In this document: positions 1-64,000 of the stretch, piece after piece | Layout: the number at the start of each line of letters is the position of its first letter | How positions within the stretch are numbered: position 1 is the first letter of the stretch | Source of the DNA: Theodoxus fluviatilis | Lineage: Eukaryota; Mollusca; Gastropoda; Cycloneritida; Neritidae | NCBI GenBank assembly: GCA_034096865.1 | Contig: JAWQFJ010028261.1 | Coordinates: forward strand, 1-64,000 | Reading direction: 5' to 3' | DNA length: 64,000 nt | Translations under genes and position numbers: made by a program | Notes under the pieces: model-generated | Told to the model about the DNA's origin: nothing | Database searches by the model: none | What the model saw: the letters and a program-made list of their open reading frames with translations, nothing else

Positions 1-139
1 TAAGAACTTTTGTATCCTCACCGCACTTCTCAATGCCTGATAGGGTTATCTGCCCTTGACTGTGTTGCTGCTGCTACTGTCATCCCTTTCCTTTCTTGTT
101 GTCCTGTACTTTTTTTATTTCTTCTTGTCCTTTTCCTCT

Positions 140-558
140 TGCTCTTCTCCCACACCTCATCTCTCCTCCTGCTGCTCCTCCTACCCTCCTCCCTTTCCTC
201 CTCCCTCCTTTTCCTCTTCCCTCCTTTTCCTCCTCCCTTTCCTCCTTCCTCCTCTCCTCCCTCCTTTTCCTCCCTCCTTTTCCACCTCCCTTTCCTCCTC
301 TTCTCCCTCCCTTTCCTCCTCTTCTCCCTCCTTTTCCTCCCTCCTTTCCCTCCTCTCCTCCCTCCTTTTCCACCTCCCTTTCCTTCTCCCTCCTTTTCCT
401 CCCTCCTTTCCCTCCTCTCCTCCCTCCTTTTCCACCTCCCTTTCCTCCTCTTCTCCCTCCCTTTCCTCCTCTTCTCCCTCCTTTTCCTCCCTCCTTTCCC
501 TCCTCTCCTCCCTCCTTTTCCTCCTCCCTCCCTTTCCTCCTCCCTTTCCTCCTCTCTA
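140..558 (+). repeat. Polypyrimidine tract with CTCCTTTTCC-like units
   Basis: About 420 bp are almost purely C/T on the plus strand, built from short CCTCCCTCCTTTTCC-type units with longer internal duplications. Several overlapping frames are open on both strands only because the composition lacks stops. Such tracts can form triplex (H-DNA). Confidence 0.9.
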
Positions 559-559
559 A

Positions 560-740
560 CCCCCTGTGGGTTTGGGGTAAAAATTGACCCACCGTGTCTC
601 CCTACGCGATTCGTAAGAGGCGAATAACTAGGGACACTGTGACATGATTTGCGGTTACTCTAAACTGCTCTGGTGATTGTTGTGCTTAGTGGCCTTACAT
701 AGCCTTCAAAGGCTGATAGGCCGTAAAACACCATCCATCC
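560..740 (+). mobile_element. Family B SINE-like element, copy 1
   Basis: The element starts CCCCCTGTGGG and ends with a CATCCATCC tail. It is one of seven copies of a roughly 180-190 bp family here. The shared core includes GCGAATAACTAGGGACAC and AGGCTGATAGGCCGTAAAAC. Flanks are C/T-rich, so no duplication can be judged. Confidence 0.75.
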
Positions 741-950
741 TTCTTCCTTTCCTCTCCTCCCTCCTCTCCTCTCTCCTTCTCCCTCCTTTTTCTCCCTCCT
801 TTTCCTCTCTCACTTTCTTCCTCCTCCTCCTCCTCCTTCTCCTTTTCTTCTTTAAAGTTTCCCTCTCTTCATTACTTTTCTCCTCCTCCTCCCTCTCCCC
901 TTCCTCTTCTGTCTTCTCTTTCTCCTCCTCCTTTTCCATCATCATTTTTG
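741..950 (+). repeat. Second polypyrimidine tract
   Basis: A C/T-rich low-complexity stretch with CTCCTCCTCC runs, directly after the SINE-like tail. No gene is seen. Confidence 0.8.
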
Positions 951-991
951 CTATTGCCTGCCTACTCTGTCTTTGCATGATCTTCCTTTTA

Positions 992-1815
992 GACTCACAT
1001 GCGAAGCAAAAGTGAGTATGTACTCAGCCGTGTCGTCCGTCCGGGCGTCCGTCCAGGCGTCAAAAACTTAAACGTTGGATTTTTCTTGGAGACTATTAAG
1101 TCTATCAACACCAAATGTGGCATGATGGTGTATGATGACAAGGCCTCAAAAAACATACATAGTGACTTGACCTTGCTTCAAGGTCAAGGTCACAGGAGCC
1201 ATAAATGTGGTCTCAAAAACAGTCATTTTTCACATTTTCCCAATTTTCTCCCACGTTATTGAGAATGGCGACCTTAGCTACAAGTGGTATATAGGTCAAA
1301 GCAAGCCCTATCTTTTGATACCAGTTTGGTTGACCTTGCTTCAAGGTCAAGGTCACAGGAGCTCTTCAAAGTTGGATTGTATACATATTTTGAAGTGACC
1401 TTGACCCTGAACTATGGAAGATAACTGTTTCAAACTTAATAATTATGTGGGGCACATGTTATACTTTCATCATGAGACACATTTGTTCACAAATCATCAA
1501 GGTCAAGGTCACTTTGACCCTTATGAAATGTGACCAAAATGGGGTAGTGAACCACTAAAAGTGACTATATCTCATGGTAGAAAGTGCCAATAAGCACCAT
1601 TGTGCTTCCTATGTCTTGAATTAACAGCTTTGTGTTGCATGACCTTGGATGACCTTGACCTTGGGTCAAGGTCACATGTTTTTTGGTAGGAAAAATGTGT
1701 AAAGCATTTCTTTGTGTATGATGTCATTGGTAGGTTTAGTTCCTTGACCTTGAAGGTCAAGGTCATATAAAGGTCAAGGTCAACCATGTGAGTTGTATGG
1801 GCTTTGCCCTTCTTG
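992..1815 (+). mobile_element. TCAAGGTCA-rich element (family A), copy 1
   Basis: The element starts GACTCACATGCGAAGCAAAA and ends GGGCTTTGCCCTTCTTG. The start can pair as GACTCAC/GTGAGTC and the end as GGGC/GCCC. GACTCACATGC occurs at the start and, inverted, near the end of most copies. Roughly a dozen exact TCAAGGTCA or TGACCTTGA 9-mers were counted by eye. No coding capacity is evident; it is non-autonomous and of unknown class. Confidence 0.85.
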
Positions 1816-2384
1816 TTTGTTGTGTTTTCAGGTTCCTTCTCCTCTCCCTCCTCATTCTCCGAATCCTTTAACTCTTTCCGTACCAAGTGTTTACAGAACA
1901 CTTGTACACAATTATTTTCTACAGAGAAAAAACACACCCGGTAGTGCTCTTTTGAGTGTGTATTGTGCCTCTAGAAGATACTACATGCATCATGTGGCAT
2001 ATCATTTAGAAGGAAAATGAATGCCCTACAAGACTAAAACTAAAAAAAGTTAGTTGCCTTTAGCAAGACTGAGAAAGCATGCTTGATATTACACACTTGT
2101 TTCAAAAACCAAGAAATAGGAGCATGCTGAATTTGAGCTTACCAAGCAATATCTTGATATTAGTCCGGCTGATCCTTTCCAGAATTTCACCACACAGTAA
2201 TCATCCTTTGGAAAATGTCCAGTCAAAATTTAAAAAAAAAATCTCTTTAACAGTTTTCTAGCACTAACATACAGAAGAGACAAACCGTCCAGCACAGTGA
2301 CAGTCTCGGAATTGTAGATGAGGAATTCATCTGGGATGATAAAATCTGTTATATACATCTATTTACAATAGGACTGGTTGCTTT

Positions 2385-4467
2385 TCATGCATTGTGGTAC
2401 TGTTGAAAGCAGTCCTTTGAATGCAGATGAGGCTGGTTTGAACATCCAAGGCAGATGAAGTGGGTTCTCTTCCTCTGAGATGACGTGGAGCAGAAGACGC
2501 AGTCTCGATCCCGCTTGACATAGGAGACAATGTGATGAAGACCTCGGTGCCAGGGCTCCCTGGGATTGGCACTTGGTGGTCTTCCAGTTCCAGGCTGTCT
2601 CCTGGTGTCTGCTCCAGGCTCTGGCAGGGTCACTGCAGCCCTCTCAGTGAGCTGAGATTGCAGCTGTTGTTTAAAGGCCTTCAGACTGGTTGGCTTGGAT
2701 CTCTCCCCTCTGGCCAGACTGTGAAGGATGAAGGCGTTCACCTGGGTAATTTCTATTAGCCAGAGGAACAGCTTTTTCCACAACTTCAGTCTTCCTCTTG
2801 AAGATGTTGTAGTAGGACACCTTCTGGTCCAGCAGATCACAGCCATTCATATTGAAGTTGTAGTGGTAGACCATGGTGGGCTTTGGCCTGTCTTTCACCT
2901 GTGTCGTGCCAACCTTCCCCCTGTGGGTTCGGGGTAAGAATTGACCCACTGCATCTCCCTACGCGAGGCGAATACCTAGGGAAACCGTGACTTGATTAGC
3001 GTTTACTCTAAACTGTTCTAGTGATTTTCGTGCGTAATGGCCTTACATAGGCTAAAAAGGCTGATACTAGTGATAGGCCGTAAATCACCATCCATCCATC
3101 GTGCCAACCTCAGCATCAGTGGACACCATCAGGACCGTCTTCTTTGCTTTCTTGTCTCTGAAAGCAACACAGGGAATGGTTTCATCCCTCTTGAGAAACC
3201 ACTGCATTTCTCTGTGTTGGAGAGCCAGCTGCTTCATTTGTGGAGCAAAGCCAACACGGTTCTCATTGAGGGTGCCTGTATAGTACTGCTGCCTTTCCAG
3301 CAGGAAGTGGATGAGGGCCCGAGTGGTGTAGTATCTGACTGCAAACAGCTTGTGGCCTGGGCCCACATGTTAGCAGAGGGGAGAAGATCTGCACTGCCTG
3401 GCCTGAATGCTGGTCTGCCTCAGGATCATAGGAGGTGTCAGCACCAAAATACGTCAGGATGTTGGTCACGTAGCCTTTGGCAGCATCGCAGAGACCAAAG
3501 GTCTTGATGTGCTATTTACTTGGGTTAGCAGCATTGAACTGTTTGAACTGCCCTCTCCCCTTGAATCCAATGACCATCTCATCAATGCTCAGTTCTCTGT
3601 AGGGGTAAAAGGCAGCCCGGAATTTGGAGAGAAGCAGGTTCATAAAGGGCTCTATCTTATCCTTGCCTTCAGCGTCATCTCCTGCATGGAGCATGGTGTG
3701 GTAGAGGTCCTAAAATCTGTTTCTGGAAAACACGGCATGGTACCAAGGTGTGTACAATTCAGGTGCCAGAGACCAGTAATCAGCTATCTCTGGGCGTTTG
3801 TCAATTCCCATGACAATGAATGATGGTTGCCAGGAACTTGTCAAGTTCATGAGAGGTGAAGGAAACCCATCTTCTGTACACAGAGCTCAGCAGAGGAGGC
3901 GTACGTGTTCAAAGTCACCTTCTTTTGTGCGTAGCTGTTGATGAATTCAACAAGAAAATCCCTCACTTCATCATCAAAGAGCTTCGAAAAACAGTCAAAT
4001 GCCCGAGACTCTTCATTGATGCCCAGATCTGATGATATTCCAGGCTTGCGAAGAGAACGAAATCGAAATGAGTTCTTCGTTGAACCCTTGGTCACATGCC
4101 TCCAATCTTCATCAAGACCACGCTGTGAAATCGGAGTCCGGGGTCGACGAATTGAAGATGGTAATGGGTCAGCTGAGGGTTCTTTCCTACCTTTGCCTCT
4201 CCCTTTCCCTTTGCCCGAAACTGCAGGATCAGGTGTACGTTGCTTGGGAGGGGGCGTTGTCACTTCCACACCAGACTCTGAACTGAAATCTCGCTGCACA
4301 AATACACGTACTGAGGGGTTGATGAATTCTTCACCAGCATCAATTATAGATTCATCTCCACTCTCGCTGTCCTCTCTCATGCATGAATCAATAAAGCGAG
4401 CAATTTTGGCTGTATAACGACTAGGCTGCTGCGACGCAGAACTTCCGGGTTGTTCTTCAGACATCAT
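2385..4467 (-). pseudogene. piggyBac transposase pseudogene
   Basis: The reading starts MMSEEQPGSS at 4467 with an acidic N-terminus. It then passes the family segment containing FYPYRELSIDEMVIGFKGRG (first catalytic Asp), the MNGCDLLDQ segment (a further conserved Asp), and a C-terminal Cys/His-rich tail (CVFC, CLGC, HLHSKDC). It is broken by several frameshifts and stops and by a SINE-like insertion. The segment expected to hold the second catalytic Asp before YYTT reads FAVRYYTT, so the Asp appears lost. It is inactive as it stands. Confidence 0.85.
2917..3100 (+). mobile_element. Family B SINE-like element, copy 2, with target-site duplication
   Basis: GTGCCAACCT occurs at 2906-2915 and again at 3101-3110, immediately bracketing the element. 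This shows a retroposition-style insertion into the piggyBac transposase region. Confidence 0.85.
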
Positions 4468-4951
4468 GATCAAAACAATCGCAATCACTGAATCAGTCCA
4501 CAAAAGTCTCATTAAACCTCACGCTCCGCGTTAGACGTTCATCTAACGTTATGGGAGAGCTCTCTACTGCTGTTAAACCCTATTGGGTCCGAGCGGGAAC
4601 ACTAGAAAGTGTGGAATATACAAAGAAAAGAAAGCGAAGTAGCTTTGCCGCAGAGTGCGGCAGATGGGAGGCAACTGAATGTGCTTTGGCGCACAGTGCG
4701 GCGAATGGGACGGAAAGAGTGAACTTGTGGTCCTACTCCTGCTTTTGCTATTTCTCTTACTCTGCTTCTTCTGCTTTTAATCCCCTTTCCTCTGTAGTAA
4801 TTAAAGAAAATCTAAGCAGTTGAATGGCTGAATGTAAATTAAGTCTGTTGGAATAAGAGAAAGGAAAGCACTCCTAGTTTAGATTTGTTCTAGATCGTCC
4901 TGATTGCTGTCTTGCTGTGACCTGTGCTGTAGTGGGGCCTGACCGAGTTGA

Positions 4952-16017
<11,066 letters not shown>

Positions 16018-16800
16018 GATGGTGTCTTCTCTGTCTCCGTGCTCGCACTGGACAGGATATCGACCTCTGTGATGACTGCAGATCTGCCAGCTCAGTATCT
16101 GGCTGATGGTTGTTGCGCAATCTTTGGGAGAATGTTGGTTGCTTGAGAACTTGTACATGCTTTGCTCATGGAGTGGTGGCGATTTCTGACACATTTCATT
16201 TGGTGTTGATAGCAATCATGTTGACAGTGATTTGTTTGTGATTTCTGGTATTTAATACTACTTTTGGGAGAGGGTTTTGCGTTTTAAAGAGAAGCCTGTG
16301 GAATGTACCCAATCAGGTCTATTTGTGCTTCTTGAAGTACAGGCCACTATCATACTATTCTTCACTCTTGTTGTGCTTGACACAAAGCTGCAAACTGTTT
16401 TCTGTGAGGCTCAGCTTGTGACCAAATCAACTGAACAGTCTGCAAGTTGGGGTAAACTATGAAATGAAGAATAGGCTTACTTTGTACATATGCAGACACG
16501 GAAGTTTGCAAGTCGGGGTACACTGTGAAATGAAGAATAGGCTTACATTGTACATATGCAGACACGGAAGTTTGCAAGTCGGAGTACACTGTGAAATGAA
16601 GAGTAGGCTTACTTTGTACATATGCAGACAGGGAAAAGAGACGATAAGAAATAAAGAGGATGTGTTGCCTCATTTGCCCATACACTAGACTGAACATTGC
16701 TGCTCCACTCGACCCATTTGCATTTATGGAATCTTTAATCCACTGCATAGCTCAGTGCAATTGTGTTGGGATATTAACCTGTATAAGATTAGAATTAATC
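16018..16800 (+). other. PLK1 3' flank / probable 3' UTR with 66-bp triplication
   Basis: Three 66-bp units (GAATAGGCTTACWTTGTACA core) lie at about 16,455-16,640, followed by AATAAA at 16649-16654, a candidate polyadenylation signal. The true transcript end cannot be fixed from sequence. Confidence 0.5.
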
Positions 16801-19019
16801 ATGCTTACTGTTGTGTGTAGGCAAGATCATTAATTTATGTAGCGTGGACATATTCATCATATTATTCATGTTGTTCAAATGTTATTTTGTCCACATACTT
16901 CAGTAAACTGATACTGTGTCAAGGACAGAGCATCTCTTCAGGTGCAAAGATCAAAGGAGAATAATATGCATACAGCTAAGCTGCTGTCTAAAGAATTCTT
17001 TGTTAGTGTCATGATCTCTCAGTTGTTTGTCAAGAGCAGATGTTTGCCATTTTAACTTATCTTAGCTTGTGTTGAACATTTTCTGTTGATGCATAGTTGG
17101 TCATTCTTTTTCTTTTTTTGTGTGTGTGCACACTTTTGTATATTTCACTTCTGCTACACAAATCAAAGCCTCGCGGAGGGACCATGCAAGTGTCTATGAC
17201 AGTCTTGACGGTACACAGAAGGATTATAAATTATACAGGCACAACCAGTCACTTGAATGAGGTAGAGGGATGCTCTAACATTGGAGGATGTTATGAAGTT
17301 AGATATTCTCATTTAGTCCACAAATTTGAACAGAGGGTCTTGGCCAGGCAGAAGCTCCTATCTGACACTGAAGCAGGCCGCCAAAGATTAATAAGTTCAA
17401 CAATTGGTCCAAAACGTCTGCATGCCAGACTGAAATCCATTAAGGCATAGACATGTGACATTTTCTATTGGTACAGAAAAGGTCTGTTCCCTATCCTTGT
17501 TGAATACCAGTGCTGGTACTTCAGTACATTATAGATAAAATTTTCTGGGGCCTCTTGATCATATAGCTTAGTGGTTGAAGTCATGAAGGTTACCTATTTG
17601 CTTTGGTTGCCAAAGCATATTCATGCACCAAGCCAAAAGCAACTCTAGTTTGTACTCTGTTTTCTTATCATGTAAGTCGGTACTTGCAACTAGGCTGAAC
17701 AGTTGTCTGTACTTATACTGTTATAGTTTGAGCATGGATTCCAAGTCTTGACCAGAATAATTTTTGTTTGATGACCGGCAGGGAGTTGTGATGACATTCC
17801 TTTGCTGTTTTACAACCCAGATGATTTTGTCCAATAATTACCAAGACCATTTCACTTGCATTCTTCCATAGACAATAGACAAAGCACAAATCTCCTGTAG
17901 ACGTAGGTGTACATATCAAGCAACTTAAACTTTTTAGGTGTAGGAATTGCTTCACTTGGTCATCAGGTGAAAACCAAAGTGATGCAATGGAAGTGTTGCC
18001 CCGTGTTAATATCGATCCAATGAAAAATTAATTTTGTTCTGCACTTTGCTGCATACATGTATGAAGTAATCAAGGCAATATTAACGTGTATTGACAGTTC
18101 ATTTTTTAATTGACGTGTAAGCTCATTAGGCTGATCAGGGGTTCTGATGTAGTCTGCACATGTATGTGTCTATGTATGCATGAGTGAGAGTGTGTGTGCA
18201 TGTATACATGTGTATGCTTTGTTGTGCCTGCATGAATCTTCAGAAAGACTGCACAGGAATGGATGAAACTTTTCATTTAGCAATGAAAGTTTAGTGTTGA
18301 ATGCTAACCCTATTTTCTTGTCAAATTAATCTGATACAGTGACTGAATGGACTGGGGCCATTTTGATACCCTGGTAACTTCGATCAATTATTGATTGATT
18401 GAAAACTTGTATCTCTGCTCCTTGAGCACAATTCAGCAAACAGAGATGACTTTCGTTTCCATGAGCAATATCAGGTCTGCAAATGTGCCTTCTCAATTCA
18501 TACCCAGTAATGCTGGGGAACTTTGTTGGTGTGAACCGTTCTTCAGCTCTGTGCATCTCTTGGGTCAGTGGCTATTCCTGGACTCGTCTACTCTGTGATG
18601 CATGACAGTAAAGTTTAGTTTCCAGTAAAGCTGGGTCAGCAAGTCAGCAAGATTTGTCTCTTTTTTTTCTTCAACTGTGGTGAATCTACCGTGAAGGAGT
18701 AGTTTTTGTAGCCACTGGTGAATCTACCATGAAGGAGTAGTTTTTGTAGCCACTGGTGAATCTCATGAAAAAAAGAACTGTTTAGTAGGGGCTGATGTGA
18801 ATCTACTCTCATCGCTTTCCTGGGTTGCAATGATTACTGAAATATTTTGAAAGCTATGTTGATCTTGCATGATGAAGTCAAATTGTGTGCCATTAAAGTT
18901 ATTCTGATAAAGTAAATTGAAAAATTAAAGTTGACATTTTAGTACGTGTAGTAGGAGTACTGTTTTTTGAAGCAAGTTGAAAAGCATGCTGAGAGCGCTG
19001 TAAAAAGAACAATTGCTGT
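16801..19019. other. Intergenic or long 3' UTR sequence
   Basis: AT-rich sequence with no recognisable gene. It includes a 38-bp direct duplication near 18,680-18,760 and a short TG-rich patch near 18,190. An open frame at 17097-17450 resembles nothing I know and lacks supporting signals. Confidence 0.5.
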
Positions 19020-19337
19020 TTAACCCTCTTAACCCCAGGAAAATTTGTTACACCCGCCATGAGCCCAGAAAAGTCGGCAAGCCTTGGGTGGCTGTCTTTA
19101 ACATCTGTTTTCACTTCTAGAAGGGTCCGGCCATGAGAAAGTTTATATTAGCTCCACAGAGGAATGACCACTTCAGATTGCATTACATTTCCTGGCTTCC
19201 AAAAGCCTGGGAACGACCGGCAAGGTGTGTCATTTGCTCTTGTTTGCCTCACTCGCGACACGAGTTGCAAAATGGCTTCGTTCAGTGGAGAGTAGTATGA
19301 ATTTGAGGCTTGGTACAAAGATATATTACACCAAATT

Positions 19338-20150
19338 ATGTCTGAAAAGGACAAATTGAAGGAAGAAATGGACGAGTCGGATGTAGACATATCTGAGGGT
19401 TTAGAGGAGGAAAACGAGTCAGATCCGGAGGATTACATTCCGCTTGCCAACCTTCAGACAAAATGGCGAACTGCCGCCACCCAGCCCGTCAATGTTCAAC
19501 CATTCGACATGGATGTAGGACTATGACACAACCTTGCAATTTAAGTATCCGTTTTGGATTTCTTCTTGTTCTTGCCCCAACTCATCTATGATTTGGCTGC
19601 TGCTGAGACCAACCAATACTCTGCGCCGAAAGAGGCTATGAAGATCAGGTGCGGGAGGAGACAACACCTGAGGAAATTGGAGCAGACATTGCTGTACTCA
19701 TCATGATGTGAATCAACCAGAAACCTCATTATGTGGTGTTACTGGTCAACTGATCTATGCTTCAACAACCCATGGATCAGCACCATGATGACAAGAACCA
19801 GAATTTTCAAACTCAAACAATATTTCCACCTGCGAGACACCAGCTACACACCTGTGTGAGACAGCCCTACTATGACCCACTGATTATGCCTAACAAGAGT
19901 TGTAGATGTTGGGGATATAGTGCACATGGACGTAGGCCTTATTGAAGGGGTGACTGAAATACATGAGATGAACAGGCCTTGCTACTTGATGGATTTTTTT
20001 GTGAAAGAAAAATTCCTGCTTGTGTCCACCTGTATAATATTGCGACATTATACGACCAGCAAGATGTGTGTGACTGGTCCAGAACACACTTGAAACTATC
20101 CCTGGGATGGAGAAAACTGGGTTTATTAAAATATCGTGACAATGTGGGAT
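19338..20150 (+). pseudogene. piggyBac transposase fragments
   Basis: Pieces in different frames include the acidic N-terminus at 19338-19526 and the FKLKQYFHLRD segment. No intact catalytic region could be assembled. A different lineage from the copy at 2385-4467, because both the ends and the N-terminus differ. Confidence 0.6.
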
Positions 20151-20230
20151 GATATACTGGCTGCAACCTTGTGTCGTTAGCTTTGATTCAATGTCTACAA
20201 TGGGCCAAAGCAGAAAGACAAAAACTATTT

Positions 20231-20458
20231 ACAGGAACTTCCCAACCCTTCAAGCTTGTTTAGAATATACACCAGTTCCTGCCGGCCCACCCCCCAGTGC
20301 TCTCCCCTCTTGCATGAGTACACGGTCAGCCCCTCAGCCTCTACTCGCTTGTTGAAACCACGTCTTTTGACAGGCGGAGATGGGCGAGCATGCTTTGGGG
20401 TTGGCGAGGCGCAGTGCCATGGTTCTATCCCTGGGATGGAGAAAACTGGGTTTATTAG
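20231..20458 (+). mobile_element. Family C SINE-like element with target-site duplication
   Basis: AACTATTT at 20223-20230 and 20459-20466 brackets a 228-bp element. It contains TTGCATGAGTACACGGTCAG (the homologue of the 42-bp minisatellite unit at 9618-11673) and a B-box-like GGTTCTATCCC at 20421-20431. A short tail fragment of the same family is at about 20,099-20,132. Confidence 0.75.
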
Positions 20459-21343
20459 AACTATTTGGCATGCTTTGTGAAACCTCACACTGTTATTTCT
20501 TTCTATCTACTCCATGCTTGCTTACCACACCTTTTTAGACCTCGTTGCAGTGACAATTTACCTGTGTATGACCAGTTTTCCTTTGCGCCACGCGTATCTG
20601 GACATATGCAATGGTAGCGGAACAAGAGAGCAGTGCGTCTGCCGAGTTTCACTAACAACCGGCGGCCTGCTGCTTTGCAACGGGCGTTTTTTTGCAACTG
20701 GCTTTCTTTGCAACTCACTTTGTACGCAAACACGAATTTCATCTAAAATCTAGAGACCTATCTGAGTTTCCATGTCTGGGGCTAAGAGGGTCAAACTTTT
20801 CTTTAGCCATTTACCGGTCAGTGGGTGTAACAAGTCTTTTAGTACTACATGCAAACAACTCTTTTCCCCTTTTAAATGCCACAAGTATTGTCAAGTCAGT
20901 GAGGTTAATGTGAAACTGTGTTGAAGTAGTCAGCAAGGTTTTGCTTAGAATATATCATTTCTGTGACTGCTTTCTTCTTAGAGTGAGCCATTTTGGCTTT
21001 CATGACCTGGTTTCAGTGATCTGAGGATAATACTTGTTTTGATCTATAACCATTTGAATGGTTGGTGTGAAGCTACTGCATGGGAACTGAAAATGCAAGC
21101 AAATTGTTAATTTTATTTGGTCTTTGGAATCCATCTGTTCTATGAAATTCCAATCTGGAGCAGCTCCCTGTGGTGTGATTGCATGGATGCCTCCCACTGA
21201 TTATGCCACATTTAATCCCATTGTTATCTCCGTAGATGTTGAAGGAAACTGGAGAGTGCTTCCTTTGTGACTGTACTTTCTTCATTCATCTTGTATGCTG
21301 GGAACTCAAGTGATGTTTGTGATGCTGAATTAAATCAAAGTGA

Positions 21344-21474
21344 ATGGCGCGTTTGTTAGGCAGGTGGCTCACCTCGATGGCTAGTCGAGGGCAAGCGAGA
21401 TGCACCTATGGCTAATGAGCAAGAAACGTAGGCAATGCCTAGCCCTCGAGATTCTATGCCTAACAAACGCGCCC
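21344..21474. mobile_element. Harbinger-like MITE, copy 2
   Basis: Ends GGCGCGTTTGTTAGGC and GCCTAACAAACGCGCCC, followed by TTA at 21475-21477. The interior matches the copy at 6079-6220. Confidence 0.75.
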
Positions 21475-21828
21475 TTAGTCAACTGTCCAAGTGAGACACA
21501 ATTTCCTCTTGGGCCTTTGAGGAGTATGATCGGCCTGGCATCCAAGAGGAGTCTGATCGTGGTATGCTCCATGATTCGCGGCAGGTCATCTTTGATGTGT
21601 GAATTATAAGTAGCATGCAGCCATTCAGCTGTGCATCAGTCTACTGATGTTGACATGGTGCACCTGGAAATAAAAGCATGAGTGTCTAGTTCCAGTCTGT
21701 TCCGTGTTTTGATTGCATTACCAGGCAACAGTGTCACAGCCCAGCGATCAGGGGGTAAAGTGTAAAGCGGTTTGAGACCCAGATATTAGTGACGAGTCAC
21801 TGTAGAAAACCACACCTTTACCTTTTTT

Positions 21829-22956
21829 GACCTACATGCGAAGCAAAAGTGAGTCTATGTACTCACCCGTGTCGTCCGTCCGGGCGTCCGTGAAAAACTT
21901 TAACGTTGGATTTTTCTCGGAGACTATTAAGTCTATCAACACCCAATTTGGCATGATGGTGTATGATGACAAGGCCTCAAAAAACATACATGGTGACTTG
22001 ACCTTGCTTCAAGGTCAAGGTCGCAGGGGCCATAAATGTTGTCTAAAAAACAGCCATTTTTCACATTTTCTCAATTTTCTCAAAAGTTTTTGAGATTGGA
22101 TACCTGATCTATATATGGTGTATAGGGCAAAGTAATCCCTATCTTTTGATACCAGTTTGATTGACCTTGCGTCAAGGTCACAGGAGCTGTTTAAAGTTGG
22201 ATTGTATACATATTTTGAAGTGACCTTGACCCTGAACTATGGAAGATAACTCTTCCAAACTTCATAATTATGTAGGGCACATGTTATACTTTCATAATAG
22301 GTCACCTTTGTTGTCCGTCCAGGCGTCCGTCCGGGCGTCCAGGCGTCCGTCCGGGCGTCCTTTAATCCGTAAAAAAACTTTAACGTTGGATTTTTCTCGG
22401 AGACTTAAGTCTATCAACACCCAATTCGGCATGATAGTGTAGGATGACAAGGCGTTCAAAAACATACACAGTGACCTGACCTTGCTTCAAGGTCAAGGTC
22501 ACAGGAACTCTTTAAAGTTGGATTGTATACATATTTTGAAGTGACCTTGACCCTGAACTATGGAAGATAACTCTTCCAAACTTCATAACATTGTAGTACA
22601 CATGTTATATTTTCATCATGAGACACATTTGGTCACATATCATCAAGGTCAAGGTCACTTTGACCCTTATGAAATGTGACCAAAATGGGGTAGTGAACCA
22701 CTAAAAGTGGCCATATCTCATGGTAGAAAGTGCCAATAAGCACCATTGTGCTTCCTATGTCTTGAATTATCAGCTTTGTGTTGGATGACCTTGACCTTGG
22801 GTCAAGGTCACATGTATTTTGGTAGGAAAAATGTGTAAAGTAGTTCTTAGTGTATGATGTCATTACTAGGTTTGGTTGTTTGACCTTGACCCTGAAGGTC
22901 AAGGTCATGTAAAGGTCAAGGTCAAGCATGTGAGTCGTATGGGCTTTGCCCTTCTT
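21829..22956 (+). mobile_element. TCAAGGTCA-rich element (family A), copy 4, with internally repeated 5' part
   Basis: Longer than the others (1128 bp). A second 5' segment, with GTCCGTCC tracts and AACGTTGGATTTTTCTCGGA, begins at about 22,310, inside the element, after the first has run to the CTTTCAT segment. Confidence 0.85.
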
Positions 22957-24658
22957 GTATTAACTAAGAAGTTGGGCAATGGTGGATGAGAGAATGGTAC
23001 ATTCATCGGTGGTCAGCTGTGAATGAAAGCATCCCTGGAGAGATTCCTCAGCCCTCGACACATTATGCCCTCAAGGCTGGTTTCTTACAGTGAATTGCTT
23101 GTGTGAATGTGTGTGAAGGCATGGAAAGTGTCTTTAAACACTGGACAATTCAAGGCACTCGGAAAGCTTCACAAATGCAAATTGTTCACATACAATACCT
23201 CTGGCAATGTACAAATGTCTACAAGCATTTGAGTACAGATTTTTTTTATTCCTTAAGGGTTAACAAAATACTCATTTGGGGCTCAAGAACAAGTTGCAAA
23301 TGAATAGTTCAAAATGTTATGTTCTTCTGTAGGCCCAGAAACAACGGTCCACTCTTTATCCCAGCCTCTGTATATCACTTTAAACATACACAATGTATAA
23401 ATTAAACATTGCAAAGTATGTGACTTAAATTGTAGTTTGGCAACCCCGATGGGCTGGACAGGCTCTTATCTTTGCCAATAAGTTTCAACAGGCTTTAGGC
23501 ACTTCTAGGGTTAAAGGTAGGCCTGTTTAATTTTCAAACATCTATTGTGTCAAAATGTCATCCAAATGCGAGATGTGGTTTTGTAGCTTAAATTACCCCT
23601 TCCCCTTGTGCTGTTAGTTGCAACTGCAATCATAGTGGGCTGTTTAGGATGCGTGTGTGCTAGCATGTGCAAGAGAGAGTGTGTATGTATGTGTGCACAT
23701 GCACGTGCGAGGCAGTAGATGAATGTGCATGTGTGTGTGTGTGTGATATTTAGATGGCATGGGGCCAACCATGCTGTACCAACAGTACTGCTAGATCGGA
23801 TATCCTTCCAGTCCACACTCGGACATAGGGATCTGTGATGAAGCCATTTGGGCGATTTCTGAGGTAAAATATATTTAATTTGATGCTGAAAAGGCATGCA
23901 CGTTAAGAAGGGGTGTTCTCTGACTTTAATACATTACAAAATCCATGCTGTAGCCAGAAAATAGTTAGATTGTTCATATCTGCCGAGACTACAATGGCGC
24001 TACAACAAAGAAAATCAGTCACTGCATGTTGAGAAGCGTGTGGATGGGATATCAGCAACAAACTGATTATCTGAAAAAGGAAATATGCAAAACACAAAGG
24101 CAGTCACAGACTTCTCACTTTTCTTGAACAAATTGCACAACAGAAATCTCAAAATTCTGCCACTTCTAGATCCACTTAGCCTCATGCAAGAAATGCTGCC
24201 AAAATTATATTCAAAAGTTGGTGCTTTTTGTTTTTCAAAGCAGCTTATCTTCAATGGTTATGAGAGTACTTCTGAGAGGGATGGCTGCACGAGACTTCTG
24301 GCTGGTTAGTCTGGCATTCAGCTGAAACTGCCCAACACCCCAACCACAGTCGAAATCCTGCAGTCCTTGTATGTACACAAGCTCCAGTGGGGCATGGCCA
24401 CAATGGCAAAGTGTGGGAGAACAGCATACCAACTGCAGGCAACAAGCTAGGACTCCTCGACTGATGACACTCACTAGCTGGCTTGCACACAGCTAGGGTC
24501 AAGTTACATTAGAGGTGACAAGTTCCATGACCAGGAGTTCGGAATGAGCTGGGGTGTGCCCATTACTGGCACCTGTACACCATACTGCAGCTTGGCTCAC
24601 AGCAGCAATAGACAAGGTAAGTCTGACCTCGAATTTCAGCTCTGTCCATGGTAAAGTC
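22957..24658. other. Intergenic sequence downstream of PIGV
   Basis: No gene recognised. Contains a short GT-rich patch near 23,690-23,745. Part is probably the PIGV 3' UTR on the minus strand. Confidence 0.5.
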
Positions 24659-25501
24659 TCAGGTCCAGGGCAAGAAGTTGGAGAAGGCCACAGTGCCAAT
24701 GATGAAGTATACCACAAAGTACACTGCAACCGCGAGTCCTGCAGATGAGTGGAAGGGTTTTTGTCCAGTCAACTGGTCAGTGAGGGCATTCTTGTAGGGC
24801 TGGTGCAAGTTTTCTGGTGTGTCCAGGGAGGGATATGACCCCTTGCCTGCACGGAGGTCATAGGGGTTGCGGAGCACGGTAGGCCGAGATTCTCCATCGG
24901 TCAAGTAGGCAGCGTACCAGTACAGCAGCGGGCAGGAGGAGGCCAGCATCCTGGTCAGCACCTGAAAAATTAAGACACCTAAACTGTTCCATGTGGGCTG
25001 GGGGTAAAAATAGACCCACTGTGTCTCCCTGTGGGAGTTATACAAGGCAAATAATGAGGGGAATTGAGACTTAAATTGCACCTTATCTAACCAGCTTTGG
25101 TGATTTTGTAGTCACTGGCCTTACATAGCCAACAAAGGCTGACAGGCTGTAAGACGTTATTCATTCGTTCATTCTTTAACTGTAGCTTCATGGTGTCAAG
25201 GTCCACTGTTCCAGTGCTCAGCTCTCATCCTTCTCAAGAAGCCGACAACATTTTATCCAGTAGCTCAGTGAGCTGCAGATCTTGGCATTCTGACTGCAGC
25301 TTAATTATAATTTATATCCTTGACATCAAGACTAAAAACTGAGACTTGACATTCTATGTTAATGTATTTGGATAAGTTGTCAGATTGCTTCTTTACTTAA
25401 TTCTCCTGTTGACTCATTCATTGGTTCGATTGTTCCCTTGTTCGGCGGTTTTATTGCGGTGTGTGTGTGTGAGTGTGTGTATGTGTGTGTATGTGTGTGA
25501 A

Positions 25502-25533
<32 letters not shown>

Positions 25534-28500
25534 TGTGTGTGTGTGTGTATGTGTGTGTGTGTGTTTAGTTTCCACCCCCGCCCCCCGCCCCGCCCCCCAC
25601 CCCACCTCTTTCTCATATTCTTGGATGATAGGTTGATTGGTGTATCTACTGATTGTCTTTGTGAAATATATTATGCCATGAACGATTGCAGCCATTTCCA
25701 TTTCATTATTGCACGATTGATAGGTCGGCAAATTGACTAACTGACAGCGTGATTAGCATGCTTGGTCATGAATGGTCACTGTTATTTAAATTTCAATGGG
25801 TTCAATTACCATGACTCAATGAGAGAGACTTGACAGTTTATGTTAATGTATTCAGATAGTAGCTGTCGGGTTTGTTATTCAGTTAATTCTCTTGTTGACT
25901 GATTCTTTTTCTATTGTTCAGTGGTTTTACTGCTCTGTGTGTGTGGGTGTGTGTGTGTGTGTGTGTGCGTGTGCGTTACTTCTTCTTCTTTCTTTCTTGT
26001 GCCGCCCCCCCGCCCCCCACCCATCCCCCACCCACCCCTTCTCATATTCTTGGATGTAGGTTGATTGGTGTATCTACTGATTGACTTTATGAAATTCTTT
26101 ATGCCAGGAATAATTGCAACTATTCCAATTTCAATGTGTGTATATGTCTAGGATCTATAACTTATCATGGTGTGTTGATGCAGATAAGAACATCTCAAAA
26201 TGTTATAACTGACGTCATACAGTATGGGTCTTGGCAAGACCTCCAGAAACCTTAATCTCGATGTCCATATCTAGAATGTGGGTGCTCCTAAGACTGCTAA
26301 TACAGGCTTTTTTGTATGTATGTGTGGTGACCAAACATGAGTTTTTGGGTCAACTGGGTATTCCTAGGACTGCTAATACAGGCTTATTTGTATACTGTGT
26401 GTGGTGACCAAACATGAGTTTTTGGATGAATGAGGGTGAATTACTTAATGTGTGTGTTGGTGTGTATAAACGTGTGTATGTATGAATATGTGTGATATAG
26501 AATAAATGATGGCGAGCCACAGGCAGACTGGCAATGCAGTGTATGATAGAAACTAATACATATAATTATACGTATAAAGTGAGGCACCTGGCATGTGATT
26601 ATGGAAACCTTTTATCAAGCTACTTTTTTGTTAACTTCTGGTCTCATTTAGGTTTATGATGGATGTTGTAAATGCCCTTATACCATAGCAGATCTTCACT
26701 ACTCTATATATCTTGAGCGGTGGCCAGATAAGGTTTAAGAATAGGCACTTGTCGGAGTCGTAAGAAATGATATTTTTTTCTTTTGTTATCATCATATTTT
26801 TCCTTTCCCCTTTTCCCCGTACCCTTACCCTCATTACCCCTCCCCTGCCTCAGCAGCAATCAGGGTCTGTGTCTGTGCCTGTGTGTGACTGGAGGGTTGG
26901 CGACCGCTTGCAAGTAAAGGAACATCAAAGAATTAATAATAAGTCTCATTTCAGATGAATATTAAAATAGCTACATTTAATGTAAAAGGCCTGGGGGACT
27001 TTAGAAAGAGAAGGAAGGTGTTTACTTGGATCAGAGACAACAAGTATGAAATTATCTTACTTCAGGAAGTACACGTGACCAAGGAAAAAACTCAACTCTG
27101 GGTGCAGGAATGGGGCTATAAAGCTATGTTTTCAGGAGATAGTTCTTCATCAGCTGGGATAGGAGTTCTATTCCAACCAAATTTCCCACTAAAGATAGTG
27201 GAATATAACGAAGTTATGGTGGGAAGAATACAAAAAATAAAAATGGAAATAAACAACAGGACCTATACATTATTTAATATATATGGGCCAAATAATGATG
27301 ATGCCATGTTCTTTCATATTTTAGATATGGAAATAGGAAAAAACCAAGGTGGCAGTGTCATTCTGGGAGGAGACTTTAACGTTATACTCGATGTCCACCT
27401 TGACAAAAAGGGAGGAATATTGGCAACCAAACATAAACAAAGGGAAAAATTAATACATGTAATAGAAAAGTATGATCTGTATGACATTTGGCGCTTGTAC
27501 CATCCAAATGACAAAATCTTTACATGGCATTCAAATACAAAACCAAAAATTTCTTGTAGACTTGATTACATACTGATATCATCGCATCTTGTTAACAACA
27601 GTCGTGCGGCAAGAATAATTCCGGGATTTCTCTCTGACCACTCTCTTGTTTATTTTAATCTAGACACATTAATACCTGCTCGTGGTCCAGGGTATTGGAA
27701 ACTGAATACAAATTTACTTCTTGATGAGGATTACAAAATAAGAATACAAAGCAAAATACAGGAAATAATGACTATCAACTCTGATGCAAATCCAAATACC
27801 AAATGGGAACTTATCAAAGGAACTGTAAGGCAGGAATCCATAATTTATTCTGCTCAAAAGCAAAAGGAGAAAACTAAGAGGGAAATAGGGCTCCAGAAAG
27901 ACATAGAAAGCATAAATGAGGAGATTCAAAAGTCAAGCTCGAAAGACTCGGCCCTACACGCTAAACTGGAAACTAAGCAAAAAGAACTAGAAAGAATGTA
28001 TGATGAGAAAGTACAAGGAATAATTCTAAGAGCAAAAAGCAGGTGGGTGGAAGAAGGTGAAAAAAATACAAGATACTTTGCACAACTTAGAAAAGAGAAA
28101 CTATGAAAACAAAGTTATAACAGAATTGAAAGTTAATGGGTCAGACATACATAACCCCTCAGAAATCTTAAAGGAGGAAAAGCACTTTTTTGAACAACTG
28201 TACTCCAAAAAGTTAGACAGACCTTCTTCTCATAGTGGTGATATTTTCCCAAGTAACATTCCAAAACTCAGCAATGATGAAAAACATATTTGTGAAGGTC
28301 TACTGACTGAAACTGAATTGGAAGAATCTATACAAGGTATGAAAAACAACCGAAGTCCAGGTAGTGATGGAATCCCCAGTGAGTTTTATAAAGTATTTTG
28401 GCCAGACATTAAGACCTACCTCTTAGATTCAATGAATCATTCATTTGAGAAAGGAAAGCTAACAATGCTACAGTGTCAAGGTATTATCACTTTGATTCCT

Positions 28501-31500
28501 AAAAAAGATCAAGACAGAACATATTTGAACAACTGGAGACCAATCACCTTACTGAACGTTGACTACAAAATAGCTGCGAAAGCAATAGCAAATAGAATTA
28601 AAAAAGTTCTTTCAACCATCATACACCACTCCCAAACTGGCTTTATAAAAAATAGATATATAGGAGAAAACATTAGACTGATACATGATGTTATCCTACA
28701 TGCTAATGAGAAAGAAATGAAAGGGTTGATTATGTTTGTAGACTTCAAGAAAGCCTTTGACAGTGTTGACCATGACTATATGATCAAAGCACTTGAGCAT
28801 TTCAACTTTGGCAAAGACTTGATACAGTGGATCAAATTATTTTACACAGATGCACAAAGCTGTGTAACTAACAATGGATACATGTCAGCATTTTTTAAAG
28901 TAGCCTGCGGAACAAGACAGGGATGCCCTCTTTCTCCTTATATTTTCAACATTGTGATTGAAATTTGTTCTCATTTAATAAGAAATAATGACGACATTCA
29001 AGGTTTCAAACTTCTGGATACCTCTGTCAAAATGACTGCATATGCTGATGATCTTACTATTTTTCTAGATGGAACAGAAAGGGATCTCAGCACTACCTGC
29101 TCCATTCTTGAAAGCTTTGGAGAAAACTCTGGCTTAAAAGTCAGCTATGAAAAGAGTGCCATTCTAAGAATAGGTCCCCTCAAAGACACTCAGGTCAGAC
29201 TATGCCAGGAAAAGAACTTTACATGGACTTCAGAGGGCGTTAAAACACTTGGAATATTTTTCACTAATGAAATAAGCAAAATGACTGAAATAAACATGAA
29301 TGAGAGATTAAGAAAATGGTTATTCTATTACACAAATGGAAATCTCGTAACCTCACCTTATATGGTAAAATAACAGTCATTAAGATGCTAGCTTACCCTA
29401 TTATACTATACCCATTGACAAATCTACCTGATCCAACCAAGAATCAACTGAAAGCAATAAACAAGGAACTGTTTAAGTTCTTGTGGAATGATAAACCTGA
29501 CAGAATAGCTCGAAAAGTAATGTGTCAAAAGATAGAAAAGGGTGGTTTGAAAATGTTAGATGTTCAAAGCTTTCAATCAGCAGTTAAAGCAAACTGGATA
29601 ATACGCTACACCAACTCTAACAATCAAGGAGAATGGAAAACAACATTTAGACATTATCTCAGTAAGATTGGGAAAGAAAATTTCTTAAATTCAACATTGA
29701 ATGAAAAACACCTCAAGCTGTACATCCCTCAAAACACCTTCTTTTATGATGTAATGAAGCACTGGAATAAGGTTGTTGGGATAGAAAATCCTGCTGACAA
29801 TATACTAGAACAATCCTTGTGGTATAATTCAAATATATGTCATTGCAGGGTACCAGTCAAATCCAAACAAGAAGGGCAAAGCCCATACGACTCACATGCT
29901 TGACCTTGACCTTTATATGACCTTGACCTTCATGTGACCTTCAAGGTCACCTTCAGGTGACCTTCAAGGTCAAGGTCAAACAACTAAACCTACCAATGAC
30001 ATCATACACAAAGAAATGCTTTACACATTTTTCCTACCAAAATACATGTGACCTTGACCCAAGGTCAAGGTCATCCAAGGTCATGCAACACAAAGCTGTT
30101 AATTCAAGACATAGGAAGCACAATGGTGCTTATTGGCACTTTCTACCATGAGATATAGTCAATTTTAGTGGTTCACTAGCCCATTTTGGTCACATTTCAT
30201 AAGGGTCAAAGTGACCTTGACCTTGATGATATGTGACCAAATGTGTCTCATGATGAAAGTATAACATGTGCCCCACATAATTATTAAGTTTGAAACAGTT
30301 ATCTGCCATAGTTCAGGGTCAAGGTCACTTCAAAATATGTATACGATCCAACTTTGAAGAGCTCCTGTGACCTTGACCTTGAAGCAAGGTCAACCAAACT
30401 GGTATCAAAAGATAGGGCTTGCTTTGACCTATATACCACTTGTAGCTGAGGTCGCCATTCTCAATAACGTGGGAGAAAATTGGGAAAATGTGAAAAAAGA
30501 CTGTTTTTGAGACCACATTTATGGCTCCTGTGACCTTGACCTTGAAGCAAGGTCAAGTCACTATGTATGTTTTTTGAGGCCTTGTCATCATACACCATCA
30601 TGCCACATTTGGTGTTGATAGACTTAATAGTCTCCGAGAAAAATCCAACGTTTAAGTTTTTTACGGACGCCCGCCCGCCCGCCCGCCCGGACGGACGCCC
30701 GGACGGACGGACGACACGGCTCAGTACATAGACTCACTTTTGCTTCGCATGTGAGTCAAAAATGGGCTGACAAGGGTATCTTGCAGGTGAAACATATTGT
30801 TAAAAACAATGATCTAGTCAGTTTTCTCAATCTGAAGACAAAGTTCAAATTGGATGCAGAGGATATCTTTACTTATCAAACAATAAAAAAGTCTATTCCA
30901 CAGGAATGGATGCAAAAAATAAAAAACGACCAATGTCAAAGTCAGTGTGAGAGAATTAGTGAAAGAATAAATAGGGTATCAAAATGCACTAACTTCTTTT
31001 ACTCAGTTCTAATTGACAACATGGACATAGACATTCATTCCCAACAAAAGTGGGAAAAATCATTTGAGGGCAATAACATTGATTGGGAAAGCATTTATAC
31101 TCTGCCAAAGCAATGCACAATAGACACTCAGCTAAGAACCTTTCAGTTCAAATTCTTACACCGGATTACATCAACAAACACCTTCCTTCTACGTATAGGA
31201 AAATCATCATCATCACTTTGTGGATTTTGCTGGTGTTGTATTGAAACACAGGAACATATATTCTGGGAATGTCAAGTAATACAAGATTTCTGGAGCAAAC
31301 TACAGCAATATTTAGAAAGCAGAAAGGCAACATTTTCCAAATGTAAATATTCCATATTCTTTGGTGACAAGCTTGCTCCTCCTATTGTAAATCTTATCTT
31401 AATATTAGCCAAAAAATATATTCATCAAGCAAAGTGTCGAAATTATGAAATAGCATTTGACTCCTTTAGGCAAGTCCTTCAGTACACATACAACATTGAG

Positions 31501-31819
31501 GAAAGAATTGCTTTCAGAAATGGTATATTGGAACAGCTTCAGAGCAAGTGGTTGCCAGTCCTACCAATATAAATAAAAATGCCATAAACATTACAAGAAA
31601 CTGTCCTTGCCCAACGCCTCTTGGACTCCTCAAACCCCCCCCGCCCTCACCCCCCCCCCCCCCCTCTCCTCTCCCTTTCCCCTTCCCATTCCAGATCTCA
31701 TCTCCCATGCTCATCTGCCCCCATGATAACTACAGCATGTAATCTTATGTACAATTCTTCAGGTTTTCTATCCTTTTTATTTTTCTTCTTAATATTTGTT
31801 TATTAATTATTATGATTAA

Positions 31820-31850
<31 letters not shown>

Positions 31851-31906
31851 CATTAGTTATTAATTGTTAATTGTTAATTATTTATTATTTATTGTTAATT
31901 ACTATG

Positions 31907-31965
<59 letters not shown>

Positions 31966-34588
31966 ATTTTTTTTTCCTACTGTTGTGAAAAGTTTTGAGC
32001 AGATGTATGTGTATACTCCCCTTTCTGAATAAAGATATTAAAAAAAAAAAAAAAAAAAAAAGACTAAAAACTGTTAATCTATTTTGGGAAATTTTATAGA
32101 AAATCATTCTAAGATAAAATTAATATAATTTTCAATTTACTGAAATAGTTTATCATAATAACTTTACTTGCCATTGTGACTCAAGGGCTACTGACAATGA
32201 TCACAAGATGTTGCATTCTTTTAACTGTACCTGCACTGAAACATCTATCACTTACATTTTGCACCAATATGAATCATTCATGCACATACAGATCCAGAAG
32301 GATTGCCTTGAGGTCCCATATAACTTCTATCCATAAATAGAACCCAGATTGGAATCAACTGTACTTACCTGAATATGCATGAAGAGGAGGCCGAAGGTTA
32401 GCAGGAAGGAGAGGTGCACCATGAACAGAAATAGCTTCCTGTTCTTGAATCCAAAATCCACTGCAGGTTCTGTTCTGTCCTCATCTTTTTTGCTAGGTAC
32501 GTCCTCACTGGCTTCCAATCCAAACCTCATACAGAACCCTTGGTTCTTGACAAAATAGTGCAAGCAAGCACTGAAAGCAAGGAGGGCTATAGGTGTGGCC
32601 AAAATGAAGTTAGGAATTTGCTTCCACTGGTAATATTTGAACAGACCCACGCTCCAGTGACTTTTCTGAACGTACTCATAAGACAAGGGCAGAGTGTCGC
32701 TACACCATGATGAGTATGGTGGACCCCACATCTTATAATTTTGTTCCTGACCATATCTAAAGATGAAATCAGGCATGGCAGAAGTGTCTCCAGGAAAGCA
32801 AAAGGTGGAATAGGCAAAATACTGAAACAAGCCAAAGGGGACCAAACACAATACTGTGCAAAGAAGTCCAGAACAGCCATAAAGGTAACAGTATGTAAAA
32901 AATATCACAAAGGTATCTTCTTTGCTTTGCATTTCAGTGAAACAAAGTGCATACAGTCTTTTCAGGAAGCCAACAATCTTCTTGTACCACAAGAAGCCAA
33001 GAGAGACAACTCCATTAGACCGCACTGCCCCACTCAGTCCCCAGTAGAAAGCAGCAGAGAAGCCCTCAGTGTTGACAAGACAGAGCCAGCCCTTCAGGCT
33101 GAAAAAGCAAAACATGGTCTCTGAGTAGGAGGATGACATGAAGACAGAGGCAGGGTTGATGCAGAAAAGCAGAGCTGCTTTGTAGGCCAGTTTCTCATCC
33201 TTCAGCACCCCACATCCCAGCTTGAACAGCAGGACTGCACTCTTCACAAACAGCCAGTTGTTCAGCAGCACAGCCATCAACAGCAGGATGTTTGCATAGC
33301 TCATGATGAACGATAAAGGCCAACCAAGAGTGCTGGCCAAGAACCGAACCACCAGAGGGAACATGGGGAAAAATGCCAAAGAATTTTCATAGGTGTAGCC
33401 ATGCTCAGCTATGTGTAGGAAATAAATGCCATCCCATCGCCTCAGGCCTCCAATCAGGAAGCTGACCACCTTGTCTGCAAACGATTCTGCTATATCTGGT
33501 GACTTTGGAGGGCTGAAGGCATCGGCATTGTGGTCTGGTATGACGGCATTCGCAACCATCTGCAACAAAACATTTGTTTTGGTGACACAACGAACTAATA
33601 AAACAAAGTTGTGTCCTTACATTTTTGTATGCTATACTATTAGACTTTGGAATGCCCTTCCATTCGACCATTGCAGCTTAGACATGCTCCATCAGTTTCA
33701 GCCTTCAAAAGTACATTTCCTCCATCTCAGATGACTCATTAATCTGTTGCATCAGAGAGCAGCAGTTCTGCTGATACCAGCGCTCTATAAGTGCCATACA
33801 TACATACATGCATCATTTGTCACGGTATTTTTCTGAGTCGATATCCCCCTGTAGGTTCGGGGCAAGAATTGACCCACCGCGTCTCCCTATGCGATTCCTA
33901 AGAGGCGAATAACTAGGGACACCGTGACTTGAATTGCGCTTACTCTAAAATGCTCTAGTGATTTTCGTGCTCAGTGGCCTTACATAGCCTTCAAAGGCTG
34001 ATAAATCGTAAAACACCATCCATCCATCCGAGTCGATAGTTAGGCTACATAGTATGCACTCAAGAAAATCTTATATTGATCATTATGGGCGACTGAAAAT
34101 AATTTGTCAACCGTGTTCAGTGTTCCTTTTCTCCACAAATGCGCATTGTCCGCCCCAATCACAGGAATTGACTTCTCCAATTACGAGAACGGACGGACAG
34201 ACAGTGTTTTAAGGCCCATCAGCCTTTGTAGGCTAGTAAGGGGCTAAGGGCAGTAAGGCCATTAACTGTTTAAGCACGAAAATCACTATAACAGTTTAAA
34301 GTAAACGTAAATCAAGTAACGGTGTCCCTAGTTATTCGCCTCTTACAAATCGCGTAGGGAGACGCGGTGGGTCAATTCTTACCCCGAACCCACAGGGGGG
34401 TCAGTTACGAAAAGCGACGAGAAAGGGATGCATCTGAAACAAGCTGCCTGAGCTTCCTTCAACCAAACTGATCCTGTTTACTGAACATAACTTTAACTAT
34501 TGCATATAATTCCCACCTGAATTGCAAAAACCGCAACTCTTGACAATAATGCAAAGTTTGCAATTTTATCAGATCCTGTAAGCAACAT
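24659..34588 (-). CDS. PIGV: GPI mannosyltransferase 2 (PIG-V), three exons
   Basis: Minus-strand exons: 34588-34517 (24 codons), 33559-32369 (397 codons) and 24961-24659 (100 codons plus stop), giving 521 aa against about 493 in human. Known role: ER membrane enzyme adding the second mannose to the GPI anchor from dolichol-phosphate-mannose. Sequence evidence: exon 1 gives a hydrophobic start ending SRVAVFAIQ; exon 2 starts MVANAVIPDHNADAFSPP and carries the family WD motif (GGLRRWDGIYFLHIAEHGY), INPASVFMSSSYSE and GAVRSNG; the last exon ends NFLPWT, as vertebrate PIGV does. Many hydrophobic stretches fit a polytopic protein. Donors read CAG|GTGGGA and CAG|GTAAGT; acceptors read TTGCAG and TTTCAG. 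Intron 2 hosts an antisense LINE. The exact N-terminus is uncertain (see findings). Confidence 0.95.
24987..25175 (+). mobile_element. Family B SINE-like element, copy 5
   Basis: Diverged copy starting CATGTGGGCTGGGGGTAAAA and ending with a CATTCGTTCATTC tail, in PIGV intron 2 close to the last exon. Confidence 0.7.
25459..25564 (+). repeat. (TG)n microsatellite followed by C-rich tract
   Basis: TG repeats with few interruptions, then CCCCCGCCCC-type sequence to about 25,605. The same arrangement recurs at about 25,935-26,040 in the duplicated LINE 5' segment. Confidence 0.9.
26955..31572 (+). pseudogene. LINE ORF2: endonuclease and reverse transcriptase, frameshifted and interrupted
   Basis: Starts MNIKIATFNVKGLGDFRKRR, with LLQEVH, GGDFNVILD and SDHSLVYF of an APE-type endonuclease. 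The RT follows with SPGSDGIPSEFYK, WRPITLLNVDYKI, DFKKAFDSVDHD, GTRQGCPLSPYIF and YADD at 29041-29052. A C-terminal CGFC...H-x4-C motif sits near 31,220-31,270. Breaks: a frame change near 28,085, another near 29,340, and the family A insertion at 29868. The sequence families resemble the L1/Tx1 group. Confidence 0.88.
29868..30757 (-). mobile_element. TCAAGGTCA-rich element (family A), copy 6, inserted in the LINE
   Basis: Inverted relative to the other copies: starts CAAGAAGGGCAAAGCCC and ends TTTTGCTTCGCATGTGAGTC. LINE coding continues on both sides (VPVKSK before, WADKGILQVKH after), with only A residues at the junction, so this is a clean insertion. Confidence 0.9.
31905..31962 (+). repeat. 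(TA)n tract in LINE 3' UTR
   Basis: About 50 bp of TA repeats, preceded by a (TTA)n stretch, just before the LINE polyadenylation signal. Confidence 0.9.
32369..33559 (-). CDS. PIGV: PIGV large middle exon
   Basis: This 397-codon exon carries most of the multi-spanning enzyme, including the WD motif in the first luminal loop and the conserved GVRSNG-like segment (here GAVRSNG). It ends FMHIQ and joins VLTRMLASS of the last exon in phase 0. No stop or frameshift is seen. Confidence 0.95.
33844..34029 (+). mobile_element. Family B SINE-like element, copy 6, with target-site duplication
   Basis: GAGTCGATA at 33835-33843 and 34030-34038 brackets it. It lies in PIGV intron 1. Confidence 0.85.
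34196..34400 (-). mobile_element. Family B SINE-like element, copy 7, inverted
   Basis: Reverse-oriented copy with the ACCCACAGGGG end at 34,400. Approximate duplication ATTACGA / GTTACGA flanks it. With copy 6 it forms an inverted pair in PIGV intron 1. Confidence 0.8.
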
Positions 34589-34912
34589 ATTGGTGCGACG
34601 CCACTCCAAATGATGTTGTATTTTGGTAAGGTTGCGCTGTTGAAATAACTGCTTGAGTCGACTTTACAGGGGAGTTCACTCCGGAGCAAACTCTTTCAGT
34701 TGGATGTTGACAAGAAACGTTTGTTGCCATTGGTTCACGCTTTTATTTAAACCAATGAGATACCTCCTTACATGAAAGACTTACAGACCCGATTTTTCGC
34801 TATCCATGTTGATGTATGTAGCCGAGTGCTTCGGTACCCTTCGACTCACGATGATTCATTGAAAATATTTTGGAGTCTGTACATCAGTTGAATATAGTAG
34901 AACACCTCAAGG
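34589..34912. promoter_or_regulatory. Putative bidirectional promoter between PIGV and UBE3C
   Basis: Only 324 bp separate the two divergent start codons. The interval contains an inverted pair of CCAAT boxes (ATTGG at 34729-34733 and CCAAT at 34752-34756) around an A/T-rich TTTATTTAAA. Paired CCAAT boxes are common in bidirectional housekeeping promoters. Transcription starts cannot be read from sequence. Confidence 0.6.
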
Positions 34913-35693
34913 ATGTTTAGCTCCAGTTTCAACGGCGATTTTCGTCGTAAACCGGTTCAGTGTCTCAGAGGAGCAAGTAAGAAGGTAAAATTATATGGAC
35001 TTGTTTACTTCCAACTTGCGAAATTTCAGTGAAATTTTCCTCCGTGTCGAAGTTTCCCCACTTTCGTCCACGTGCTGGTGGGGGTGCAATTACACAGGAA
35101 GGATCTGTACCATCTTACGTTCATAAATGGAGTGAGATGTTTGATTCCTTGACAAACAGCGGAGCTAACTGGATCCGATATTGGCATATAATATGATATT
35201 GTGAACTGTCCAAGCGTGGAGTTTTACATTCACATTGTATTTTCACTTTATTTTTGTTCTTCTTCCTGATGTCCACTGTTTCAGACAATATAGAGAGATC
35301 AGTTTGTATCGTAGTTTGATTGCAACGTTAACTAAGTTAAGAAACCTTTATTTTGCACGTTGACTATCATTGCTGAACTCTTTCCTAGACAGGGGCATAT
35401 AATGATATATATATATATTCTTTCGTATGAACATTCAAATCGCATCGAAACGGATTTGTTACGATTATCTTCGTAGACGTTACAAATACAACTGATTTAA
35501 CATGTTCTGTGACCTACTGGAGTAAAGGTATAATTTTCGAAATAACTTCATTAGAAATGTAATGGACAATTTACCCATCACAATTACCTAACACTGCTCT
35601 ATGCTGGGTACATTAATACATAGTATCATACATAGGTGCATGTTCTTGTAAACATTCACTGAAACTACTTGTATTATATATGTTTGTGTTTGT

Positions 35694-35729
<36 letters not shown>

Positions 35730-38700
35730 CCAGTTAGTTTTTGTTTATCATCACAATCTTTACATTAGTATTTCTTTCAGAAACGTCAACAAACAGCCTG
35801 CTTACCCCAACATGCCTAATAAGCAGTGGGGAAGTGATGCACTTTAAGGAGGATTACATCCAAATAATTTCAACTTTCATTTCTTATGAAAATCCAGATT
35901 GTGGTTGTAATGCCTTCAACAAAGATCTCATTGCTATTGTACAATCAGAAACATAGGATCTCAGTATTTCTGTGATTGATTCTATTTTAAGGAGCTAGTA
36001 TGACACAGTACAGCTACCATCTCTCTGTTGCTGTGCTAGTATCTAAGTATGAAACAGTACAGCTACCATCATTTCTGTTGCTGTGCTAGTATGACACAGT
36101 ACAGCTACCATCATGTCTGTCACTGTGCTAGTATGACACAGTACACTATACAGCTACCATCATGTCTGTTGCTGTGCTAGTATGACACAGTACAGCTACC
36201 ATCATGTCTGTTGCCGTGCTAGTATGACACAGTACAGCTACCACCATGTCTGTCGCTGTGCTAGTATGACACAGTACAGCTACCATCATGTCTGTTGCTG
36301 TGCTAGTATGACACAGTACAGCTACCATCATGTCTGTCGCTGTGCTAGTATATATGACACAGTACAGCTACCATCATCATTATGTCGCTGTACTAGTATG
36401 ACACAGTACAGCTACCATCATGTCTGTTGCTGTGCTAGAATGACACAGTACAGCTACCATCATGTCTGTCGCTGTGCTAGTATGACACAGTACAGCTACT
36501 ATCATGTCTGTTGCTGTGCTAGTATGACACAGTACAGCTACCATCATGCCTGTTGCTGTGCTAGTATGACACAGTGCAGCTACCATCATGTCTGTTGCTG
36601 TGCTAGTAAGACACAGTACAGCTACCATCATGTCTGTCGCTGTGCTAGTATGACACAGTATAGCTACCATCATGTCTGTTGCTGTGCAGATGATCTCATG
36701 TGAATGTTCTTTGCAGGAAGCCAGGGACCAGCTCCTGCAAAGAGCACAGGGAGAACGACAGAAAAGAGAGGTATTTCCATTTTTCCTTTTGTAAGGCAAG
36801 AAGAAAAAATAGTTGTGGCTGCGGTAACATGGCCAGAAAAATAGTTGGTAGGTCATCTTGAAGTTTTTGTGCCAGATTGAACATGTATATATATTACAAT
36901 TTCTCTTGACCTGAAAAAAGTGATTTTTTAAATATTTTACTTGAATTCCCCGAGTGTTCATAAGACAGAGAAGATGGGACAACACACAAATCATTGATTA
37001 CCATCAATTCTTTCCACTTCTCTCTCTCTCTTTTTCTAAACACAATTGACAATAAAAGTTTAGGGTTGCAGAAAAAGGGTCCATCAGGTTGCCATAACCA
37101 TAACTACTTTTTATTTGGCCTAAAGTTGTTATTTTTCAGGATTTTTAGAATGAATAAGGAAACAAGGACTGCCTTGTTATCAATATGAGAGGAAATAGTA
37201 ACAGACATGAATCAATCTAGTCTATGGGTAATTTTTTTTTCATTTCCTCTTGTTGAAGTTTTTTTGTGTTGGTACTTGTTAAATATCTTTCCACATGACA
37301 TACATGCACACTGGGCAAGCACAAATGCTGCTTGTTTGATTTTTTTATATTATGAATGAATTCAGTTATTGATGTACAAGTGCCACCCAAAAAAATAAAA
37401 TGTACAATCTGTTGTAAACTCAAAAAGTTGATATGAAAAGATTGATCCAGGCATTCCAGTCAGGCAAAGGCTGAAGGGTTGCAGGTCATAAAACAGAGGC
37501 AGAAAATACCCTTGCTTGAATCTGCGTCTGAGCTTGTCTCTTTTAACTTTAGCTTAATAATTATAAAGGCAGGCAAGTACATGATATTATTGATGAGATC
37601 AGAGATGCAAATATTCCTGAAGGTTGTGTTCATGAGACGCAGTCACTCCTGAATGTTGTTGCATCCAACGTTTCAATCTGCACTGATGATGTGAATATTT
37701 TTGCATCTGTAAATGTAATGCTATATTTCAATCTCATCATAATTTTCATGAGATAAAACAGGGCATAGGAAGAGGGCTGCTTGTATTCAAATTGTTTCCA
37801 CTTTAAGGTGTGTGAAGTACATTTGCTATGGTGTAGACCATTTTGTCATTGTACCCTCAGCATTTAATGCAGGGAGAAAAGGAGAAAAAAAAATTGTATC
37901 ATAATATTAGAAGAGGTTGTGAGCACGGGAAAAACTGTAAAGTCAGTATAAACTTGAAACAGCTGGTGTCATGACAATTCAAGTGAAAAAACTAACTTAT
38001 CAGCACTAATAGAAACTTTCCAGTCATAAAGGAATAAGAACGATGGCTTGTGAGCATGATGGATGGAGAAAGCCAACTGCAGAATGAGCATCAGAGGGAG
38101 GTACAAAGACGGACAGCTTCAGTCACAGACACCTCCACACCCTGACACTGCCTTCCAGGTGTTTTCAAGAATTGTCCCCTTGACCTTGAATCTCCAAGGG
38201 CCTCATGCTTATTGCTGCATCCTTCCTGCCATTTCCCTTGTAACTTCCATGAATTGTTATTTCTAAATGTATATACATATATATGGAAGTTACAAGGGAA
38301 ATGGCAGGAAGGATGCTATAAATTCAAATCAGCCATGCTTTGACTTAAGCAGTGCCTCAGTCACTCTTCCAACTCCCAGTTCTATGGGGTGGCTTTAATT
38401 AATTAAAGTAGTTCCACTTGAAGTTTTTCATGTTTAGGAGAGAAGACTTAGGGCGCGTTTGTTTGGCCCAAAATCTCGAGAGAATTGCGTTGCCTACGTT
38501 CCTCGCTCATAAGGTCGCACTCGCCGTGAAGGCAGGCTGAGGGAAGTCTGGAGCTCTCTCAATTGGTGTGTTCTACGAAGTGAAAAACTGATGTGATAAC
38601 TGAATCGTCAGTTATTTCGTCTATCGGCAACTTCTTCACCTACTCTGGCGCCAGGACGCAGCCATGTTCTTCCGCCTTGCGAGATTATTGACCGTTTCTC

Positions 38701-41549
38701 TAGCTGTAGGAGTGTCTCACTCGACCTCGACTAGCCATTCAGGGAGAATCGTGAGATTTGTGGCCAAACAAACACGCCCTTAGCCGTGACCACTAAGCAG
38801 AAGGTGATTTCATTCCTTCAAATTGAGCATTATTGAAGTATCCTCCCAAGCAAATATATTGATTAAGTGGTATTTTCCATACATTAGATGTATCTTGATC
38901 AAGTGATGCTAGATGTAAGGACCCAACTGCCAGGAAAAAGATCCTGCTTAATTTAAGATTTTTTTCATAATATAGTTTTGTTTTGGCTGCTGTTATGAAT
39001 TTAAACCCATCATCTAGGGAGGGGGTTTATTTTTCTTTGATGTCACAACTACAGTGAAACATGATTAATTAATAAGTTCTGCTGAAGACAGCTGTTGAAG
39101 AAAAGTTTTCCTTATAACTTGTTCAATTTCTCTTTGTGTTTCACAGGATGAGAGACGCAGACTGGCGTGTGCTCTGAAGATCCAATCTTTCTACAGAGGT
39201 TATGTGGTGAGAAAGGCAACGGTAAGTGCCGCTCTACTCATTCCGATAGTGTTGTGGTATGATGAAAGTGTGACTAGCTTAAGTAGCTTTCCTTGAATTG
39301 TGCATAGACAACTGATAAGGCTTAATGATACAGAAAAGTGGTAGGGTGCAAATGATGTACTCTTGCAGTGACCAAGAATGGAAGTGTATGTAATGTTGAT
39401 GTTGTAGATCTTGATGAAGTTCTGTTCTTCTATCACCCCGCTTTGTTTCTGTGTCTCTCAGCCTTGGAGTTCTGCTGTGTTGCTGAGAGACTTGGGTACT
39501 TTGATCAATACAAACTGTGCCCATCAATGCATTGTTTAACTCAGTTTAAGTTTAAGAATGCAAGATTTTGTTTTCCTGGTGGTAGTCATTTCTGATAAAT
39601 AGTGCTGTTTGCTGATGACTATCTGTATCTGGTGTGTTTTCAAATGCAATGGGGTTTTAAGTCTTCAGCAATTCCATTCACATGGAAGACTGCTTTCTTG
39701 AATGGGAAGGGTATTTTTGTTTGCCAGATCTATGTTGGAACAATTGGTGAATGGGTATTCCCTCATTTATGCTTTTCCCTTCTAAAACGTGAATTTGCTC
39801 CATGGATAGAGTGACATGGTACCTGAAGTGAAGTCAAGCTAAAGTCCATTTCAGTGGATACCCCTCCTGGTTGTTGGGTTTCTAATCTTTAAGGAAAACT
39901 GATCTGTGGCCTTTGTGTTTAACAGCACTAAAACATGTTTTTTGATCTGCAGCCTATGAAATGGGTCTCACATGCAATGTGATGAGAGTGGCTCTCACAA
40001 TGAATTCCCGATGATGCAAAATTGAATTGTGTATAACTTGGCACCAAATCGTTGCAACTCATTTTGTAGTGCAGGGTCACCAGTCAAGTATGGCAGGGCC
40101 ACAAACTCATGCACTGTCTCCACCCCTCTTTTGTACTACTAAAATGTGAGAGAACTCCCCTGAATACGGATACATGGGCTTTTAATACACAAACTGTCCA
40201 ATTTAAAAAAATTGTAATGTTTGTTATTTCATGTACAGAAGATTAATGAACTGGCTCATTATACATTGATATACCCTTATTGATATGGTGCATAACAGTA
40301 TGAGTGTTGATGTATTTACAGGCCAAGAGGGTACGCAGTGACTACGACAAGATGGCTGCTGACCTGAACCGCCAGTCCAGCCCGACACTTGTCACCCTCA
40401 GCACTCTGGCCAGAAAGCTGTGCTACTTCTTCAAACTGAGCAACCCTGAGGATGGAGATCGACTGGTAAAAACTCTTTCCTCCGGCTTTGCTTGCCTCTG
40501 GTAGTAAACCTGTAAGACTGTAGTGTGTTGTGGCTTTGCTTGTCTCTGGTAGTAAACCTGTAAGACTGTAGTGTGTTGTGGCTTTGCTTGTCTCTGGTAG
40601 TAAACCTGTAAGACTGTAGTGTGTTGTGGCTTTGCTTGTCTCTGGTAGTAAAGCTGTAAGACTGTAGTGTGTTGTGGCTTTGCTTGCCTCTGGTAGTAAA
40701 CCTGTAAGACTGTAGTGTGTTGTGGCTTTGCTTGTCTCTGGTAGTAAACTTGTAAGTGTAGTGTGTTGTGGCTTTGCTTGTCTCTGGTAGTAAACCTGTA
40801 AGACTGTAGTGTGTTGTGGCTTTGCTTGTCTCTGGTAGTAAACCTGTAAGACTGTAGTGTGTTGTGGCTTTGCTTGTCTCTGGTAGTAAACCTGTAAGAC
40901 TGTAGTGTGTTGTGACTTTGCTTGTCTCTGGTAGTAAACCTGTAAGCCTGTAGTGTGTTGTGGCTTTGCTTGCCTCTGGTAGTAAACCTGTAAGACTGTA
41001 GTGTGTTGTGACTTTGCTTGCCTCTGGTAGTAAACCTGTAAGACTGTAGTGTGTTGTGGCTTTGCTTGCCTCTGGTAGTAAACCTGTAAGACTGTAGTGT
41101 GTTGTGGCTTTGCTTGCCTCTGGTAGTAAACCTGTAAGTGTAGTGTGTTGTGGCTTTGCTTGTCTCTGGTAGTAAACCTGTAAGACTGTAGTGTGTTGTG
41201 ACTTTGCTTGCCTCTGGTAGTAAACCTGTAAGACTGTAGTGTTGAAGAGCAGGTATGACAGTAGTCTGTTCCATGTGTGTGTGTGTGCATGTGTGTGTGT
41301 GTTCTTGGGGGGGGGGGGGGGGGGGTTGTGATGTGAGAGTATGTGTGTTTTCTATGATGTGAGGAGAGAGAACTAATGGACAGGCAGGCAGGCAAACTGG
41401 TAGGCAGATAGACCGGCGGACGGGCCAGCGGGCGGGTGGGCGGAGGGATGGATGGACAGGCAGACAGAATGTGTGTGTGTGTGTGTGTGTGTGTTTTCCA
41501 TGATAAGAGCGTGCGTGTGCGTATGTGTGTGTGTGTCTGTGTGTGTGTG

Positions 41550-41580
<31 letters not shown>

Positions 41581-42829
41581 TAGAGAGAGAGAGAGAGAGA
41601 GAGAGAGTGTGCATTTTCTGTCATGAAAATGTGTTCTCTGTGGGGGGAAGGGGTGTGTGTGTGTGCGTGTGTGTGTGTGTGTGTATGTAGTGTGTGTTTA
41701 CATGCACATAAGTGGCTGCATTTGTTTAAAAAACATTAAATGGAAGAATATGTGTTCATGTATGCACGCCTGTTTGCACATATGCATGCACAAGTGTTTG
41801 TTTGTTTGTGTGTGTTTGTGTGTGCATGTGGGTGTGCATACATGTGCTATATGGAGAAGCTGTGTATGCTATGTAAGTGTTGTTTGTTTGCAGGTCACGC
41901 TGTGCCAGCAGATTCTGCGACACTGCAAGACATACCTGGAGGGCCTGCCTGCCAATCTGCAGCAAGTCAAGCGCCTCCTCTCCCTCTGCCTCGGGTAGGG
42001 TCGTGTGTGTGGGTGTGTGTGGTGTGTACTTGTGCACATGCTGTGTGTGTGTATGTGAGTGTGTGTGTGTGAATATGTGAGAGAGAGAAGGGGGGGGGGG
42101 GGGGGGTTGCAGGGGCTAGACAGATAGATGAATGAAAAGACACACAGAAGCACAGAGGCAGAGAAAGACTGCGTTTCAGTAAATGGAAATTTGTATAAAC
42201 ATTTATCATGCATTGATTTCCCCCTTGGTTATATCTAGCATTGAATGTACACAAGTGCCTAGGGAGCTTTTAAATTGGACATCCATGTAAGACATAATGT
42301 AATAATGAGCAAATTGGACATCCATGTAAGACATAATGTAATAATGAGCATCATTATATTTTGTCCCAATCCTGCTTTCTGTAATGACAATATGTTGGGA
42401 TATGTATTGACTTTCCTTGACTGATTTCTTTTGTTGCTACAGTTACCTGACCAAGATAGCCACAGCGACGGCTCCAATAGCCATACCCATGCGCATGCTG
42501 GAGACGTTCTGCAAGCCATCCACCTTTGCCAAGGTTGCAGCAGCTGGAGGCCCTAGTGCTGTGGACCTTGTGCAGAACCTCATCCTGTACCTGGTGGCCA
42601 AAGGTGAGCCCTCCTATCTGAGGAAAGTGTGGTGAGTCTGCTGTTAGCAACATTCTCCCACGCTGTCAGAGGTTGTTGGTTTGATCCTTGGACTGGTGGT
42701 CCAAATTTTTCCTGTGAAGGACTTGGTTTGCTTTGCAAATGTGGCTATTTATGATTCCAAGGAAATCCAGTTCTGATATTTTAAACTCGGACGGAACTGC
42801 ACAAAAATGGAACCTTTTGTCTCTAACAG

Positions 42830-42921
<92 letters not shown>

Positions 42922-43425
42922 CTGTTTCTTTATCTCTCTGTGTCTCTCTCGCAAGGCTTGTTCAGGAGGCGCAGCGCTTTTGGGGCGTGATTCACTCAGC
43001 ACTGAGCAGCGCTGTGCATCACAGATCCGAGGTGATTCCCACGATTTTCAAAATGGCGTCTTCGATTCCGCGCTGGCCGTCGATGCGTAAAATAACCCTC
43101 AGAAACATTTTGGGACTGGAACAGGTTTTATTTGCCCCAAGTGCTCTGTATGCGTGAGTAATGGCAAGTAAGGATGACACAGTAGTGGACTTTATTCATG
43201 CAGAATACATTTAAACGTGCATAAAGGATGTCTGTGGCAAAGAAAGCACTTTCTTAGCGTCTAGCAACACAACATGGGGCGCAGAAGATTTACCTCCCCT
43301 TTAACAAGTGAAGCGCTGCACTAAATCTGTAGGTGTTCAGGAGAGGCAAAGAGCGCTGAATTGCCAACATGAAGCGCTCATGCAGCGCTTTGTACTCCTG
43401 AACAAGCCTTCTGTCTGTCTGTCTG

Positions 43426-43482
<57 letters not shown>

Positions 43483-43508
43483 CCTCTGTCTCTGTCTCTG
43501 TCTCTGTT

Positions 43509-43568
<60 letters not shown>

Positions 43569-46500
43569 AGCAAGGTGCTTGAATGGCATTGCTTTTCCCT
43601 TAAATAAAGCCAGGCACTTGGTGTTTGTACCATGGCAGTTGGAACGGAAAGCCTCTACATCAGTTGAGCAAAACAACCATCTGTCATCATCATCGTCATA
43701 GTCATCATCGTCATCATCATTATCAGCATTGTCGTCAACGTCATCATCATCATCATCATCATCATCATCAATATCAATGGACTCTTTATTTTTGTATTCA
43801 GGTTTTTTCCCCTGCATGCGGGCCTTGCTGAATGGCCGTGTGCCGGCCTCCATCGACAAGTCTCCTGACCCTCCCACTCCCCTGGCTGGCTCCATCCTGG
43901 ACCTGATCATGGTGCCAGTCCAGTTTGCCACCTCCAGCCACAACAAGGCCATCAGGTGGGGCTGTAGAGGATGTGAAGGCTGAACATGTGATGTCCTGTA
44001 AGACCGTGACTAAATACTGTGTGAAGCCAGCTGCTGATTGGTTGTCTTTAAATAGGTGTGCGCTTCTGTTTTTCCTGAGTTCTTTTTGCCGATTGACTGT
44101 CGAAAGATTCAGCAACGTTCTATACGTGCACCATATGCAAGAAATTCTGTCTTCTGAACAAAATATCTTATGAAATGGGTGAGTTCACTGATAGCATTGG
44201 ATATCCATGCTTTTACTCATTGCCACATGAATGTTTCAAAAAGATTGAAACAATTGCATTGTGAAAAGGCTGACAATTTAGTGGGTGGGTATCATAGGCA
44301 ATGTGCAAGGATGCAATAGATTCTATGTGTGTGAATGAGTGTGATGTCTCATGTCCAATCAAAAGCCGGCTGCACCCAATATTTAGACACTTGTCCCATG
44401 CCTCTGTAGTTCACCCTAGCTGCCTTTCCCATGCCTCTCCTTACCTCCCAGCAAAGGTGTGGACTAGCTCTCCAAATTTCCTACTCAAACTCATTGTTTA
44501 TCAACATTTATAGGGAAGGACGGCAAGTCTGCCGCAAGACTGTCCCAGGACTGCTTAGTTTAGAAGAACGAGTCAGAGGAGGGAAGTGTCAAAGTGAGCA
44601 GCAGGGTCTAAGCTGACAGCAGACTGTAATGGTAGCAAGAGGCAGGGAAAGGTGGCATAGGGCATTATACATGTCTTCTATGATACAAGATACAAGATAC
44701 TTTATTGTCCTCATTGATCACAAGGAAATTCGTTTTGTCGGTGGCAAAAACATAATACATACATACAAAAACAAAAACAGTTCAACATTAATTAACTCAA
44801 TCATATCGCTCAAGTTATGGAGTCCATCAGAGGCAATTCAATTTAATAGAGAAACATTTTACACCAAAACAAGTAATCACAGAAGGAACAAAGACACAAG
44901 CATGCACATCAAACAATCATCGTCACGCAATAACACATACCCGATCTTCATCCATAACACATGTACAAGAACACCCCCCCCCCCCCCCCCCCCCATCATG
45001 TTCATCATCCTGCATGCACATCAACAACCACACTCGCACAGCACACATAACACATACACGATCATCAACGCATAACGCATGCACCCCCCCCCCCCCCCAC
45101 ACACACACACACACTCTCACATGTTAATCCTTGTTGTTACAGACATAGTTCACACCATTCATAGTCCTTTCTGTCACAGTTCACAGCACTACAAGTCCTC
45201 GTAGTCCCAGTTCACTTTACTCCAATCTCTCCGTCATATGTCACATCAATCCTGGTCACATAGTCACAACTCTCATCACTCATCCTCACAGTCACAGTTC
45301 ACATCACCCACTCTTCAGTCACAGTTCACGTCACTCCTGGTCCCACATTCACGTCAAGTCTCACAACAATCTTCATGCATACTACCCATTCACCGGGACT
45401 CGTTGAAGAGACGGATGGCTGTCGGGAGGAACGAATCCCTCATGCGGTTTGTTCTGGCAGGCCAGCACCTCAGGCGACGTGAGGATTCACGAGTGGGTTC
45501 GCATGACGCGAATGCCTGGTGCAGAGGGTGGCGGTCGTCAGATCGAATCTTGCCCATCTTCCTCAGGGCCACACTGGGGTAGCGATCACTGAGAGGCTGG
45601 AGGTCGGAGCCAGTGATGGCGCCGGCTTCATCCACGACCTTCTCCAGCCTCTCCATGTCGCCCTTCCTGACACTGCTGTGGTAACACAGCTGGTTGAAGG
45701 AGACGACGCTCTCAATCGTCGCCTGGTAGAAGAGGTGGAGAATCTCAGAGTTGACGCGAAACTGCCGCAGCTTTCTCAAGAAGAAAAGCCTCTGGTTCGC
45801 CCGCTTGCACACGGCGTCCACGTTCGGTGACCAATCGAGCTGGTTATCGATGATGGTGCCCAGGTATTTGTATGTATCAACCATCTCGACTGGTTCGCCC
45901 TTGATGACGATGGGATCGACCGTGGTCTTGTTGTCTCGTCGAAAGTCTATGATGAGCTCCTTGGTCTTGGTCACGTTTAGCTCCAGGAAGTTGTCGTCGC
46001 ACCACTTCACCAGTTCCTCCACGGCATTTCTGTACGCCGATTCGTCCTTCTTCAGGATGAGACCTGACAGGGATGTGTCATCTGCGAACTTCAGCAGCAG
46101 GTTCATGAGATCCCTGAGGCGACAGTCGGCGGTGTACAGCGTGAAGAGCGAGGGTGACAGCACGCAGCCTTGAGGGGCGCCTGTGTTAGTGGTGATGGCG
46201 TCAGACAGAACCTGTCCAACACGCACTCGCTGTGTTCGCTTCGTGAGGAAGCTGAAGACCCAGCTGATGAGGACTGGGTTGACGTCATACTCCAGCAGCT
46301 TCCTCATCATCAGATGAGGCTGGATGGTGTTGAAGGCGCTGCTGAAGTCAATGAAGAGGATCCTGGCGTACGAGGAGGGCTTCTCGAGATGGTCGGCTAC
46401 GTTATGAACGAGGGTCAGAATCGCATCTTCAGTACTCCGATTGCGGGAGTATGCAAACTGAAGAGGATCCTGGTGTTCCTCTGTCTCTGACCTCAACCTC

Positions 46501-49500
46501 CGAAGCACCAGCTTCTCAGCACACTTGAAGGGGATAGAGGTGAGTGCTATAGGCCTGTAGTCGTTCATCGTCGCTGGTGCACGCTTCTTGGGCACAGGGA
46601 CGATGGTCGAGCTCTTCCAGATTGTGGGGATGGAGTGTTCGTCAAGCGACCGCTGGAAGAGCTCGCGGTAAACAGGGGCGAGAGAGTCACCACATTCCCG
46701 TAGGAGCCTGCCTGTAATGTTGTCTGGGCCTGCCGCACTACGGGCTTTGACTTTCTTGAAGGTCTCCCGGACTTCGTCGATAGTGATGATCACAGGCGTG
46801 GAAGGACGGCTGAACACTTCCTCCATGACTTTCTTTTGTTCTTCGCTAAAGTCACGCTGGTCAAACCGAGCGTAGAAATTGTTCAGCTCTCCTGCCAGCC
46901 TCGCCTCATCTGTCGTCTTGAGAGGGACTTTCTTTGGCTTGTAGCCGGTGATTGTCTGGACGTCCTGCCAGTACTGCCTGGAGTTGCCCTCTTTGAAGTT
47001 GTTCTCCAGCTTGGTCGCAAAGCGGCGCTTGTCCTCTCTGATCTGCTTGTTGAGCTGCCTCTGGACTGCCTTCACCTCATCGCGGTCACCGCTCTTGAAC
47101 GCCTCTTTCTTCCTGTAGAGCAGCCTCTTCAAACCCGGGGTGACCCATGGCTTGGTGTTGGGGAAGACTGTGCAGGACTTGGTCTCAAGAACAGTTTCAG
47201 CGCAGAAGGTGATGTACGCCGAGGTGACGTCGGCAGTCGTGTCGAGGCTGGGGTCAGATAAGACACTCCAGTCGGTGGACTCAAAGCAGCCACGAAGAGC
47301 CTCTGACGAGTCGCTGGTCCACTTCTTCACCTTTCTCACGATAACAGTATGAATGCTTGGGAGATGCTTTGTATTGAAATATATGCAGGAAAACACTGCT
47401 CTCGCCATGTTGAAGAGAAGAGTTTGTTGATGCTTCCTCAAGAAAAGAAAACAAATTTCAGTAAAGTTTTTTTCCTGTTAGTATTTGCTCCCAAGACCAA
47501 TAAAATAGAAATGGGGGGGGGGGGCTTTATAATCTCATAGGTAGGAATTCAAGGTGCCTGTTTGCACTTTTGATTGAACTATGTACACTTGCTAGTGAAG
47601 GAGGAGTATTAGTCATGATTGCTTGCATTTTCATTGAAAAGACTTCTTTGACAGTATGATCTTGGTACCGTTTGTCAAACCTATGGAGGATTCCTTTTCG
47701 GTCCCTAAGAGATACAGTTTCTCTGCTTGGCTTTCTATGTATGTGTTCTCATCAAGATGTCTGACTGGACTTTGAATGATCACTTGTGTACTTAATTCCT
47801 AATGCCATCTGCCATTGAGGAGTGACCTCTACACGCATGTATCTGTTACCCATGACACTGACATCAACTGAAACTATCTGTTGCAGCCGTGAGGTCTTGT
47901 TTGCACTGACAAGAACGTTCCTGTGCCCAAGCTACACAGAGCAGGTGGGACAGTTCCTGGTGCCCGCCATGGCCTACGGGCGCTACCCGTTCCCCTTTGT
48001 GGAGCTGCTTCACATCCTGCTGGAGCACTCCCGCAGCGAGCAGCTCTACATGCCTGGCTTCCAGGGCATTTTCCTCTTCTCACCCTGGCTGCTGGCCGCC
48101 CTCATCACCCTGGCCTCCAAGCACCTTGGTAAGCAGTGCCTCTACACAGATCTGTTCACTTGATTGTTCAGTGAGAATGACAGAAGCAGTCCATTGGTGC
48201 CTCAACGCAGATATGTTCACTTGATTGTTCAGTGAGAATGACAGAAGCAGTACACTGGGGCCTCTACACAGATCTGTTCACTTGATTGTTCAGTGAGAAT
48301 GACAGAAGCACCCCATTGATGCCTCAATGCAGATTTTTGACTTGATTGTTCAGTGAGAATGACAGAAGCAGTCCATTGGTGCCTAAACGCAGATTTTAGA
48401 CTTGATTGTTCAGTGAGAATGTCTGAGCCATTTTCCCACAAAATTTAGTTGTTGACATTTACTGTCCTGTACTTCCATATTCTACCCCTTGCCTCTATTC
48501 CCATACCACCCCTTGCCTCTATTCCCATACCACCCCTAGCCTCCACTCCCACACCACTCCTAGCCACCAGCAGGAAGGCCAGCTTTTCTGTCATGTTTTC
48601 CTCTGCAAACTTGTTCTAAATTTAGCTGTCATGTGATCACCTTGTGGCAGATTTGCCTTGCACAGAGCAAATGATCACTAAATTTAGAAAATGAGTTTCA
48701 GGAGGACAATGGGATGGAGGGGCTTATCCTTTTGCTGGCAGCTCAGGGCAGTATGGGAATGACAATGTGGAGTGTAGTGGGGTAGCATGGAGCAGTATGG
48801 AAATGGCAACGTGGGGTGGAGTGGGTAGCATGGGACAGTATGGGAATGGCAATGTGGGGTGGAGTGGGTAGCATGGGACAGTATGGGAATGGCAATGTGG
48901 GGTGGAGTGGGTAGCATGGGGCAGTATGGGAATGGCAACATGGGGTGGAGTGGGGTAGCATGGGGCAGTATGGGAATGGCAATGTGGGGTGGAGTGGGGT
49001 AGCATGGGACAGTATGGGAATGGCAATGTGGGGTGGAGTGGGTAGCATGGGGCAGTATGGGAATGGCAACGTGGGGGGGAGTGGGGTAGCATGGGGCAGT
49101 AAGGGAATGGCAATGTGGGGTGGAGTGGGTAGCATGGGGCAGTATGGGAATGGCAATGTGGGGTGGAGTGGGTAGCATGGGGCAGTATGCGAATGGCAAT
49201 GTGGGGTGGAGTGGGGTAGCATGGGGCATTGTACATTGAGTCAACCATTACTTCTTTCTTTTGTGACATGATGGTAGATATTTTTGTGTGAACCAAAAGC
49301 TTTTTTCACTGTGCCGTTGTAGGTTACCAAACACTGGAGAGAGATATATATATCCAGATAAATCACTTATAGGCACATGTAGAGTGGCATTGTGGCATTT
49401 GTGTACTAGGATTAAGCTCCATTGTGTACAGCATCAGAATACATAGGTGTCTAAGATCTTATAATCCTTTCAAGTATTCTGCAGGTACTCATGAGATTTG

Positions 49501-52500
49501 ATGTTGTTCCTACAACTTCAGATTCACTGAGCCCTGAGGACTGCAGAGCCTACATCCTGTTCCTGCCACAGCTGCTGCAGGAGCTGCCTGCCAAGCAGAT
49601 CGATAATGACGACGATGATGACGATGACATGGATGAGGAGGAAGCCATGGAAGAGGTGAACGTCCTTCAAGATAGTTTTTTCTTTTTTAAGCTCTCAATG
49701 TGCACAAAGCATTCGCGCATTTATATTTCTGCAAGAGATGCCACGAGTTGAATTGGTCTGATGGATTGCACTGAAGCACAAAGCAGGGAGGGAGGCTCAG
49801 GCACAAAGCAGGGAGGGAGGCTCAGGCACAAAGCAGGGAGGGAGGCTCAGGCACAAAGCAGAGAGAGAGGCTCAGGCACAAAGCAGGGAGGGAGGCTCAG
49901 GCACAAAGCAGGAGGGAGGCTCAGGCACAAAGCAGGGAGGCTCAGGCACAAAGCAGGGAGGGAGGCTCAGGCACAAAGCAGGGAGGGAGGCTCAGGCACA
50001 AAGCAGGGAGGGAGGCTCAGGCACAAAGCAGGGAGGGAGGCTCAGGCACAAAGCAGGGAGGCTCAGGCACAAAGCAGGGAGGGAGGCTCAGGCACAAAGC
50101 AGGGAGGCTCAGGCACAAAGCAGAGAGAGAGGCTCAGGCACAAAGCAGGGAGGGAGGCTCAGGCACAAAGCAGGGAGGCTCAGGCACAAAGCAGGGAGGC
50201 TCAGGCACAAAGCAGGGAGGGAGGCTCAGGCAGAAAGCAGGGAGGGAGGCTCAGGCACAAAGCAGGGAGGGAGGCTCAGGCACAAAGCAGGGAGGGAGGC
50301 TCAGGCACAAAGCAGGGAGGCTCAGGCACAAAGCAGGGAGGCTCAGGCACAAAGCAGGGAGGGAGGCTCAGGCACAAAGCAGGGAGGGAGGCTCAGGCAC
50401 AAAGCAGGGAGGGAGGCTCAGGCACAAAGCAGGGAGGCTCAGGCACAAAGCAGGGAGGGAGGCTCAGGCACAAAGCAGGGAGGGAGGCTCAGGCACAAAG
50501 CAGGGAGGGAGGCTCAGGCACAAAGCAGGGAGGCTCAGGCACAAAGCAGGGAGGGAGGCTCAGGCACAAAGCAGGGAGGCTCAGGCACAAAGCAGAGAGA
50601 GAGAGGCTCAGGCACAAAGCAGGGAGGGAGGCTCAGGCACAAAGCAGGGAGGCTCAGGCACAAAGCAGGGAGGGAGGCTCAGGCACAAAGCAGAGAGAGA
50701 GGCTCAGGCACAAAGCAGGGAGGCTCAGGCACAAAGCAGGGAGGGAGGCTCAGGCATAAATCAGGGAGGGAGGCTCAGGCACAAATCAGGGAGGGAGGCT
50801 CAGGCACAAAGCAGGGAGGGAGGCTCAGGCACAAAGCAGGGAGGCTCAGGCACAAAGCAGGGAGGGAGGCTCAGGCACAAAGCAGGGAGGCTCAGGCACA
50901 AAGCAGGGAGGCTCAGGCACAAAGCAGGGAGGGAGGCTCAGGCACAAAGCAGGGAGGCTCAGGCACAAAGCAGGGAGGCTCAGGCACAAAGCAGGGAGGC
51001 TCAGGCACAAAGCAGGGAGGCTCAGGCACAAAGCAGGGAGGCTCAGGCACAAAGCAGGGAGGCTCAGGCACAAAGCAGGGAGGCTCAGGCACAAAGCAGG
51101 GAGGCTCAGGCACAAAGCAGGGAGGGAGGCTCAGGCACAAAGCAGGGAGGGAGGCTCAGGCACAAAGCAGGGAGGGAGGCTCAGGCACAAAGCAGGGAGG
51201 GAGGCACAAAGCAGAGAGAGAGGCACAAAGCAGAGAGAGAGGCTCAGGCACAAATCAGGGAGGGAGGCTCAGGCACAAAGCAGGGAGGGAGGCTCAGGCA
51301 CAAAGCAGGGAGGCTCAGGCACAAAGCAGGGAGGCTCAGGCACAAAGCAGGGAGGCTCAGGCACAAAGCAGGGAGGCTCAGGCACAAAGCAGGGAGGCTC
51401 AGGCACAAAGCAGGGAGGGAGGCTCAGGCACAAAGCAGGGAGGCTCAGGCACAAAGCAGGGAGGGAGGCTCAGGCACAAAGCAGGGAGGCTCAGGCACAA
51501 AGCAGGGAGGCTCAGGCACAAAGCAGGGAGGCTCAGGCACAAAGCAGGGAGGCTCAGGCACAAAGCAGGGAGGCTCAGGCACAAAGCAGGGAGGGAGGCT
51601 CAGGCACAAAGCAGGGAGGCTCAGGCACAAAGCAGGGAGGCTCAGGCACAAAGCAGGGAGGCTCAGGCACAAAGCAGGGAGGCTCAGGCACAAAGCAGGG
51701 AGAGAGGCTCATTCACAAAGCAGGGAGGGAGGCTCAGGCACAAATCAGGGAGGGAGGCTCAGGCACAAAGCAGGGAGGGAGGCTCAGGCACAAAGCAGGG
51801 AGGCTCAGGCACAAAGCAGAGAGAGAGGCTCAGGCACAAAGCAGGGAGGGAGGCATTTCACGGCATGTGGCTGGCTTTGCAAGGATTACAGAAGCAAACT
51901 TGTGGAGATCAAGAATGACAACTTCTTTTTAATAGCCGGGAAACTTTATGAAGAAGCCCTTCTTGTGAAGAAGACTTCCTGCGTAGCATGCTACCTCAGA
52001 CGACTTCTAAAAGGAAGTTACTTTTATTCATTATCATATTAAAATCTTTGCAAACTGTCTCTTTCAGGATGGAGGATCCATGAGCATCCCAGAAATCATT
52101 CAGGAGGTCATGACCCACCTCAACTCCTCTGTCTTCTTCCAAGTGGTGCGCCGCTGCCTGGACCACAGGGACTCTGAGATCCTGGAGGTGCTGGCCAGGA
52201 TCTGCTTCTTTGTGCACATCCAGCAACACCAGCCCATCCACAAGCAGAGGTAGCCACTCTGGGGTGGAAGTACTCTTGCGAGATCTAGGCACCATGTCTC
52301 AGGAGGTGAGGAGAGTGATAAAGGAGCCTGAAAGGGTGGCCGAGTCTGCACCCCTTTGAATCTGGCAGACCAGAGACGGATTGGAGTGACTGACCATTGA
52401 GCGTGTTTGTTAGGCGAAGAATCTTGAAAGAATCTAGAGGGCGAGGCGTTACCTACCTTTCTCGCTCATAAGCTGTAGGTGTGTCTCGTTCGCCCTCCAC

Positions 52501-52866
52501 TAGCCATTGAGGTGAGCCACTTGCTTAACAAACTGCCTATAGCTCCAATGCCCCATGGGAGGCAGATTGCTTAGGGCTGCCTCTTGCTTAGCTACTGGGG
52601 TGGGCTCTGAAAGCCCAGCAGCCAGGGGTTCCAGCTGATGAGGGGGGCATTGAAGGGCTCTGGCCGTATGTTGTATTCACTCCTTAGGGAGTGAGGAGAC
52701 GAAGTAGCAATAGTACTTTCCTCTAGGACTTGGGGCAAGCTGGGGGCTTGTGACTAGGATGTAGAGAGGACTGTGATGAGATTACTTCAGAAGAACATAT
52801 TCAGTGTACAATTTGCAGAGAAGCAATGGTTTCAAGATAATGGAATCTGTCATTGCTATGTCAGTT

Positions 52867-52909
<43 letters not shown>

Positions 52910-54447
52910 TATGGGCTTCTGTGCAAACATAATTTTTGACTCACATGCGAAGCAAAAGTGAGTCTATGTACTCAGCCGTGTCGTCCGTCCGTCCGTCCGT
53001 CCGTCCGGGCGTCCGTCCGGGCGTAAAAAACTTAAACGTTGGATTTTTCTCGGAGACTATTAAGTCTATCAACACCAAATGTGGCATGATGGTGTATGAT
53101 GACAAGGCCTCAAAAAACATACATAGTGACTTGTCCTTGCTTCAAGGTTAAGGTCGCAGGGGCCATAAATGTGGTCTCAAAAACAGTCATTTTTCACATT
53201 TTCCCAATTTTCTCCCACGTTATTGAGAATGGCGGCCTTAGCTACAAGTGGTATATAGGTCAAAGCAAGCCCTATCTTTTGATACCAGTTTGGTTGACCT
53301 TGCTTCAAGGTCAAGGTCACAGGAGCTCTTCAAAGTTGGATTGTATACATATTTGGAAGTGACCTTGACCCTGAACTATGGAAGATAACTGTTTCAAACT
53401 TAATAATTATGTGGGGCACATGTTATACTTTCATCATGAGACACATTTGGTCACATATCATCAAGGTCAAGGTCACTTTGACCCTTATGAAATGTGACCA
53501 AAATGGGGTAGTGAACCACTAAAAGTGACTATATCTCATGGTAGAAAGTGCCAATAAGCACCATTGTGCTTCCTATGTCTTGAATTAACAGCTTTGTGTT
53601 GCATGACCTTGGATGACGTTGACCTTGGGTCAAGGTCACATGTATTTTGGTAGGAAAAATGTGTAAAGCATTTCTTTGTGTATGATGTCATTGGTAGGTT
53701 TAGTTGTTTGACCTTGACCTTGAAGGTCACCTGAAGGTCAAGGTCATATAAAGGTCAAGGTCAAGCATGTGAGTCGTATGGGCTTTGCCCTTCTTGTTTC
53801 ATGTGTGTATTGATGCATATCAGCATATTCTAACAATGCAGTGGGGTAATGAAGAAGTTGTTTGGCTCTGAATTCTTAAAATAAATTTGTTTGAATATTT
53901 TAAGCGCAATCTTTACTAAGATAACAGTCATTCCTTTTGTTTTCTCTTGCCACATAGTGTTGGAATCACCACTTGGTATAGATCTTTCAGTGCATTGTCT
54001 CTACTATCACGTTCATAAGCTGTGATTATCACCAGTTCACTAACACTACTTTACTATACTTGATACCCCTTACAGTACTTATAATATTTCAATTCATTGT
54101 TCATCTTTGACATTCATCAACAATGTTACAGCCATCGTTCAAGCAAGTCTGTCTATGGTCTCTCTGCAGCCTGCTGTGCAACCTGACCTTCCGACCACAG
54201 TTCCTGGCCTACCTGTGGCGGCACTGCCTGACCATCTCCATGGCAACAGTGACGGGCAGCAACACTCCTCTGGTGAACCTGCTGGCCCAGGGCATGCTGC
54301 CCATAGAGATGGTGGACCGCATCATCCCCCCACTGTCCGTCTTCTGCTCCCTCTTCAACCACATGCTGCTCACGGTGCATGATGCAGACTTCTACACACG
54401 TGAGCCAGGTATAGTTGGCTTGTGTTTTAAACACACGCACACATGAA

Positions 54448-54487
<40 letters not shown>

Positions 54488-57400
54488 TATGCACATGCAT
54501 ATTCATGTGTACAAATACATAGATGTGTATGCTGACAGTTCGATTATCATGTGAGCTGCTCAGTTCTCATCAGCAGGAATCCCTGGCTGCTGGGGTTCAG
54601 GGGTCGGCTCCAGTAGCTCAGCCAGGGTTAGCCTCAAGCAGCCAAAGTGACTACCAGTGGATATAGGGGTAGAGTCAGATTTAGATCCAGTTGTGTGCTC
54701 ACACTACCCTTGAAGATAAAACCCAACCCACACAGCAACCAATAGGATCCCAAATCCCATATCCAACCATATCACCACATGCATCTGCCAATAAACAGAA
54801 AAATCAACACCTAGCCTTCACTCACTGTTGCCTTTGTCCCTTTCACTCACTAATGTCTTTGTCCCTGTCACACACCATTCTGTTTGTCCCTGTCACACAC
54901 CGTTCTGTTTGTCCCTGTCACACACCATTCTGTTTGTCCCTGTCACACACCATTCTGTTTGTCCCTGTCACACACCATTGTCTTTGTCCCTGTCACACAC
55001 CATTGTCTTTGCCCTTTCACTCACTAATGTCTTTGTCCCTGTCACACACCATTCTGTTTGTCCCTGTCACACACCATTCTGTTTGTCCATCACTCACCGT
55101 TGTCTTTGTCCCTGTCACACATCATTGTCTTTGTCCCTGTCACACACCATTCTGTTTGTCCGTCACTCACCGTTGTCTTTGTCCCTGTCACACATTGTCT
55201 TTGTCCCTGTCACACACCATTCTGTTTGTCCCTGTCACACACCATTCTGTTTGTCCCTGTCACACACCATTCTGTTTGTCCGTCACTCACCATTGTCTTT
55301 GTCCCTGTCACACATCATTGTCTTTGTCCCTGTCACACACCATTCTGTTTGTCCCTGTCACTCACCATTCTGTTTGTCCCTGTCACTCACCGTTGTCTTT
55401 GCCCTTTCACTCACTAATGTCTTTGTCCCTGTCACACACCATTCTGTTTGTCCGTCACTCACCGTTGTCTTTGTCCCTGTCACACATCATTGTCTTTGTC
55501 CCTGTCACACACCATTCTGTTTGTCCGTCACTCACCGTTGTCTTTGTCCCTGTCACACATCATTGTCTTTGTCCCTGTCACACACCATTCTGTTTGTCCC
55601 TGTCACACACCATTCTGTTTGTCCCTGTCACACACCATTCTGTTTGTCCGTCACTCACCATTGTCTTTGTCCCTGTCACACATCATTGTCTTTGTCCCTG
55701 TCACACACCATTCTGTTTGTCCCTGTCACACACCATTCTGTTTGTCCCTGTCACACACCATTCTGTTTGTCCGTCACTCACCATTGTCTTTGTCCCTGTC
55801 ACACATCATTGTCTTTGTCCCTGTCACACACCATTCTGTTTGTCCCTGTCACACACCATTCTGTTTGTCCCTGTCACACACCATTCTGTTTGTCCGTCAC
55901 TCACCATTGTCTTTGTCCCTGTCACACATCATTGTCTTTGTCCCTGTCACACACCATTCTGTTTGTCCCTGTCACTCACCATTCTGTTTGTCCCTGTCAC
56001 TCACCGTTGTCTTTGCCCCTGTCACTCACCGTTGTCTTTGCCCCTGACACTCACCATTGTCTTTGATCCAGACACTCACTATTGTTGTCCCAGTAACTCA
56101 CCAACCACCATCTTTGTCCTTGTCACTCACCAGTCTTTGTCCCTGTCACTCACCATTGTCATTGTTCTTGTCACTAACCATTGCATTTGTCCCTGTCACT
56201 CACCTTTGCATTTGTCCCAGTCACTCACCATTGTCTTACCATTGTCTTTATTCCTGTCACTCACCAACAATTGTCTTTGTTTCTGTCACTCACCAACCAA
56301 TGTCTTTGTTCCTGTCCCTCACCATTGTCTTTGTCCTTGTCACTCACCAGTGTCTTTGTCCCTGTCACTCACCAGTGTCTTTGCCCCTGTCACTGACCAT
56401 TGTCTTTGTCCTTGTCACTCACCAGTGTCTTTGTCCCTGTCACTCACCAATCATTGTCACTGTCCCTGTCACTCACCAACCGTTGTCTTTGTCACTGTCA
56501 CTCACCAATCATTGTCACTGTCCCTGTCACTCACCAACCATTGTCTTTGTTCCTGTCCCTCACCAGTGTCTTTGTCCCTGTCACTCACCAATCATTGTCA
56601 CTGTCCCTGTCACTCACCAACCGTTGTCTTTGTCACTGTCACTGACCATTGTCTTTGTCCTTGTCACTCACCATTGTCTATGACCCTGTCACTCACCATT
56701 CTGTTTGTCTCTGTCACTCACCATTGTCTATGACCCTGTCACTCACCATTCTGTTTCTTTGTGCAGGGAAGTCCACCATGCCCTTCAGTCTGGAGGAGAT
56801 GGTGCAGATGTCGCAGGTGCTGCGTGACGTGGCGCTGGGGATTGTGGAGATCGCTCACCCTGACACCAAGCACCAGTCCAACCTGTACCAGGCTGCACTG
56901 AAAAAGATGCGAGGGAACACTGCAAGGCTGTCAGAGATGGATGATGAAACAGAGATCCAGATGTGGGCGTCTGCCTTCCAGGTATGTCTGCACTACCTGC
57001 AATGGTGTCATGGCTTGCCCAGGTGTCGCTCTACACCCACTCTCGCCAGGGCTGATGGGTGAGATATGTCTGCACTACCTGCAATGGTGTCATGGCTTGC
57101 CCAGGTGTCGCTCTACACCCACTCTCGCCAGGGCTGATGGGTGAGATATGTCTATAAGAATGTAGCATTCAGTTAACTGTCTTGTGGTTGAAAAGGTATC
57201 GGTGAAGAGAGTTGAAGGTGGCTCAGATTGTGTGTTTCTTTTCTCTATTAATTTGCTTTATGAACAACCAGTAGTTGTGCAAGAAAAATGCATTGATAAA
57301 AGAAGACGGTTAGCTTTTCATTCAGATATAAGCTTTCTTTCATTATGCTCCTCCTCCTGCTTCTCCTGCACCTCCTCCTCCTCCTGCTTCTCCTGCACCT

Positions 57401-59374
57401 CCTCTTCCTCCTGCTCCTGCTTCTCCTCCTCCTTCTCCTCCTCCTCCTCCTCCTCCTTCTGCTCCCTCCTCCTCCTCCCTCTGCTCCTCCTCCTCCTCCT
57501 CCCACTTCTTCTCCTCCTCCTCCTGCTCCTCCTCCTCCTCTGCACCTCCTCCTCCTCCCACTCCTTCTCCTCCTCCTCCTGCTCCTCCTCCTCTGCACCT
57601 CCTCCTCCTCCACCTCCTCCTCCTGCTTCTGCCCCCGCTCCTCCTCCCGCTCCTCCTCCCGCTCCTCCTTCTCCTCCTCCTCCTGCTCCTGCTTCTCCTT
57701 CTGCTCCTGCTCCTCCTTCTCCCGCTCTTGCTCCTCCTCCTCCTCCTCCTCCCCATTCCTCCTCCTGCTCCTGCTTCCCCTGCTCCTGCTCCTGCTCCTC
57801 CTCCTCCCGCTCTTGCTCCTCCTCCTCCTTCTCCTCCTCCCCCTCCTTCTCCTCCTCCTCCTTGGCCTCCTTCTCCTCCTCCTCCTGCTCCTCCTTCTCA
57901 ACCCTCCCACCCCCCACCCCCAGGGGATCTAACCAGTTGAGTAAGGATTCTTCTGGGTGTTTGTGACACATCTGAATAAAGCACTGATGTGGAGTGAAAG
58001 TCTTTTTCAAGATGATGAATCTGTCATCAGAGTTATTTTGTTCTGTTTCTCTTGACTAGAATGATGTGGAATCCTATGTTTGTTCATTGTTTTGATTCAC
58101 TATATCTGTTATGACCCCATCTAATTGACCAGGGTTCTCTGTGACTCACGATTCCATCCATGTTGTTGCAGCTGATAGTCAACTTGGTACGGCACCTCTA
58201 CAACCGAGACACACGGATTCCCTTCTGTCCCTCAGATCACTGGCTGGCACCACAGGTCCAGCTGAGGATAGACCAGGTAGGTTTGGGTGCTGCCTCCATG
58301 CTTTTCACTCTCTAGACCGCTGTGCTGAAGTCTTGGTGAAAAAAGGTGTAGGGCTTCAGGGAAAAATGACAAGACAAGTGTGATGGTGCATAAACCCATT
58401 ATTTGCAGATGGTGTTGGTCTTGTGATGTCTATCAACTTCTGTGTTTTGAGTCTGTGTCAGGTACTTTTGAGTTTGAATGAAATATTATATTATTTATTT
58501 TACCCTCTCAGTGTGTATTTCTTGTTAATTTTTTTTAACACTGAATGTTAAAAACAAAAGTAATATATTGATGTATGTGTTAACTTTTGGTGATTTATTG
58601 CCACTGTGTTCTGGTATGTTGAGTGGATTGTGCATATATGCTTGCGTATTGGTTGGTATGTGAGGGGTTATGTATGTGAGCCTCACGGTATATGCATATG
58701 TGTGTTTGTTTCTGTGTGTGTGTGCGTGCATGTATGTGTGCATATGTCTTGCCCCTGCTTTTAACTTTACACATCATCCATTTCAGATGAAAGGTCCTCA
58801 TTTTGACATGTTGATCTCATTGTGCATGAACCCTGTGATAGTGTGTGCCAATCCTTTTCAGTTTTCCTTTGCTTTTGTCTTGCAGTCCTCAGCTCTGTTC
58901 AAGGCTGACAATGGACTGTTCATCACAAGGCCCTTTGTGAACTTGAGAAACTATGTGAAAACCACTGTTGGTAAGTGCAGTGAGCTCTGACTTCCATGTC
59001 TGTCCAAACACTTGAATGGATGATGAATAGTCTGATGCTATTGAAACAATTCTTATGCATGAAAATGAAGATTCTTTTTCTTCAATGGTTTGTGCATTTA
59101 AAATTCTGAATATTTTTTTTCCATTCCCCAAGCTTTGATTGATCATGTGATGATATGATGTCTGCTCTCTGGAAAAGAAAATCATGACTTACTTTGCTGC
59201 TCATTGAGTTTAGATGTGTTTTCCAAGTTTTACTGTGCTACAGTAGCTGTTAATGTGTACACAATTTGAATGTCCACAGAGGAGGAGCGGCAACCCCTGG
59301 CAGTACGGGATGTGCGCAACCTGGTCATCCTGACAGAGCTGCCCTTCGTCATCCCCTTCCTTGAGAGAGTGCAG
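34913..59374 (+). CDS. UBE3C: Ubiquitin-protein ligase E3C, exons 1-15 (N-terminal 686 codons; HECT exons beyond window)
   Basis: Exons: 34913-34984, 36717-36770, 39147-39221, 40322-40465, 41894-41994, 42443-42603, 43802-43955, 47887-48128, 49522-49655, 52068-52249, 54170-54408, 56767-56981, 58172-58276, 58886-58970 and 59280-59374. They total 2058 bases, all phases match, and no stop interrupts. Known role: HECT E3 ligase associated with the proteasome that extends ubiquitin chains. Sequence evidence: start [16 protein letters not shown]; helix [18 protein letters not shown]; an IQ motif ([11 protein letters not shown]) near residue 54; then the conserved armadillo-like N-terminal region, for example [31 protein letters not shown] and [17 protein letters not shown]. 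The human protein is about 1083 aa, so roughly the last 400 residues, with the catalytic Cys, are outside the window. Exon 9 carries an acidic D/E-rich run. Confidence 0.95.
34985..36716 (+). other. UBE3C intron 1
   Basis: Holds a short (TG)n run at about 35,695-35,728 and a 42-bp array just before exon 2. The first kilobase shows no recognisable feature. Confidence 0.7.
35998..36690 (+). repeat. 42-bp minisatellite ending about 27 bp before UBE3C exon 2
   Basis: About 16 units of TATGACACAGTACAGCTACC plus ATCATGTCTGTTGCTGTGCTAG. The last unit turns from GCTGTGCTAG to GCTGTGCAG and is followed within 27 bp by the real acceptor TTCTTTGCAG. Confidence 0.92.
38217..38316. repeat. Perfect 34-bp inverted repeat with 32-bp loop
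   Basis: Arm 38217-38250 (GCATCCTTCCTGCCATTTCC...) is exactly complementary to 38283-38316. The AT-rich spacer contains TATATACATATATAT. It lies in UBE3C intron 2 and no similar copy was seen elsewhere in the window. Confidence 0.9.
38451..38779. mobile_element. Harbinger-like MITE, copy 3 (longer form)
   Basis: TTA at 38448-38450 and 38780-38782 flanks ends GGGCGCGTTTGTTTGGCC and GGCCAAACAAACACGCC. At 329 bp it is over twice the length of the copy at 6079 and may be closer to a progenitor. It lies in UBE3C intron 2. Confidence 0.75.
39147..39221 (+). CDS. UBE3C: UBE3C exon 3 with IQ motif
   Basis: This 25-codon exon reads [20 protein letters not shown] and then VRKAT. It contains the calmodulin-type IQ motif that lies near the N-terminus of UBE3C. 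The acceptor is TTTCACAG and the donor is ACG|GTAAGT. Confidence 0.92.
39222..40321 (+). other. UBE3C intron 3
   Basis: About 1.1 kb without recognisable repeats or genes. Confidence 0.5.
40481..41243 (+). repeat. 48-bp minisatellite starting just after the UBE3C exon 4 donor
   Basis: About 16 units of GGCTTTGCTTGTCTCTGGTA plus GTAAACCTGTAAGACTGTAGTGTGTTGT. The first unit begins about 15 bp after the donor at 40465. A length of 48 bp (16 codons) leaves long open frames on the minus strand. Confidence 0.92.
41268..41690 (+). repeat. TG-rich microsatellites with G homopolymer
   Basis: (TG)n blocks, a G run of about 19 at 41307-41325 and an (AG)n block near 41,583-41,607, in UBE3C intron 4. 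Confidence 0.9.
42090..42106 (+). repeat. G17 homopolymer
   Basis: A run of 17 G after (TG)n sequence in UBE3C intron 5. Confidence 0.95.
42263..42343 (+). repeat. 41-bp direct duplication
   Basis: AAATTGGACATCCATGTAAG plus ACATAATGTAATAATGAGC occurs twice in tandem in UBE3C intron 5. Confidence 0.9.
42837..42915 (+). repeat. (CT)n microsatellite
   Basis: CT repeat immediately left of a TIR element in UBE3C intron 6. Confidence 0.95.
42953..43410. mobile_element. Unclassified TIR element inserted between CT repeats
   Basis: The perfect 16-bp inverted end AAGGCTTGTTCAGGAG is at 42953-42968, with its complement at 43395-43410. Homology continues weakly inward through AGCGC. (CT)n lies on both sides. 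The interior repeats AGCGCTG several times. 458 bp, non-coding. Confidence 0.7.
43411..43566 (+). repeat. (CT)n / (CTGT)n microsatellite
   Basis: CT and CTGT repeats directly after the TIR element. Confidence 0.93.
43683..43776 (+). repeat. (CAT)n microsatellite
   Basis: CATCAT repeats with interruptions, about 25 bp before the UBE3C exon 7 acceptor. Confidence 0.9.
44681..47400 (-). mobile_element. Jockey-superfamily LINE (L2/Rex1-like), 5'-truncated, in UBE3C intron 7
   Basis: Minus-strand element. The 3' end lies at 44,681 with GACAATAAAGTATCTTGTAT followed by the short repeat CTTGTATC, the kind of end seen in CR1/L2/Rex1 elements. The 3' UTR holds C homopolymers (44974-44994, 45085-45098). 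Coding occupies 45390 to about 47,360. No endonuclease domain is present, so the 5' part is missing. The 5' boundary is approximate. Confidence 0.8.
45390..47441 (-). CDS. Uninterrupted reverse transcriptase frame of the LINE
   Basis: 683 codons without a stop. The first ~30 residues are probably flank; element sequence starts near [14 protein letters not shown] motifs in order: [71 protein letters not shown] (46077-46088) and [11 protein letters not shown]. The C-terminal region ends at RLFNESR. The frame is intact, unlike the L1-like copy at 26955, so this insertion may be younger. Expression is not implied. Confidence 0.85.
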   Translation of the reverse strand: MRKHQQTLLFNMARAVFSCIYFNTKHLPSIHTVIVRKVKKWTSDSSEALRGCFESTDWSVLSDPSLDTTADVTSAYITFCAETVLETKSCTVFPNTKPWVTPGLKRLLYRKKEAFKSGDRDEVKAVQRQLNKQIREDKRRFATKLENNFKEGNSRQYWQDVQTITGYKPKKVPLKTTDEARLAGELNNFYARFDQRDFSEEQKKVMEEVFSRPSTPVIITIDEVRETFKKVKARSAAGPDNITGRLLRECGDSLAPVYRELFQRSLDEHSIPTIWKSSTIVPVPKKRAPATMNDYRPIALTSIPFKCAEKLVLRRLRSETEEHQDPLQFAYSRNRSTEDAILTLVHNVADHLEKPSSYARILFIDFSSAFNTIQPHLMMRKLLEYDVNPVLISWVFSFLTKRTQRVRVGQVLSDAITTNTGAPQGCVLSPSLFTLYTADCRLRDLMNLLLKFADDTSLSGLILKKDESAYRNAVEELVKWCDDNFLELNVTKTKELIIDFRRDNKTTVDPIVIKGEPVEMVDTYKYLGTIIDNQLDWSPNVDAVCKRANQRLFFLRKLRQFRVNSEILHLFYQATIESVVSFNQLCYHSSVRKGDMERLEKVVDEAGAITGSDLQPLSDRYPSVALRKMGKIRSDDRHPLHQAFASCEPTRESSRRLRCWPARTNRMRDSFLPTAIRLFNESR
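48129..48425 (+). repeat. About 60-bp tandem array starting at the UBE3C exon 8 donor
   Basis: About five units with the core CACTTGATTGTTCAGTGAGA. The first begins four bases inside the intron (GTAAGCAGTGCCTCTACACA). Confidence 0.9.
48735..49225 (+). repeat. 43/44-bp minisatellite
   Basis: About 11 units of AGTATGGGAATGGCAATGTG plus GGGTGGAGTGGGGTAGCATGGGGC in UBE3C intron 8. Unit-length variation of one base switches reading frames. Confidence 0.92.
49522..49655 (+). CDS. UBE3C: UBE3C exon 9, acidic segment; acceptor chosen by reading frame
   Basis: The exon encodes [20 protein letters not shown], then LPAKQ, then a run of Asp and Glu. An upstream AG at 49483-49484 would join exon 8 out of frame and reach TGA within a few codons. 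The acceptor TACAACTTCAG at 49511-49521 restores the frame (KHL-DSLSPED) and matches the spacing of the human protein, so it was chosen. Confidence 0.8.
49778..51855 (+). repeat. 21/25-bp minisatellite, about 90 units
   Basis: The unit is GGCTCAGGCACAAAGCAGGGA, with or without an extra GGGA. Long and short units are interspersed across 2.1 kb of UBE3C intron 9. GGGAGGGAGG clusters could form G-quadruplexes. Confidence 0.95.
52397..52540. mobile_element. Harbinger-like MITE, copy 4 (decayed)
   Basis: Ends GAGCGTGTTTGTTAGGC and GCTTAACAAACTGCC, with interior GCTCATAAGCTGTAGGTGTG in the inverted order of the copy at 6079. It lies in UBE3C intron 10. Confidence 0.65.
52541..52937 (+). other. Intronic spacer with (TG)n
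   Basis: No gene seen. A (TG)n run lies at about 52,870-52,904. Confidence 0.6.
52938..53795 (+). mobile_element. TCAAGGTCA-rich element (family A), copy 5
   Basis: Well-conserved full copy in UBE3C intron 10 with a (GTCC)n-like tract after the start hairpin. It is closest to the copies at 992-1815 and 29868-30757 (shared CCCACGTTATTGAGAATGGC variant). Confidence 0.88.
54450..54485 (+). repeat. (AC)n microsatellite
   Basis: About 34 bp of AC repeats some 40 bp after the UBE3C exon 11 donor. Confidence 0.95.
54835..56757 (+). repeat. About 26-bp minisatellite running into the UBE3C exon 12 acceptor
   Basis: About 75 units of CATTCTGTTTGTCCCTGTCA plus CACAC and variants. The last unit merges into CATTCTGTTTCTTTGTGCAG, the acceptor of the exon at 56767. 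Units degrade toward the 3' end (more variants after about 56,000). Confidence 0.93.
56982..57145 (+). repeat. About 79-bp duplication starting at the UBE3C exon 12 donor
   Basis: TATGTCTGCACTACCTGCAA and the following ~60 bases occur twice in tandem. The first copy begins within the donor GTATGTCTGC. Confidence 0.9.
57345..57905 (+). repeat. (CTC)n-rich polypyrimidine tract
   Basis: About 560 bp of CTCCTCCTGC / CTCCTCCTCC units in UBE3C intron 12. Open frames on both strands here are composition artefacts. Confidence 0.95.
58277..58885 (+). other. UBE3C intron 13
   Basis: No repeat of note apart from a short TG-rich stretch near 58,695-58,745. Confidence 0.6.
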
Positions 59375-60735
59375 GTAGGAATGGAGAGAGTGTTCTAGAA
59401 ACTGTGCAGATAAAAATGAAGAGAGTTCCGGTAAGAATGGAGAGAATGTTCTAGAAACAATGTAGTTAATAATGAAGAGAGTGCAGGTAGGAATGGAGAG
59501 AGTGTTCTAGAAACTGTGCAGATAAAAATGAAGAGAGTGCAGGTAGGAATGGAAGTGTTCTAGAAACTGTGCAGATAAAAATAAAGAGAGTGCAGGTAGG
59601 AATGGAAGTGTTCTAGAAACAATGAAGATAAAAATGAAGAGAGTGCAGGTAGGAATGGAGAGAGTGTTCTAGAAACAATGAAGATAAAAATGAAGAGAGT
59701 TCCGGTAAGAATGGAGAGAATGTTCTAGAAACAATGTAGTTAATAATGAAGAGAGTGCAGGTAGGAATGGAGAGAGTGTTCTAGAAACTGTGCAGATAAA
59801 AATGAAGAGAGTGCAGGTAGGAATGGAGAGAATGTTCTAGAAACAATGTAGTTAATAATGAAGAGAGTGCAGGTAGGAATGGAGAGAGTGTTCTAGAAAC
59901 TGTGCAGATAAAAATGAAGAGAGTAGAGGTAGGAATGGAGAGAGTGTTCTAGAAACAATGTAGTTAATAATGAAGAGAGTGCAGGTAGGAATGGAGAGAG
60001 TGTTCTAGAAACTGTGCAGATAAAAATGAAGAGAGTGCAGGTAGGAATGGAGAGAATGTTCTAGAAACTGTGCAGATAAAAATGAAGAGAGTGCAGGTAG
60101 GAATGGAGAGAGTGTTCTAGAAACTGTGCAGATAAAAATGAAGAGAGTGCACGTAGGAATGGAAGTGTTCTAGAAACAATGAAGATAAAAATGAAGAGAG
60201 TGCAGGTAGGAATGGAGAGAGTGTTCTAGAAACAATGAAGATAAAAATGAAGAGAGTGCAGGTAGGAATGGAGAGAGTGTTCTAGAAACAATGAAGATAA
60301 AAATGAAGAGAGTGCAGGTAGGAATGGAGAGAGTGTTCTAGAAACAATGAAGATAAAAATGAAGAGAGTTCCGGTAAGAATGGAGAGAATGTTCTAGAAA
60401 CAATGTAGTTAATAATGAAGAGAGTGCAGGTAGGAATGGAGAGAGTGTTCTAGAAACTGTGTAGATAAAAATGAAGAGCGTGCAGGAAGAAATGGAGAGA
60501 GTGTTCTAGAAACTGTGTAGTTAATAATGAAGAGAGTGCAGGTAAGAATGGAGAGAATGTTCTAGAAACAATGTAGTTAATAATGAAGAGAGTGCAGGTA
60601 GGAATGGAGAGAGTGTTCTAGAAACTGTGTAGATAAAAATGAAGAGCGTGCAGGAAGAAATGGAGAAAGTGTTCTAGAAACAATGTAGTTAATAATGAAG
60701 AGAGTGCAGGTAGGAATGGAGAAAGTGAGAGTGAA
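59363..60735 (+). repeat. Roughly 56-bp tandem array containing copies of the exon 15 splice junction
   Basis: The unit reads GAGAGTGCAG|GTAGGAATGG, then AGAGAGTGTTCTAGAAAC and a GATAAAAATGAA or GTTAATAATGAA segment. The first unit overlaps the last 12 coding bases and the donor of UBE3C exon 15. About 24 units with variants. Confidence 0.93.
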
Positions 60736-60783
60736 GACAGGAAGGGGGAAAGCATTGTGGGGGATATGGTAGAATGAAGGAAA

Positions 60784-63700
60784 TGTAGTGAAGAGAGTGC
60801 AGGTACACCTGGAGGCATGCATGTGGAACTGTAGTGAAGGGAGTGCAGGTACACACTGAGGCATGCATGTGAAAATGTAGTGAAGAGAGTGCAGGTACAC
60901 CTGGAGGCATGCATGTGGAAATGTAGTGAAGAGAGTGCAGGTACACACTGAGGCATGCATGTGGAAATGTAGTGAAGAGAGTGCAGGTACACACTGAGGC
61001 ATGCATGTGGAAATGTAGTGAAGGGAGTGCAGGTACACACTGAGGCATGCATGTGGAAATGTAGTGAAGAGAGTGCAGGTACACACTGAGGCATGCGTGT
61101 GGAAATGTAGTGAAGAGAGTGCAGGAACACATGGAGGCATGCATGTGGAAATGTAGTGAAGAGAGTGCAGGTACACACTGAGGCATGCGTGTGGAAATGT
61201 AGTGAAGAGAGTGCAGGTGCACACGGAGGCATGCATGTGGAAATGTAGTGAAGAGAGTGCAGGTGCACACGGAGGCATGCATGTGGAAATGTAGTGAAGA
61301 GAGTGCAGGTGCACACGGAGGCATGCATGTGGAAATGTAGTGAAGAGAGTGCAGGTGCACACGGAGGCATGCATGTGGAAATGTAGTGAAGAGAGTGCAG
61401 GTGCACACTGAGGCATGCATGTGGAAATGTAGTGAAGGGAGTGCAGGTACACACTGAGGCATGCATGTGGAAATGTAGTGAAGAGAGTGCAGGTACACAT
61501 GGAGGCATGCATGTGGAAATGTAGTGAAGAGAGTGCAGGTACACACTGAGGCATGCATGTGGAAATGTAGTGAAGGGAGTGCAGGTACACACTGAGGCAT
61601 GCATGTGGAAATGTTGTGAAGAGAGTGCAGGTACACATGGAGGCATGCATGTGGAAATGTAGTGAAGAGAGTGCAGGAACACATGGAGGCATGCATGTGG
61701 AAATGTAGTGAAGAGAGTGCAGGTACACATGGAGGCATGCATGTGGAAATGTAGTGAAGAGAGTGCAGGAACACACTGAGGCATGCATGTGGAAATGTAG
61801 TGAAGAGAGTGCAGGTACACCTGGAGGCATGCATGTGGAAATGTAGTGAAGAGAGTGCAGGTACACACTGAGGCATGCATGTGGAAATGTAGTGAAGAGA
61901 GTGCAGGTACACACTGAGGCATGCATGTGAAAATGTAGTGAAGAGAGTGCAGGTACACATGGAGGCATGCATGTGGAAATGTAGTGAAGAGAGTGCAGGT
62001 ACACACTGAGGCATGCATGTGGAAATGTAGTGAAGAGAGTGCAGGTACACACTGAGGCATGCATGTGAAAATGTAGTGAAGAGAGTGCAGGTACACACTG
62101 AGGCATGCATGTGAAAATGTAGTGAAGAGAGTGCAGGTACACATGGAGGCATGCATGTGGAAATGTAGTGAAGGGAGTGCAGGTACACACTGAGGCATGC
62201 ATGTGGAAATGTAGTGAAGAGAGTGCAGGTACACACGGAGGCATGCATGTGGAAATGTAGTGAAGAGAGTGCAGGTACACACTGAGGCATGCATGTGGAA
62301 ATGTAGTGAAGGGAGTGCAGGTACACCTGGAGGCATGCATGTGGAAATGTAGTGAAGAGAGTGCAGGTACACACGGAGGCATGCATGTGGAAATGTAGTG
62401 AAGAGAGTGCAGGTACACACTGAGGCATGCATGTGAAAATGTAGTGAAGAGAGTGCAGGTACACCTGGAGGCATGCATGTGGAAATGTAGTGAAGAGAGT
62501 GCAGGTACACACTGAGGCATGCATGTGGAAATGTAGTGAAGAGAGTGCAGGTACACACTGAGGCATGCATGTGGAAATGTAGTGAAGGGAGTGCAGGTAC
62601 ACACTGAGGCATGCATGTGGAAATGTAGTGAAGAGAGTGCAGGTACACCTGGAGGCATGCATGTGGAAATGTAGTGAAGAGAGTGCAGGTACACATGGAG
62701 GCATGCATGTGGAAATGTAGTGAAGAGAGTGCAGGTACACATGGAGGCATGCATGTGGAAATGTAGTGAAGAGAGTGCAGGTACACACTGAGGCATGCAT
62801 GTGGAAATGTAGTGAAGAGAGTGCAGGAACACATGGAGGCATGCATGTGGAAATGTAGTGAAGGGAGTGCAGGTACACCTGGAGGCATGCATGTGGAAAT
62901 GTAGTGAAGGGAGTGCAGGTACACATGGAGGCATGCATGTGGAAATGTAGTGAAGAGAGTGCAGGTACACATGGAGGCATGCATGTGGAAATGTAGTGAA
63001 GAGAGTGCAGGTACACATGGAGGCATGCATGTGGAAATGTAGTGAAGAGAGTGCAGGTACACACTGAGGTATGCATGTGGAAATGTAGTGAAGAGAGTGC
63101 AGGAACACATGGAGGCATGCATGTGGAAATGTAGTGAAGAGAGTGCAGGTACACATGGAGGCATGCATGTGGAAATGTAGTGAAGAGAGTGCAGGTACAC
63201 ACTGAGGCATGCATGTGGAAATGTAGTGAAGAGAGTGCAGGTACACCTGGAGGCATGCATGTGGAAATGTAGTGAAGAGAGTGCAGGTACACCTGGAGGC
63301 ATGCATGTGGAAATGTAGTGAAGGGAGTGCAGGTACACATGGAGGCATGCATGTGGAAATGTAGTGAAGAGAGTGCAGGTACACATGGAGGCATGCATGT
63401 GGAAATGTAGTGAAGAGAGTGCAGGTACACATGGAGGCATGCATGTGGAAATGTAGTGAAGAGAGTGCAGGTACACACTGAGGCATGCATGTGGAAATGT
63501 AGTGAAGAGAGTGCAGGTACACATGGAGGCATGCATGTGGAAATGTAGTGAAGAGAGTGCAGGTACACATGGAGGCATGCATGTGGAAATGTAGTGAAGA
63601 GAGTGCAGGTACACACTGAGGCATGCATGTGGAAATGTAGTGAAGAGAGTGCAGGTACACACTGGAGGCATGCATGTGGAAATGTAGTGAAGAGAGTGCA

Positions 63701-64000
63701 GGTACACACTGAGGCATGCATGTGGAAATGTAGTGAAGAGAGTGCAGGTACACATGGAGGCATGCATGTGGAAATGTAGTGAAGAGAGTGCAGGTACACC
63801 TGGAGGCATGCATGTGGAAATGTAGTGAAGAGAGTGCAGGTACACACGGAGGCATGCATGTGGAAATGTAGTGAAGAGAGTGCAGGTACACACTGAGGCA
63901 TGCATGTGGAAATGTAGTGAAGAGAGTGCAGGTACACCTGGAGGCATGCATGTGGAAATGTAGTGAAGAGAGTGCAGGTACACCTGGAGGCATGCATGTG
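60784..64000 (+). repeat. 46-bp minisatellite, about 70 units, running off the window
   Basis: The unit is AGTGAAGAGAGTGCAGGTAC plus ACACTGAGGCATGCATGTGGAAATGT. Variants alternate CACACTGAGG, CACATGGAGG, CACCTGGAGG and CACACGGAGG. A length of 46 (1 mod 3) and the lack of stops on the minus strand open all three reverse frames for over 1,100 codons each. It shares GAAGAGAGTGCAGGTA with the preceding array. Confidence 0.95.

Follow-up and report, generated by a model that had tools for sequence, protein, structure and literature searches.

Our analysis revealed that the true junction at the end of exon 15 of UBE3C is unit one of a 56-bp tandem array, which is then followed by a 46-bp array. We consider it probable that this is a minisatellite born at the junction, and that it is tolerated because, under exon definition, the copy next to the exon is chosen. 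The window, i.e., the whole stretch of 64,000 nucleotides that was analysed, is part of a 105-kb contig from a gastropod, carrying PLK1 and a complete UBE3C, whose 23 exons are joined in one open reading frame; the exon in question is the 15th of these, so the original prediction had numbered it rightly. A scan of the window against Rfam at gathering threshold gave 0 matches. The features of the donor side are as follows.

34913..59374, + strand: UBE3C exons 1-15, one frame through the exons
71343-87118 of the same contig: UBE3C exons 16-23
59280..59374, + strand: UBE3C exon 15, 95 nt, ending ...LERVQ in phase 0
59375..59383, + strand: true exon 15 donor, intron side GTAGGAATG
59364..60727, + strand: 56-bp array, 25 core copies (TRF period 56, 24.5 copies), its first unit holding the last exon 15 bases and the true donor
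59396..59398, + strand: TAG, eighth codon after the true donor, inside every decoy-extended exon
60532..60547, + strand: stronger decoy, ...CAG/GTAAGA, above the true donor with both matrices
60779..64000, + strand: 46-bp array, 70 cores in the window, mostly CAGGTACAC (TRF period 46, 70 copies), overrunning the window edge

The exon ends at 59374 with GAGAGTGCAG before the junction and GTAGGAATGG after it, and as the array starts at 59364, the true donor lies within the array, just as in the ABCA7 VNTR. Up to the window edge there are 95 cores, 25 in the 56-bp array and 70 in the 46-bp array, and GT is kept in 88 of them, which bears out the estimate of about 90 donor-like sites. The array is present as it had been described but is larger than the 4.6 kb then claimed, for the 46-bp units extend as far as contig position 70,416, the last of them being interrupted by a run of 29 Ns (70296-70324), and over this whole extent 228 cores are found, 221 with GT. 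The cores of the 56-bp array comprise 17 CAGGTAGGA (true donor included), 3 CCGGTAAGA, one each of CAGGTAAGA, GAGGTAGGA and CACGTAGGA, and 2 without GT, while those of the 46-bp array to the window edge are 60 CAGGTACAC, 5 CAGGTGCAC and 5 without GT. The claim that the sites recur with the same bases about every 56 bp thus holds for 16 of the 24 downstream copies, identical over 20 bases, but not for the other 8; similarly, GTAC is kept to the window edge in 60 of the 70 cores of the 46-bp array, but not in the remaining 10. Altogether AG/GT is present in 217 of the 228 cores (190 CAGGTACAC, 17 CAGGTAGGA, 8 CAGGTGCAC, 1 CAGGTAAGA and 1 GAGGTAGGA), and the rest are 3 CCGGT, 1 CACGT and 7 lacking GT. 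The 20-mer GAGAGTGCAGGTAGGAATGG occurs 17 times in the array, and a pattern search of the 965-Mb assembly returned the same 17 places only, with 0 on the reverse strand and 0 for a reversed-pattern control; on the + strand of the contig, the core pattern was found nowhere else. Moreover, unit 1, which contains the true junction, equals units 3, 8, 10, 12 and 14 across all 56 bases.

As for the origin of the array, the exonic part of the unit is coding sequence that has been conserved. Its Arg and last Lys are invariant in an alignment of 8 relatives (R712 and K714 in the numbering of the first sequence), and of 33 relatives screened with a pattern, 22 have [E/D]-R-[V/F]-[K/R/Q] here; this pattern required R and restricted the last residue but left E/D and V/F free, and the other 11 gave no match. 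Because of this conservation the exon end predates the array, and the array most likely grew from the splice junction, which supports what had been proposed from the window. In the mechanism that we suggest, a segment spanning the border of exon 15 and intron 15 would have been duplicated in tandem, which is why each unit carries the donor together with the last ten bases of the exon, and the resulting minisatellite would have grown through unequal exchange or slippage. The 56-bp array would have come first, and a derived 46-bp unit would later have expanded to about 200 copies. The GAAGAGAGTGCAGGTA core is retained in the 46-bp unit, in line with this; outside the core, however, the two units show weak homology (P 0.038), which speaks against it.

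How such an array may be tolerated can be considered from donor strength and reading frame. With a window-derived matrix, which included the genuine donors that were scored with it, 17 decoys match or exceed the true donor by sequence score, 16 of them identical and 1 stronger, while the donors of the 46-bp array lie below all 23 genuine donors. The original prediction that U1 pairing could not tell the sites apart is thus supported for these 17 but not for the 46-bp array. The true donor is the copy facing the exon, and with long flanking introns (intron 14 has 309 nt and intron 15 has 11,968 nt) exon definition would match the acceptor of exon 15 with whichever donor is closest, for which reason the identical downstream copies would be mostly silent. 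The UBE3C decoys may seldom be used, since PMC9225289 describes five minigenes, each having 365-nt introns and a pair of identical strong donors, in which the upstream donor was used exclusively; the same paper states that among human transcripts with two near-equal donors the upstream one is favoured only in about 60% overall, and that without a strength filter the downstream donor takes about 60%. RNA structure as a mask of the decoys was rejected: at the true donor a local accessibility of 0.0055 is predicted, and each of the 24 other copies in the 56-bp array is predicted to be more accessible (0.007-0.53), so that folding gives the true donor no advantage; in the 46-bp array, the 5 copies computed have lower values (0.0006 or less), being more paired. 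A stop within eight codons had been expected and is found exactly at the eighth, at 59396-59398, and the reading frame backs the further claim that decoy use should give a truncated product; occasional use would therefore run into this stop codon, probably followed by message decay.

Among known systems, the nearest are the IFI6 minisatellite and, in human ABCA7, the VNTR at the donor of exon 18. The ABCA7 intron 18 VNTR is described in PMC5954066 as a 25-bp minisatellite beginning at and including the exon 18 donor, one unit of which is at times retained via the next donor, with a frame shift and a stop. Both arrays have the true donor inside the repeat and a stop after use of the next one, the latter being predicted in UBE3C. 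However, the first two bases of the ABCA7 repeat are the donor GT, whereas the UBE3C unit has the last ten exon bases as well; the copies number 23.7 in the human reference against 228 here (one assembly); a mirrored acceptor array stands in the same gene in UBE3C, unlike ABCA7 as that account portrays it; and function and polymorphism have been tested for ABCA7, whereas the UBE3C array is known from the sequence of one assembly alone. The IFI6 (G1P3, 6-16) minisatellite of Turri et al. 1995, as summarised in PMC4526556, PMC2572611 and PMC2915984, supplies several splice donors in one transcript, and its units bear donor sequences as those of UBE3C do (16 identical and 1 stronger by score), but its downstream units are used to give isoforms, whereas predicted decoy use in UBE3C would end the frame. 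Polyubiquitin UBC (PMC10809524) likewise has AGGT in tandem units, though its units are described as coding and as both donor and acceptor, while those of UBE3C have CAG without a pyrimidine tract. Finally, minisatellites at exon-intron boundaries are reported in human segmental duplications (PMC2812944), where splicing is altered; those repeats vary between paralogues and can create introns, while the host here is UBE3C, seen at the level of DNA.

Arrays at other junctions are found on the contig and elsewhere. Before exon 21 of UBE3C, which starts at contig position 85030, its acceptor with 45 coding bases is present in 36 copies, i.e., the true one and 35 extra ones 5' of the exon, and 15 of the 36 (true one counted) are identical over 75 nt. 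Another HECT gene has two acceptor arrays. The remaining cases in the window are these.

12157..12505, + strand: PLK1 63-bp array (TRF to 12429), unit acceptors of 7.2-12.4 bits, homology running into the true acceptor of the exon at 12506
12714..13615, + strand: PLK1 39-bp array (TRF to 13612), last unit holding the acceptor of the exon at 13616, other units poor (2.7 bits or less)
48136..48421, + strand: 61-bp array starting 7 bp after the exon 8 donor, donor not copied
54828..56756, + strand: 25-bp array ending 10 bp before exon 12, last unit making up part of the acceptor tract, others without a good acceptor
56983..57153, + strand: 82-bp repeat, 2.1 copies, starting 1 bp after the exon 12 donor, copies with AT against GT in the donor

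The mirrored rule, by which the copy facing the exon is chosen, would apply to the acceptor arrays of PLK1 and to the one ahead of UBE3C exon 21. It could be argued that such contacts are coincidence, the introns being so rich in minisatellites (26,321 of 58,784 intron bases) that some of them reach exons. Of the 19 intronic minisatellites on the contig, 7 overlap a splice junction or lie no more than 10 bp from one; when the arrays were slid at random within their own introns in 100,000 runs, the mean was 0.68 and no run attained 7; without the exon 15 array, 6 of 18 were reached in 4 of 100,000 runs, and in the contig beyond 64 kb alone, which was fetched afterwards, 2 of 6 in 571 of 100,000. 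This placement test was conceived after the first cases had been seen, and among the seven junction arrays several make contact by the edge alone, without an intact copy of the splice signal. A coverage test gave no enrichment: 6 of 45 junctions in the window exceed all 200 shuffles (one further at 1/200), against 76 of 200 random intron windows exceeding 100 shuffles, or 26 of 149 outside TRF arrays. Moreover, 38 kinase junctions had no array, only one being barely above its shuffles (15 against 14), where TRF found none. Against coincidence there is, besides the placement of the edges, the fact that the splice site lies inside the unit at UBE3C exons 15 and 21, in the PLK1 63-bp array and at two exons of another HECT gene, and we regard this explanation as unlikely. 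A wider reading, which we offer only tentatively, is that junctions are here preferred birthplaces of minisatellites, where a process tied to transcription or splicing would repeatedly copy the exon edge with its splice site, on donor and acceptor sides; housekeeping genes would then fill with hundreds of decoys, some perfect, because exon definition would hide the damage.

Another explanation, which seems rather improbable to us, is that the array is functional, either by poison extensions of exon 15 that lower UBE3C output or as a U1 platform shielding the long intron from early polyadenylation. The persistence of so many GT cores, the decoys that equal or exceed the true donor with the window matrix, and the TAG met by every use of a decoy would all suit such a function, and the length of the ABCA7 VNTR is reported to alter splicing of its host gene (PMC5954066). 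However, 190 of the 228 copies have the weak CAGGTACAC form, and the arrays at other junctions resemble the outcome of one mutational process. Selection for or against decoys within the array was also rejected, for among the 68 full 46-bp units in the window 2 of 9 donor positions are variable against 9 of 37 elsewhere, which as plain counts, without a formal test, shows neither excess nor lack of change and no extra conservation of the donor. An assembly artefact or a strongly inflated copy number is very unlikely: long arrays are difficult to assemble and the N gap falls among the last units, but the copies include many distinct variants in mixed order, and like arrays occur at several loci. 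Least credible of all is stepwise removal of the array in whole units by recursive splicing at dual-specific AGGT sites, as in the UBC repeats (PMC10809524 describes such sites in tandem repeats), since, although AG/GT prevails and joining two like units would restore the same junction, 89 window cores score as acceptors with a mean of 0.2 bits and a maximum of 3.1 against a genuine median of 7.2, have 3.9 pyrimidines of 16 on average against 8 or more in each of the 23 genuine acceptors, and intron 15 ends 926 bp beyond the array instead of being confined to the repeat in the UBC manner. The genuine acceptors, scored leave-one-out, range from -1.2 to 14.2 bits, and as two of them lie below 1 bit, the acceptor score alone does not decide the matter.

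Taking the array as a minisatellite born at the junction, the UBE3C arrays are a natural test of choice between identical splice sites. Avoidance of perfect decoys by the spliceosome is usually approached with minigenes bearing two identical sites, while in UBE3C one exon is followed by 16 perfect donor copies and about 200 weaker ones, and another is preceded by 35 copies of its acceptor. The read-out is clear, since a decoy donor brings in a stop codon. Should array edges prefer junctions throughout the genome, this would suggest a mutational process coupled to transcription or splicing, and such a process, if true, could provide material from which new splice sites, introns and VNTRs of the ABCA7-like disease type evolve.

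The junction GAGAGTGCAG|GTAGGAATGG at the end of UBE3C exon 15 is the first unit of a minisatellite, just as the original prediction had it, since unit 1 holds the true junction. UBE3C itself runs through 23 exons of contig C16362 in a single frame to the stop (1,073 residues), its best relatives being gastropods, and its intron 15 measures 11,968 nt, about nine tenths of which is array. The contig is 105,029 bp long, the window making up its bases 1-64000, and belongs to an assembly with 19,668 contigs and 965,456,814 bases in all. The PLK1 of the window is nearest to caenogastropod PLK1 among the named hits within the best 120 of 3,573 matches, with identities of 78% to Babylonia areolata, 77% to Littorina saxatilis, 76% to Nucella lapillus and 74% to Pomacea canaliculata. 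Together with the UBE3C relatives, these hits would place the source among the gastropods, probably the caenogastropods. Two open frames, at 26943-31572 (+) and 45390-47477 (-), are what we take to be non-LTR retrotransposon endonuclease/reverse transcriptase-like sequences, and a 429-codon open frame at 32327-33616 (-) presumably resembles the mannosyltransferase PIGV. A dispersed repeat on both strands, with a common peptide of 12 residues, lies at 6338-6610, 21806-22093, 30461-30733 and 52933-53151.

59280-59374, + strand: UBE3C exon 15, from the reading frame
71343, beyond the window: start of UBE3C exon 16
45390-47477, - strand: presumed retrotransposon-like open frame inside UBE3C intron 7

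Split at the core repeated in each unit, the first part of the array yields 25 units, of which 21 have 56 bases, 3 have 53 and the last, spacer included, has 93, and the 46-bp part yields 70 units inside the window; the latter ends at 70,416 on the contig, with an N gap at 70296-70324, so that the array totals 228 cores, GT being kept in 221. Units 1, 3, 8, 10, 12 and 14 are letter-identical across 56 bases, and 17 donor 9-mers of the first part are identical, the true donor counted. The true donor has a score of 9.8 bits on a matrix made of the other 22 donors in the window, and the only decoy (downstream copy) above it is CAGGTAAGA with 10.7 bits; 18 first-array sites reach at least 9.8 bits, the true one counted, and none does in the second array. 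By human frequencies, 21 first-array sites, again with the true one, attain the true donor's score. At 4.4 or 3.5 bits, the second-array donors lie under every one of the 23 genuine donors, the lowest of which reaches 5.0 on a matrix in which the genuine donors are included. By the human values, the second-array donors have 4.3-4.4, comparable to the weakest genuine donors at 4.0-4.8. Scored in this way, the first array therefore contains true look-alikes and the second weak ones. The proposal that U1 pairing alone could not separate the sites of the first array is supported for 16 copies, from which strength cannot tell the true donor; the second-array donors are weaker. The foreseen truncation is supported by the reading frame, since use of any decoy donor would bring in TAG at codon eight.

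As for the origin of the array, the Arg and the final Lys at the exon 15 end are invariant in an alignment of 8 relatives, and the exon end reads [E/D]-R-[V/F]-[K/R/Q] in 22 of 33 relatives, where the pattern demanded R and restricted the last residue, independent information residing in E/D and V/F only, and where the 11 relatives without a match were omitted. Since these residues are conserved, the exon bases in the unit are old coding sequence, in keeping with the suggestion that the array grew from the splice junction itself; judged from sequence comparison, the array appears to have arisen from the junction, not the junction from the array. Moreover, GAGAGAGTG occurs on either side of the donor and the unit holds imperfect 21-bp subrepeats detected by TRF, which together could have seeded the first duplication.

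The same gene carries the mirror case at the acceptor of exon 21.

C16362:82284-85076 (L010-L011), beyond the window: exon 21 acceptor array, 36 copies of 78-bp units, across the acceptor

Each of these units comprises the exon 21 acceptor and the exon's first 45 coding bases; 15 of the 36 copies are identical across 75 nt, the true one counted, and a stop is reached in 34 of the 36 readings, the true site being among the two without.

Which of many identical sites is used may be approached from known cases. In PMC9225289, five minigenes carrying a pair of identical donors and introns of 365 nt used the upstream donor exclusively, and among near-equal donors in human transcripts the upstream one is preferred at ~60%, more so with long introns. 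Considering that exon 15 is flanked by introns of 309 and 11,968 nt, the exon-facing copy would be expected to win there, with the mirrored expectation for exon 21 and for PLK1. Leakage to decoys is likely small but real, as ABCA7 shows retention of one repeat unit (PMC5954066); a decoy-spliced message, bearing the TAG, would probably undergo decay.

To see recurrence in other genes, 30 of 50 genome matches to HECT exons were taken as loci, and their splice sites were chosen by score; of the 60 possible junctions, 46 were testable. Four of the 46 gave hits, namely UBE3C exon 21 itself, a weak one in L032 (17 vs 14) and a pair of clear acceptor arrays belonging to a different HECT gene (contig C15281; L042 699-1519 and L049 853-1534); excluding the three UBE3C loci, the figure is 3 of 41.

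C15281: 20-bp acceptor array, 41 copies, each unit acceptor-like
C15281, same HECT gene: 78-bp acceptor array, 8.8 copies, acceptor plus ~19 exon bases per unit

Among 19 kinase loci (of 137 matches; short, stop-free, taken from the top of the list with 450 bp each side, one more fitting match on contig C1987 being left out), none of 38 junctions had an array, and one gave a marginal hit. Junction arrays therefore recur in three genes, yet not everywhere.

Several further arrays touch junctions.

UBE3C exon 12 donor, 1 bp downstream: 82-bp repeat, copies with AT where the donor has GT
UBE3C exon 8 donor, 7 bp downstream: 61-bp array, copies beginning beyond the donor
UBE3C, 10 bp before exon 12: 25-bp array, units at most 4.8 bits vs 15.3 for the true acceptor
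PLK1, 3 bp before an acceptor: 39-bp array, units at most 2.7 bits vs 8.6 for the true acceptor
UBE3C, 6 bp before exon 18, beyond the window: 41-bp array

In the first four of these the splice signal is poorly copied. A PLK1 63-bp array differs: the acceptors in its units score 7.2-12.4 bits, where the median of genuine ones is 7.2 and the true site has 16.4 by the same scoring, and its homology extends into the true acceptor, although the TRF end lies 76 bp earlier. A diverged second acceptor copy (14157-14193 vs 14296-14332) before the PLK1 exon at 14322 scores 13.3 bits vs 10.1 for the true one. A PLK1 intron also holds a 42-bp array at 9619-11673 (48.9 copies, 99% matches), far from junctions and within a long open frame of 825 codons with flank.

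Are junctions then favoured? Taking minisatellites as merged TRF repeats of period at least 20 and score at least 150, 7 of the 19 in the 30 introns of PLK1 and UBE3C either reach across a junction or have an edge no more than 10 bp from one, and random sliding within their own introns gives a mean of 0.68 and reaches 7 in 0 of 100,000 trials. Leaving out the exon 15 array gives 6 of 18 (4 of 100,000 trials), and beyond 64 kb only, in sequence unseen when the idea was formed, 2 of 6 (571 of 100,000). Own-intron copies beat all 200 dinucleotide shuffles at 9 of 60 junctions. Coverage points a different way: within the window all 200 shuffles are beaten at 6 of 45 junctions, against 76 of 200 random intron windows that beat all 100 shuffles (26 of 149 outside TRF arrays), so that by coverage junctions are not favoured. 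Arrays occupy 26,321 of 58,784 intron bases (45%) of the two genes; minisatellites make up 1,477 of 41,786 contig bases (3.5%) outside both gene spans, and 7,266 of 37,500 bases at 8 arbitrary contig starts, a small sample dominated by one satellite contig. By our own choice, placement is given more weight, because array growth in place inflates the coverage of intron interiors.

Related systems known from the literature are the ABCA7 VNTR, which starts with the exon 18 donor GT (PMC5954066), the IFI6 minisatellite, which supplies donors (Turri et al. 1995, via PMC4526556, PMC2572611 and PMC2915984), repeats at exon-intron boundaries in human segmental duplications (PMC2812944) and the AGGT repeats of UBC (PMC10809524). 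In the part of the literature searched for gastropod junction minisatellites and for donor or acceptor arrays, no report of both kinds of array in one gene was found. Altogether, the UBE3C array is the same kind of object as the known junction minisatellites; what sets it apart is that, unlike in the ABCA7 VNTR, its unit includes exon bases, that its copy number is far above that of the ABCA7 reference allele, and that a mirrored acceptor array stands in the same gene.
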